Origin: Rugalucina vietnamica
Lineage: Eukaryota > Mollusca > Bivalvia > Lucinida > Lucinidae
Reading direction: 5' to 3'
Assembly (NCBI GenBank): GCA_964017185.1
Contig: OZ024873.1
Coordinates: forward strand, 49,958,760-50,022,759
Length of the DNA stretch: 64,000 bases
The first letter of the stretch is position 1. Each line of letters begins with the position of its first letter. The notes under the pieces are model-generated. The model was not told the DNA's origin. It saw only the letters and a list, made by a program, of their open reading frames with translations, and made no database searches. This document shows positions 1-64,000 of this stretch, one piece after another. The position numbers and the translations under genes were made by a program.

Positions 1-9
1 TTATATAAA

Positions 10-735
10 GCATCTATAGGAAGGGGGAACCAAGATGGCCACCATGCACATATATGGTAAAAACCCTTCAAAATTCTGCTCCGGAACTGTGGACTGATTT
101 CATCGAAACTTTGCATGAAGCATCGACGACTCAAGTACTACAATGTATACATGTATATAAATCATGGCCCTGTGATGACCTTGACTTACTTTACGGCAAG
201 GTCAACATAGGTCGCCTATGCATTTGAATGGGGGGAAACTGTTAAAATGTCATTTAAAGGGAAAATCTTGCAGCAAATAAGCAGTAGGAGTAAATTTCAA
301 TGATTCTGAAAAGAAATGGACACCAGGGGCACATCTGGCCCAACCTGGAGCAACATACACGTACATGTATATTACCATAATATTCAAACATCTTCTATGA
401 AACCGATTGGACAATCAAAGCCAAATTTTATATTAAGCATCTATAGGAAGGGGGGACCAACGTTTATATAAATAATACAGGTCACATGACCAAGATGGCC
501 GCCATGTCCATATATGGTAAAAACCCTTCAAATCTCTTCTGCTCCGGAACTGGTTTACCGATTTCAACGACACTTTGCACGAAGCATCGATGACTCAAGT
601 TCTACAATGTATATATAAATCATGACCCTATGATGTCCTTGACATATTTTAGGACAAGGTAAACTTGGGGCGCCCATGTATTCGAACGGGTAAAACTTTT
701 AAAATGTAATTTGAAGGGAAATTCTTGCATGCAAT
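10..735. repeat. tandem direct duplication, two units of about 270-300 bp
   Basis: The stretch from AAGCATCTATAGGAAGG at about 19 to CTTGCA near 270 is repeated from about 436 to 730 with the same word order: CAAGATGGCC, CATATATGGTAAAAACCC, CTGCTCCGGAACTG, GACTCAAGT, AATCATG and TTAAAATGT. The second unit has an extra 28 bases near its start. No coding potential is seen. Confidence 0.75.
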
Positions 736-1415
736 GTGCAGTTTTGCCTCAAACATGCATCTGAAAGAATAATGTTCAGTAGTGACGATTGCCTATAGGC
801 TATCAAAGTATATGACAGAGGTGCACCATGCCGGGGATTTTTGTAGACATATATTTTATGAAACCCAGTACCCTAAGCTACTAAATGCCGCTTGTTAGCA
901 CTCTGGCTGCCGGGGCTTTATCGTGCCAGAGCGTGTTACGTACGTTACCGATGTATGATTTTTAAATTCAAGCTGCTAAGGGGATCACCAAAATTTATGA
1001 CAAAAAACAAATATTTGACAAGAACTTTATTTTTAAATATGTAGCAGAGATGTTACCTAATCTAACAGGACCAAATTCGATAATGTGTAGATTTCATGAC
1101 TACTTGTACAACAGAAGTAACGTAAATAACCCATGTAATTTGGCATCTCCACCGTGTTTCGTTTCTTATAGAATATAGCTTAGACCAAATACCACAATAC
1201 AATTTATATTATACATGTAGTTATTTACAGTGCTTGCCCTTTAAAATGACATATAGAAGAGCTCTCTGTGACCTTCCATCACTCCACAGATGCTGATTGT
1301 CTTCCCCTACCCCCATTTAAATAGTATGCCAATTAATAAACATTTCCCAGCAGAAACAGAACAAAGACACTTCCTTTCCCGAAAAACATTCCAGTTTTCG
1401 AAATAAAACTTCCAT

Positions 1416-1800
1416 AGGTATTAAAAGCACACAAAAATCAACTACAGACAATGCTTCTTGATAATGGTAACATATTTTACGTAATGTCATGGTTATGTAT
1501 GTAACAGTTTTGTATTTTCACTATAGAATCATATACTTTATGATTAATTGTAGATTATCATTTGTCTCTCACAGTTATTTCAATTAAGAAATTAAATTTA
1601 TTGAATATCTATCCTAAATGGTATTAAAATCACACAAAATTAACTACAGACCATGCTTCATGATAATGGTAACATATTTTACATAATGGCATGGTAACGT
1701 ACGTAACAATTTTGTATTTTATCTATAGAATCAAATACTTGTAATTTATAGCAGATTATCAGTCTTCTTTTATAATTATTTCAATTACCAAATTAAACTA
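1416..1800. repeat. tandem direct duplication, units of about 180-200 bp
   Basis: GGTATTAAAAGCACACAAA at about 1417 and GGTATTAAAATCACACAAA at 1620 start two units that share CTACAGAC, GATAATGGTAACATATTTTA, TTTTGTATTTT and TATTTCAATTA in order. Divergence is moderate. Confidence 0.7.
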
Positions 1801-2162
1801 AAATATGTCATAAAATGAATGAAATGAGAGTTAAAAGGGCAACAATCGCTCACCTGATAACAATTAAGTCTGAAAAAGGATTAAATTAGTAACAGGAATG
1901 GAATAAAATTTATTTGTTGCCGTTCTATTCTGCTAAAATACAAAATACAAAAATCACATTATTGTATAGTTCTATTATGATCGTAGACTCGCGTCACAGA
2001 TTTACAGTTTTAAAACTGAATGACTCGCCTGTTGCGATTGGTCAAATACATTCACTTCCTTCATAATGTTAATGGTAAAGCTGTGACGTCAGTCTACTAC
2101 GATGGGTATAATAAATCATACGTATCAAATTGACCAAAAAGTGAAGGCTCTAAAGAATATTA

Positions 2163-2240
2163 TATTAGCTGAGTGAGCAGCTATTTCACTAAAGGTGGCC
2201 ATACAACTACCTGAACATAACTTAACTACTTCCGTGTGAC
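2163..2240 (-). repeat. fragment of retrotransposon 3' tail (RT-A), minus strand
   Basis: GAGCAGCTATTTCACTAAAG and GGTGGCC read as the reverse complement of the segment found at 16990-17040 and 49180-49235 (GGCCACCTATTGGGAAAATA then GCTGCTCATTC). Diverged and short. Confidence 0.45.
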
Positions 2241-2439
2241 TTCAGAAATCGACACCAAAACCTAAAACAAATACATGTAGGACCACAAAAGACATACAAC
2301 CTTGGGACGTTTGTGAAGCTATGTAAAATTATGTATTCATGTGGATTTGCTCTTAAAATGCACCCATTCTTTTCACAATAAAACGAAAACTACACCACCG
2401 ATACAGCCTGCATATGTTTTCTAAGTATTAGTGCCTAAT

Positions 2440-2530
2440 TGTCAATTTAATTTTTTTCCCACCTCGGTGTTTGGAGCGTGAATTTCTTTCTGATTGCGCC
2501 TTTTCCTGACCATTGCCTACTTGTACCTTT
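2440..2530 (+). repeat. fragment of retrotransposon 3' tail (RT-A)
   Basis: CCCACCTCGGTGTTTGGAG, TTTCTGATTGCGCCTTTTCC and GCCTACTTGTACCTTTTT are the terminal 80 bp of the element ends at 17150 and 49346. Confidence 0.7.
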
Positions 2531-2904
2531 TTAGGATCACAGGTAACCCAACTGAAACTACTGACTGACTGACCATCTGATTACTGGTTAAACGCTTAGG
2601 TCTGAGCCTGCATACATGTATGTGATGAGCTTCTGGTGTGGAAGCAGGAGATTTGGATTTCATTTCAGGGGGATTTGGGTCTACTTCAGGGAGATTTTGT
2701 GTTGGCATCGTAAATGCGTGATTTTGCGTGTTTTCCTGCAACTTCACCATGTTTTCTGTCAAATTTGAATGAATTTGCATTCACCTATTTCCCTGCCTGT
2801 CCAGCAAAAGTGGTTAAGTCAAGCCATAATTCATATATATAAGTCTCAATGGTTTAGTTGGGTGGCTATATTTGAAGCAATTTTTGGATGTCAGGACGTC
2901 CAAA

Positions 2905-2985
2905 TTTTGGTATAAGTCCCATAAAATGGAGGCAACGTCCCGACATAACCAGGACGCTAAACATCAATTCAAACAAAGAAACCTT
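2905..2985 (+). repeat. SINE 3' tail remnant (CCCATAAAATGGAGGCAACG type)
   Basis: CCCATAAAATGGAGGCAACG followed by TCCCGACATAACC and GCTAAAC plus an ATTCAAACAAAG end. The same word order occurs at 37470-37550 and, more diverged, at 43220-43312 and 53800-53884. The tRNA-like head is missing. Confidence 0.5.
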
Positions 2986-4312
2986 GGAGCAAAAACAGAC
3001 TGCCATATGAGCCTCAGTTGACTGAGGAAGACCACGAAGGGTCTGGCCCCAGCCCAGCCTACTTAAACAATATTTCCAGACATGCCAGTAATGCGAATTT
3101 TCATTCCTGACTTACATATGAACATGTACTTCTTACAGAAGTTCAAATAAGATATTGAAGGTGCTACAGAATGGCCACACTTACAAATTCGCCATTTTAC
3201 GTGTAACATGTTTTGTCTTGTTCTCAAGCGCAGCTTATGCCGTAGTTCAAAGGAGATGCGATCAAAGATATAAGCTCTAGAGTGACCATAGTACTTTCAA
3301 CCATTAATATTATACATTTGCATGGAAACCGGAATTCTGTTGTGATCTGGTTCTTCCGTATGCGTTCAAACTGCAGAACTGTATCCGTCTAAATTAAAGA
3401 CATGTAGCTTGCGGTATCGCAGACAGTAAATGCGCAAAATGACAAATTTTCGTTATAAAGAGGACAGCTATTAAGTGTTTTCTGTCTCATAACCACCATT
3501 GTTGGTTGCTACTGATTGTTTTAAAGTGATGGTTTGGATTAAATTCTTATTTGATGTTAGATGGAATAGATATAATATATATCCTTTGTTGCCGTTTTTG
3601 TGTTTTGTCGTATACTTGTAGACAATTCACGGTAAAGAAAGTTTCAAACAACCAAGTTCTCACTCCTGGACTCGACTCTGTACAACTAGGTCACCACGCT
3701 CTCCACTGTGTATCTTGGTTCAGAATTAAGTAGTGACTACTATAGCATTGTCGTCATTAGCAACCTAATATTGTTGGGTTTTGCAGATTTCATGCAAGTA
3801 TCCATCTTTCACCAACCATCCAATGCATGTAAGGTGTATAACCAATCAAAAGGAACACAGCCTCAAGGAGTTGCACTGAATGTTGTTCTCAATGGAGAAG
3901 AACGCTCGTTTAGCACTGCCACTCTCTGTCTTACCACATCGGTTCGGTATAATTACATGTATAATCATTTATTATTTCACTGACAAAGTACATTTTGCCA
4001 ACATTTTTTCAGCAGTCACATTTAAGCAAACATATAAGAGTTTCTTTTATGCGTAATACAAAACACATAATGGTCTAATATTACAAGATCATGTGTAGTT
4101 TCCTGCAGAAAATTCCAATTTAGAATGCAACAAATAAATATGGCGAAGATTGATTGTTCTGTTGTATTGAAAGACTGATTAGAATATAAAAGGATGACCA
4201 AAAAAACACTGAAACCATTTAGAGCCAAATTCTGAAATCTAAGATGTGTTTAATTTTTGTTCAGATTCGTAAGCGTTTAGAAATCTCAGTCGTTTTTGTA
4301 TGAGTGGAAATG

Positions 4313-5010
4313 ACTTAACGACACATACCGTTATCTACGTTACCATATAACAAGACACTAGGTGACATGCATTAAGATGGCGCTGTGTTAGTATTAAGCT
4401 TGTGACCATTAAAACAATGGCGAATTTAAACTTAAAATGCGTAATTGAATTGAGTTTTTCACCCAATGACCCTTCAAGAAACTATATTATGTATTTTCAA
4501 ATATGTATATGTCAAATACATGTATGCAGTCAAGCAATCCACTTGAGCGAAACAAGTTTCACTCAATGGGATACAGTTGCAAACAAAGTCCAAACATTGT
4601 TGGTTAAATAATTTGGACAGCAGACTTACTTGCAAACACTAAATTCATTATTTCGAAGCAAATCCTCACAACTTATTTCACCTCAGCCCTCTGTATGAAG
4701 GGACTGTCTTTATGGTATCTTGCCGTTATGTACGTTACCAATGACAAACCACTCGGTAACAATCAATAGATGCCATAAGTTTACCATTTAGACAATGCCA
4801 AGTTTAAACTAGAGTGTATCGTTGAATTGTAATATTCCCCAGTGTCCTTTTGAGAATGACTAAGTATGATTTAGTTTTACACGTAAATATATGTATAGTG
4901 GCAAGTGGGGACGACACACGTTTCAATATATGACATGCAGCTGCAAACAAAGTACAAACTTTTGAGTGAACTAATTCGGATAACAGACTTTATTCAAAAA
5001 TATTTCCACA
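4313..5010. repeat. direct duplication, units of about 350 bp
   Basis: Two diverged units start with CCGTTATCTACGTTACCAT (about 4330) and CCGTTATGTACGTTACCAAT (about 4725) and share AATGGCGAATTTAAAC-like, TGCAAACAAAGTCCAAAC-like and AACAGACTT-like words. Part of the larger element proposed at 783-5440. Confidence 0.5.
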
Positions 5011-5498
5011 CAATCAGTTTGTTCATTTGCGTTAGAAATTCGATGTACTGTTTGTTCATATGGAACGTCTACTGCATATTTTGTTACATACGTTACCATA
5101 CATGGTACAATGAATTATGTTCATAGAAAAGCATCTGTTTTAGCATATTTTTCCTATTTGCTAATTTTTGTGTTTGTTTAAACACAAAACTTCATAAAAA
5201 ATTACCAAACGTAGATTTTATGGCGATTCTTATGAAATTGGCAACATGTCACGTACGTAACGCATTCAAAAGGCCGCTACGTCCAAACGCCCCAACGGTC
5301 AGAGTGCTAACAAGTGTCATTTTGAAGGGAATTGGATGGGCTTTCAGAAAATTATACCCTACAAAAATCCCCGGCATGGTGCACCAGGGTCTATTGGCTC
5401 CACAACGTCTACTAGAAAACGTCACGAAATTCGACTAAGAGTTGTTAGCATACTGCGACCCAGAGCGAGAAAAGATTTCCTATCTTTTTAATCTTATT

Positions 5499-5696
5499 TG
5501 AGCCGCTGCACAAGAGAACCAACAATCTGCATATGCGAAAACAAAGAGCGCCTTTGTTTTCGCTACACGGATAGTAATTCCTCTTCTTTCTAAATGCGAA
5601 TTTTCAAGCTTCTAGTCATCTTCTGTAGCTGTACAGGCCGGTTTGTGTCAGACCTGGTCGGAAACCAAATTGTTGGTTTTCCAATGCACAGGCTCA
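5499..5696. mobile_element. HP-2 palindromic MITE, copy 1 (heart deleted)
   Basis: HP-2 runs from TGAGCC(G) to GGCTCA, with the words GGGAAAACCAACAA, GCGAAAACAAAGGCGC, a palindromic heart, GCGCCTTTGTTTTCGC, ATTTCAAGCTTCTAG, ACAGGCCGGTTTGTGTCAGA, CCTGGTCGGAAACC. Here the heart is reduced to GAGCGCCTTTG. No coding capacity. Confidence 0.75.
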
Positions 5697-6225
5697 AATT
5701 TTGCATTTCAAACCCAATGAATCAATCAAACGTTAACTAAACATACGTAAGAAACACGAATTTACTATTTCTTCATGTGAGATTATCAGCATAATTTGTT
5801 AGAATTTTGCCATCAAATGATACAGGCCGACCCAAGCAAAGGTTTCACAAAATATGATGTTCCATCGATTCGATATGAAAATATGTGCAGCTTTATTAAT
5901 ACCTAGCGTCTGCAAATAAAGCAAAAATTTTAAAATGAACCAGAAGCACCAGTCATTATTGCAGCGTACACTTTTGACTACTTTCTCATGTAAAATGTGT
6001 GAAATTACATGTACGTTAGATTTTCTTTTATCCTACCCAACTAATCTTGATCATTTGTAGTTGTCTGTCATCTGCCGTATGATTGCGTAGATCCTGAACA
6101 GAGATATTAAATGCTTTTGCAATCTAAATTTTCCACCTTGACTTACTGAGTCTGCGTGTCTAATAAAGCAGTTTGACCCGTTAAACGAAACACTTTTCAC
6201 CTACCAGACTGTCTGCGTCAATATG

Positions 6226-6418
6226 TGAGCCGCCCCAATCTGCACAGGCGAAAACAAAGGCGCAGATCAGCGCCTTTGTTTTCGCTACATGGATAGTACA
6301 TGCACAATTCCTCTACTTTCTAAATCCAAATTTCGAGTCTCTAGCCATCTTCTGTGCTTGTAAAGGCCGCTTTGTGTCAGACCTGTTCGGAAACCACATT
6401 GTTGGTTAGGTGGCTCAT
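6226..6418. mobile_element. HP-2 MITE, copy 2
   Basis: Starts TGAGCCGCCCC, ends GGTGGCTCA; short heart CGCAGATCAGCGCC. About 530 bases separate it from copy 1. Confidence 0.8.
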
Positions 6419-6998
6419 GTACAGTGTAAGTGCTGCATGTATGGGTTTTACCTGCTGCAGTTGGGTTTTCTATTACTGTATGGTTCCATCGAACATTCCT
6501 ACTAGAAAAGATTTCAGGCATGTGCAATTTTACGGCTTTGACAATGGAAAAATCACGGGCCTTTGAGGGGAAGGACTGTAAATTTTATCATATATATGAC
6601 GTCGCTGTTTTCCTGTGGATAACGTCATGTAATAAAAAAAGTGTTATGATCGCATGAATAGAATAGAACAAAATATATTTTATTGCTCGCTTGCACATGT
6701 ACCAAACATGTTAAAGGCAATCTGCATGTAACATACATACAATACGATACAAACAAAATTTACAAACATGTACATATATATTATATTGAAAATATTACTA
6801 AATGGTTTAGAGCATAATTATGAGACATTGACTGTTTTCGTTTAATTTTCAGAGACTGAATGTCACAGGGCATAATTTCGATACTAACAGTGCATGCGTA
6901 CCTGATCAGTGACTCACCAAGTCCCAATCAAACATTGTTCTCGCCTTTTGCTGTATTTATGCTGACCAAGGTGACCCATACCGCACAGAAATGATTTT

Positions 6999-7242
6999 AG
7001 CTGCGACGCGAGAAAACAAGTCTTTGGGGTCTTGTCTTTCCGACAAGGTCTGGCACAAACCGGTCTGTGCAGCTACAGAAGACAGAAGCTTGAAATTTCG
7101 GATTTTGCATGAAGAGGAATTGTACTATCCATGTAGCGAAAACAAAGGCGCTGATCAGTTGTGCAGCTACTGCACAGCTGACCTGAGCCTTTGTTTTCGT
7201 ATAGGCAAAAAAAAAAAAAAGATTTTCTCAGGACGCGGCTCA
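6999..7242. mobile_element. HP-2 MITE, copy 3
   Basis: Inverted orientation relative to copy 2. Heart GGCGCTGATCAGTTGTGCAG with its complement, right end ACGCGGCTCA. A 14-A run interrupts the right arm. Left end degenerate. Confidence 0.7.
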
Positions 7243-7860
7243 TTTCATTGTCTTATAAAGTCATAATTTGACCCGAAATAACCTCTTGTCCGCAAAGAGG
7301 GGTCGGTCGTGCTATGGGAAAATATCTATTTTCGTCAGTGAATTTGTCCACTGATCATATCTAAACTTTTTTTTTTCTCAAAAAATATTTATATCACCAA
7401 GAACCTCAGAGACTCAGTTCTTGGAATTATCCACAAAGTGTGTTACATTTATAGAATAGAAATACTCAGCTAACGTATGCAGAAAAGTTGGTGTCAAATG
7501 ACGTTAACGTCAAAAAATGCGATAGCGACTTGGTTTTCTGTCGATGTCTCCAAACCTTTCTACCTTTTTCCTAATAAATGAATTTTGATCGTTGAAAAGT
7601 GCGAGATCTTATTATAGTTTAAAATCTTGCCGCTGATTATGGTTTTGCGCAGCGAATTTTTGTATGGATGACGATGGGAAAAATACATGTCAAAATCTTG
7701 ATCTATGTGTGTCCTGATAGGACCTGCAAAAATTATGAAAATCGGTCAGCAAATAAAGTTTTATTTGCCAACAGGAATTTTGAATTTTGAATATTTACCT
7801 CCCTTCCATGAGATTTTTGTACAGAATATCTCGATTCAAAATGTTTTGACTTTTTTGTTT

Positions 7861-7914
<54 letters not shown>
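7861..7914. repeat. poly(T) run, about 54 T
   Basis: Uninterrupted T run. It gives lysine- or phenylalanine-rich open frames on both strands that are not genes. A likely site for length polymorphism or assembly error. Confidence 0.9.
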
Positions 7915-8034
7915 CACTTGCACTTGCAAGTTGCGACAAAATAACTGCTAAATTGTGCCATGAAAATAATTCATTAACATTTGAACAGCTGTAAAATATC
8001 TGCGAAAAACCATTATCAGACACTAGGAAACTTA

Positions 8035-8265
8035 CTTTAGTATTTTTGTTCTTATTGAAAACTTTTTTACACACTTTTTGCAAAAAGTCCACGTTTTTCA
8101 CCTGAAAATTGCATATTTGCATCTTTAGAAACGAAACCCACAAAGTCTATAAGCACGGTGTGGTTTCGTTTCTAAAGATGCAAATATGCAATTTTCAGGT
8201 GAAAAACGTGGACTTTGCAAAAAGTTTGTAATAAGTTTTCAATAAGAACAAAAATACTAAAGTTA
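8035..8265. repeat. near-perfect inverted repeat, arms about 105 bp
   Basis: ACTTTAGTATTTTTGTTCTT through CACCTGAAAATTGCATATT and ATCTTTAGAAACGAAACC returns inverted after a spacer of about 13 bases, ending AAGAACAAAAATACTAAAGT. The arms differ by a few small indels (CACACTTTTTG against CTTTG). Confidence 0.85.
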
Positions 8266-8406
8266 TTACGTTAAAGTCTATAGCACGTTAACGTAATACC
8301 ACGCTCCAGAGGCGGGAACCGGAGTTTGACTTCTTTAATCATAGATCATGTTTGACAGGTCTGACACCTTCTCGGTAGACCTACATCATCGTAAATCACA
8401 CACAAA

Positions 8407-8642
8407 CGAGCCACCTCGTGGGAAAACCAGCAATGTGGTTTCCGAACAGGTCCTACACAAACCGACCTGTACAAGCACAGAAAAGAGCTAGAAGCTTGAA
8501 ATTTCGGATATAAGTAGAAGAGGAATTGTACTATCCGAGTAGCGAAAACAAAGGCGCTGATCAGCTTCGCAGTTACTGCGAAGCTGATCTGCTCCTTTGT
8601 TTTCGCCTATGCAGATTGTTGATTTTCCCATGTGGTGGCTCA
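8407..8642. mobile_element. HP-2 MITE, copy 4
   Basis: GAGCCACCTCGTGGGAAAACC at the left, heart CTGATCAGCTTCGCAGTTAC with complement, right end GTGGTGGCTCA. Nearly full length. Confidence 0.85.
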
Positions 8643-8878
8643 TTTAACATCATAGCGCATAATTATGCTCTAATTTATGACGGATGAATTTTTATTACCG
8701 CTAAGGTGTCGCCAGATTTATGCGGAGACGTTAGCTTAGTCTAAACGTAAGGGCGACCGCCCGTAACGCGAAGACCTCCGACGGCTACAAATCTATCAAG
8801 ATTTCACTTGCGAACTTACGAATATTTAAAAATGACTTCGCTAAAACATTTAAAGGAAAATCGTATGTAAGTCGGCAT

Positions 8879-9596
8879 GGTGGGATCCATGACATTTCGT
8901 CTAAAACCAGTTCGTCTAAAGGACATTTCGTCTAAAGGACATTTCGTCTAAAAGACATTTCGTCTGAAGGACATTTCGTCTAAATATCATTTCGTCTAAT
9001 GGACATTTCGTCTAATACGACATTTCGTCTTAGAAAACTTCTAAAATTCGTCTAAAACTCGTCTGAAACATAAATGATAAGGAAAATATTTTTGAACAAC
9101 ATAAGAGATCAATTTCATGACATTTAATCGCTCAAATTGCAGACTATCCCGTAGACAATCCATGTATTCTATAGTAAAAATGGTATAGTAAAATTTAACA
9201 GCCAAAGGCAGATAGTATGAGCCATATACATGTAGTATGAGCCATATTGTGCAATTCTGTGCATATTGTGCAAAGTCAAATAATAAAATCATTGTTTAGG
9301 AATTGTTTCTACAATGTATGTTTTAATACTCGGAAAGTTCTAACTGATCCAAAAGGATCGAAAGAAAATATGATTTGCACTAATGTCTGTGTAAAACAAA
9401 AGATAAACAAATTATAGACCTACCACTTTGATTAATATTGATTTAAAGTAGGGTGCGACATTTGGTCTAAAATTCTTAATTTTTCTTAACTTTGTTTTGA
9501 CCAAATATCGCACCTGCTTGATTTTGAGACGAATTGTCCATTAGACGAAATGTCCTTTAGACGAAATTGTTTAAGACGAAATGTCCTGCACCCGGC
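8879..9596. mobile_element. foldback element with GGACATTTCGTCTAAA arms
   Basis: The left arm has at least eight tandem units of about 16-17 bp (GGACATTTCGTCTAAA variants) between 8890 and 9060. The right arm has the same units inverted (TTTAGACGAAATGTCC) at about 9525-9590. The roughly 460-bp middle is AT-rich and codes for nothing recognisable. Confidence 0.7.
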
Positions 9597-9769
9597 TTGG
9601 TGATATACCTAGTATGCATCTCCCTGTAGTGGCATCCAACCAATGTACACTGACAGAATTTTCTTGTAGTCATCCACCTGCTGGTCATGTTGCAAGAAAG
9701 TTATACAAAAGTATCATGCCAGTATTACCATGCCAGTATCATGTTTGTGCTTAAAATTACTTAAAAACA

Positions 9770-9961
9770 GCAATTTACTGATATTATGCAAGACTTTCAT
9801 GACACGAGTGTAAACTGATACTAGCAAGGTCCTGTACCGAACCGAGTAGTAGTTATGCCACCAATTTACTGATATTATGCAAGACTTTTATGACACGAGT
9901 GCAAACATGATACTAGCGAGGTCCTGTAATAGTATCGAACCGAGTAGTAGTTATGCCACCT
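9770..9961. repeat. tandem duplication of about 95 bp
   Basis: CAATTTACTGATATTATGCA ... GTAGTAGTTATGCCACC occurs twice head to tail (about 9770-9863 and 9862-9961); the second unit has a short insertion near AATAGTATCG. Confidence 0.8.
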
Positions 9962-10709
9962 TCGCTAAAAATGACTTGTATATGTGAAATACCTTGTATG
10001 TTGTTAATTCAACAAAGAGAATAAAGGTTTTGTCTGTCTGTCTGTCTGTCAGTAAGGCGAACATACCCGTTATTAACGTATGACGTTTACGCCCTTGCCA
10101 CTGTTAACACAATATTTTGTTTTAGCTTTTCTACCCTGTCCATAATAATAATTGTAATAAAATAGAAAATTTTAGAGGGTGTTGCGAAATCTTATTCATT
10201 GACGACTTTATTTGGAATTGTGCTTTGGTTTGGTGGATTTCATTGTTTATGGTGATGATCTGAACATATAAAAAATATTTTTTTTTTTTTTTTTTTTTAC
10301 ATTAACAAAATCTGTAACGTTTTATGTCTAGTCCTTAGTACACACATGCATAAATGGGGATTCAGGTTGCATGGACATGTCAACCTGATAGACAAATATG
10401 GAAAGTTTGAAGAAAGAAAACTTGGCGTACCTAGACATGTTAGAGCAGAAACAAGTTTATGGTTGGCTAGCGGTACTTTATTTTACAACAATTATGAAAA
10501 ATATGAACAATTCAATGGACGGATTTAGTGCAGTGTCACAGAATTCTTGAACAGAAAGTGTATGCAAGTCGTGTTAATGTCTTTACCGCCCTATTTTATT
10601 TCATCCATGCAGTCTTGAAAATACATTCACGTATATCCTTGCTTGGGTTTACACTTTGTGTTCTTTTGCTTTTAGCACGTTCACTACCGTGATTGACACA
10701 CCAAGAATT

Positions 10710-10956
10710 TTTTTTTGATTCAGTTTAACGTCCCTTTCAAGATTATTTCAGCTCATATGAGACGGGCCAATCAGTAGGTGGGGCGAAAACGGGAGGACCC
10801 CGAGAAAAACCACCTGACACACCCGCAAGCAGAACTTGGCTTGTCTCACATGTGGCCAGAGCGGGGCTCGAACCCACACCAGACACAGCGGTGAGATGAT
10901 CGAATGGTTAAGTGCGATAATGAAATATCAGCGCTCTTAACCACTCGGCCACGGGG
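10710..10956 (-). mobile_element. tRNA-derived SINE with conserved mollusc-type 3' domain
   Basis: Read on the minus strand: GTGGCCGAGTGGTTAAGAGC (box A), GGGTTCGAGCCCCGCTC (box B), then TTTTTCTCGGGGTCCTCCCG, GGCCCGTCTCATATGAGCTG and TCTTGAAAGGGACGTTAAAC, ending in an A-rich tail. The conserved parts resemble the Meta/Nin-type SINE domains known from molluscs (named from memory). A second tail copy is at 46740-46858. Confidence 0.75.
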
Positions 10957-11197
10957 GATTTGTCAGTGCTTTCCGGTAGCTTGAAAATATGTATATCTTC
11001 TTTCTCCAGCCATATTTTATCGCACTTACGAAGCCACGTTTTTATTTTATTGGTCTGCTTCGTGTATGGTTTTATATATGACCCAGTGCACGGTATGAAT
11101 ACATTTACCCAACATTGGTGCATTTCGTTCAACAACAGAATGTAACAGTTGATGGTGTCTGAAAACTTTCTCATTCGTAAGGATAAATTCATTTTAA

Positions 11198-11522
11198 CAT
11201 TACGAAAACTTGCCCATGCAATAAACAGAGATTTTTTAAGCTTTAAAAATTGAAAATTTTCAGCTGAAAAATTTTGATATTTTTCTTATTTTTGCTCAAA
11301 AACATAGATTGTGGGTACTCGTTAGAACCGCCTATTTTTGCTCAAAACATATATTGTGGGTACACGTTAGAACCGCCTCGACGAGGCGGTTCTAACGAGT
11401 ACCCACAATCTATGTTTTGGAGCAAAAATAAGAAAAATAGGTATACCCCTACATACCCCAGTTTTACTATATAAAAGTGGGGTTTAAGGGGGTATTCATT
11501 GCACGGACATGTTTTCCTGATG
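11198..11522. mobile_element. HP-1 palindromic MITE, copy 1 (reference copy)
   Basis: HP-1 has imperfect inverted ends CATTACGAAAACTTGCCCAT and ACGGACATGTTTTCCTGATG. Inside lie TTTTTCTTATTTTTGCTC, AAAACATAGATTGTGGGTAC, the perfect palindrome TTAGAACCGCCTCG/CGAGGCGGTTCTAA, then the complements, GGTATACCCCTGCATACCCC-like and AAAAGTGGGGTTTAAGGGGG. No transposase. Here part of the left arm is duplicated (11286-11370). Confidence 0.9.
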
Positions 11523-11626
11523 ATAATTATATTCAGTGATTTTAGTGGTAGAAATATAATTACTTTCAACACTGTGCACTAGGTCACATTCAACAGCAAC
11601 TTAAAAATGCAATATATAGAGGATAT

Positions 11627-11772
11627 TTGCTTTTTTGAGGTGAATACCAAATATATTTCATCAAGTGAGTTGAAAACATCAGAATTTTCACGAGTGCGCA
11701 GCACGAGTGAAAATTATTATGTTTTCAACTCACGAGATGAAATATATTTGGTATTCACCGAAAAAAAAGCAA
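11627..11772. repeat. inverted repeat, arms about 65 bp
   Basis: GAGGTGAATACCAAATATAT ... GTGAGTTGAAAACAT ... TTTTCACGAGTG returns inverted after GCGCAG. It could be a small MITE; ends beyond the arms were not identified. Confidence 0.7.
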
Positions 11773-12074
11773 ATTTTCTTTTTATTTTATACAATGCACA
11801 GGCATTTTCCAGTGCAGCATTTTCCAATGCACAAGGTATAGAAGGCGGTGAAAATGCAAAAACAATTTTTTTTTGAAAACACGAATAATTTTGGTACCAC
11901 ATTGTTCCTTATGTTCTAACTAAGCAAATGAATACCCACACTTTATGTTTTCGTTCATAAATAACGGAGTTATATGCGTTTGAATTTCTGAAGTGAGACA
12001 CATTTAATGACGTCAAGTAAATGGAAACGTCAGAAGTAATCCCAAAAATCTGACGTCATTACAGTGACGATATA

Positions 12075-12180
12075 GGCTGATATCAGTCACTAGTGACTTT
12101 TGATATCAGTGAGATTTGATATCAGTGAAATTTCATATCAATGAAAATACCAATTTTATCAAGTTTTGATATACATTGGG
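12075..12180. repeat. short tandem motif TGATATCAGTGAAATT
   Basis: TTTGATATCAGTGA-type units occur about four times with divergence, directly 3' of the bHLH gene's last exon. Confidence 0.5.
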
Positions 12181-12296
12181 TTTCACTGTAAAGTATAAAA
12201 TAAAATTTGGAAACGATGTTCTCTTTAACATAGTAAGTTGCACACTATGATGCATGGGCTTCCGTTCCCAAAGTTATTAAAGCACCGCCGACGAGA

Positions 12297-12470
12297 TCAC
12301 GTGATTGTATCGTCAAGGCTGAGTTCTGTATTGGGGCAAACTACAATATCGTCCAGATTCTGGTCACAACAACTACTGCTACTACTGCTGCTGCTGCTGT
12401 GACTGGTTCCACATTTCTCGGATTTCTGATTCTCCGTCTCCACTTTGCCATGAAAGCTGAACGGCCATGT
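12297..12470 (-). CDS. TCF21: bHLH gene exon 2 (TWPF C-terminus, polyserine)
   Basis: On the minus strand a pyrimidine-rich TTTGTTTCAG is followed by ACATGGCCGTTC, which reads TWPF, the motif that follows HPVNL in vertebrate TCF21 and musculin. The frame stays open for 57 codons and ends in TGA at 12297-12299. The nine serines are encoded by mixed AGC/AGT codons and are followed by [11 protein letters not shown]. No other TWPF-like acceptor was found between 12.3 and 24.6 kb. The 3' UTR continues below 12297; a plus-strand TTTATT near 11787 could be its AATAAA signal, but this is weak. Confidence 0.9.
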   Translation of the reverse strand, partial: TWPFSFHGKVETENQKSEKCGTSHSSSSSSSSSCCDQNLDDIVVCPNTELSLDDTIT

Positions 12471-12891
12471 CTGAAACAAAAAATACGCAGTTTTGTATTA
12501 TGCTTCTTCTCATTTTTCTCTTCTCATCTCTGAATGTATGTGAGCAAGAACGAGAGCACAACCTTCATTTTGTAACAAAATCTCAGGTCACACTAGGGTG
12601 GCATAAGAGAAAATTTACAGCAAATATCAGCGAAACGTTTAACACTGACACTGATTTGATGAATCATACATGTAGTGGACATGTCAATCAAAATACTTTA
12701 AACTTTATTTGTCCTCTAACCGCTGGAAGAGCCTCGTTTAACCCCAAGTAAGGGCATTGCTAAAATACCGCCGCACTATATTGCGATTATTTTATGACTA
12801 AATGACAATTTTACCAGATGCATTTCTTTCATACCAAAAATCAAATACCAATGATTAAACTGCCACCAAGCAAAGTAGCGGGTCATCCGAC

Positions 12892-12973
<82 letters not shown>

Positions 12974-15900
12974 AATAATAAAGACATGAAGAAGAAGAAA
13001 AAGGAAATCAGGTTCATGTACTTCGTGTTCTTTTTGTTTGTATGCGGCGTCATGCAAGCGTATTTCGAATAATAAATGATTGTATGTGATGCGAGGTTGT
13101 TTTCTATTACAGAATACTACGTTTTGGTTTTGGAATTGACTTTGTAACGAACAGCCGAGCCAAGCCACAGAAACCCCGTCAGTGGAAAAGCATGCTCATC
13201 CACCAAGGGTGGTTTACTGCGCTATATACTCAACACTTACTCGATTCACAAAATCTCGAGTTTAAACTTTGCATATTTCCAAGGGAGGCTGTCCCGTCAC
13301 ATTACTCCCCCCTCCGAGAAGACTCGTCCCGAGTCTTGGCCTGGGGACTACATGGGTAAGGCAACTCCGTTCTCGCAGTTGTCATCATCCCACCGCTGCC
13401 ACCAAATGTAACGTGCAGCCGAGCCAAGCCACAGAAACCCTGTCGGTGGAAAAGCATGCTCATCCACCAAGGGTGGTTTACTGCGCTATATACTCAACAC
13501 TTACTCGATTCACAAAATCTCGAGTTTAAACTTTGCATATTTCCAAGGGAGGCTGTCCCGTCACAACTTTATATAGATTAAAATAATAATTATTATTATC
13601 TTCCAACAATATACCGCTGGCAATAAGCATATGCAGCTTGCAGTTTCAACAAGTAAATCGTTAGAAAGAGGAAATAGTTATTTCTGGCATTTGTACGAGG
13701 TATGGCAGGAAAGTTCGTAGACACCATTAGTATTTTCAACAGGAAAAGAAATTCAGTCAAAATGAATATATCTGGGTTTGCAAAAAATTTTCATGAGCAA
13801 ATAGACGAAATTTTATGAAAATCTGGCCAACACGACATCTTCTACAGCCTTTTATGTGCACCTCCCTAACCGGGAGCGGGGCAAGGGTCAACGTCTCAGT
13901 GACGTTACTTGAAGTTTATTGCTGTCAGTGCTTTATATATTTGTAACAAGTTTAACCGATGTTTCAGAGTTATTCCACATAGGGTCCATGGATATCGGTA
14001 CAATTTTATTATGTGTATCCAGCTGTCAAATGCAGATCTGTGCCAACTGTCTTCAGGTTCTCTGATGACCGGTTGAACATATGAAACCATTTTCATTCGC
14101 TGAGAATGTAAGACGAGTGCCCTTCCGCCGCCGTTTATCATCTTAGATGATCTATCGAGCATCCAAAAATCAACTCTGCCACTTGTAAACTAGTACCAGA
14201 CAAGCTGATAGCTTTTATGTTGTTGTTGTTTATATCATTTCCATCGTGTTTGTTGGCCATTTCCATAACAAAAACACACAATATTATGGTAATCGGCTGT
14301 TCTCCGACGTCAAAATTAATTACGCCATTTTTTCAAACAATTTTTTCAGGCTGCATCTGAAATTTTATTCACAGATATCAAACAGTACTGCCGCGATGGC
14401 CCAAACATTCAGAAAACGTTGTTGATTGAACATTCTTTCAGGATCAAAATATTTTAACGTTACAGCACACTTCCGTGCCGTTTCACAAGCAAAAACAGAA
14501 TGTGAAAATCGTCACATTTTATCACGTTTTGACACCTGCCCCGCATGGCCCTACCCTCAAGCAGAAAAGTGGCCATACCAAACGTGTTGTTACTTCAAAT
14601 TGCACAAAATTTCTGAAATATACTCATAAGATATTGCTGCTTGAAATTGTGCAAAACGCTTCTTCAACAGCGCGTTACTTTTTCTGATAGCTGAAGTGTC
14701 TACGAACTTTCCTGCCATACCTCGTATGTGACGGTGAAATCGGACGTATCTTGATACAGTTGTAACACCTTAAGTAAATTGTACTCAAAATGTAAATATA
14801 CCCATACACTGAAATGTAGGCTTTCGTTATCTGTGATTCGTTTCGGTTGGACCACGGCACAATTTTAAAATGCCTTTCTTAATCTTAATTGAGCCGCCGC
14901 ATTGGAAAACCAACAATCTGCATATGCGAAAACAAAGACGCAGATCAGCTTCGCGGTTACCGCGAAGCTGATCAGCGCCTTTGTTTTCGCTACAAGGATA
15001 GTGCATTTCCTCTACTATCTAAATCCAAAATTTCAAGCTTCTAGCTGTTTTCTATGACTGTACAGGCCAGTTTGTATCAGACCTGGTGGGGAACCCAAAT
15101 TGTTGGTTTTCTCACGCACAGGCTCAATTATTAAAAAAAAGTCACAAATATGTGTGATGTTAAAATGTTGACGGTGTCTTCTGTTGTCGTTTCTTTCCCG
15201 CCTGGTGTCTGAGTTTGGGACAGTACGAAAACATGTCAATGCAATATATAAAAAATACAGAGATTTTTAAGTTGTAAAAATTGAAATTTTTCTGTAGAAA
15301 ATTTTTGATATTTTTCTTATTTTTGCTCAAAACATAGATTGTTCTAACGAGTTCCCACAATCTATGTTTTGGAGCAAAAATAAGAAAAATAGGTATACCC
15401 CTGCATACCCCAGTTTTACTATATATAAGTGGCGTTTAAGGGGGTATTCAAGACACGTTTCCTGATGATTAAATCTGATTTATCATTACGAAAACTTGCC
15501 CATGCAATATATAGATTGTTCTTAAGTTGTAAAAATTGAAAATTTTCAGTACATTTTTTGTGAAATTTTTCCTATTTTTGCTCAAAACATAGATTGTGGG
15601 TACACGTTAGAACCGCCTCGCCGAGACGGTTCTAACGAGTACCCACAATCTATGTTTTAGAGCAAAAATAAGAAAAATAGGTATACCCCTGCATACCCCA
15701 GTTTTACTATATAAAAGTGGGGTATAAGGGGGTATATATTACACGGACATGTTTTCCTGATGTGAACTGTTGGTCCTTCTATTCTTACTACATGGAGATG
15801 GACTACCTGTTTATATACGGAATGTACCATGTCGAAAACATGCCCATGCAATATACAGGTTACAACTGAAAAAAAAGTAATCAGTTGGATTTGTTCACTC

Positions 15901-18900
15901 AAAACATTGATTGTGGTTAAACGTTAGAACCGCTTCGCCGTGTGAGGCGGTTCTAACGAGTACCTACAATATAAGTTATGGATAAAAATGAAGAAAAATG
16001 TTCACCTCTGAAACTATATATAAAATGGGGTTTTAGGGGGTATACTCTTCATGGACATGGTAACCTGATACCATTCAGAGACCGTGATCATGTACCTGTT
16101 TAAAACATTCAGCGTTTCTGCAAAGAAAGCTCCTTTGTTTTCTGACTGTTCAAAATAAATATAGGTGTTGACCATGTTGACCGGTTTTAGAATTTAGAAT
16201 GATAAATCTTAAACCTGCTTACATATCTCATATGTACATATATGACATATATGAATTGATTTCCAAATATAATGTTGGGTTAAAGACGCTTTTAAGTGAG
16301 GGCCTTTCGGAACCTGAATTTTATGGTGACTTGGTTTACAAATTTAAGAAACTTAAAGGAATTAATGATTTTTCTTTTCAGTTCAGAAAAATCATAACAC
16401 GTTACAAACGTATAGGTTATAACTTGAATGTTATGCGACAGTCTGCATGCTTAGTTTTTAACCCAATCATGGTTGATTGCACGCCGGTGGGTCGGGCGTC
16501 AGACTCTATGATGGCCCCGACATAAAGCTATTCATTTTAGTTGGTTGGGGCCGGAGCTTCTTGTCTGTTGCTTGGCCCACCGGGGTCCAACTGGTGTTTT
16601 TCTTTTGCTCCGGAGTTGGTAGGTTATTCGGCGCCCAGGGATCTCCATCGTCGGGCAGCTTACTCAGTCTGTGAGTCCTGGTTTTTGATTCATCAGGATT
16701 TTTATCATGATTTATTTGTTTATTCTTGATGATTCATTGACTAGTTAGAGATTCACCACGAGGACCGAATAACTAACTAAATGTTATGAACCACTGCGGA
16801 AGCTGAGGGTGAGGTTATGGCCGTGTAAAACCGGTTTAAGCCCGCCAGTAACTTTGTGTTACTGATCGTTCCAAGTCGATACTTCTGTGGTGGTTCTTTT
16901 TGTTTTATGTCTTGGTGTTTAAAAAAAAATTTTTTTGTGCTGTTGGCGCCTTATGTATGTTTTCATATTTTTAGTTAAGTTAAGGTAACTGAGTGGCCAC
17001 CTATTGGGAAAATAGCTGCCCATTCGGCTTACGATTGTTTCATGGTATAAGTACCTGATTGTTAGTTTCGTTTTTTCCCACCTCGGTTTTTGGAGTGGGA
17101 ATCTTTTTCTGATTGCGCCTTTTCCTGATCTTTGCCTACTTGTACCTTTTTACATTGTAACTTTAAGTCAGTAATATATACAAATGTATGTTACAAGTCT
17201 GTGTGGGGCTTCGAAATAAATTAACATTTGAAAAATTATAATTGTTAATTTATTACGATACGTTGTCCATATTTACATGCTACAGTGCATACCACCATAA
17301 ACATTGTTTAAGACAGACTATACGGCCCACTCAAGATCATGGTTACTATTTGTGTTGCACTTGAGGCAAAAAAAAATCAACATCTTTGTGTTTTCATGTT
17401 TCTTAGTTTAGGTCGTATAACAACTTAAAACCGCTCAGGTTTATATTCCAGTGATAGTTCTTTTGGGTCATGTGTTTTCGACTTTCACTATAGTAGGTAA
17501 TGGGGATAGTTCAGTACAAGGGTTTCAAATGCTTAATTGAGATCATATACAGCCTAAATATGTCAATGTTCCATGTTGCAGTTAATTAAATACAATGTAA
17601 TCTGTGTGGTTGGATATGAAAATTTGGAGGAAACCTTGACTGCAACTAACATTGTATTTCCAATGTGGCTACGGACTCTACAGGCGATGCAAAAATACAT
17701 TTGACCATATCAGCAGTCTTATATAATTTCTTGACAAAACCTTCAGATATGTTACTAGTTCTAAGTCTGAAAAACAATAAGACCATTCACTCTTCTGTGA
17801 GGATAAATGCAATCATTACGAAAACACACCTATGTAAGTACAGATTTTTCTTGAATTGTGAAAATTGATTTTTTTAGTAGATTTTTTTTATTTTCCTTAT
17901 TTTTGCTCAAAGCATAGATTGTGGGTACACGTTAGAACCGCCTCGTCGAGGCGGTTCTAACGAGTACCCACAATCTATGTTTTGGAGCAAAAATAAGAAA
18001 ACTAGGTAAACCCGTCCATATCCCAGTTTTGCTATACAGAGTGGGGTTTAAGGGGGCATACATTTCATGGACTTGTTTTCCTGCTGTTCAATTGATTCTA
18101 AACTTTCTTTGTCTTCACAGCGAAAGCATTGATACAAAAACTCATGTTCTAATCATGGGTGCAATTTCTTTGGCCTGCCAACTAAAGGCACCAAGAAAAT
18201 TGAAAAAAAAAACATAACAAAAGCACAGTTTCACTTCCTATGGGATATTTCTGTTTCCGAATTGAATTCAGTAAAAAGTACATTACATGGGAAATATGTG
18301 TCTTTAATATTACATGAATATAGGACCTTACTTATTCTTGAACAGAACAGCAAATCAACTTACAAAACACCCAAAATAAAAGTGCAACATCATAACATGC
18401 GAAACAAGGTGATTTTGGACACACGTGAGGATATCGATAAACGTAATAAAATGTACAAATATCTATAGATTCGTCTGAAAATTAAAACGCATGTTACATG
18501 ATATCCGCTTGAAGGATACACAAAATTTCATAAAATTATCCAAGAAAATGAGTAATTGGCATGTAATTACTTGATACAGTTTACTAGACAATGGCGAATC
18601 ACTAAGAGATCTAACGCTATTATTTCAAACACGACCATGGGAATGTTAATCTATTTGACACTAAGAACATCTAACATATCTCAGCTTTACAGGAAAATAA
18701 TAATTTTAATTCATTCAATTTCTTAATGGGAGATAACTCCTGTTGATATGATACCTCCTGCATTAGACAATGGCGAACCAAACTTGACAATGGCGAATCA
18801 ATTAGCCTATAGCCCGAAAGAAACCATTTTAGAAGGGAATTTTTGCACACAAGTGGTGCCATTATCATGCGAGACTAAATGGTGTTCGATAATATCGTGT

Positions 18901-21900
18901 TAATTTGCTTTTGTGCCAACAGCAAATGTCATAAAGGAAAGGTCAATTTTACCGATTTAAGCATGTCTTATTGCTTTAAAGAATCAATGTAAGCCTAAAA
19001 GCAAGATGGTTAAACCACGACTTGCACCAATATTACATGTAGTTACGCAATTGACCAAACCAAATGGTTCCAGGGCAAGCCTTCAAAAAGTAGATTATTT
19101 GTGCACATTCTTTTCACCACACAAAGTATGATTCGAATTTACATGTACATCTTTCTCCGTTTATATCTACCTTCAATGTCAAAACTTTTATCAAAAACAG
19201 GCATATTGCACAACTAGGGATATTAGGCATTAAAGTAATGCAAAAGTGGCCATCATCAAATGCTAAGAAACGAGGTATTTAACGCATTTTATCTGAATGT
19301 TACATTTTGTGGAACAATAAACTAGGCATCTTAGTTAAGGGGTCAAGCGTTTCAGCAACCCTGATTTTATTGTCCGGTGGAATTTTGACTCCATTCTTTT
19401 ACCAAACCCCAAGGCTTAGATGAAAGTAAATGACTGAGTTATAAAAAAAATAATATTTTGTCTAAGTTTCAAGAAATTCTGCAATATCTTTACGAGTGGT
19501 TCGCCATTGTCGATGATTCTCTATTGTCGAGTTCACTGTACTGCATGTATGTTTTTCGAGGCCCATACATGTACGATGTGCATGGCGTTATTTCAACGAC
19601 TGCAACAGATTTGCAGTCAGGATACTATATGTCTATCTGTCGTCTATTAACATTACGCATGATGGGGTTTGTCATTTGTTTGAAATTTGTCTTTAAAGAA
19701 TCTTGAAAAAAAAAATGGACGTTGCTTTTGTGGGGGTTGTAACGCCACCATAACGAAAATTTCATGGAAAGTTAAAAGTAAACAATTATCAGGGGTTGGT
19801 GCAATCAGAATCAAAGCCCCGCCGTGGGGGGCAAAACAAAAATAAAATGAGCTTGTGCAGGAGAAAAATAACAATTTGGGTTCTGACCAGGTCCGACATA
19901 AAAACAGCCTGTACAGTCACAGAAAAAGGCTAGAAGCTTGAAAATTCCGATTTAAGTGGAACACGAATTCTACCATCCGTGTAGCGAAACAAAGGCGCTG
20001 ATCAGCTTCGCAGTGTTACTGCGAAGCTGATCTGCGCATTTGGCTTCGCCTGTGCTGATTGTTGGTTTTCCCATGCGGCGGCTCAAATTCAAAAGAGAAC
20101 AAACGGAAAGCCGAGTCAGCAGCTATTTCCCTAAAGTTCCACTCAATTACTTGAACTTGACCAAATGTATCATTATACGCACATGAAAGCTACAACCAGC
20201 ATATAAATCGACACCAAAACGTAGTTTGATAAACTTTGCCATTTTATAAATCTCACACTTAAGATTCTTTCACATAAACTTTATCCCACCGAAAATGATT
20301 TTCCGGAAATAAACGTTCCATGAAAGGAAGGACTGACAAAACGGAGTTTTGCCGATCTGTTGCTTTTCCAGTCATTCTATATATACTCCTAAAACATTCT
20401 AAGGTCCACTCTATTACACATGGAAATAAGTTAGGGAACACCTGTTATAATGTGACCACCAACCTTGGACTGTATATATTCTTCTTTGTGAAGTTTAGGA
20501 AGAATGTTTTGACAATTTGTCAGAATCTGTAGTCTCCAAAGTTGCTTCTATGTGAAAATGGTTAGCATCAAACATAAACTGCGGCGGAGAGCGGCCATCT
20601 TTGATTCAGAAAAGTTTTGCTAAATTTAAGAAACGCACTGCTAGTCTTTGCGATAACTTCATTATTTGAACTCGCGTTGTCGAATTCTTTCGTTAGCATA
20701 AAGCTGAGACATTGCTTATGGAACTTTGATCATAAAGTCTTTATTTTCTGACCGACTGTCGGCGGTAGGTCGATACTTTTCAGGGGGTAGGTTTCATGTC
20801 CACATTTTGTTCTTTGGGTATACATTTGCAGGTTGTAAATGTTGGGCCAGATATTCGATATGACCCTTTAGGAATCTAAACATGTACGTTCTGGTTATAG
20901 TGTCCTTGCGGAATTATTCTTTTACGGCTTTGTTTGCAAAATATCCAAGAATTTTGCTTTCCATAGAAATCAATGCAAACTGTAGATTTTGTATGATTAG
21001 TTGGTTTGGAGATGAAGCATGAAATTTTAGGTCCGAAGTCATTTATTTATTTAAAACGATCAGATTCAACATTTTATTCCTGTTTTGCTTTCAAAAATTG
21101 AGTTTTGCGGCGTGCAGCAGCAAAAAGGCAAACTTGTATTCTCAAAAACTTGAGTTTTTCGCATATGGCATATTGTATCCTCCGTAGCACAAAGGCAAAA
21201 TGTTGTGACTTTTCATAAATTGGTCTGTAGCTAGGCCAAGGTATGAAATATATTTGATTAAAATTTCAGTATCGCCAGAAAACTGGAAAATGGATTTTTT
21301 CAATCTTTCCCCAACGGCTAAAAGTGTTCCCTAACTTATTCCTATGTGTATATTCCATATATCGTAGTGTAATGCAATCCCAGTTCAACTCAACTTTTAT
21401 GCCAATCCCCATGGACAAATGCTCTTCTTCATTTGCATTATCTTAAATCATGCCTCGAAGTTACTGACTATAGAAATTTGAAACAGGAAATGCCATGTCA
21501 AAGTCGAGATAGACGTGTTTGTAAATCTTAAATTTTGCTAAATATTTGCATTTTTTTCAAAATTAGCTTAAACATGACCATCATTAGCAAAAATGAATTT
21601 TACACAAACAACATTTGCCGCAATGCATCTGACTTTTACGGAAAAAGTCGAACTCGAGTTGAATTTTGTGAATCTATGGAATTTCAGAAAAATACCACGA
21701 TTTTCGAAAAATGCCAAAACTGTTCTATGGGCTTTGGTATGGCGTTTCCTTTTTCAAATGTCTTGTAGTCAGTTACTTTGTGACAATACCTAAAATAATG
21801 CAAATGAAACGGCTATTCTGCGTCCTTTGAGATGTCCATTAAATATTGGTTTAATTTGCCTTAACATTGCGATATGTGGAAAATAATATAGAGGCCCTTA

Positions 21901-24900
21901 GAATTTGTTGCCGACGCAATCAATTCACATACTAATCAAACGAACAAATGTCTAAAGAGACTAAAAAGTGTCACAATAAAATATTAAACAGAAGCGAGGT
22001 GAAAGAATGATATCAATTAGGAAAACAACTGCACAAAATTGTTTATCTTTATTAATATTTTACAAGTCGGATCAGCTAAAAGCTTTCCGATATTTTTACA
22101 GGTGCAGAATTTCAAAATATGAGTTCAGCACACGCGCTTCGAGAAAACAAATAAAAGAAATACTTTGACGTGTTACTCATTTTTTCCCCTCAGACTGATC
22201 TTTATTTATGGATTCTGCCTAAGCCGAATCAGCCAAATAAACAAAATCCTGTAAAATATTGATGCATTTTAGCTTCATCGTGTAAGACTTTCAAACAAAC
22301 AAGTCAGACCATTGCTCTCAAAAGATTATCATTTTCGCCAAAGGTTTATAAATCTATCGTGTCAACAAAAATACAGGATAATTATACATGAACAAATTGT
22401 TTGCACTATGTTTGCTCAGACAATTTAAGCCACATGTAAACATACATGTACCACAAACATTTCTGCAAAAGACTCAAAGAACAATACATAGAACGTTCAT
22501 TTAAAATGACTAATTTTTGCCTCTACCAAAAACAAAATAATGAAACAAGATGCTTGCGATGCTTCTAATCGTCATTTAGAATGCTGACCATGACAATATT
22601 AATTTTGGACTGGAAAGTATTGCTTTAGCATAAATTAATGACACTAAAATTATCAGTGTCGACAAAAAAGCTCTTTGACATTTAAACAGATCCTTTACGA
22701 GCAGTGTACATATCAAATCAAAAGGGGATGGGACATATCGCGGTTTCGGCCACTTAAGCCTCTTCAGTGTCCCTTGAGATTATTTTTGCATCATGGGGTC
22801 AACGAGTATTACTTTAATGCAACTATCAACAGAGAAGTCGATACAAAGAAGTATCCAAATATATTAAACGTTGGTTAGCAAATAAATCTGAACCGATGAT
22901 AGTTTTTTGATTTTTCAGAATATCCTCGCTGACCCCATAGGACCAAACGAAAAATATAACTGAAAATAATAATAATAAAAAAAAAACTCGCATTTGCTGG
23001 CATCATCACGTCAAATATTCATGTAATGTATACCCCCTTGCACCCCACTTTTATTTAGTAAAACTGGGCTATACAGGGGTATAACTATTTTTACCGAGGC
23101 AGTTCTAACGTGTACTCACTATCTATTAGGGATGTCAACCGGAGTCCGAACGTTCGGACTTCGGATCCCGTACCGAAGTTCGGATCCAAATTTTAGCGTC
23201 CGGACGTTCGCTAAAAAATCAAAATGTCTAATGTTTAGGTAAATTTCCATTATTAAATGACAAAAATACGCAGTATCTGCTTAGCAGAATTTAATACAAA
23301 TTTCTAACCATGTAGTGTCAAAGGTCACGGTTTAACAGGTAAAGAGGTAAACGGGACAATGCCGGTCACAAGGAAACGACAATAAACAAAGAAAGGATTA
23401 AAAGTGATAATTTGCCTCTTTTATTTTCTTTCGAAAACGATGTGATTGACACTTCTCCAAGTTTTAAAAATGATAATTATACAGAGCCCGGGAAAACTAC
23501 AATATATATTTTGGGATTAAAGAAAACAAGTAAGCTGACCCGTTTATGCAGAGAAGAAAAACATTCAGAATACCATTAAATTTTCTACATGTATGACGAC
23601 GTCATACAGTTAGTTTTATCATCATGATGTTTGAATGTAGATAAAATTTCCTAAACTGCATGACGTTTCGTTTCTGCACCACATCAACGGAAACAACGCC
23701 AAGCTCAGTAACTCTTGATTATGAATGTACTTTCATAACATACATTTATGTATGTATATATTCATACATAAATGCACATATGATAAGCATGATTCGATCC
23801 GATAGAAAAAAAAAAGATGCGAACGTTCGAACCATCCGGATGTTTGTTTCCGAGCGTCCGAACCCTAAATCTGACACCAAATGACATCCCTACTATCTAT
23901 GTTTTAAGCAAATATAAGAAAAATGTCAGAAAATATCTATGGAAAATCTTCATTTTCAACAACTTTAAAAATCTCTGTACATTGCATGGGCATGTTTTGG
24001 TAATGTATGTACACGTGATTCTGATAACTGCGTTCGATAATATTTAGTTTGAAACCTGGAAACAATATATGCACGCAAAATGTTAAAAATGCGTGTTCAC
24101 GATATTGATCTAGCATTTTACGTTGCATTGCATGGTGGAAGCAAAATGCTCTAGACTAGAAGATCATTTTAATGTCAGATGAAGTAACGTACGTAACATT
24201 GCCATTTATGGCTCTTAGATCTACCTTATTGATTTTCTTGAATAGATGTTTAGCAATTTGAACAAAACGTAACAAAGATGGTTCTTTTTGATATTTTTGG
24301 AAAGTTTCGATTTTAAAAGGTTTTGCTAATGTGTAAAAAAACAATATGTTGAACTTTGGGTCACATATGTTCCTCATTTTTGCTCAAAACATTAATTGGG
24401 GGCACATGTTAGAACCGCATGCGCCGATGCGGTCTAACGATTACCCACAAACTATGTTTTGAGGCAAAAATAATAATAAGACCCCTGTATACCCAAAAGC
24501 CTTTTATTGGGGTGTAAGGGTGTATGCATTTCACAGACATGTTATTCTGATGTTAAGTCGTTGAATATATTTAAAAGTATAATAATAAATATAACTTACC
24601 AAGCTTGTAACTTACCAAGTTTAACGGGTGGATAGCTGATGGCGTGTTCTCTGACGTCACTTCATCGTCCTCACTGTCGAGAATCTGTTTTAAATGTGCT
24701 ATATAGCTAGACGCCAACCTTAGTGTGTCCAATTTAGATAGTTTAGTGTCCGAGGGCACCCAAGGTAGAGTCGTTTTTAATTTCGAGAATGCTTTGCTTA
24801 GTACTCTCATTCTGGAGCGCTCCCTTTCATTAGCAGCATATCTCTGTAACGGATGTGCGTTTTTGTGGTGTTTTCGCGATCCACCATGTTCGCTTTCATC

Positions 24901-24939
24901 ATCACTACCACTTAAAGGTTCTTTTCTTTTCCTTGGCAT
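12297..24939 (-). CDS. TCF21: TCF21/musculin-type bHLH transcription factor, two coding exons
   Basis: The CDS is complement(join(12297..12470, 24616..24939)): 108 codons, an intron of 12,145 bp, then 57 codons and TGA, 165 residues in all. Exon 1 gives an acidic and basic N-terminus, the basic region at about 33-46 (NERERSRMR), helix 1 about 47-58, a loop with [19 protein letters not shown] and helix 2 to about 88. The wording [12 protein letters not shown] and [11 protein letters not shown] is diagnostic of the TCF21/capsulin and musculin group. Exon 1 ends HPLNL at a GTAAGT donor; exon 2 starts TWPF after a TTTCAG acceptor, and the join recreates the family's HPxNLTWPF. Exon 2 also holds a nine-serine run and an acidic end. 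The family binds E-boxes as heterodimers with E-proteins in mesoderm and muscle-lineage development. Human TCF21 is about 179 residues, so the length fits. Seen: exons, splice sites, motifs. Inferred: orthology and role; TCF21 versus MSC cannot be separated here. Confidence 0.93.
12892..12982. repeat. compound palindromic microsatellite (AAT)n(ATT)n
   Basis: About twelve AAT units pass directly into about twelve ATT units, so the whole tract can fold on itself. It lies in the bHLH intron. Confidence 0.9.
13143..13565 (-). mobile_element. TRIM: terminal-repeat retrotransposon in miniature
   Basis: Two direct repeats of exactly 159 bp (13143-13301 and 13407-13565) flank 105 bp. Read on the minus strand each LTR runs TGTGACGGGACAGCC...TTACA. 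After the first LTR comes TTTGGTGGCAGCGGTGGGAT, a typical primer-binding-site region; before the second is the purine run GGAGGGGGGAG, a polypurine tract. A 4-bp target duplication ACTT flanks both sides (13139-13142, 13566-13569). There is no coding sequence, so it needs a partner for movement. The LTRs differ at only a few bases, suggesting a recent insertion in the bHLH intron. Confidence 0.88.
13696..14724 (-). mobile_element. mariner-type DNA transposon, internally decayed
   Basis: Perfect 29-bp terminal inverted repeats start CGAGGTATGGCAGGAAAGTT and are flanked by TA on both sides (13694-13695, 14725-14726). The CGAGG(T/G)xTGG start and AAGTTC word are mariner-like. Length is 1029 bp, shorter than an intact mariner of about 1.3 kb. 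Confidence 0.85.
13940..14162 (-). pseudogene. mariner transposase C-terminal remnant
   Basis: Within the TA-flanked element the minus strand reads [13 protein letters not shown] and, one frame over, [10 protein letters not shown] followed by a stop. This resembles the family's C-terminal W-x-R-KC...G-YVE ending, with a frameshift between the two parts. No catalytic D,D34D region was recognised. Described only; the frame is broken. Confidence 0.55.
14890..15126. mobile_element. HP-2 MITE, copy 5
   Basis: TGAGCCGCCGCATTGGAAAA to GCACAGGCTCA; heart CAGATCAGCTTCGCGGTTAC with complement. Close to full length. Confidence 0.88.
15223..15467. mobile_element. HP-1 MITE, copy 2 (heart shortened)
   Basis: Arms intact, but the central AACCGCCTCG palindrome is missing so GATTGTTCTAACGAG forms the centre. 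It stands only 16 bp from copy 3. Confidence 0.8.
15484..15762. mobile_element. HP-1 MITE, copy 3
   Basis: CATTACGAAAACTTGCCCAT to CGGACATGTTTTCCTGATG with the heart CCGCCTCGCCGAGACGG. Confidence 0.9.
15829..16070. mobile_element. HP-1 MITE, copy 4
   Basis: More diverged: GTCGAAAACATGCCCATGCA at the left, heart CGCTTCGCCGTGTGAGGCG, right end CATGGACATGGTAACCTGAT. Third of a cluster of three within 850 bp. Confidence 0.82.
16199..16470 (+). pseudogene. retrotransposon RT-A, C-terminal end of ORF
   Basis: The frame contains [45 protein letters not shown] and [11 protein letters not shown]. The same protein end is found at 48300-48680. This wording is recognised as the C-terminus of a common reverse-transcriptase-type retroelement protein in marine invertebrates; the exact clade is not certain. 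Only about 75 residues homologous to the second copy remain; the 5' part is truncated. Confidence 0.55.
16250..17150 (+). mobile_element. RT-A retrotransposon, 5'-truncated 3' end, copy 1
   Basis: Almost identical over about 900 bp to 48455-49346. The 3' UTR includes CACGCCGGTGGGTCGGGCG, GGCCCACCGGGGTCCAACTG, GACTAGTTAGAGATTCACCA and the terminal TTGTACCTTTT. A 5' truncation with a shared 3' end is the mark of target-primed insertion. It lies in the bHLH intron. Confidence 0.75.
17151..17813. other. no feature seen
   Basis: AT-rich intron sequence of the bHLH gene. An imperfect inverted word pair (GCAGTTAATTAAATACAATG and CTGCAACTAACATTGTATTT, 17578-17660) may be a small hairpin. Nothing coding. 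Confidence 0.4.
17814..18086. mobile_element. HP-1 MITE, copy 5
   Basis: CATTACGAAAACACACCTAT to CATGGACTTGTTTTCCTGCTG, with the perfect heart AACCGCCTCGTCGAGGCGGTT. Confidence 0.9.
18587..19540. repeat. dispersed inverted GACAATGGCGAATC motifs, possible foldback
   Basis: GACAATGGCGAATC or close forms occur at 18587, 18766 and 18785, and inverted (TTCGCCATTGTC) at 19500. The intervening 700 bp has no recognised feature. Could be a decayed foldback element. Confidence 0.35.
19848..20085. mobile_element. HP-2 MITE, copy 6
   Basis: TGAGCTTGTGCAGGAG to CATGCGGCGGCTCA; heart GCTGATCAGCTTCGCAGTG with complement. Confidence 0.85.
20108..20170 (-). repeat. fragment of RT-A 3' tail, minus strand
   Basis: GAGTCAGCAGCTATTTCCCT matches the reverse complement of the GGGAAAATAGCTGCTCATTC segment. 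About 60 bp, diverged, and like the fragment at 2163. Confidence 0.4.
20417..21348. mobile_element. TA-flanked inverted-repeat element, non-autonomous
   Basis: Left end CACATGGAAATAAGTTAGGG continues AACAC; the right end is its inverse with one or two differences (GTGTTCCCTAACTTATTCC, then TATGTG). TA dinucleotides flank both ends. Length 932 bp, no transposase frame. Fits the Tc1/mariner superfamily by its TA target; the family is not identified. Confidence 0.65.
21350..22670. other. no feature seen
   Basis: About 1.3 kb of AT-rich intron sequence of the bHLH gene. Open frames of 66-77 codons near 21535-21793 have no recognisable domain and overlap in two frames, which argues against coding. 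Confidence 0.4.
22677..22915 (-). mobile_element. ribozyme-bearing dispersed repeat, copy 1 (retroelement end)
   Basis: The reverse complement aligns in word order with 28484-28694: ATCGGTT, CTAACCAACGTTTAA, TTTGTATCGACT, CCCCATG, CACTGAAG, GGCTT, TTCACTGCTC/TACACTGCTCG and AGGATCT. It carries the hammerhead-like sequence. Such ends are known from Penelope-like elements and related retroelements; here no protein is present. Confidence 0.6.
22730..22773 (-). ncRNA. candidate type I minimal hammerhead ribozyme
   Basis: On the minus strand: GGGACA (stem I), CTGAAGA (core CUGANGA), GGCT-TAAGT-GGCC (stem II, last pair G-U), GAAA (core), CCGCGATA (weak helix III ending in the U-A cleavage position), TGTCCC (stem I, perfect complement of GGGACA). 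All conserved core positions are present. ACCGCGAT is one change from the palindrome ACCGCGGT, the arrangement seen in minimal hammerheads thought to act as dimers. Fold drawn by hand. Confidence 0.62.
23015..24008. mobile_element. HP-1 MITE, copy 6, interrupted by a hAT-like element
   Basis: The left part (TATACCCCCTTGCACCCCAC ... TTCTAACGTGTACTCACTAT) ends at 23126. The right part resumes at 23893 with CTATCTATGTTTTAAGC and runs to GCATGGGCATGTTTTGGTAATG. The interruption carries an 8-bp target duplication. Confidence 0.85.
23127..23892. mobile_element. non-autonomous hAT-like transposon, 766 bp
   Basis: Ends TAGGGATGTCA and TGACATCCCTA are exact inverse copies, flanked on both sides by CTATCTAT, an 8-bp duplication diagnostic of the hAT superfamily. 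Subterminal motifs CCGAACGTTCGG, GTCCGGACGTTCG and GAACGTTCGAAC repeat at both ends, as expected for transposase binding. No transposase frame. Confidence 0.88.
24372..24551. mobile_element. HP-1 MITE, copy 7 (right half and heart)
   Basis: TTTTTGCTCAAAACATTAAT, heart AGAACCGCATGCGCCGATGC, right end TCACAGACATGTTATTCTGATG. The left third is not recognisable. It sits 65 bp downstream of the bHLH exon 1 donor. Confidence 0.75.
24616..24939 (-). CDS. TCF21: bHLH gene exon 1 (start codon, basic region, HLH)
   Basis: ATG at 24937-24939 opens a 324-nt coding exon of exactly 108 codons, so the intron is phase 0. This ATG is the first in frame upstream of the bHLH and gives a lysine/arginine-rich start (MPRKRK) typical of the family. 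The exon ends at CTTG before GTAAGTTAC. Reading on would add a few residues (VSYKLGK...) and then stop, which marks the exon end as a splice site rather than coding. Confidence 0.94.
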
Positions 24940-25063
24940 TTTTCTTTCAGTTAAATTAAGTTTTTTGATGAAAAATTCCCGTAGCTTTTTCAGATTCTAT
25001 GGCATGTTGCACTTTCAGCTTAGCATGTCTGTCGGGTTATCACTCGAAGGTTCGTCCAGCAGT

Positions 25064-25073
25064 ATTTAAACTG
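25064..25073 (-). promoter_or_regulatory. possible TATA-like element of the bHLH gene
   Basis: On the minus strand GTTTAAATAC lies about 125 bp upstream of the bHLH start codon, leaving room for a short 5' UTR. It is AT-rich in a region that is not unusually AT-rich. No initiator or other core element was confirmed, so this is only a candidate. Confidence 0.3.
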
Positions 25074-26379
25074 GAACTTTATAATTTTCTTATTAACTGC
25101 TGCAAAAACATGAAGAACACAAGTTCCATGAAATAAATACTTCTAGATGGACGGCGAAATCAACTCAATTATGTATTCCACAGTCTTGATTGTTTTCTGA
25201 TATTTTAAGGAATGAATAAACCCAGACACACGTTTTACTACTGTTACCTTATTTTCACCTTCTCAGCAATAAATCACACTCTTATTACCTGATACACTTT
25301 ATTGTAATAACAAATCTTCATTAACAAGTCCATGGACGTTTAAATGACTTGTGTGGTTTATGTCAGTAATGTGTGTATAAATTTTATCAGTTCTGTTACA
25401 ACTCGGCGAACCCTGTGTCACTTCGAAATGCTTAACACCTGTCTGCGCGCGCGCTCATGCTGATTTTAAGTTTAATTCAAGAAAAATTATTAGAAAATTT
25501 TCAAAAATGTCCTTAAAATTTGTTGCATTAAGTTTACATGTAAGTAGTTTTGTTTCCAAATCATAGTGTCTTCATTTTTTCGCACATGCAGATTGCATCT
25601 GCATCAGCAATTTTCTTTCCAAAAGTATTTTGCAATTTTGACATTCAAAATCAAATTCACACTTTCCTAACCATTTTCACTGCAAGCGGAAGATCATTAT
25701 GTGAAAAAGCAAACTTTCTGTCTTTTTATCTCTTTTGTTGCACAATTGATGTGAAAACTTTATCTCCTGCACCTTATATATCACGATAATCAGCTACTTT
25801 AGCTTTTGGAACAACATTTAAATGCCAGGAAATAACTTTCAACATGGATAGAAGAAAAAGCTCCAACATTGTTTACTTATTCAAGTTGTTTATACTTGAT
25901 AAAATTCGGAGAATTCAGAGGCTGAAAGTTTATTGGAGGGCGGAGCTTAATAGATTGCAGAATTAGTTCCGCCCATCACAAGTCAATCAGCATCATAAAT
26001 TACCACAGAAAAGAAAATAAAAAATACATTTTCTAGGCAAAAATATTGTAAAGAAAATGCAAGTTATCGAACCAACAAAGAGACAATATTTCCTACCTAA
26101 AGTAACCATCAATTTGTCAATTTGGCAGCAAATTCATATAAAATTTAAATAAAATTCATATGCCATCAAAAAGCATAAACCTTGCATATAGATCGATATA
26201 ACGTAAGCTGAAATAAAACTATCATTCAATGATATTCACGTTATACATTATGAAATGATCTACAATGAAATCGCATCAAAGATGGTCTTTTTCCCATCAC
26301 TTCTTTTCAAATACAATACTTCATATTCATTGCTATTATTCTATTTTAGCTATTTTATTTGGGGAAAAAAACGACGGTA
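25074..26379. other. upstream region of the bHLH gene, no gene seen
   Basis: About 1.3 kb free of recognised MITEs, which is unusual here and suits a promoter or regulatory region. A (CG/GC)-rich patch CTGCGCGCGCGCTC lies near 25443. Specific sites were not assigned. Confidence 0.4.
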
Positions 26380-26659
26380 CATCATGAAAACATGTCCGTG
26401 TAATGTATACCCCCTCAAACCCCACTTTTATATAATAAAACTGGGGTATGCAGGGGTAAACCTATTTTTCTTATTTTTGCTCCAAAACATAGATTGTGGG
26501 TACTCGTTAGAACCGCCTCGGCGAGGCGGTTCTAACGTGTACCCACAATCTATGCTTTGAGCAAAAATAAGAAAAATATCAAAATTTTTCAGCTGAAAAT
26601 TTCCAATTTTTAAAGCACAAAAAAATCTCTGTATATTGCATGGGCATGTTTTCGTAATG
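26380..26659. mobile_element. HP-1 MITE, copy 8 (inverted orientation)
   Basis: CATCATGAAAACATGTCCGT to CATGGGCATGTTTTCGTAATG, heart AACCGCCTCGGCGAGGCGGTT. Full length. Confidence 0.92.
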
Positions 26660-26844
26660 AAAAGAGAGTACAACAATAATGATGATAACGAACAATGCAT
26701 TTCCCAGCTTTTGTCTGCATATACAAAAACCGAAGTCATTGAAAACTTCTGACCAGAATGTTTATAAATATGTTTATGAACCATTACGTATATTTGCAAT
26801 TGGAGTATGAACATTCAAATCAAAACGTTATTTCTCTCAAGTGG

Positions 26845-26996
26845 AACACGTAAGAACTGCCTATCCGAGGTGGTAATAACGTGTACCCACAATCGATGTT
26901 TTGAGCAAATATACCGGTAAGAAAAATATTTTCAACATTCAACTGAAAAACTTCATCTTTACATTCAGAAAAAAGTCCTTTGCATAGGTCGTAATG
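26845..26996. mobile_element. HP-1 MITE, copy 9 (partial, decayed)
   Basis: AACACGTAAGAACTGCCTAT, CGTGTACCCACAATCGATG and a right end TTTGCATAGGTCGTAATG. Left arm lost. Confidence 0.6.
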
Positions 26997-27104
26997 ACTG
27001 TGTTGCGTTTAGAAAAAATCTTAGAAAATGTCGTGGAAACTATGCAAAGTTGTATATTGCTGTTTATTTATTACATATTGGCATATTTAGTATAGTTTCT
27101 TTTC

Positions 27105-27305
27105 CACAAAAAAGTGGTAGAGCATCGAACACCGAATCGGGATGTTCGATTGCCACTGGCGACACCGTGTTGTGTCCTCGAGCAAGGCTCATCGAGTACC
27201 CCAGATCGAGTACTGGTTACATGTAATACTCAGCAAGCGGTAGCTCCGTCCTGACATGCCTGAAAAAAAATGTTTATTCGGACGTTAAACCTCAAAACCA
27301 ACAGC
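27105..27305 (+). mobile_element. tRNA-derived SINE
   Basis: Head AGTGGTAGAGCATCGAACAC with a box B-like GTTCGATTGCC, then GTGTTGTGTCCTCGAGCAAG, TCGAGTACCCCAG and a tail TTTATTCGGACGTTAAACC followed by CTCAAAACCA. Related in order to 47230-47440. Confidence 0.6.
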
Positions 27306-27357
27306 CTTGTATCTTTTAGATTGTAACAAGCAGCCAGCACCTAATTTTGCCAGGGAC

Positions 27358-27487
27358 ACTCTATGTTTTGGATAAAAATAGAAAAAAAAGTAAAATCGGC
27401 ATACCCGTGTAAACCCAAGTGCTAGTATTATCATTATACAGTAGGGTAGGAGGGGGTAATACATTTCACGGACATGTTTTCATGATG
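27358..27487. mobile_element. HP-1 MITE, copy 10 (right half only)
   Basis: TCTATGTTTTGGATAAAAAT to TTCACGGACATGTTTTCATG. The sequence left of the heart is replaced by SINE-derived and unique DNA. Confidence 0.65.
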
Positions 27488-28103
27488 TGTTTACAATGGG
27501 AGGGGTTATACAGACTACTGAATATTGTTTGAATTATGTATATTTTCAATGAAAGCGGCCACTGGCTTTACTATCTCTAATACATACAAGTTTTTCACAT
27601 AATTTTATTTATGCTTGTCAGATACTAATTTGTGATTTAATTATCCCCAATTGTTCACAGTAGTATCTTTTATACAAATTACGCATATCGCAGATCATCT
27701 TATTTTACACAGTTTAAATAATCATTTAATTAGCAATACTACACTATAGGCCACAAGGGTCCGGCTTTTATCATCTTGGACCTTTGGGATATCATAGATG
27801 CTCGTGATATCTCTGTTTTATCTCGCGCATTTCCCGTTAATTGGAATACCTTGGATAGATTCGTGACAGTTATGAAAATAAACGGCGCACTCTCTGGGTA
27901 TTATGATAAGCATGGTAAGATGGGCAACCGCTCAAATATCTAAATAATTCTAATCTCGAGGCAGTTCTAAAATATTCCATTAATTCATATGTTTTTGATA
28001 CTTTGATCATGTTGATAAAACTTTCAGAATCCATATTGAACAAAAATACCGGTAACAGCAAGCATCAGAAACAAGAGGAGCAGATTTATTCGAAAGTGTC
28101 ATT

Positions 28104-28336
28104 TGAGCCGCCCCATGGGAAAACCAACAATATGCATATGCGAAAACAAAGGCGCAGATCAGCTTCGCAGTAACTGCGAAGCTGATCAGCGTCTTTGTTT
28201 TCGCAACACGGTACAATCCCTTTTCTTTCTAAATCCAAAATTTCCAGTCTCTAGCCATCTTCTGTGACTGTACAGGCCGGTTTGTGTCAGACCTATTCGG
28301 AAATCACATTGTTGGTTTTCCCACGAGGCGGCTCAT
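28104..28336. mobile_element. HP-2 MITE, copy 7
   Basis: TGAGCCGCCCCATGGGAAAA to CCACGAGGCGGCTCA, heart GCAGATCAGCTTCGCAGTAA with complement. Both ends and heart are close to consensus, a good reference copy. Confidence 0.92.
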
Positions 28337-28431
28337 TTATTGTTCACCATATTGACATTGGACAATCACATGATATACTCGTCTTCAATGCTTGAAAGGT
28401 AAAATCCCCAAACTGAATGTCACATATTATT

Positions 28432-28882
28432 ATGTCTTTGTGTTAAAATGTTTGTGTTGTTTGCACCTTATGTATAGGTATGTTTCAGAAAATTATTATC
28501 GGTTTAGAGTCATTTTCTAACCAACGTTTAAATATTTGACCCAATTTGGATATAACTAGTCTTTGTATCGACTACCCTTTTGAACGATGTAAATTACAGT
28601 CATAATCTTTGGCCCCATGTTGCCAAATCTATAGGGTCACTGAAGTGGCTTCAGTAGCCGACTCATTAATATGTTCACTGCTCTTAATAGGATCTCACTT
28701 TATTTTTTATTTCATATCTTAACAGAGTGGTCACCTACTGGGCAAATAGCTGATCATTCGGTTTACGATATGTTTTCATGGTAAAAGTGCCTGATAGTTT
28801 TCACCCACCTCGGTTTTTGGAGTGGGAATCTCTTTCTGATTGTGCCTTTTCCTGATCGTTGCATGCTTGTACCTTTTTATAC
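28432..28882 (+). mobile_element. RT-A 3' end, copy 4, split by a ribozyme-family repeat
   Basis: GTGTTGTTTGCACCTTATGT (28432-28480) and, after about 230 bp, GAGTGGTCACCTACTGGGCA to TTGTACCTTTTT (28728-28882) are contiguous in copies 1 and 2. The interruption is the second copy of the repeat at 22677. Confidence 0.65.
28484..28694 (+). mobile_element. ribozyme-family repeat, copy 2 (core decayed)
   Basis: Same word order as 22677-22915 read in reverse. The ribozyme segment is GGGTCACTGAAGTGGC...GCCGACTC: the CTGANGA core has lost its last A and the GAAA box is gone, so it should be inactive. Confidence 0.6.
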
Positions 28883-28884
28883 TG

Positions 28885-30865
28885 TCCGGGCAATTCAAAC
28901 ACAGTGTATCCATATCAAAAACTAGGTTTTATTGTTTGTTAATTACATGTACTAGTAACTGCTCTTAACCATTTATGGTGTGTGATACCAGGGGGTTTGG
29001 GCAATCTACAGAGCACCGGTCCTGACGAATGTACGTGTACACTCTCTGTTCTGGACAGAACAACTGAAAATTTTACACTGAAATTTTTAAAAGTCTTGTG
29101 CCGTGGGTAAGTCAAGGGAACGTAAGTGTAGGTGGTCCATGATTGACACCATGACGAGGGTGATGTGTGTCCTATCGTGAACTATCTCCAGTAGCGCCCA
29201 ATTACAGTAGATCAATACTACGATAAAGAGAATACATCGACATGTGCGTCTCGGGATGGCTATAAGATCAGACTTAGTATACGACGGCTAAACGGACTTA
29301 ATTGCGTTGAAGATCAAAGTATTTAATGTATGACTGCACAGCAACTGCATTCTAGAGCAACATGATTGCTATATACACAAATTGGTATACCCCCTGAATG
29401 GACGTGACTTAAAGTATTGTGGGTTTTATCATTCATTGGCTCATACTCAGGCGTGATTTATCGCTAATATTTGCATGTTGCAAAAGGTTTGTAATGTGTT
29501 CACATCAATCACTGGAATGAGTGACTAAAATAAACTCCCTACTGCTGACACTGTAAACTGACTGTACGTATACAAGCTCTGGCACCTTGGTACACGTCAA
29601 TTTTAGATTTGCGGTATTCAGTGGAATAGAAATGCATCATGTATTAACTTATACGAAGCTTATCGGCTCATATAAACTGCACATAAACATAAAATTTATG
29701 AAAAATAGTTTCTTTGTAAAAATAAAACTCAATACTTAATGCATACAAGTACATGCGTATAAACCACAATAACTCTTTTACATTTGACCGACACTTTTTA
29801 AGTCCCGGTGCCATTGCGCTTGAGATCGCTTAAGATTGTTATACACGGTTGGCTTAATATTAATTTGGGGGTCATTTCTTTTTCCCTATATGCGAATCCA
29901 GAAAGCAGAAAAACGTTGAAACACATTTTACAAATTTTGCATACGCAGTCTTATTAATACACTCATGAAAAAAAACAATCCTACGATTGCTTACGCCGGA
30001 TTCAGTGGGACCAGCACTTTAGATCATCACCAGTATACAGTAGCTTAAATGTAATATACATTTTCTTTAATTTAAAAATGATCATATAAACAGTATATTT
30101 GTACTCGTGGAACAGAGTCAAATCGTGTTAAACTACGTTAAATGTGCACTACCGCACTGATTTGCATCCATATCCCCTATTTCACAAGTGCAGTGAGCTA
30201 TACATGTACAGCACCATATAGTCGTCTGCATTTCGACTAGAATTCAGCTACTTTCTAGCCAAGGTTATCTTAATATAATCTGACAGCTCAGAACATTTAT
30301 TATTTTCACAACCTCATTAAAATCGCAGAGAGTGTTTTTCTACAAAATACCACTACATACATCTGCAAGTTGAACATTCAGCTGGTGGCCCCTAGTTTAA
30401 TGCAAAATACAAGGAGAATACTCACATGTAACTTTGTTATGATAAAGATTTGTTTCTTTTGTTTTCATTTCTCTGAACCAAAATAAGCTACTGCATGATT
30501 TTCATTTACATCCTCTCATCAAAGCAATTCTACTGATTAAGTATTATGTATTATGATTATGTTTTATGGAAATATTTATATAGAACTGACAAATATTTTC
30601 AATTATACAAACATAAAATTATTACTTAGTTTTCGTCTGCTTTTTTATTTGAATTGTGGGAAATTAGCCGTGTTTTGAGAAAACATCATATGGAGTTTCA
30701 ATAACCTGGATAGGTCATCATCCTGTGCAAAATTACATAATGAGGAAACATAGTGTTCTTCTTTGTTTTCTTCTTCTGGAGAAGAACAAAAAGAAGAAGG
30801 AATTATCATTTAGGACAAGCCTGTTCAGCTCAAACAAACTTCCTACACATATTTATTGTTTGGCA
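28885..30865. other. no gene seen (about 2 kb)
   Basis: AT-rich intergenic DNA without long open frames, MITE copies or clear repeats. A short palindromic pair near 29440-29480 was not extended. Confidence 0.4.
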
Positions 30866-30866
30866 C

Positions 30867-31627
30867 TAAAGTCCAATTCGCATGCGCCAAAAATACACAC
30901 GTGTAAATATACTCCGGTGTGCAAATTTTACTCGGGGTAAGTAAATGGCGCATGCGAACGCAAATACACACCGGAGTATATTTACATATGGGTAAATTTA
31001 CTCCTGGGTCTGACCAGATGCAAATTTTATTTTTACAAATACACATGTGTAAATTTACTATTATGTCCCATGCGAACGCAAAGTAAAATTTACCCATGAG
31101 TATTTTTATTTCAAGTCAATATTCTGCTTTTAGATAACGAATTTTCACATTTTTGTTCCTAACTGATTATATGACAGTTGCTGAAACTGTGGACATTGTT
31201 GCTAAATAAGCGTTTATTGCCATTCAAAACATTTTAGATCATATGGAGTGCAAACAGCCACACTATTTCCTCATCATTCTTGGTTAGGATTCTCGGGGCA
31301 TTTTAACAGTAATTCCTTGTAAAAGGATGAAAAAAGGGAAATGTATAACTGCTAAGGTTATGCCTGACCATTACATGATTCCCCTCTGCTGCCAAAGTCT
31401 ACATGAACACCTTGAAGCAGCCTCTTCTTGTTTTGCAAATACAGAAAACTTAAATGAACAGGTTTTAATCGAGAAATGATAAATTTACCTACAAAAATAC
31501 TCCTGGCGATAAAACCCATGCGAACGCAATTTAAATTTACTCTCAGGTTGATTTGCACACCGGAGTATAAATACATACCAGAGTATATTTACACGCGGGT
31601 ATTTTTTGCGCATGCGAATTGGACTTA
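30867..31627. mobile_element. foldback element, arms of AATTTACTC/CGGAGTATATTTAC motifs
   Basis: Outer ends AAGTCCAATTCGCATGCGC and GCGCATGCGAATTGGACTT are exact inverses. Each arm is filled with permutations of CACCGGAGTATATTTAC, GGGTAAATTTACTC and CATGCGAACGCAAA. The central 350 bp (about 31120-31470) is unrelated single-copy DNA. Confidence 0.8.
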
Positions 31628-32101
31628 AGACTAACTAAATGTAAGTCTCTCTGAGGCAGATTACCAGTTCTAAGTACACATTAATATATTTTCACAATTA
31701 ACTGCAACTGTTTTTCTTTGATCAGTATTTATAAACTAAAGAATGGTCTAACAATCAAAAGAAATATGCTAGATATGCTGATCGATTTGACGAGGCCTTG
31801 CTACCAACCGAACTGCTTTGCCACGGATGTAATAGCTGTGTCTTGAACTATAAGATTCAAATATATAGATTTTGGCCAAATATTGTCAGAATTAAAGTTA
31901 AATATATATGGCTGGTATTGTTCCTTTTATTTTATTTACTGTTACATACCCCGAATGCTTATGTGTTAATTGTTAAAGTCTGCAGTTTCATTTGAGAGGA
32001 GAAAATATAGATGTGTTGTGAGAAAACATCCAGTGAGATTATGTGATCAAACTGCGCAAAATACATACATGTAATGAGATATCATTAGCGAGATGTGTGG
32101 G

Positions 32102-32106
<5 letters not shown>

Positions 32107-32166
<60 letters not shown>
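32107..32166. repeat. (CT)n microsatellite, about 30 units
   Basis: Uninterrupted CT run. Confidence 0.95.
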
Positions 32167-32167
<1 letters not shown>

Positions 32168-32324
32168 AGAAGCAAGTTGTTCCTCACTGATGCAGATTAC
32201 CAGCGCTTTGTGCATATTGTTTCACAATCAACTGACAACTGTTCTTCTCTTCTTTAATCAGCATAAAATGAAGAATGGTCATAGGCAAATCTTCATGGAA
32301 GGAATATGCAAGATGTACTAATTT

Positions 32325-32520
32325 AATAATAATAATAATAATGATGATAATAATTACCGGTTGTCAATAGTCACTTTTTAATCATTATCATCATCATCAT
32401 CATCAATAATACATCATCATCATCATCATCATCATCATAATCAGATGGGCAACACACACACACATCATCATCATCATCATCATCAATGATAATCAATGAT
32501 AATCAATGATAAAAATCAGA
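32325..32520. repeat. compound microsatellites (AAT)n, (ATC)n, (AC)n
   Basis: AATAATAATAATGATGATAA, then several ATC runs, and a repeated 13-mer CAGATGGGCAACA at about 32443 and 32518, which shows the ATC tract was duplicated with its flank. Confidence 0.85.
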
Positions 32521-33655
32521 TGGGCAACACAAACAGCAACCCTGATCCTGAACTAGCCAATTAAAAAAATGAATAAAAACATTTTATAATGCTTCATTCA
32601 GGCACTGTTCAAAAATTGTTCCGGCAAAATGTTTGCAAGCATGTATTATCAGCTGTGGGGGAGTCTGGTAAAAAATGTTGGGTTTGTATTACAAGTTGTT
32701 GTTTTAACCATTAGAAGCTGTCAAATAAATCACCAGTATCAGAGAGATATACTGTTAGCAGATTTTGGAAAATTTGGAAAAAGTTGGCGAAATGCAGACG
32801 ACTACATACAACACTAATGCTTCAAACGTTACTTCGAAACGCCAAAATATAGATTTCCCCTTACTACGATTCAATTACTTACCGCCTTGATATCTCGCGA
32901 TATCTTATCGCAGAACAAGCTGCTGTGTCATTGATACCCCGGTATCTGATAATTCTACAACATAAATTTACAAGAATCTTTACTACTGGCGCTAAAATGG
33001 CTTTTAAAAGCATCAGTTGCTTGTTTGTTGATATATTATTGTAACGCAGACAGTAACTACATGTAATTATATCTCGACGTCTCAGAAAGAAAGGTTCCTA
33101 AGTTGGTACAAAGTATGCAGTTTCGTTTTGTCCCGGAAACAAGTGTAATATAGCTTATACTATTGTCTAAAAATGCTCTGAAGACACGATATTTGTATGG
33201 TTAATAGCTCTGTCACACATTCACGTATCAGCGGCGTATCGCTCACGTATCTATAAAAATGTCGATACGCCGAGGTCTGAGCCGTATTTTGCTCGAGAGA
33301 CGTATGTACCACGTACGTGTGACGTTCCTGCTACGTTCCCGTGGCGTATCCGTGACGTATCTGTATTCGTTTGGAATTTCACATTCGTATGTACGGCGTA
33401 TCAATGCGTATGTGCCACGTATGTGTGACGTATGTATGGCGTATGAAGTATACGCGTGACGTATCTACGGCGTATGGACTACGTTCCATTCTTACTTGCG
33501 GCGTATCTGTTCTGTACCAATTGCTTTTTAATACCTATGAGAACAAACGGTTGTGTTCACTTTGTTCATGCAATTTGCACATTATAGTTATCAATTATCA
33601 GTGGTCGAAGATGCCACCGGACTGAGAAATCTAGATAATCTAGATTAACACCGAA

Positions 33656-33656
33656 G

Positions 33657-33691
<35 letters not shown>

Positions 33692-33738
33692 GAGGTGGTC
33701 GTGGTGGTGGTGGTCGTGGTGGGGGGGGGGGGGGGGGA
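33656..33738. repeat. poly(A) and poly(G) homopolymers
   Basis: About 35 A, then a GGTGGTCGTGGTGG purine/T tract and a run of about 17 G. Homopolymers this long may be mis-sized in assembly. Confidence 0.85.
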
Positions 33739-33906
33739 CATCTTCGAGCTTCGAGCTCTCCATCCTGGTCGAAAGACGACATGAACAAAGACGGAGGCTA
33801 CACCAAGCGTAGCTATGAAAGAACCCTGCACGACACCCCGAACCGTGAGAAACATCTGATCCATGACTTCGGAAGAACGAAAAAGTAAGTAAGTAAGTAA
33901 GTACAA

Positions 33907-34048
33907 CATAAGGATACACAATTAAAGAATAGCTTGAACGTTCGGTAAAGATTAATTGGAGACTTTAATCGATTGTACGGGACCCAAATCCTCGCCCTCG
34001 CCGGTTCTACTGCGTTACCAGATTCCTAGCTCGTTAATGCCGTACCAG

Positions 34049-34099
<51 letters not shown>

Positions 34100-34230
34100 A
34101 CACAATGTGGAGTGTCCGACACTCTGGTGAAGCAAAATAAGGACTCGACAAAAACGTCGACTTTGATATAACAGTAGGAAAAAAAATCACTATTTATAGA
34201 AGATAGACCCGACCAGATACGAGGATATAA
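33907..34230. repeat. dispersed repeat R3, copy 1
   Basis: CATAAGGATACACAATTAAAG to CAGATACGAGGATAT matches 44083-44405 closely. It follows (TAAG)n at 33886-33901, like a retroelement 3' end. In this copy a run of about 48 A sits where copy 2 has GAGAGAAAAAAACACACTAC. Confidence 0.7.
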
Positions 34231-34787
34231 ACATACATATAGAAGCATTAAGGTTCTCTTGGAACGCCACAAAATATTCCTAATACTCCTAATACGTCAC
34301 ACATACTCCACAGCAGCGAAATGAACGTAGCACATACGTAGCACATACGCCATTGATACGCGAGACACGCCACACGTACGTCGCTGATACGCGGTAGATA
34401 CGAAAAGACATTCGAGGATACGCCACACATACGTAGCAGATACGAAAGGTACGCTGTACATACGTCACGGTTACGTGGCATGTTAACCGCTACGTACGTG
34501 TGGCGTATCAGGAGTATGAGCTACGTATCTACGACGTACCTGCCACGTTGCTTTCGTATGTACCACGTATGTGTGACGTATGTACGGCGTATCGGACCTG
34601 CTACGTACGTGCTACGAATTTTTAAGTGCACACATAAAAAACGTAGCACCTCGGCGTATGAGGTGTATGAGCTACGTATCGAAGAGTATGAGCTACGTAT
34701 GCCCACGTATCTACGACGTACGTGTGACTTACCTTTCGTATCTCGATACGCCGTAGATACGTGAGTCGATACGCGAATGTGTGACAG

Positions 34788-35365
34788 GAGTGAAGGACAA
34801 AATCCCCCCCCCCCCCGGACAGAATCCCCCCCACTCTTTTTTGTTGACTAGGACAGAATCCCCCCCCCAGTATATCTTGCAAATAGGACAGAATCCCCCC
34901 CCCCTCCCAGACAGAATCTCCATAATCAAATTGTAACATTTACAACTAAATGTCATCTATTTTTGCATCAAATAAGGGTGTCTTCATTCATTATATGCTA
35001 ATGACCAGATAATTATTTTGTTTGTTTTTATTTAATTAAGATTAAAGCGGCATCTTAATATGCCATAATTACTGCTAATAGCAATAATGAGGTGAGACTT
35101 CTATAATTAAGTAATTAACTAAGTTTTAATAAAAAATATTGAAAATAACCAAATTCTCTTATTTAATTTTCTCTAATCACCACTTATTATTGTCAACTAT
35201 ATTAAAGATTGCTCAATTATAGAAGTAGATTCTGTTTGGGAAGTGGGGGGGGGGGATTCTGTCCTATTTGTAAGATATACTGGGGGGGGGGGGGGGATTC
35301 TGTCCTCGTGAACAAAAAAGAGTGGGGGGGATTCTGTCCGGGGGGGTGGATTTTGTCCGGATACC
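34788..35365. mobile_element. foldback FB-2 with GGACAGAATCCCCC arms, inserted in FB-1
   Basis: Left arm: four GGACA(A/G)AATCC plus poly-C units and the words ACTCTTTTTTGTTGACTAGG and AGTATATCTTGCAAATAGG. Right arm: the same words inverted (35225-35357). The 9-bp GTGTGACAG is present immediately on both sides (34779-34787, 35366-35374), a target duplication. The AT-rich centre is 300 bp. Confidence 0.82.
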
Positions 35366-35399
35366 GTGTGACAGCCCTATAATTATCTGCTATTTAGAA

Positions 35400-35475
35400 A
35401 GTCTGGAGAAGCCTGGGATCGAACCCATAGCTCTGCTGCAAAAGACGTGTGGATTAACCAACACGCCAAGGATAC
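35400..35475 (-). repeat. tRNA-like SINE head remnant
   Basis: Minus strand CCTTGGCGTGTTGGTTAATC and GGGTTCGATCCCAGGCTTC resemble boxes A and B. The acceptor stem does not pair well, so this is not a functional tRNA. Confidence 0.45.
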
Positions 35476-35479
35476 GGTC

Positions 35480-35900
35480 CATGATAATTTATTGACTAGT
35501 TAGAGATTCACCGCGAGGACCGAATTACTAAAACTAAACGTTGTGAACCACTACAGAAGCTGAGGGTAAGGGACCCGTAAAACCGGTTTAATCACCCAGT
35601 AATTTTATATTACTGTCCGTTCGAAGGCAGTACCTCTGTTGTGGTTTTTATCCCTTTATGTTCTGGTGTTGAATATGTGTGCTGTTTGCATCTTATGTAC
35701 GTTTTCATATATTTAGTTAAAGTCCGTGTAACTGTGTGGACACCTATTGGGGAATAACTGCTCACTCGGCTTACGATATGTTCTTATTGTTTTAGTACCT
35801 GGTTGTCAGTTAAGTTTTTTTCCCACCTTGTATTTTGGAGTAACTGTTGGAATTTCCTTCTGATTGTGTAATTTCCTGATCATTGCTTACTTTTACCTCG
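35480..35900 (+). mobile_element. RT-A 3' end, copy 3
   Basis: GACTAGTTAGAGATTCACCG to CATTGCTTACTTTTACC, in the same order as copies 1 and 2 but more diverged. The protein part is absent. Confidence 0.75.
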
Positions 35901-36285
35901 TTACACATGCTTATGAGATGTGCTCTTGACATGATTCATATCATAGCACAGTTTCAAAGAATCACAATAGTTGTATACAGACCATTCAGAAGAAAAAGTA
36001 AAATCGAAATAATAGAATAGCAATCGTAATCTGAAAATTTACTGTCTGACAACGATTTCCTAATCCGACAGGTCAGGTTTCCGCTGTGACAGATACATGT
36101 ACATTCAACTACAAAAACGAGACTGAAAAACATTAATATTTCGTCTCTTCGGAAAAATCAGCCAAAACTCCCATGTGTCTCTTTCATTCTAGAACACTGG
36201 TACATTTAAAAACTAAAACCTGCACCGAAAAGGTCAGTTGACACAACTGGAACCTTGGAAACAGGTTTTCTCGGAACTGATGCCA

Positions 36286-36524
36286 TATAGCCATGTCATT
36301 AGAAAACCGGACTTTTGCATATGTGAAAACAAAGCCGCAGATCAGCTGTGCAGTAACTGACAAGCTGATCAGCGCATTTGTTTTCGCTACACGGATAGTA
36401 CAATTCCTCCTCTACCTTTTTCCAAAATTTCAAGCCTCTAACCTTCTTCTGAGACTGTAAAGGCCGGATTGTGTCGGACCTGGTCGGAAACCCCGAAGAC
36501 CGGTTTTCTCGCGTCCCGGCTCTT
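36286..36524. mobile_element. HP-2 MITE, copy 8
   Basis: Ends degenerate (ATAGCCATGTC, TCCCGGCTCT); heart GCAGATCAGCTGTGCAGTAA with complement. Confidence 0.75.
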
Positions 36525-36596
36525 ATAATTCTAAGAAGTAATTAATGAACCTGGTAACGGATACCTTGATCAAGATAAACCATCATTCATCAAAAT

Positions 36597-36834
36597 TGAG
36601 CCGCACCATAAGAATATGTATCCATTTTTAAATGCGAAAACAAAAAGTCCAGATAAGCTGCTCAGTCACTGCGCAGCCTGTCTGCACCTTTTATTTCCGC
36701 TAAATAGTTAATTCAATCCTTCTTCTTTCTATAGCGAAATTTCAAGCCTATGAGTATCTTCTAAAATTGTACAGTCAGGCTTGTTTCAGACCTGGTCAGA
36801 AACTCTGAAGGCAGGTTTTTACATGATGCGGCAC
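36597..36834. mobile_element. HP-2 MITE, copy 9 (old)
   Basis: TGAGCCGCACCATAAG to GATGCGGCACA. Heart GATAAGCTGCTCAGTCACTG is diverged. Only about 70 bp from copy 8. Confidence 0.7.
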
Positions 36835-36919
36835 AAAATTATGACGTCGTCCATATGCAATGGATCTGTCATGCGAGATACCGTCAAATATAAACCTTTG
36901 GAGGAAATAAGATTATAAA

Positions 36920-37429
36920 ATGATCATATCTAGAACAATATGTAAACAAATTCATATCAGGATGTTTACTAAACGATTCTTGGAACACACAAAATGTTAT
37001 AAGAGTGAAAGTGATATGAGTAGGAACTGGAGAAATTGGTCTTACGTCGCGATTGCTGATTGCTCAAAAAGATCAAAATCAGCCGCTGCGACCACCAAAA
37101 CTGGCTTGAATGCGCATTGTACATTGTTGAAGCGGCGAAAAATGCACATATTTCCAGAATTGTGTTGTATTTTAAAGATTCTAAATGGCACGTGCTACAC
37201 AATCTCCATGCAAGGACTTAGTTATCATTATAAACATGCCACTAAAATTGTAATTCATCTCCGGCTCAAAGGTCTAAAACTGGTCAAACATTCACCGTGT
37301 CAGAAATACGTAGAATATTTCCAAACAAAATATTTGCGCCATAATATCAACTGTCAAACTGCTTTCAGTTCTACCATATTTTTCTGTAATTCATTTCCAA
37401 TGTCAACGCTTCCTGTTCGATTTTATTAA
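36920..37429 (+). other. 169-codon open frame, not recognised
   Basis: The longest open frame not caused by an obvious simple repeat. The protein is rich in Ser, Lys, Cys and His with no domain, signal or repeat that could be named, and a 77-codon frame overlaps on the other strand. No splice or promoter context supports it. It could be chance or a fragment of an old element. Confidence 0.15.
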
Positions 37430-37467
37430 TGTCTTTTTCGTCCAAGTGATCAAGTGGTGACTTTGGG

Positions 37468-37552
37468 TACAAGTCCCATAAAATGGAGGCAGCGTTCCGA
37501 CATGACCATGGCTGTTGACTGGGGCGCTAAACCACTACTCAAACAAAAAAGT
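37468..37552 (+). repeat. SINE 3' tail remnant
   Basis: AAGTCCCATAAAATGGAGGC, GCGTTCCGACATGACCATGG, GGGGCGCTAAACCACTACTC and AAACAAAAAAG. Same family as 2905-2985; abuts HP-1 copy 11. Confidence 0.6.
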
Positions 37553-37554
37553 AA

Positions 37555-37782
37555 CATCAGGAAAACACGTCCATATGCAATGAATATCCCCACCTTTATA
37601 TACAAAAACTGGGGTTTTTAGGGGTCTACCTTTTTTTTTCCAAACATACATTGTGGGTACTTGATAGAACTGCCTCTAACATGTAACCACAATGTGTGTT
37701 TTGAGCAAAAATATAACAAAATCAAAATGTGTTTTGTTTCTGGAAAAAGCCTCTGTATATTGCATGGGAAAATTTCCATAAT
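37555..37782. mobile_element. HP-1 MITE, copy 11 (inverted, diverged)
   Basis: CATCAGGAAAACACGTCCAT to TGCATGGGAAAATTTCCATAATG; the heart is reduced to GATAGAACTGCCTCTAAC. Confidence 0.8.
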
Positions 37783-39295
37783 GTTTCACAGAATCACAAT
37801 GCGCAAGGTTTATCCCTAGGCAATCATCTCTATACAGGTATTGTTTTCTGTCGCAAAAGAGCCCCCGAAACACTTATTTACATTTGGGTTCGCAAAAATT
37901 CTTCAATCTCATGAAAAGCACAGTTTCCATCTTATTCGAATAGACGGACCATGCTACCCGTATAACGCCCAAGTTCAATTTAGACTGATATTTTTGGCGC
38001 TTGTACTGAGTTGAAATACTGAAAGTCTTCCAATTTACATAATTATGACGTTGGTGATCCCGCTGTTTTGAATAGGCATATTATGTTATCAGGCAAATTA
38101 ATCAAGACATGACCATGTGCTTCACAGAGCAAAACGATCTACGTAATGTTATCACGTGAGGTCAACCAGCATGGTCAAAAGTTATTTATAATAAGGTTAC
38201 ATATTTTATTGGAAAAGGTCCCTCAGGACCTTTTCCACAGTGTTTACTTTGAATATGAAGAAAATTATACCCATGATCGACTGGTCTCTCTCAATTACGC
38301 GTTTTGTCACATAAAGCGTTTAATAAAAACTAGTGAACCCGTCTATACTGACTAGACAGTTAACCGCAATAAATTAAATTTATCCATTTTTGACACTCCC
38401 CGTCAAATAGCGGTAAAATCTAGCAAGCAGTCTCGATCGTGGTGACTGCTTATCATAGCGCATCTAAGTTTAGATCGTAGATACCCTGACGAGGGGTACA
38501 GAAATTATAGGAACTCTATATGGCTGACTTTTAGTCCATCACATCGGTCCCATGGGTCTGTTTCTGGTAGTGTGGCTGCAGGTCAAAATTCAGAACTCTG
38601 TCACAAATTGACTGCACTGCAAAATGGTTTTCTACACATCGACATATTGATTGTAATCGTGTTCCCTTTAGTATTGGCTTTGGTTCCATAACATCAGAAA
38701 TTTTGGTCAATGCCTTGAGCGACAGATACACACACTGGTCAAGCGTTCATAACAAGAAACGACATTCATGTATAGGAAACGAAACCGAAACGTATGAGAA
38801 TCGAAATTAATGACAAACCAGAGAATCAACAACACTGAAATCTAGAGCAAAAGGAATCTCTTATAACAAACGGCTGCTGACCTTTTCATTGGTTTCTTTT
38901 TAAAGAAGCCAACTTGTTCTCTGTATGGCTTGTTATGCTACGACTGCAAAATCGCAACTATCGCATAATTGTTCCATGATTATCAGGCCTCGTCAAGGTT
39001 AAATTCCTTAGAATATGTTGTTTAAATTATTTCATTGCTAATTTGTCTTGCTGAAGGGTGCATGCGTTAACTGAATTTTATAACTCTTTGCTTAATTTTC
39101 TCTGTTTACATGATTTGTAAAATTATAAATTTATGATCGACTATAAAGGACACTGATCAGGAATGTATTTTGCCGAGAGACAGTCAGCTGACAGGAAATA
39201 CATCAAACTAGGAATGGTTTAGAGCTTCAAAGAGCCAACATGGCGGTTATATTTTCTCAGGCGATGTCACAGCTGTGGCCAACGACAAAACAATA
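37783..39295. other. no gene seen; one perfect small hairpin
   Basis: About 1.5 kb. GGAAAAGGTCC and GGACCTTTTCC form an 11-bp stem with a short loop at 38211-38237. No open frame above 70 codons. Confidence 0.4.
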
Positions 39296-39526
39296 TGAGC
39301 CTCCGCGTGGAGTGACCAACAATTTGGGTTTCAGGTCCGACACAAACCAGTCTGTAGAGTCATAGAAGCAGGCTAGAAGCTTGAGATTTTGGTTTGAAGA
39401 AGACGAGGACCTGTACTTTCTGTGTAGCAAAGCAAAGGCACTGATCAGCTTCGCGGCTACCGTGAAGCTGGCCTGCGCCTTTGCTTTCGCATCCGAAGAC
39501 TGTTTGTTTTCTGATGCGGCGACTCA
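39296..39526. mobile_element. HP-2 MITE, copy 10
   Basis: TGAGCCTCCGCGTGGAG to GATGCGGCGACTCA; heart ACTGATCAGCTTCGCGGCTA with complement. Confidence 0.82.
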
Positions 39527-40256
39527 TATTGTGTGAAACTTGGAGCTGGATAGCAACGTGTTGTGCACAATTATATCGGAATAAAGGTAATTTTAATGTT
39601 ATACATTGTACATGTATAACATAAATTTATGTTGTCCATTGCAGCATTTATTTTTAAGCGATACTTTTATGGTGCACCAAAATGACGTAACATTCGTGCA
39701 CTTAACAGATAATCAGAAGTGAACAGAACTAAAGTTAACTGTTTGATACCAAATGAAAAAAGAACTCAAGCGCAAATCATGAGACAATACGCAGGCTCAC
39801 GGACAAATCTTACCAAAAATGCTTAACCCATAATGGACGAATGGATTCTCCCAACATTATCATTTGGGTGAGTCCATTTTCATATTTAGGGAGTTTCAAG
39901 TGTGATTTTAAAGTTTTATTCCATTTTCCGATGAAAATTCTCTAAGCAAACAGAATAGCCCCAGATGGGACGCGGCGTCACATCTAGGGCTATGCTATTT
40001 GCCTATGTCCCATAAAAGGGACGCCAGGCTTAAATGAGTTAATGAATTTAGATATAGGAGGTTGTACCTGCCACAGAGAAACAAACCGAAATTACAAAGA
40101 TAGTAATAACACATTACAATTTAGTAGTGGAGAGGGGGCAATGCATTTTTTACTACAATCCCAGTTAGATAGGAAAGGGATTTACCATAAACTACATCTT
40201 CCTCCTTACCTGGCCACTCTTGAATTCCTCTTGAATAATACTTCTTACACATCAGT

Positions 40257-40625
40257 CGCGAAGCCTCGGTGGTGCAGTGGTTTATTACTTGAGAATACAG
40301 AAAGCCTCCGTGGTGCAGTGGTTAAGTCACTCGCCTTGTAAACCAGGGGTCGCAGGTTCGATCCCGGGCTTCTCCAAAAAACCTCCTCCCGGTTGAGCCT
40401 TCGGGTGCTCCCGGAACAACAAACCCACAAAACAACCTCAAAAACAGCCTCATCGCCCAGGAAAAAAAAAAAAAAAAAAAAAAAGAATACACAAATTTCA
40501 TTGTAAACAATGGTTCGATACAATGCATCTCCAGCCCTTCGGTGGAGACCAGAAACCGAGGTCCCATGACAATTTTCGAGGACACACTGCTGACAAGGAC
40601 ATACTGTGACGAGGCTGGAGATTAT
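40257..40625 (+). mobile_element. tRNA(Thr)-like SINE with duplicated head
   Basis: GAAGCCTCGGTGGTGCAGTGG at 40259 and again, near-identical, at about 40303 in a fuller copy with anticodon-loop-like CTTGTAA and box B GGTTCGATCCCGGGCTTC. The first head pairs GAAGCCT with GGGCTTC, so it derives from a tRNA. It is followed by a SINE body, an A20 run and a tail CCATGACAATTTTCGAGGAC, shared with 49660-49830. Confidence 0.65.
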
Positions 40626-40649
40626 GATATGCCTAATACCAAGTCTTCA

Positions 40650-40933
40650 CATTACGAAAACTTGCCCATGCAATTTACAGATATTTTTTTCGGCTATGAA
40701 ATAGAAAAAAATCAATGGGAAAAAATATATTTTCAAAAGTTTTGATCAAAACATTGATTGTGGGTACACATAGAACCGCCCCGCCTATGCAGTTCTAACG
40801 AGTACCCACAATCTATGTTTTGAATGAAAATAAGAAAAATAAGAAAAATAGGTATACCCCTGCAAACCCCAGTTTTTCTATATAAAAGTGGGGGTTAAGC
40901 GGGTACACATTTCACGGACATGTTTTCCTGATG
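40650..40933. mobile_element. HP-1 MITE, copy 12
   Basis: CATTACGAAAACTTGCCCAT to CACGGACATGTTTTCCTGATG; heart AACCGCCCCGCCTATGCAGTT. About 100 bp upstream of the first visible exon of the microseminoprotein-like gene. Confidence 0.9.
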
Positions 40934-41035
40934 TACAGACAAAGAACTATACATACACGTCAGTCGCGAGTCATTACAGACGTCTTGTTTCATTAAAGTT
41001 TTCTAACAAAATGAATTGCATGTAATCTTTTGTAG

Positions 41036-41133
41036 GTTTGAAGCTATGGATTTTTCATCATTTATTTCCGCCATGACGGCGGCCCAGGCTATGTCGTCAT
41101 GTTTTACTGAGTCGCCCAGTTCATTCAAAGCTG
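41036..41133 (+). CDS. microseminoprotein-like gene, first visible coding exon
   Basis: The exon follows TTTTGTAG and ends GCTG before GTAGGTAAA. It reads FEAMDFSSFISAM...SSCFTESPSSFKA and holds the first family cysteine. The donor at 41134 keeps the frame with exon 2; the alternative GTAAAT four bases later would put exon 2 out of frame. Whether translation starts at 41046 or in an unseen upstream exon is open. Confidence 0.72.
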
Positions 41134-44100
41134 GTAGGTAAATTGTAAAACTCTTAAATCGTAAAATGAAAGTTCATATTCATATTATTGTCGAAACACG
41201 TCTAAGGAAAAGCAAGATTCTCGCCAATAAAACGTACAGTTCAATCTATGATGTGGTAATTAAAATATATACAGGGTCCTTTTCTTAAAGTGTTCAAATC
41301 GTAGATAATTGTCAACGGCATCGTTGGCAATGGGATGTTCCCGTAAGTGTACACACCGACGGAGTGGAATGGAGGTACCGAGGTGGAGATGCGTGAAACT
41401 TCGTCAGGATAACATGTCCGTGTAATACTATACCCACTTATACACCACTTTTATATAGCGAAATTGGGGTATGCAGGGGTATACCTATTTTTCTTTTTAC
41501 TTTTTGCTCTGAACACAGATTGTGGGTACCTCGCCGAGGCGGTTCTAACGTGTACCCACAATCTATGTTCAAAGTTTAGCAAAAATAAGAGAAATGTAAA
41601 CACAGTCCAATTAAATATTCAATTGTTACATATGACAAAATGTTCTTTCGTCGCGTCAGGTATTGCCTTCATGTTTGTAACGTTAAAATCGACGTAAATT
41701 ACGGCGTTTCATATTTGAACGTGAGGTTTCGTTTCGAAGAGTACACAACTTCTTCAAGTTACTCACCAAATGCCATAGTATGTCATGAACATGAAGCGCT
41801 TGGTACATGTAACAGCGATGGACGAAAAAGAAAGAAGAGTGATTTATGTAGCGACAGTAAAAGCTTTCAGTACGTCCACAATAAGCAGGCTCCAGTCGTG
41901 TTAGGAAAATCAGTCATGCTAACCACACTGTCCTATGGCATGCATACTCGAGGCAGATTATCAGTATTTTGTGTTCATTCTTCAGTTATTAACTAACAAG
42001 TACTCTTCATAGATCACATAAAATGAAGATACATGTCTTTACGAAAGCATGTTTGATGACAGTATTTAATAACGCAAAATATAACGCGACGTAGAAAGTA
42101 CGCCATTTTTCGTTTGTGTTACAAATTGTAAACGTATATTTAATAAATCGCCAACAATTCAATACTTGCAGTTTTAGGACAAAATTTCATACACTACGAC
42201 TTTAGAATGTGAGGATTATTGTCATCAATTTATTTGTTTGATATGCAAACATAATTATGGCTACGTCTTGTGTTTGCAAATACCACAGATAGTTTCGATA
42301 CTTTTCCGTATGACGGCAACTTCTGACGCGAGGTTTCTGTATATTGCATGGTTAAGTTTCCGTAATGATTTCGAAAGTTTTGTCATACTCGGAAGTCGAA
42401 TGGTTTGATGGAAATTCTTGAAATTGCAGCAAAAATGTCTGGCTTTCGCTGCCGGTTTTGTAAAGGGTCACTGATGAAGGTTCATTACCCGAAATTGTAC
42501 AATTTGGCCCATCTTCTCGCTTTAAATGTTTTACTGCTTCCAAAGGATCTAACAATTATTTTTATTTGAACCGCTATATCTGTTTTCCGTGGCTCAAAAG
42601 ACAGTTTGTAACACTTTAAAGACACGCTCTCTCAAGTCAAGAATTTTTGTTCCGTACTCAGTTCACGTTATGTGACAAATGAGCCAAACGATATACAACA
42701 CAGCACAAAAAGTAGTTTTATCACATTTCTGTACCTGTCTGTCTTACAGAAAATGGTACCATGATCACCTACTGCAACTATAAAGGTGACAAGAAGTTTC
42801 CTGGCGACAAGTGGACGTCAAAGGAATGTGAGAAATGTACCTGTACCGCTGATGAAGGACTGAAATGCTGCAAGTAAGTGAAAATTTTATTATGCCCGTA
42901 TTTCCCCAACCTCACCCAAGCATCTGCCACCTGGGTAGACTTTTGATATAAATGTAACCTTAAGTTTGCAACAGCGAGTCACCGAAAAAGAAACAATAGT
43001 TCTGTTGGAGAGTTGGTTGATCTAGCTGGATCCCCGTGTTCTGCTATAATTAAATGGACTGGCGCATGACATCTGAAATACACGTGGGATTTGGGAGAGC
43101 ATCGAACATTATCGACTGCTGGGAAACACTAAAGGACTCGTCACACATAAGCGAAAGTCCCTCGACGTAGACTTGCGCAGACTTGCGTTTTATTGTAAAA
43201 AGTAGTTATTTATTGTTTGATTTATTGCTTTACTCCCCTTTCAACAGCTAACGTCCCGGCATGACCATAGCTATTGATCGGGACGTACAGCACTAAATCA
43301 AAGAAACAAAAACTAATTTTCGCAATTAAACGCGAAAGATTTGTGACGAACAAAATCAACTAATAATTTTAATTCGATTGCTTATTCTGATAAGATCGTC
43401 TTTCTTTCCAGGGCGGGACAGCACCATGTGAGCTACACCAATGTGAACGGCGACTCTGAATGTGTCCAGAAGAAGGAAGGTTGCGAGATCAAATGGGTGT
43501 ACCGCAACGACCAAAACAAGGCATGCCCTGAGTCGAAGATACCGAAACCAGACAAGATGCCAAAAACAACACCGGCGGCGCCCGGCGATCCGTTAGCCGG
43601 AATAGACGAAGAGTAAGAGTATTTTCTGGCATTTCTTGTAAAAGTAGCACAGAAATAAATTTAAAAGTGAGTACGTTTTGTTGATTGCTTTATACCCCAC
43701 AAAGGTTGACCGTTCTTTCAGAACGAAAATATAAACTGCGTCAAATACACAGTGTAGCCTCGTGATGAAAGTGAAATAAATGAACAAATGAAAACCACAG
43801 TCACCATTAAAGTATCATTTGGCAAAACCTGGTCAAATAAAATCATCCTTATATCCCTAAATCCTTTGTGAACTTAGTCAGAAAACAAAGTACAGTATTT
43901 GATACAATTAGATTTACAATCCCCACCCCGACATCAAGCGGGAAGGAAAATGACTGAAAGACTGCCTATGAAATAAAAACAATAGGTATGACAAGCAAGG
44001 TGATTAGCTCCTTTCTAGCAAGGTGGTCGCCTAAAACAAAGATAGCGAGAACAATAGAGAGGTAGACAGACAAAAAGTGACATAAGGATACACAATTAAA

Positions 44101-44763
44101 GAATAGCTTGAACGTTCGGTAAAGATTAATTGGAGACTTTAATCGATTGGAGACTTTAATCAAATCCTCGCCCTCGCCGGTTCTACTGCGTTACCAGATT
44201 CCTAGTTCGTTAATGCCGTACCAGAGAGAAAAAAACACACTACAGTTAATGCCGTACCAGAGAGAAAAAAACACACTACACAATGTGGAGTGTCCGACAC
44301 TCTGGTGAAACAAAATAAGGACTCGACAAAAACGTCGACTTTGATATAACAGTAGGAAAAACAAATCACTATTTAAAGAAGATAGACCCGACCAGATACG
44401 AGGATATAGCCCATAACATAAACCCAGAATCAGGTCCCTTCCATCTGTTAGACAGCCGTAAAACATTTCATGTACATGTAGTTGTTATCCCCCAGATGCA
44501 AGTAATGCCAATTAGACAAATACAAGCTTGAATTTTGTTATGCATGTAACGCTCTCAGGTGCGCAAGTATTTACATGTACATGTAGCGCATGAGAAGCCA
44601 CTAATTAAAATATGAAAATGGGATACAATAAGAAACATAATGACAAAATGGATAACAGATGGAGTTCCCTGTAGTTTTTTTTTATCCAACATAATTTGAA
44701 CACTTATACGATCATAAGACGTTTTGCACCCATGACAAAGTTATCTAATTATTCAATGTCGTG

Positions 44764-44803
<40 letters not shown>

Positions 44804-45176
44804 TCTTTATTAAAAGATAATGACATATTTAGTACATAAACTAATCTCTAATGAAAAGCGCTTCATTAACATGTGAGTAACGGCCACAAATATTGTTAAC
44901 ACTTTAGCAATATAAGCCTGGCATCCTATGAGAGATGAGCTATATTTTCAAACAATAGACATATTATTATGAAATTCTTTCATTTCTTGTAGCAAACTGT
45001 TCAATTTCAAGACCAGTGCTCTGGATCACGATGACTGGGACCATGACTTCGACGATGATTTTCACAGCCATGATGATGATGATGATTTCTTTGGCAGCCA
45101 TGATGATGACGATTTCTTTGGCAGCCATGACGATGATTCTCATGGATTTGACGATGATTTCTGGAAACACTGGTAG
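41036..45176 (+). CDS. beta-microseminoprotein (PSP94)-like secreted protein with Asp/His-rich tail
   Basis: Coding exons join(41036..41133, 42750..42873, 43412..43612, 44993..45176); every junction has GT-AG and the phases (1, 2, 2) fit. From the ATG at 41046 the product is 198 residues with ten cysteines (19, 38, 56, 59, 61, 69, 70, 88, 95, 109). Ten is the number in vertebrate beta-microseminoprotein, and the spacing matches: C-x18-C, then CEKCTC, LKCC, SECVQKKEGC and NKAC. A proline/lysine linker (about 110-137) leads to a tail unlike vertebrate members, with 23 Asp and 8 His in the last 60 residues and the repeat FFGSHDDDD. The N-terminus MDFSSFISAM is not a convincing signal peptide, and the exon is preceded by a good acceptor (TTTTGTAG), so an upstream exon probably supplies the secretion signal. 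Family members are small secreted disulfide-rich proteins of uncertain function; the acidic tail suggests calcium or metal binding, which is inference. Confidence 0.88.
41401..41600. mobile_element. HP-1 MITE, copy 13 (partial)
   Basis: CGTCAGGATAACATGTCCGT, CTCGCCGAGGCGGTTCTAAC, ACCCACAATCTATGTTC; right end lost. In intron 1 of the microseminoprotein-like gene. Confidence 0.8.
42338..42367. repeat. solo HP-1 terminus
   Basis: CTGTATATTGCATGGTTAAG followed by TTTCCGTAATG equals the end of inverted HP-1 copies (compare 26630-26659). In intron 1. Confidence 0.5.
42750..42873 (+). CDS. microseminoprotein-like gene, exon with CxxCxC and CC motifs
   Basis: Acceptor CTGTCTTACAG, donor AAGTAAGTG cut as AA|GTAAGTG. 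The exon encodes TYCNYKGDKKFPGD, then CEKCTC and LKCCK, the best conserved part of the family (compare the KGNKHP...NCETCTC...SCC order in human MSMB). The same phases and motif order occur in the exon at 62804-62909. Confidence 0.9.
43137..43355. mobile_element. small foldback with SINE tail inserted
   Basis: CTCGTCACACATAAGCGAAAG and the inverse end CGCGAAAGATTTGTGACGAAC bracket a SINE tail (43218-43312: TACTCCCCTTTCAACAGC ... GGGACGTACAGCACTAAATC). In intron 2 of the microseminoprotein-like gene. Confidence 0.5.
43412..43612 (+). CDS. microseminoprotein-like gene, exon with last three cysteines and proline linker
   Basis: Acceptor TTTCTTTCCAG, donor GA|GTAAGAG. It reads AGQHHVSYTNVNGDSECV, then KKEGC and QNKAC, matching the second half of the ten-cysteine domain, then a Lys/Pro/Thr/Ala-rich linker. 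Length 201 nt. The open frame ends shortly after the donor, as expected for an internal exon. Confidence 0.9.
44083..44405. repeat. dispersed repeat R3, copy 2
   Basis: Same as 33907-34230. A 36-bp segment starting GTTAATGCCGTACCAGAGAG is tandemly doubled here, and GACTTTAATCGATTGGA also repeats. In intron 3 of the microseminoprotein-like gene. Confidence 0.75.
44767..44802. repeat. (AAT)n microsatellite
   Basis: Twelve units in intron 3. Confidence 0.95.
44993..45176 (+). CDS. microseminoprotein-like gene, last exon: Asp/His-rich acidic tail
   Basis: Acceptor TTTCTTGTAG, stop TAG at 45174-45176. All 60 codons are in frame with exon 3. The content is dominated by GAT/GAC with periodic FFGSH units, so it is a low-complexity acidic repeat. 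Both Asp codons are used and the unit repeats have diverged a little. No AATAAA was seen close downstream; the poly(A) site is undefined. Confidence 0.87.
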
Positions 45177-45594
45177 TATGGAAGAATGACAAAAAAGATG
45201 ACAAAAATAAGAACACTTAGTGACTTAACTAAAACAAAATGTGAATCGAAACAAAATTAGACTGCAATACAACAGTTGCACAGATGAAAGTGTTCAACGT
45301 TCTTAGTGCATATTCTCAGAGAAAACGACGAGGTAAAGTGCGATGGAAATGAACAAGTGCATAAATCAAAGACCATTTCTACTTTTCTTACCTCAATGCG
45401 GCATAAAACAACGATAAGTCATACTTTCATCATTCAACCAGAGACACATCTGCATATGTATGTATAATTACAGATTGGCGTTGAAATGATTTTCGATGCA
45501 ATACAATGTTGAAAATTATTTGAAGAAGACTGTTGATTCTGGTTCAGTCTATTGTGCTTTCATTCTTTATACATTTGGTATGTGCATGTTTTAA

Positions 45595-46538
45595 GGATGT
45601 TCGCTGCTAACATTTGACATTTCGGAACTTCCGGTTTTTCTTTTCTTGAATATCTCGTAAACGGTTGCAGATATTTTCCTAATATTTTATATTTGAATAC
45701 ATAATGATAATATGCATTGAATGAGCCATGAAAATTGTCAATCTAAGAAACTTCATTTTTTCACCCCATTTTCTGCAACTTTTCAGAAAATTTTAGTTGT
45801 CAGTAAAATTTAGGGGGTAGGGTAGATTAAACTTGACTATTACACATCTTCAAATTAATTGCACTAGTTCGATGTTTATTTTAGAAGCAGTATATGTGTA
45901 CATGGTCTTCTAAGTCATTCTTTGTGTCTTTGGTGTGCTGGTTTTAAAATTTAAGGTGGTTTTATGAAATGGGCTTTTAGAAACAAAACAGCCGAAAAAA
46001 GGCTGAAAATGGCGATTTTCAAGTTGTTGGTTCTCTCTTATATGCTCACTACCCTATATATTTCTTTCTTTTATTCGAACAATATTACCAAGTTCTATGT
46101 TGTGTGAAAATACAAGAAAAAGTTTGAATCAACAAACATGGGTTTGGTACATTTCAAAATACTGATTTTTTCCAACTTTTCAAGTATGGGGGTAGGGTTG
46201 GAAAAGGAATCGTAAAATTTTGTCACCCACTCCAAGTTGCAAATTTTTCTATGCTTTTGGTCCAAAATTGTCTTCGCTACGTAAATATTATGACATTTCA
46301 AAGCATTCTAGGTGTATTTTTATTCAAGACAGGTATGGTTTAAAGAATTAAAAATTAAATTAATTTTACCAAATTTAAAGCATGGTGCTCAGAGGTCTCA
46401 TTCAGAGGCCTGTAGCTTGAAAAAATGCACACTACCCTATATTTATTTTGTTTTCAAATGTCTTGTGTTGTATTTTGGAATCAAAAAAGAGTGGTTAGAA
46501 AAAAAGTTTGAATACTTTTTCATTGGCAGCGAACATCC
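45595..46538. mobile_element. TTAA-flanked inverted-repeat element, non-autonomous
   Basis: TTAA (45591-45594) then GGATGTTCGCTGCTAAC; right side TTGGCAGCGAACATCC then TTAA (46539-46542). 944 bp. The words CACTACCCTATAT and GGGGGTAGGGTTGG recur inside. TTAA duplication suggests a piggyBac-type element; no transposase is seen. Confidence 0.7.
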
Positions 46539-46739
46539 TTAATATTTACATTTCTAATGCAAAGTCTTGATGAATCTATAAAAAACTGAAATGCGATTCA
46601 TAGTTCCATGAACATCTTGTTACGTGACGTCACATGATCAAACTTGAAGTCATAAAAACTATGGCTCTCAACAATGTGATTGGACGTTGTAAACGTCATG
46701 ACGCCATCGATGCCGTTCAGTGGTTTCAACACACACTGT

Positions 46740-46858
46740 GCGTAAATTCTGCCAGATGGTTTTTCTCGGGGTTCTCACGTTTTCGCCCACATAATTGGCC
46801 TGTCTCGTGTGAGCTGAAATAATCTTGAAAGGAACTTAAAACTGAATTAAAAAATATC
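46740..46858 (+). mobile_element. SINE conserved 3' domain, headless copy
   Basis: GGTTTTTCTCGGGGTTCTCA, TTGGCCTGTCTCGTGTGAGC and AATCTTGAAAGGAACTTAAA match the tail of 10710-10956. The tRNA-like head is missing. Confidence 0.7.
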
Positions 46859-47227
46859 TATTTGCTTATACATGTGATCGTCTCAATAATTTTTCAACAA
46901 GCGATAGAGAGAAAAGATGTAAATATAAGCAATGAGTTTAATTTTTCATATGTTGATGGGACTATGAACCACAGTGGGTCGCTAGCAAAGCTTTGCACAA
47001 GACCAACTGCGCATCATAAAAATGAAATTCATTTCTTAAATGATTTTCAAAGCTATTGTTGAAACGTCATGACAGCCGTCATATGTATGCCATGAATAAG
47101 TATCAAAATAGCAATATGTTTTAGGGAATCCTCTTATGTCATGAAACATACTATTTCTTTGTGTTATAACATCTGTCGCACCTGGGAATTCATAGTATTC
47201 AAAACATACAGACACACATTAAAAACG

Positions 47228-47440
47228 CAACTTTGCGCGCTGGACTGGTGATAGACCGTCAGACTACGAATCAAGAGGTTCTGGATTAGGTTCAAACACG
47301 GGTCGCCGTGTTGTTTCCTTGAGTAAGACACATCAACTCTCCACAACACTTATAAAACCCAGGACGCGGTGGATCCGTCCCAAAATGACGGTAAAATTGT
47401 TGACTGGGACATTAAACTTCAATACTATCAAACTGTTCAG
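47228..47440 (+). mobile_element. tRNA-derived SINE
   Basis: GCGCTGGACTGGTGATAGAC, AGGTTCAAACACGGGTCGCC (box B-like), TTGTTTCCTTGAGTAAGACA and tail TGACTGGGACATTAAACTTC. Confidence 0.55.
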
Positions 47441-47599
47441 TATATTTAAGTAAGTTCGTGTGACTAAATGGCAACGTTTCTGGAAAGAGCTGCTCAGTAT
47501 GTACCTTTTTTACAGTACCTATTTTTAATTTGATAGTTTCCCATCTTGGTTTTCAGGGTGATGGTCGTTCGTCACCCCGTAATGTGAATGACCATTTTG

Positions 47600-47825
47600 A
47601 ATATTGGATGTTTATGTATGTTAGTGAGTTCTTTGATGGCTCACTATGCCAATTTTAGCTGTAAACTGCCGGTTGCAAGTAGAGCAAGTCTATGTCAAGG
47701 AATCTGCTGGTGGCCCATAGGTCTTGGTTTTGCGTTATCTGCGCTTTCTTTAAGCTTCACAGATTTTCTTTGCATGCCCAGGTCTCACATGCATACAAGA
47801 GGGTTGATGATTTCAGTATATCATG
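47600..47825 (-). mobile_element. LINE-B 3' fragment, second copy
   Basis: GTGAGTTCTTTGATGGCT, GTAGAGCAAGTC, GCTGGTGGCCCAT and GGTCTCACATGCATACAAGA repeat the order of 51015-51435 with large internal deletions. Confidence 0.6.
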
Positions 47826-48299
47826 AAATTAGTTAATGTCCTTTGTGTCCGCAAAGGACTGAATTTCTTTTGTTTTCTTTCTCAGTCAGGAATCTTGCAT
47901 TTCCCTAAGCTTAGTCGGTCTGGACTGTCTTAAACATGTTGCTGTAGGTTGCTTTCTTAGATACTGAGCTAGTTTCATCTTGATGTGCCTTGTGCAATAT
48001 GTGCGTTTCTTCAAGAACCCTCTGACTTTCGTCATTATTCTCATTAAACCAGTCTTGATGTTTTCGAGATGGGTATCCATCCTACAGTAGTTGCTGCTGA
48101 AAAATGAACCGTTTTATCATCAGGAAAACATGTATACCCCCTTGAACCCCACTTTTATATAGCAAAACTGGGGTATGCAGGGGTATACCTATTTTTCTTA
48201 TTTTTGCTCCAAAACATAGATTGTGGGTACTCGTTAGAACCGCCTCGTCGAGGCGGTTCTAACGTGTACCCACAATCTATCTAACGTGTAACCACAACC

Positions 48300-49348
48300 T
48301 ACATTTCGCAACTTATTAGGTTTGCTAGAGTCTGCAATGATGTTACAGACTTCAACGCTCGAAATAAATGTTTAACGGCCAAACTTCTCCAACAGGTCTA
48401 TCGGTATCATAAACTTCGAAAAACCTTTTCTAAATTTTATCGTAGACACTATGAATTGATTTCCAAATATAATGTCGGGTAAAAGACGCTTTTAAGTGAG
48501 GGCCTTTCGGAACCAGAATTTTATGGTGACTTGGTTTACAAATTTAAGAAACTTATAGGAAGTAATGATTTTTCTTTTCAGTTCAGAAAAATCATAACAC
48601 GTTACAGACGTATAGGTTATAACTTGAATGTTATGCGACAGTCTGCATGCTAAGTTTTTAACCCAATCACGGTTGATAGCTATGCTGCCTTCTTTAATTG
48701 CACGCCGGTGGGTCGGGCGTCAGACTCTATGATGGCCCCGACTTAAACCTATTCATTTTAGTTGGTTGGGGCCGGAGCTTCTTGTCTATTGCTTGGCCCA
48801 CCGGGGTCCAACTGATGTTTTTCTTTTGCTCCGGAGTTAAAAATTTATTCGGCGCCCAGGGATCTCCATCGTCGGGCAGCTTACTGAATCTGTGAGTCCT
48901 GGTTTTTGATTCATCAGGATGTTCATCATGATTTATTTGTTTGTTTTTGATGATTCATTTACTAGTTAGAGATTCACCACGCGGACCGAAGAACTAACTA
49001 CAGAAGCTGAGGGTGAGGTTATGGCCATGTAAAATCGATTTAAACCCGCCAGTAACTTTGTGTTACTGATCGTTCCAAGTCGATACTTCTGGTGTGGTTC
49101 TTTTTTATGTCTTGGTGTTCAAAATATTTTTGTGCTGTTGGCGCCTTATGTATGTTTGCATATTTTTAGTTAAGTTAATGTAACTGAGTGGCCACCTATT
49201 GGGAAAATAGCTGCTCATTCGGCTTACGAAATGTTTTCATGGTATAAGTACCTGATTGTTAGTTTGGTTTTTGCCCGCCTCGGTTTTTAGAGTGGGAATC
49301 TTTTTCTGATTGCGCCTTTTCCTGATCTTTGCCTACTTGTACCTTTTT
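48300..49348 (+). mobile_element. RT-A retrotransposon 3' end, copy 2 (longest)
   Basis: The protein part starts about 150 bp further 5' than copy 1. The tail is CACGCCGGTGGGTCGGGCG to TTGTACCTTTT. Left of it CTAACGTGTAACCACAACC repeats the adjacent HP-1 word CTAACGTGTACCCACAATC, possibly a target duplication of about 20 bp. Confidence 0.8.
48308..48680 (+). pseudogene. RT-A reverse-transcriptase-type ORF, C-terminal fragment
   Basis: Reads YISQLIRFARVCNDVTDFNA, then [27 protein letters not shown], and after a one-base frameshift (GTCGGGTAAAAG against GTTGGGTTAAAG in copy 1) [15 protein letters not shown] and [17 protein letters not shown]. Family wording of a retroelement reverse transcriptase C-terminus; broken and 5' truncated. 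Confidence 0.6.
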
Positions 49349-49659
49349 TGAGCAAAAATAAGAAAAATATCAAAATTTATCAGCTGAAAATTTTCAATTT
49401 TTATGGCTCAAAAATCTCTGTGTATTGCATGGACAAGTTTTCGTAATGGGAAAACTGTCCAGTTTTCTTCTGGGACCTCTGAACTGAGATTAAATGCTTC
49501 CAAGTCGTTACAAATGTTCGTTAAGAAAGCTTGCGGCATGCTGTCTTGATTCAGCTTTGAGTAGGACTTTGCTTGCATTGATATCGCCTCGCCACCAGTT
49601 GTCTGTACTACACATAATCTTTGTAAGGTAGTACATTGGTTCTGAATGCACCAGACGAG

Positions 49660-49830
49660 TCCCTGCTCATTGCTTTAGTGGCGCACTTTTAAAACACTCG
49701 CCTTGTAGACCAGTGATCGAAGGCTCGATCCCGGGCTTCTACAGTCACTCAGGTGAGACTATAAGCCGAGATTCCATTGACAATTTTCTAGGATAGTGAT
49801 AAAAGGACATACTGTGAAGAGACTGCAAAC
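49660..49830 (+). mobile_element. tRNA(Thr)-like SINE, second copy
   Basis: ACTCGCCTTGTAGACCAG, GGCTCGATCCCGGGCTTCTA, CCATTGACAATTTTCTAGGA and GGACATACTGTGAAGAG match 40330-40610; the poly(A) and middle are missing. Confidence 0.65.
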
Positions 49831-50014
49831 TACCCTCTTGCTCATATGTTTAGTCTAAGAGACCTCGTCCTCAGACATGACTTACGGACAAAACTGTTTA
49901 GACACATCAATGCTTACCTTTAGCCGTTAAACTTTTGTTGTGTTGATTAATTTGTACAGTATGCACATTCCCTAGGCTTTACTGCACCAATAAAAGAACA
50001 TCAAGCTTTCGATA

Positions 50015-50251
50015 TGAGCCTGTGCGTGAGAAAACCAACAATGTGGTTTCCGACCAGGTCTGACACAAACCGACCTGTACAGTCACAGAAAAGAGCTACA
50101 AGCTTGAAACTTTGGATTTAAGTAGAAGAGGAATTATACTATCCCTGTAACGAAAACAAAGGCGCTGATCAGCTGTGCAGTTACTGCACAGCTGATCTGC
50201 GTCTTTGTTTTCGCATATGCAAATCGTTGGTTTTTTTCATGCCAAGGCTCA
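50015..50251. mobile_element. HP-2 MITE, copy 11
   Basis: TGAGCCTGTGCGTGAGAAAA to GCCAAGGCTCA; heart CTGATCAGCTGTGCAGTTAC with complement. The heart uses GTGCAG where others use TTCGCAG, which defines a subfamily with copies 3 and 12. Confidence 0.88.
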
Positions 50252-50949
50252 TATGATTTATGATTTGTTTTCTGCACACCCTTTATCTTTTTCCTGGACA
50301 CAATATGTTGCATAAAGATAGATCAATCACTTTTAAAGGGAAAGTAGGCTCGAACTATGATATTGAATTGAATCATTTTGATTGTATTTAGTGTTGCTGC
50401 TATCTTGAAATGCTAAGTCATATTGTTAAAGTCTGGAAAATTATTGTGAGTATATAAGTTTCATGTTAAGGAGTTTCGTTGCACGCACTTCACACATTCT
50501 CATGTGAAATTCTTTGAATACATAGACAATGATACAATTTTATAATTCTTTAATTTTTTTAAGTGAGAAAGAACGGTTTATTTAATGTTGAAATTGTGTC
50601 TGTCAGTCAGACCAAAGTATGACTTATGACTTATGAACCTCATGCCCGGAGACTCGTACATGTACAGATCTGACCTTAGAAGATACGAGTAAACTTTCGC
50701 CAGTGAATTAGCAAAAAGGAGATATCTTTGAGAAATCTTTGGTCCGAAGGTATCTCGTCAATTGTTCCAAAAAATCCATTGTAGCCCTGAGAAATAGATA
50801 GGCAATGTAAATCTTTCCGACAAACTGACCATCTAATTACTTGTTAACCGCTTAGATAGTCTGAACTTTCCATGGCAACAGAAACTAGCCAAGTCAACCC
50901 ATCCATACATAGATCTATAAGCATTAGCTGTTTACTGGGGTGGTTATAA
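50252..50949. other. no feature seen
   Basis: AT-rich intergenic DNA. A short segment GACCATCTAATTACTTGTTAACCGCTTAG (described in two parts: GACCATCTAATTAC, TTGTTAACCGCTTAG) resembles 2569-2598, so old shared repeat material may be present. Confidence 0.3.
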
Positions 50950-51076
50950 CTTGGTCGTTCGTCTCTCACTAATGAGAAAGACCATCAATATTTCTTGAAT
51001 AGGTTCGTGTGTGTTGGTGAGTTCTTTGATGGCTGACTAGACCAATTCTAGCTCTTGCAAGTAGAGCAAGTCAATG

Positions 51077-52680
51077 TCATGGAATCAGCTGGTGGCCCAT
51101 TGGTATTGCAGTCTGTTCCCAAGACCCATTGGTATATTGAAATCCTTCAGAGAGGCTTTGAGGGTGTCTTTGTAGCGTTTTGTCTGGCCATCTTGAGAGC
51201 TCTTTCTTTGGAAGTCGCTCATCAGGCATTCTTATAACATGGCCAGTCCACCTTAGCTGTGCTAGCTTTAAGACAATATGCATGCTTTGCATCCCTGCTT
51301 TCTTCAGGACCTCCGTGTCTGGGATCTTGTCTTGCCACTTGATTTTTAACAGCTTTCGCAAACAGCTTAAGTGGAAATGGTTCAGTCTCTTTGCATGACG
51401 CTAGTATACTGTCCAGGTCACATGCATACAAGAGGTTTGGCAATACCACAGCCTTGTAGACTTTCAGTTTGGTGTCAAGCTTGATTCCATTTTGCTCCCA
51501 GACATTTGCACGGAGTCTTCTAAATGCCACACTGGCTTTTGCAATTCTGGCAGTGACCACATCATCAATGTGCACTGCTCTGGAAAGAGTGGTTCCCAGG
51601 TAGGTGAATTGATCAACAACTTTCAGTTTTTGTCCATTCACAGTGATGGTTGGTTCATCGTACGGTTTTCCAGGTGCTGGTTGGTGTACAACCTCTGTCT
51701 TTTTGTGCTGAATGTGAGGTCATAGTTATCACATGACTGTGAGACTTGATCCATGGCTCTTTGCATTTTTGCCTCTGAGCTGGCATTCTTATCCATATCA
51801 TCTGCATAGAGGAGCTCATCAAGCACATCAGTCTGCACCTTAGGTTTGGCTTGCAACATTCTATGGTTGAATATATTGTCATCAAAACGGTACCTGATTG
51901 AAAAAACAGTGTCACTGTCCTGAAAAGCATCCATGAGCATTGCAGAAAACATCATGCTGAACAGTGTTGGTGCCAAAACACAGCCCTGTTTGACCCCATT
52001 CGTTACCTCAAAGGGTTCAGAGAACTCTCCATCATTTTGCACACGTGCTTGCATGTCATCATGAAATTGCCGCACCATTGCTATGAATCTGAGTGGACAG
52101 CCAAACTTGGCCATGATTTTCCAGAGTCCGTCACGACTAACTGTGTCAAAAGCTTTGGTGAGGTCGACAAACGTCATGTATAGATCTACATTCTGTTCTT
52201 GGCATGTCTCCTTGCTGTGAAGATCATGTCTATTGTCCCTCTGTCTTTTCTGAATCCACATTGACATTCTGGCATAAGTCCCTTCTGATCAAGATGAACA
52301 TTCAGGCGGTTCAACAGAATTTTACCAGTATCTTCCCAGCTATGCATAGGAGGGAGATGCCTCTGTGGTTGTCAAAGACTTGTGCATTTCCTTTCCGCTT
52401 GTATTTACGGTGGTTTATGGATGCATCCTTAAATTCTTGTGGGATAGCCTCCTTCCTCTACATACAGTTAAACAACTCTGTCAGTTTCTCTGCCATGGGT
52501 AGACCCCGGCCTCATAAACCTCTGCAGGAATTGCATCTGTACCCGGAGCTTTCCCAGATGACAGTTGTTGAACTGCTTTTCTTTTCTCCTGCTTCACGCC
52601 TCTCCTCACTTTTGCGTCCACTTCAGAAGAAGGTGTATCCAGCACCAACTTCTTTGCACTCCCCAACATCTGCCAACCGA
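51077..52680 (-). pseudogene. LINE-B reverse transcriptase and C-terminus, several frameshifts
   Basis: In order on the minus strand: QLSSGKAPGTDAIPAEVYEA (about 52500-52560), GISLLCIAG and CQCGFRK segments (52270-52400), VDLTKAFDTVSRDGLWKIM and KQGCVLAPTLFSMMF (51950-52170), the YADDMD catalytic box (about 51790), then GQKLKVVDQFTYLGTTLSRA, LKVYKAVVLPNLLYACD, and LRWTGHVIRMPDERLPKKE near the end. At least three frames are needed, so it is not active. Confidence 0.85.
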
Positions 52681-52811
52681 GTCTCACTCAGTGCAGCTAT
52701 CTGAATTCCATATCTCCCAAGTTCTCTGCCCACAAGGGTCGTTCTACGCTGTGGTCTATCTGACCCAGCACTGTCCATCAATGTTCGCACATTCCATGTG
52801 CCAATCCGCAA
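52623..52811 (-). pseudogene. LINE-B endonuclease N-terminus (APE/EEP type)
   Basis: ATG followed by RIGTWNVRTL, then YGIQIAALSETRLADVGE. TWNVRTL and SETRL are the first two catalytic-motif regions (N and E) of the AP-endonuclease domain found in LINEs. It breaks off after GAGYTFF, where sequence joins a downstream part of the ORF. Confidence 0.75.
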
Positions 52812-53799
52812 AGGGATTATCTTTGTTTTTGTTTTTTTCTTATTGTTTCGACCGCTATACAGGGATCCCCGCTGATCGCGGTTAATCAGCCAGGGGGTTT
52901 GAAGCAGGCAATTGTTTAGGTCAACTTTTGTAGCCCCTTTCCCATGCTACGGGGTCGAGCAGTGTGGTCCTTAATACGTCTGCTCAGTCGCTCAGCCGAC
53001 TGCCGAATCCCGCTTACTGCTTCTCCTCACGGAAAACGACCATATAGAACTTAGCCGCTTGCATGCAGGTCTGCAACTACAGCTCCCAGTGTATCCTACA
53101 CCTGCTGCTTCGCCACTCGCCCATCGTCAGAGGACTTTTGTAGGTATGTTGGTGCATGTATGGTGAAATTGTTGTGTATGCAAGTGCTTGTTTGTTGAGA
53201 GATAAGATGACGTGCGCTATGAAATTTGATTAGGAAGAGGTGCGCATCGTCAATCTCACTCGCTCGTCCTCACCCAACTGTGCCCAGAGGCAAGACACAG
53301 GTCAAGGCGTCTGGAGTTGGGTTTGGATGCAGTGAATGACCGTAACATATTTAGTGCCTTGTCACGCTCTGCATGTTCCACAACATGTTGCTGTATCGCT
53401 TTCCGAACCGTTGAATCAGATGATTTCTTCCGCTCCGTCTACCGAAACAGTCTTTGCATATCTGGACTAGGCATATCCAGACACACAGGTTTAATTTTTG
53501 AATAACTTTTTCCTAGATGAATTGCTGGCCACAACTGAAGAGCTCCATCTACCCTTTCTTAGGTTTTATTTAGAGACCTGTAAACTGCTGGGAGGACTGT
53601 CGAACAAAACTAATGAGTTTCCCCTGCCCAGCTAGGTTTTTGTCTAGAGAGCTAGCAAACTCCTAGATGGGTTGCCGCCCAAGGCTAACGAGCCCCACCC
53701 GCACCGCATAACAACAGGTAGTACTGATTACATGGTACAGTAGCAGTTAATCTGATCTGACCTTACTTATAGCACAGTTCCTATGTCATAATATCCCAG

Positions 53800-53884
53800 T
53801 GATGGAAAAAAGTCGCACAAACTGGAGACAACGCCCCGACACGAACATATCCGTTGGCTGACAGTAAAGCAATAAAACAAACAA
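53800..53884 (+). repeat. SINE 3' tail remnant, diverged
   Basis: AACTGGAGACAACGCCCCGA, GTTGGCTGACAGTAAAGC and AAACAAACAAA parallel 2905-2985. Confidence 0.4.
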
Positions 53885-54007
53885 ATAAAGGATCAAGTTT
53901 ATATGCATGTTTATCTGCTACATGTATACAGTGCGTTTGTAAGTGCGACATTAATGGATATCATTGTCATTGGGTCATTTCAGTCGGTAAAACATGCATC
54001 TATAATT

Positions 54008-54244
54008 TAAGCCTGTGCGTTAGAAACCCGACAATTTGGGTTTCCGACCAGGTCTGACACAAACCGGTATATACAGGCACAGAAGAACGCTAGACGCTTG
54101 AAATTTTGGAGGTCAGTAGAAGAGGATATGTACTATTTGAGTAGTGAAAACAAAGGCATTGATCAACTGTGCAGCTACTGCACAGCTGGTCTGCGCCTTT
54201 GTTTTCGCATAGACAAAAATCCGGTTTTCTCATGACGCGGCTCA
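54008..54244. mobile_element. HP-2 MITE, copy 12
   Basis: AAGCCTGTGCGTTAGAAACC to CATGACGCGGCTCA; heart ATTGATCAACTGTGCAGCTAC with complement. Confidence 0.82.
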
Positions 54245-55680
54245 TATGTTTTTTTTTCTATTGTTTATATCCCCTACAAGTGACCTTTACATGTAAAACA
54301 ACACTGTCATACAAAGTTGACAATGTCGTTGGTGAGCGGGATGTTAGCGGTCCACATTATGGTCTCGTGTTTGACAATGACTTTGGTGAGAGGAGGAGTA
54401 GTCCATACTATCAGCTCCAGCTCTTGCGTTACAGTGTCTCATATCTACCACGACGAGGGAAGAGGTGGTCTGTAAAATTAAATACCTCTGAGCGTTGACA
54501 TCTTCAATGTGTAATTAAAACAACAGTTTTAAGATGATGAGATAAGCGTTATTTACACTATAGGGCTTTAAAAACTTGAAATGCTTTTCATATTTGTAGT
54601 GATTTGATTTATATGAAATTTCACGCATATAAACATTGATCTGTATGCTGCTCTGTATGCAACCTTTGATGTGAATTTCATATCAAAATAATGAGTAATG
54701 TGTGTTCAACAATCATTGATAAAATCCAAAACTGCAAAGCGATATAGAGCATGACTACAATTTTCCCCTTGGCATACAGAGCATCCTTTCTTATTAAAAG
54801 CACAACTTTTGCCAACTGCACTTATTGTCTGGCAATTATGCTAGCTTGTTTGAATGGTCATGGTTGACGTAATTTCGACGTAATTAAGCACCGTGACGTC
54901 GATTCTCTAGAGACATTAGCGCATTGGCGTAAATATTCGGTTAATCAAACCGGTGTCAACCTTTCACGGTCCCAATAGCCTGGGAGGGACCACTATTGAT
55001 TTCGCCCACACTATTGATTCTGTGAGTTTAAAGGGGATATACAAAAAATCTTTTAGAACCTTTTTATTCTTTGTCTGCTGATCACGTTTGTTCTTGGGAC
55101 TTGATTATCGAAAATTAACCCAAATATACCCATCGAAGATATGAGACCGTATTTGAATAACAACATTATATTCATGTGAGAGTAGTCTCCCTTGGTGAAA
55201 AAAAAAAAGAAAAAAAAAATCGCCACATACATAATAATGTAAGTGTTTATCAAAAGTTTTGAAAATGAATCAATAAATTGTATAATTGATTTATATTTTT
55301 TTAAAAGATAATTTGTTTTTATTTTTCGTTGTAAGAATTCTAGTCAAAGTTCCCTATGTACTTCTAAGATGTCATAGTGGAAATAACAGTAATGAATATT
55401 CATGAGATAAAATGCCAAATTGCAAATCAAGCTTTCTGCGGAACCAGTGATGATATTTGGGTAAGGTTTTCTACAGTCAGTTCCTATCATCATCTTTACA
55501 AAAATCAAAACCTTTAGATATGACCTTTAAAGAGAGAAAAACTCAAATACAGGGAAGAATCAGGCCAGCAGGTTCCAAAAGCTGTGACGTGACCCGCAAT
55601 GTTCGTACAAATTTTTGTAACACGGCGTTACGCGCATATTGTGTCCTCTCTAATTCCTCGATTTTGTTTTAATCCAGGAA
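54245..55680. other. no gene supported
   Basis: One open stretch (54310-54498) reads YKVDNVVGERDVSGPHYGLV and then FDNDFGERRSSPYYQ with a stop; it looks less biased than its surroundings but has no acceptor or recognised domain. Otherwise AT-rich, with A-runs at 55198-55220. Confidence 0.3.
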
Positions 55681-55683
55681 GAG

Positions 55684-55810
55684 CTAGGGACGTTTGTGAG
55701 GCGACTAAGTAGGAAATGCGCTTAAATAGGGAAAACCCGTCTAGGTGAAAAATGAAAATTGCGCTTATCTCGGAAATTCGTTCACTGCGCTTAAGTAGGA
55801 AACGTTAGCA
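55684..55810. repeat. foldback arm, GGCGACTAAGTAGGAAATGC type (left)
   Basis: GACGTTTGTGAGGCGACTAA then GTAGGAAATGCGCTTAAAT, ACCCGTCTAGG and GCGCTTAAGTAGGAAACG. The inverse of the arm at 62675-62812. The two may be the ends of one element of about 7.1 kb with other elements inside, or of two separate ones. Confidence 0.55.
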
Positions 55811-55847
55811 AACCGAAGGCAATTCCTTCCAATATTTCATATCTGCC

Positions 55848-56071
55848 GCATCATGGGAAAACCGACATTTGTATATACGTTAATATTAGCATAGATCAGC
55901 TGAGCAGCTGAGCAGTACTTGTGTTACAATACAAAAATAGTAGGTCTACAATCCCTCTGTTTTCTGAACCCAAAGTATCAAGAGGGCTCGGTAGATTTCT
56001 GTGGCTGTGCAACATATTGTGTGTCTTACCTGACCTGATAGCACGAAGGCATCTTTGAACTCTCGCGGCTT
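55848..56071. mobile_element. HP-2 MITE, copy 13 (very decayed)
   Basis: CCGCATCATGGGAAAACCGA, ATAGATCAGCTGAGCAG and right end CTCTCGCGGCTTA. The heart has no good complement. Confidence 0.45.
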
Positions 56072-56344
56072 AAAGCAAAATAATAGTCTTACTTGTTATA
56101 ATGCAGAAAAATGTGTTGCCCCCTTTCATTCATGTCATGGGTGATTGTTTGTATGTTTTCAACCACATAATCTTGCTGATCTTCTATGCCTGCTTTGCTA
56201 GTTTAAAGTTCGATCAAAACCTATACTCGGGCCTCTATCATATTTCGTCTCTTATTGGTCCCGATTTTGGTTGCATATAGTATAAAATGCTGGCAATTGT
56301 TTCGTCGAAGTTTTAGATTATACCAAAACTAGATACATATGTAT

Positions 56345-56346
<2 letters not shown>

Positions 56347-56420
<74 letters not shown>
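56347..56420. repeat. (AC)n microsatellite, about 37 units
   Basis: Uninterrupted CA/AC run. Confidence 0.95.
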
Positions 56421-56748
56421 TTATGTCTGTTCATCTACCAATGCTGTCTGTGCATAGTCGTCGACAAACCGCATGGTTTTAAACATAACTCTAAAGATGT
56501 AGTTTGATGACTAAGTTATGACCCCAGAAGCCGCAGTCATTTTCATTTGTTCGTGTTCAACGACTGATTAATATCCCACTCAACATTTTTGGCTCATGGA
56601 TAGTAGCAACTACCGAACACATACATCCAACAGTTTATTACCATGAAATGCCTAAATAAAAACACCTAGCATGGGGGGTGCAACACGAGAATAAATATTA
56701 TTTTCATCGTCCGTCCTGGCCCGTGGTAACAAAGGTTCATATTTAAAA

Positions 56749-59026
56749 GCCGGTAAGGTTAGCAAACTGGCAGAATGAGCAGAACAAAATGGTAAAGTTA
56801 GCAATCTGGCAGAATGAGCAGAATGAAACGGTAAAGTTAGCAAACTGGCAGAATGAGCAGAGTGAAATGGTGAAGTTAGCAAACTGGCAGAATGAGCAGA
56901 ATGAAAAATGTCTTTGTCGATTTTCCCATTCTGCCCATTCTGCTGGCAGAATGAAACGGTAAAGTTAGCAAAATAGCAGAATGAGCAAAATGAATATGTC
57001 TTTGTCGATTTTTCCATTCTGCCCCGGATTCTGCCCATTCTGCTGGCAGAATGAAACGGTAAAGTTAGCAAAATGGCAGAATGAGCAGAATGAAAATGTC
57101 TTTGTCGATTTTCTCATTCTGCCCATTCTGTCCATCCTGCTGGCAGAATGAAACGGTAAAGTTAGCAAAATAGCAGAAAGAGCAGAATGAGCAGAATGAA
57201 AATGTTTTTGTCGATTTTTTCATTCTGCCCATTCTGCTGGCAGAATGAAACGGTAAAGTTAGCAAACTGGCAGAATGAGCAGAATGAGCAGAATGAAAAT
57301 GTCTTTGACGATTTTCTCAGTCTGCCCATTCTGCTTGCAGAATGAAACGGTAAAGTTAGCAAAATAGCAGAATGAGCAGAATGAAAATGTCTTTGTCGAT
57401 TTTCCCTTTCTGCCAATTCTGCCCATTCTGCTGGCAGAATGAAACGGTAAAGTCAACAAAATAGCAGAATGAGCAGAATGAGCAAAATGAAAATGTCTAT
57501 GTCGATTTTCCCATTCTGCTGGCAGAATGAAACGGTAAAGTTAGCAAAATAGCAGAATGAGCAGAATGAAAATGTCTTGGAACGAAATGGTAAAGTTAGC
57601 AAACTGGCAGAATGAGCAGAATGAAATGGTAAAGTTGGCAAACTGGCAGGATGAGCAGAACGAAATGGTAAAGTTAGCAAACTGGCAGAATGAACAGAAC
57701 GAAATGGTTAAGTTAGCAAACTGGCAGAATAAGCAGATTGAAATGAAAGTTAGCAAACTGGCAGAATGAGCAGAATGAAAAATGTCTTTGTCGATTTTCC
57801 CATTCTGCCCATTCTGCTGGAAGAATGAAACGGTAAAGTTAGCAGAATGAGCAGAATGAGCAGAATGAAAATGTCTTTGTCGATTTTCCCATTCTGTCCA
57901 TTCTGCTGGCAGAATGAAACGGTAAAGTTAGCAAAATAGCAGAATGAGCAGAATGAACAGAATGAAAATGTCTTTGTCGATTTTCTCATTCTGCCCATTC
58001 TGCTCATTCTGCTGGCAGAATGAAACGGTAAAATGGGAAAATCGACAAAGACATTTTCATTCTTCAATTTGCTATTTTGCTAACTTTACCGTTTCATTCT
58101 GCCAGCAGAATGGGCAAAATGGGCAGAATAGGAAAATCGACAAAGACATTTTCATTCTGCTCATTCTGCTGATTCTGCTATTTTGCTAACTTTACCGTTT
58201 CATTCTGCCAGCAGAATGGGCAAAATGGGCGGAATGAGAAAATCGACAAAGACATTTTCATTCTGCTCATTCTGCTCATTCTGCTATTTTGTTGACTTTA
58301 CCGTTTCATTCTGCCAGCAGAATGGGCAGAATGGGCAGAATGAGAAAATCGACAAAGACATTTTCATTCTGCTTATTCTGCTCATTCTGCCAGCTTGCTA
58401 ACTTTACCGTTTCATTCTGCCAGCAGAATGGGCAGAATGAGAAAATCGACAAAGACATTTTCATTCTGCTCATTCTGCTATTTTGCTAACTTTACCGTTT
58501 CATTCTGTCAGCAGAATGGACAGAATGGGCAGAATGAGAAAATCGACAAAGACATTTTCATTCTGCTCATTCTGCTATTTTGCAAACTTTACCGTTTCAT
58601 TCTGCCAGCAGAATGGGTAGAATCCGGGGCAGAATGGGAAAAACGACAAAGTCATTTTCATTCTGCTCATTCTGCCAGTTTGCTAACTTTACCATTTCAT
58701 TCTTCCAGCAGAATGGGCAGAATGGGAAAATCGACAAAGACATTTTTCATTCTGCTCATTCTGCCAGTTTGCTAACTTTACCATTTCAATCTGCTTATTC
58801 TGCCAGTTTGCTAACTTAACCATTTCGTTCTGTTCATTCTGCCAGTTTGCTAACTTAACCATTTCGTTCTGCTCATCCTGCCAGTTTGCCAACTTTACCA
58901 TTTCATTCTGCTCATTCTGCCAGTTTGCTAACTTTACCATTTCGTTCTGCTCATTCTGCCAGTTTGCTAACTTTACCATTTCATTCTGCTCATTCTGTCA
59001 GTTTGCTAACTTTACCGAGCCCATAT
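56749..59026. repeat. 2.3-kb inverted minisatellite with unit containing GCAGAATGAGCAGAATGAAA
   Basis: The left half (to about 58030) repeats units of roughly 95-110 bp: AAAATGTCTTTGTCGATTTT, CCCATTCTGCCCATTCTGCT, GGCAGAATGAAACGGTAAAG and TTAGCAAAATAGCAGAATGA. The right half (about 58037-59026) is the same inverted. The outermost 200-300 bp of both sides use a simpler 35-bp unit, GAAATGGTAAAGTTAGCAAA plus CTGGCAGAATGAGCA. All open frames here are repeat translations. Confidence 0.9.
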
Positions 59027-59061
59027 TTAATAAAATCATGTGTATTATTAAGAAATAAATA

Positions 59062-59308
59062 CACTACGAAAACTTGCCCATGCAATATACAGAGATTTTT
59101 CAGCGGTAAAAATGGAAAGTTTTGTCTGATTATTATTAATTTTTTGTGGGTGCACGTTAAAACCGCCTCAGCGAGGCGGTTCTAACGAGTACCCGCAACC
59201 TACATGTATGTTTTGGAGTAAAAATAAGAAAAAACAAATACTCCTGCAGTTTTGCTATATAAAGGTAAGGAATTTGGGGTTACGCTTTACACGGACGTTT
59301 TCATGATG
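59062..59308. mobile_element. HP-1 MITE, copy 15
   Basis: CACTACGAAAACTTGCCCAT to TTACACGGACGTTTTCATGATG; heart AAACCGCCTCAGCGAGGCGGTT. Directly follows the inverted minisatellite. Confidence 0.88.
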
Positions 59309-59695
59309 AAAAGTAAAAAAAAGATCAGCTTGTGTAGCATCAAATGTGTTTGCTGCTAGAGTAGCGTGTAACTGTGTAGGTTGCGCATTTCGCTCGTGTG
59401 GTACTATGGCAAAAAGCAAACGTCGAAATTTCGAAAGCCATTGCAACAGCGAAAACTCCTTTAAAATTAACCCCGAATACAGGTTTTTGTTGGTTACACA
59501 CAATTCACAGGCGATAAGCCAGTGGTTAGCAGATAATCGGTGTTTTAATTACAATTTTAGATGCACTATTGAAACTGATAGTTTATTGATGTAAACAATC
59601 GGAAAAGCAGAACTGCTTATCATGTATAATGTCACATAAATCCCACCACCATCCATTTTAACTTCCCCTTTCTCTTCTCTGCCCAAAGATACAAC

Positions 59696-59755
59696 ATGGC
59701 GCATTTTCCTTTCTTTTTCTTCTGTTGTTTTGCGTTTATACAGTTCAAGTTTTGT
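59696..59755 (+). other. possible signal-peptide start (uncertain)
   Basis: ATGG in a favourable context (ACAACATGG) is followed by a strongly hydrophobic stretch MAHFPFFFFCCFAFIQFKFC. It lies on the same strand and 3 kb upstream of the second microseminoprotein-like exon, directly before the 2-kb tandem array. It could be the missing secretory first exon, but no donor in the needed phase is certain. Low confidence. Confidence 0.2.
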
Positions 59756-59783
59756 GTGTGGGAGAAAGTAATGAAGGTGTAGT

Positions 59784-61770
59784 ACAAGTACTGGACCCTG
59801 TCCTACAGTTACCTCCCCTATATCACAAGTACTTGTCCCTATCCTACAGTTACCTCCCCTATATCACAAGTACTTGTCCCTGTCCTACAGTTACCTCCCC
59901 TTTATCACAAGTACTGGTCCCTGTCCAACAGTTACCTCCACTATATCACAAGTAGTGGTCCCTGTCCTAGAGTTACCTCCCTTATATCACAAGTAGTAAT
60001 CCCTGTCCTACATTTACCTTCCCTTTATCACAAGTACTGGTCCCTGTCCAACAGTTACCTCCACTATATCACAAGTAGTGGTCCCTGTCCTAGAGTTACC
60101 TCCCTTATATCACAAGTACTGGTCCCTGTCCAACAGTTACCCCCACTATATCACAAGTAGTGGTCCCTGTCCTAGAGTTACCTCCACTATATCACAAGTA
60201 GTAATCCCTGTCCTACAGCTACCTCCCATATATCACATGCACTGGTGTCTGCCCAACAGTTACCTCCACTATATCACAAGAAGTGGACCCTGTCCTACAG
60301 TTACCTCCCCTATATCACATCCTCTATATCACAAGTACTAAACCCTGCCGTACCGATATATCCCCAATCACAAGCTGGACCCTATCCAACAGTTGCCTCC
60401 ACTATATCACAAGAACTGGACCCTTTCCTACAGTTACCTTCACTATATCACAAGTACTTGTCCCTTGTGGAATGGTTCATCCAATATATTACAAATACTG
60501 GAACCTGTCATACAGTTACCTCCCCTTTATTCACAAGTACTGGCCCAAATCCTACAGGTACATCCTCTTTATCACAAATACTGTTCCCCGTCCAATAGTT
60601 ACCTCACCTATATCACAAGCACTGGATTCTGTCCTACAGTTTCCTCCCCTATAACACAAGTACTGGTCCTTGCCCTACCGGTAAATTCCCTATATCACAA
60701 GTACTGGGTACTGCCCTACCGCTATTCATCGTAAATCACATGTACTGTAACCTGTCCTGTCGGTACATCCCCTATATCACAAGTACTCGTCCCTACCCTA
60801 CCGGTACATCCCCTAAATCACAAGTACTGGACTCTGTCCCACAGTAACCTCCCCTATATCACAAGTACTGGTCCCTATCCTACCGGTACATCCCTTATAT
60901 CACAAGTACTGGACCCTGTTTTACCGGTTCCTCTCTTGTATCACAAATACTGGACCCTGCCGTAAAGGTACATGTACATCCCCCATATCACAAGTACTGG
61001 ATCCTGTCCCACCGTAACAACCACTATATCAAAAGACAAGGCCCATGACTTACCGGTACATCCCCTATATCACAAATACTGGACCATGTAATACCGGTAT
61101 AATCCCCATATCATAAGTAATGGACCCTGTCCTACAGTAACATCCCCTATATATCACTGGTCCCTGTCCTACCAGTATATCCCCTATATCATACCGTTAT
61201 TTCCCCTACATCACAAGTACTGGACGATGTCCTACCAGTTCCCATATCAGAAGTACTGGACACTGTCTTACCGTTACATCCCCATGACCCTGACCTACCA
61301 ATACATCTCCTATATCACAAGTACGGGACCCTTGCCCTACCGATACATTCCCTAAATCACAAGTGCTGGACTCTGTCCCACAGTAACACCCCCTCTATCA
61401 CAGCACTGGTCCCTATCCTACCGGTACATCCCTTATATCACAAATACTGGACCCTGTCCCCATATCACAAGTATTGGACCGTGTCCTACCGTTACAACCC
61501 CTATATCAAAAGGCCAGGACCATGACTTACCGGTACATCCCCTATATCACAAGTACTGGTCCCTGTCTTACAGAAACCACCCCTATATCACAAGAACTGG
61601 ACACTGTCCTACCGGTATATCCCTATATCACAAGTACTGGATCCTGTCCTACAGTTATTACCTCTCCTATATCAAAATTACTGGTCTTTGTCCTAGCGGT
61701 ACATACCCTATATCAAGAACTGGACCCTGTCCAACAGTTACCTCTCCTATACCACAACTGCACGCAGCTT
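59784..61770. repeat. tandem array, about 48 units of about 41 bp
   Basis: Unit: TATATCACAAGTACTGG, (A/T)CCCTGTCCTACAG, TTACCTCCCC. Units at the left are more alike and read ACAGTTACCTCC; units to the right shift to ACCGGTACATCCCC, so the array has two subfamilies. Open frames of up to 123 codons run through it because the unit lacks stops in some frames; they are not genes. Confidence 0.88.
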
Positions 61771-61846
61771 AGCGACGTTACAACCTTTATTACATAGACA
61801 TTGCGTTAATTATAAAGAAGGAGCCTCTGACCATGTTCGTAAAGCC

Positions 61847-62475
61847 CACATTTCACTGGAATGCGACAACTGGAGACTAGTTCGAGACTATTTCGCGACA
61901 AAGATCAACGATATTAACAAAACTTTCACATCGCAGTCTCCTTGAATGGACTTTATGAGACAAATTCGCGATTTTCGGTCTAATTTTGAAAATATATCTC
62001 GGGATTGTCGCGCGACAGTCGCGCGGCTGTCGTACGAACGTAGCTTTGGTTTCATTTTCATTCGTACGACAGTCGCGAGACTGTGACATCCGTGAGAGTG
62101 TCTCACGACACTCGTACGAATGTCGCTTAGTTTTATTTTCTCACCAGATAGTCGCGAGGACTGTCGCGCGACTATCGTGCGGCATTCATACGACACTCGT
62201 ACGAGAGTCGCGTTTTTTCGCATTGTAAATTCGCCAAAATTTCGCGGCGACATGTTCGCGACACTCGCATGAACGTCGTACGACTGTCGCACGACAGTCA
62301 CGCGACAGTCTTGCGACATGTTTTTTCGAAAAAAAAAAAAAAGAAAAAAAAAAAACTCGCATAAAGTTTTTAAACATGTTTAAAACCTTCGCGGCACATG
62401 AAAATTCTCACGACACTCGTGCGACTCAATTCGCAAAACAGTCGCGAGAAATTTGCATGCCAGTGAGATACTAGC
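61847..62475. mobile_element. foldback element with CGCGACAGTCGCGCGACTG arms
   Basis: Ends TTTCACTGGAATGCGAC and, inverted, GCATGCCAGTGAGA. Arms consist of about 10-bp alternations CGTACGACAGT, CGCGACTGT and ACTCGTACGA. A-runs lie at 62328-62353. Long frames on both strands (to 143 codons, VRQSRDCR repeats) are translations of the motif. Confidence 0.75.
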
Positions 62476-62674
62476 TTAAGCTATACACTCAGGGTTTATC
62501 TATCTAGCTATTGATACTGCGTCACCCTCATTACTGAGTATTATGCGCAGGTTTGTGTTGGATAGGGTCGAAAAATCTTTAGGACAGGTTTTCTCACGAC
62601 ACGGCGTATTGATATCCTAATATATTAATGCAATTAACAAGTTGCAATTATAAGTCTGACTCGTATTAACTGGT

Positions 62675-62812
62675 TAGTCGTTTTCCCACTTAGTCGCATT
62701 TCCCACTTAGTCGCATTTCCCACTTAAGCGCCTGACGGACGTTTTCCTAGATAGTCGTAACTTTTTCCTACTTAAGCGCATTTCCGACTTAGTCGCCTAA
62801 CAGACGTTTACT
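62675..62812. repeat. foldback arm, GGCGACTAAGTAGGAAATGC type (right)
   Basis: CACTTAGTCGCATTTCCCAC repeated, ACTTAAGCGCCTGACGGACG, TTTTCCTAGATAGTCG and GACTTAGTCGCCTAACAGACG. It runs into the acceptor of the exon at 62804. Confidence 0.65.
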
Positions 62813-62909
62813 GCAAGTATAAGGGAAGGATATTGCATCCAGGTGAATCTTACGAAAAGTCGAAGTTCGAGACATGCAAGTGCTCAGAAGACGGCTTACA
62901 TTGTTGCAA
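62804..62909 (+). CDS. second beta-microseminoprotein-like gene, single visible exon (partial)
   Basis: After CGCCTAACAG the exon reads VYCKYKGRILHPGESYEK, then FETCKCSEDGLHCCK, and ends AA|GTAAGTT. It starts and ends in the same phases as the exon at 42750-42873, and the order C, KYKG, HPG, CKC, CC is the same. This is good evidence for a tandem paralogue on the same strand. The start is about five codons shorter at the N-side than in the first gene. No matching exon 3 was found before the window end, and no convincing first exon upstream, so it may continue beyond 64000 or be a pseudogene. Confidence 0.75.
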
Positions 62910-62919
62910 GTAAGTTAAA

Positions 62920-63153
62920 TGAGTCACGCCATGAGAAAATAAAATGTGGTTTTTCGAAACGGCCAGGCACAAACCGAGATGTACAAACACAGGAGATGGC
63001 TAGAGGCTGGAAAGTTTAGATGTAGAAAAAAGCAGGATTTGCTACCCGTGTAGCGAAAACAAAGGCGTTGATCAGCTCTGCAGTTGCTGCACAGCTGATC
63101 TGCGACTTTATTTTCGCATATGCAGGTTGTATGCTTTCTGATGCTGCGGCTCA
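62920..63153. mobile_element. HP-2 MITE, copy 14
   Basis: TGAGTCACGCCATGAGAAAA to GATGCTGCGGCTCA; heart TTGATCAGCTCTGCAGTTGC with complement. Only 10 bp from the donor of the second microseminoprotein-like exon. Confidence 0.85.
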
Positions 63154-63196
63154 AGAAAAATAACGTCAAACACGACATAGACCACCTGCTATAATT

Positions 63197-63432
63197 TGAG
63201 CCGCCTCATGGGAAAACCAACAATGTGGTTTCTGACCGGGTCCGACACAAACCATCATGTACAGTCACAGAAAAGAGCTAGAAGCTTGAAATTTTGGATT
63301 TAAGTAGAAGAGGAACTGTACTATCCGAGTGGCGAAAACAAAGGCGCTGATCAGCTTCGCGGTTACCGCGAAGCTGATCTGCGTCTTTGTTTTCGCATAT
63401 GCAGATTGTTGGTTTTCCCATGAGGCGGCTCA
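63197..63432. mobile_element. HP-2 MITE, copy 15
   Basis: TGAGCCGCCTCATGGGAAAA to CCCATGAGGCGGCTCA; heart CTGATCAGCTTCGCGGTTAC with complement. The longest inverted ends of any copy here (about 20 bp perfect), so probably the youngest. Confidence 0.93.
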
Positions 63433-64000
63433 TTTCTATGGCCTCTAGAAATATGTTCTGATGGCATGTTTTGTAAATGCTCGGCATACATGCTAGAAAT
63501 ACTCTTTATGGTCTGACAAAGTGTCCCAGGGCGAATGCCGCGTGTGAAACTTTGAATTAAGGTCATGGTGATGTCAAAGGTTAACTAGGTGCATTTCCGT
63601 TCTAAAATCTCTGTTTTATTTTCTAATTTGTCACAAATGATATTCTTTTCAGTCTAACCATGGTTTATATGCTAGAAATAGACACACAATAATAGAAATA
63701 ATGAAAAGAACAATTTTAGGAATATACTTCCTATTATGGGATAGATGCAAGTACACCTTTTGCCAAAACTTATATTTCAGAGTGCTTGCACAATGATTGC
63801 AGTATGTTTTGCGCTCATGAATTTCAGATCCATTTTTCTTTACAACTTTAAATGCCAGCATGGTATATTTAGAAAACCCAATGATCTTTCCTAGGAATAA
63901 CAACTCCTAGCCGCACCTGCTACAAATGCTATATTTATAACAATCAGTATTGTTGATGTATATAAAACGTTAAATCAAAATACTCCTGAGGAGGCTAATT
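63433..64000. other. no feature seen to window end
   Basis: AT-rich DNA. The acceptor-like TTCTTTTCAG at 63643-63652 is not followed by a cysteine-bearing frame, so exon 3 of the second microseminoprotein-like gene is not here. Confidence 0.4.

Follow-up and report, generated by a model that had tools for sequence, protein, structure and literature searches.

A hammerhead ribozyme motif in an intron of the bivalve Rugalucina vietnamica as the likely remnant of a small retrozyme with tandem relatives across the genome

The hammerhead-like sequence at 22730-22773 on the minus strand of the window, the 64,000-nt stretch of Rugalucina vietnamica DNA analyzed here, most likely belongs to a copy, old and truncated at its 5' end, of a non-coding element with a unit of ~376 bp that can be classed as a metazoan non-LTR retrozyme, and we put the probability of this reading at about 0.88. 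The copy, called C1, is an old one, and much younger relatives of it are arranged in tandem arrays across the genome. C1 contains a complete minimal hammerhead of type I, from whose structure we infer catalysis.

The minus strand from 22773 to 22730 reads GGGACA, CTGAAGA, GGCT-TAAGT-GGCC, GAA, ACCGCGAT, A and TGTCCC, in agreement with the original prediction, which had placed stem I, the core, stem II, GAAA and helix III in the order of a type I hammerhead. The 5' strand of stem I (GGGACA, 22768-22773) forms six of six pairs with TGTCCC, the core CTGAAGA occupies 22761-22767, and helix II (GGCT/GGCC, 22748-22760, from sequence and fold) forms four of four pairs, one of them U-G, around the loop TAAGT. 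GAA and helix III follow at 22737-22747, and the segment 22730-22736 consists of the A at 22736, which from the hammerhead descriptor would be H17 with a predicted cut at 22736/22735, and the 3' strand of stem I. Every core letter is intact, and the three helices are arranged round CUGANGA, GAAA and UH with stem I open, as type I demands. Helix III of C1 has one pair and a C.A mismatch; it had been described as one base off a palindrome, and the family consensus, ACCGCGGT, is indeed a perfect palindrome that is changed by one base in C1. The motif is the sole match in the 64-kb window to the full type I descriptor (stem I of at least 4 bp, helix II of at least 3 bp and an exact core), and it scores 68.1 bits with our own covariance model, R1, among whose 46 rows C1 is included. 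When the 44 nt were folded with one base added on each side, the minimum free energy (MFE) structure comprised stem I, helix II and two extra pairs, and the centroid structure was stem I and helix II exactly (z -1.8; 9 of 200 shuffles as stable).

The motif was predicted to lie inside a dispersed repeat, and other copies of that repeat were found both in the window and in the genome. C1 extends over 22684-22959 on the minus strand as a solo copy of unit positions 73-365, as delimited by blastn with the genomic unit L032 (74% identity, 6e-51). A classification of C1 as a MITE, based on a 17-nt inverted repeat around it, was rejected in view of the aligned units; because most of these read TTTGAGATCAGCGAGG and TTTGGCTCCATG at that place, the inverted repeat looks peculiar to C1. 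A second old copy, C2 (28485-28707, plus strand, detected by blast and profile), sits inside another dispersed repeat, empty sites of which are known at 49102-49348, 16905-17158 and 35656-35906. The C2 hammerhead at 28634-28677 is broken, since it reads CTGAAGT and GAC and has lost the 3' strand of stem I, apparently by deletion; a stem I closed by the upstream TGGCCC of C2 was considered and dropped, as genomic copies show the downstream TGGCCC to be the partner. A young solo copy of a sister family, C3, lies at 42407-42567 on the plus strand and is 99.4% identical to a genomic unit. Its hammerhead, found at 42465-42510 (plus strand) as an R1 match, reads GGGTCA CTGATGA AGGTTCATTACCC GAA ATTGTACAAT T TGGCCC, with a helix II whose basal position is mismatched (A.C) and with the palindrome ATTGTACAAT as helix III. 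A further fragment of the sister family, at 9277-9382 on the minus strand (73%, 2e-13), covers unit positions 65-175, a hammerhead-free part of the unit.

For the genomic copies, the 1.09-Gb assembly (47 contigs) was searched with a 151-nt query round C1, and the best 40 of 1,432 first-look candidates were scored, giving 41 listed matches, of which one is C1, 39 lie at separate loci and the last is an additional match within one of those loci; the 39 fetched loci are the best matches to C1 and not a random sample. Their alignment yielded the consensus hammerhead GGGTCA CTGAAGA GGCTTAAGTAGCC GAA ACCGCGGT A TGGCCC. When 3 matches not spanning the motif were left out of the 49 aligned forward matches, 46 copies remained, and 31 of these best matches to C1 retain the full core with at least five stem I pairs and at least three helix II pairs. 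The exact 44-nt consensus hammerhead of the C1 family occurs 366 times in the genome, and the exact 46-nt hammerhead of the sister family, with A at the cut site, occurs 1,520 times, while the reversed-pattern control gave 0 in each case. Among the best 40 of 1,466 candidates for the sister family, all 40 listed matches besides C3 showed 98-99% identity over the matched part.

The unit is ~376 bp long in the C1 family and ~375 nt in the sister family. In 9 of the 39 loci, the C1-family motif is repeated in head-to-tail order every 336-382 nt, and in three more (L025, L027 and L029) a unit begins directly after the tail of the previous one, which brings the tandem loci to 12 of 39; in the array locus L020, a further partial copy follows 86 nt on. 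Of 21 sister-family arrays, which were obtained from 30 loci by leaving out nine that overlap the same arrays, 14 are multimeric with units of ~375 nt. The GC content of the units is 39.6% and 38.4%, and the longest stop-to-stop frame spans 53 aa in L032 and 69 aa in L050. Two features of metazoan non-LTR retrozymes are seen here, namely non-coding tandem units that fall within ~150-450 bp and all bear a type I hammerhead, and dispersed, retrotransposed copies without coding capacity, as judged from their fixed 3' end, 5' truncation and short frames. A rod-like circle was also considered and set aside, as the one unit folded as a circle (L032) was unexceptional, being no more self-paired than its shuffles (z -1.1).

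The ends of the copies are informative. In the 39 loci, 49 of 51 C1-family unit matches stop at unit positions 369-376 (the other two at 241 and 294), and their 5' ends scatter from 1 to 319; in the sister family, 20 of 21 arrays stop at 373-375 and one at 368. The element ends on its 3' side at an AU-rich stretch that lies 63 nt beyond the predicted cut, and the 3' tail of the unit reads TTACTGCT...AAAGGATCT...TTATTTTTATTT. The fixed 3' end and the scattered 5' ends in both families look like those of 5'-truncated reverse transcripts with one start site, and reverse transcription is marked also by the location of C2 in a repeat with empty sites. Candidate target-site duplications of at least 8 nt were found at 1 of 39 places in the C1 family and at 2 of 21 in the sister family, which does not stand out from the ~2% of the controls; such duplications are reported for some retrozymes, are longer than 4 bp when present and are not required in all. 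At L060, about ten target bases seem, by eye, to have been lost.

Tandem arrays could also be satellite DNA generated by unequal crossing-over, with the hammerhead as a passenger. Arrays do exist in both families, and variants private to an array could come from local duplication or conversion, but dispersed insertions, single copies included, have one 3' end and scattered 5' ends, C2 sits in a repeat with known empty sites, the helices co-vary across families as described below, and none of the 39 + 21 places inspected showed array ends that are random at both sides, which makes a satellite origin very unlikely. In a comparison of 38 units from the 21 sister-family arrays, three L064 units share two array-private variants, two L072 units share three, and L070 and L051 have one each, while five other listed variants are common to different arrays. 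The distance between units is 1.32% within arrays (23 pairs) versus 1.79% between arrays (680 pairs), and none of 1,000 permutations gave a value as low. Variants shared within an array are what repeated copying round one circle would leave, but they may also stem from later duplication within the array. Units of one array have private differences of their own as well.

Conservation of the ribozyme was examined within and between the families. When the C1 family was taken by itself, covariation in the helices did not exceed that of shuffles, which is as expected because the copies decay after insertion. In the 46 copies, which are the best matches to C1, the core varies in 14 of 506 cells compared with 96 of 1503 cells for loop II, the spacer and the upstream sequence (p=0.0014). 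The least variable part is the 3' tail (10 of 826), with a p value of 0.054 in the opposite direction against the core, and the core showed no clear difference from upstream, spacer, loop II and 3' tail pooled (p=0.087). The original prediction had named core positions that vary as freely as their flanks as evidence against a hammerhead; the core proved less variable than the spacer and upstream sequence, but not less variable than the 3' tail. Between families, the picture is clearer. Motifs were collected from the fetched loci and the window if they had the core, five or more stem I pairs and a helix II of 13 nt, whatever the pairing state of helices II and III, and gave 41 distinct motifs, one of which, from L087, looks like a chance match. 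With helix III counted as a dimer helix, the six pairs of helices II and III are formed in 86.6% of cells, versus 72.7% in shuffles, and both-sided changes number 36 versus 11.6; none of 2,000 shuffles was as high on either measure, but these figures reflect few independent events because the shuffles ignore relatedness and the cells count sequences. Many of the both-sided changes trace to the split between the two families. In nine hand-picked lineages, a set biased towards informative rows, 5 of 12 pairs over all three helices change on both sides (covariation score 0.40 versus 0.19). Helix III is re-lettered from family to family and yet self-complementary (ACCGCGGT, ATTGTACAAT, ATTGCGCAAT and ACCATGGT), and the base pair of helix II is G-C, A-U or U-A depending on the copy, being an unpaired A.C in the young sister family. 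Of 115 instances, 113 have A as H17, and both instances of T are C3, which was counted in the window and again in L048. Simulation of the C1-to-C3 stem changes lent modest support (P 0.017 with uniform substitution, 0.056 with transition bias and 0.0008 in the reverse direction). The helices are upheld by compensatory change across families, and the hammerhead reading is borne out by the maintenance of the core, the helices and the palindromic helix III across diverged lineages.

A search with the Rfam hammerhead covariance models had been suggested as a check, with the lack of a match named as evidence against a hammerhead, and it came back empty: the models of Rfam release 15 gave no match on the window or on short stretches even at E<=10, and none on six tandem loci. 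They were likewise blind to the hammerhead of a Penelope-like element of this genome, L110, which is discussed below, and therefore the miss of C1 says little; an Rfam match reflects scoring against curated models and is no chemical property by which a hammerhead is defined. R1, built without C3, detects the C3 hammerhead at E=9e-8. One might still regard the motif as a chance hammerhead-like string, or as a conserved coding sequence, in a family that has no ribozyme, given the missing Rfam match, the ATG in the C3 core that begins an open frame of 31 codons, and the MFE fold of C3 alone, which is not a hammerhead but combines stem I with a different hairpin (z -0.1). The bare core, CTGANGA..GAAA, is a common pattern by itself, with 8 found in the window versus 5 expected. 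However, second-order Markov simulation produced no window out of 60 having a motif with at least six stem I pairs and at least four helix II pairs, and no window out of 600 having one with 6/6 and 4/4 pairs, a helix II of 13 nt and a helix III of 8-10 nt. The R1 detection of C3 and the covariation argue in the same direction, and the coding variant is further contradicted by the C1-family consensus, which stops inside helix II in that frame, by the C3 peptide, which gave no Pfam match, and by the differences between C1 and C3, which by eye are not clustered at third codon positions. We therefore dismissed conserved coding sequence, and consider an accidental or coding origin highly improbable.

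C1 lies in the sense orientation inside an intron (12471-24615, minus strand; 12.1 kb) of a gene that we take to be TCF21/musculin-like. The intron, read from by-eye splice sites and the HLH domain, separates the bHLH exon, in which PF00010 matches at 1.9e-17 within the open frame 24571-24996, from an exon starting with TWPF, presumably the mark of the second exon of that bHLH gene; the donor TTG/GTAAGT follows 24616, and the acceptor TTTCAG/ACATGG precedes the TWPF exon at 12470. The predicted location in an intron of a transcription-factor gene, on its sense strand, is thus supported by the domain match and the splice sites. Cutting of the host pre-mRNA, which had been raised as a possibility in principle, is not supported, given the single motif, the C.A mismatch in helix III and a monomer model that gains nothing from helix III; efficient cutting is unlikely because C1 has one hammerhead with a damaged palindrome. 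The sense orientation and the intact core letters might be taken as signs that the ribozyme has been domesticated in the intron to regulate the bHLH gene through cleavage of the pre-mRNA, but C1 is one of many dispersed copies, with a single motif and a damaged helix III, and domestication seems extremely unlikely. A role of C1 for the host gene is possible but unlikely, and for that gene C1 is probably ordinary intronic repeat debris.

The weakness of helix III agrees with the published view that hammerheads of the minimal type I form work as dimers when their helix III is weak (PMC7761336; PMC7229834). Palindromic helices III whose letters differ by family are as expected of hammerheads that cut as dimers. 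The self-duplex of helix III was calculated at -14.1 kcal/mol for the consensus, -8.8 for C3 and -7.1 for C1, whereas a two-pair helix III adds nothing to the energy of the monomer model. The MFE structure of the consensus 44-mer is a shifted pairing and not the hammerhead (-14.4 versus -10.8). The prediction that the near-palindromic helix III resembles that of hammerheads working as dimers is consistent with these models, in which the palindromic family consensus would form a stronger self-duplex than C1 does. By the same models, solo copies such as C1 should cut poorly and arrays better.

The genome also contains Penelope-like elements, which are reportedly carriers of minimal hammerheads, as described by Cervera and de la Pena (2014) and by Lunse et al. 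(2017). Among 451 candidates, PF01541 matches were scored at no fewer than 150 places; 11 of these places fall in open frames of 964 aa, and elements with GIY-YIG stand head to tail in units of 3,891-3,893 nt on contigs C15, C14 and C7. L110 holds RVT_1 and GIY-YIG in one 482-aa frame and, ~700 nt past the endonuclease, a hammerhead reading CTGAAGA A GCC GAAA GGC GAA AGCGCGCT C within a 4-bp stem I. A minimal hammerhead with the palindromic helix III AGCGCGCT, or nearly so, is present at seven of 30 GIY-YIG loci (L103, L105 and L110-L114), and R1 detects these seven at E values of 0.001 to 0.08; a second candidate hammerhead with the helix III AGCGCT occurs at L106, L107 and L114. Such elements invite the view that C1 is a solo pseudo-LTR with the tail of a Penelope-like element, in which case the motif would mark the 3' end of truncated autonomous copies. 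Penelope-like elements are described as bearing minimal hammerheads at the junction of pLTR and ORF and forming partial tandems, and their insertions as ending beyond the hammerhead, where an internal start site lies (PMC11167929; PMC3846280), and elements with a hammerhead of their own do exist in Rugalucina vietnamica. On the other hand, the tandem unit is only ~376 bp with no long ORF between hammerheads, so that the RT and GIY-YIG frame expected of a Penelope-like element is absent from it; comparison of the units with L110, the one Penelope-like family compared, showed no clear similarity outside the hammerhead and no common 3' tail; and a unit-like stretch lies nearby at one of the 30 GIY-YIG loci (L111). 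A pseudo-LTR origin is therefore unlikely in our view. Retrozymes and Penelope-like elements had both been named as known carriers; the carrier of C1 is a retrozyme-type tandem element, and Penelope-like hammerheads are co-resident with it. The genome holds both the non-autonomous element and potential helpers, and co-residence of retrozymes with Penelope-like elements is reported for other animals (PMC7229834).

On the preferred retrozyme reading, the spread of the element might proceed as follows. Read-through transcription of a tandem array would yield a multimeric RNA, in which the palindromic helix III would pair two hammerheads of the same or of two transcripts, and the dimer, to judge from its structure, would cut each unit after A17. 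A host ligase, as reported for other retrozymes, may close the monomers into circles, and a reverse transcriptase acting in trans, probably Penelope-like, would begin its synthesis at the AU-rich stretch 63 nt beyond the cut and go on round the circle, both the enzyme and the circle being putative. The outcome would be 5'-truncated head-to-tail arrays sharing one 3' end, of the kind whose ends, truncation and arrangement were observed here, and C1 would be a solo remnant with an almost intact motif, probably without efficient cutting of its own. We tentatively propose, at somewhat less than even odds, that every array arose by one event of target-primed reverse transcription, which went several times round a single RNA circle made by the hammerhead, and that the genome thereby preserves a direct record of retrozyme movement. 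Synthesis would have begun at the fixed AU-rich site, 63 nt beyond the cut, in the manner of a Penelope-like internal start and would have ended anywhere upstream, and the re-lettered palindromic helix III would have been selected so that only tandem transcripts cut, sparing solo copies in host introns.

For the mobilization of animal retrozymes, circular RNA templates have been proposed, with Penelope-like enzymes as candidates (PMC7229834). The sister family offers direct test material for this, since it has 1,520 exact hammerheads, a single 3' end, units of 375 nt in arrays and variants specific to an array. In addition, minimal hammerheads may be undercounted in animal genomes, because the Rfam models missed them in each place tested here.

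Several known systems resemble the element. By its description, Sm-alpha of Schistosoma is likewise a small non-autonomous retroelement with a type I hammerhead (PMC6155905). The newt and axolotl satellites Amex1 and Amex2 share with the present families a weak helix III (one pair plus a palindromic tetraloop in Amex1, two pairs plus a tetraloop in Amex2) and tandem repeats, there of 330-350 bp, and the basal position of helix II is mismatched both in Amex2 (U.U) and in the sister family (A.C); their sequence differs, and their contact between loops 1 and 2 was not seen here by eye (PMC7229834). The hammerheads of Penelope-like elements are likewise minimal, of type I and weak in helix III, and insertions of these elements also end shortly past the hammerhead and form partial tandems truncated at the 5' side (PMC7761336, PMC6155905, PMC11167929), whereas the unit described here has no ORF. 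Its 3' end lies 63 nt past the cut, compared with ~85-92 nt in an anole Penelope-like element, for which the cut is placed at 26 and the start sites at ORF positions 111-118 bp (PMC11167929). From the metazoan non-LTR retrozymes (Cervera and de la Pena 2020, PMC7229834), the element differs in that its hammerhead lacks an evident loop I, as judged by eye, and has a palindromic helix III, as is reported for amphibians, and in that no target-site duplications above the control level were seen. Those retrozymes are likewise short non-coding tandem units with a type I hammerhead and many dispersed copies; the unit of 375-376 nt falls within the reported 150-450 bp and resembles the ~350-390 of mussel, the GC content is below 50% in both, and Penelope-like elements are co-resident in both (PMC7229834). 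The element of C1 is a further case of an already known kind of mobile element.

The two families share the first 81 nt of the retrozyme unit letter for letter, as judged from one unit of each: positions 811-891 of L032 in oriented coordinates, which represents the family of the truncated copy C1, match positions 2-82 of the L050 unit, which represents the sister family, without a single difference, and the remainder of the unit past this 5' block has clearly diverged. The block might be under strong constraint, for instance as a promoter or a protein-binding site, or it might have been exchanged between the families.

A search of Rfam release 15 (E ≤ 10) gave no hammerhead match in window positions 22710-22800 and 42420-42560, in the tandem retrozyme loci L011, L026, L032, L034, L036 and L043, or in positions 2380-2560 of the Penelope-like locus L110. 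Three GIY-YIG loci, L114 (C15:424418-427681), L106 and L107, carry a second minimal hammerhead candidate, TTCCTG CTGAAGA GCTGTAAAGT GAA AGCGCT A CAGGAC, whose loop II is of the GNRA type and whose helix III is palindromic.

The broken copy C2 sits within a different dispersed repeat, roughly 250 bp long and found at window positions 2412-2533, 16905-17158, 28427-28880, 35656-35906 and 49102-49348, and the sister-family locus L060 lies within the same repeat elsewhere in the genome. The Rfam match to SECIS_1 at 16500-16567 (+) scores 37.4, above the gathering score of 35, but the stretch recurs at 48581-48920 with 90% identity, so it probably belongs to a repeat instead of marking a selenoprotein. 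The reverse-transcriptase fragment at 51638-52288 (-; RVT_1, 5e-17) looks LINE-like, not Penelope-like.
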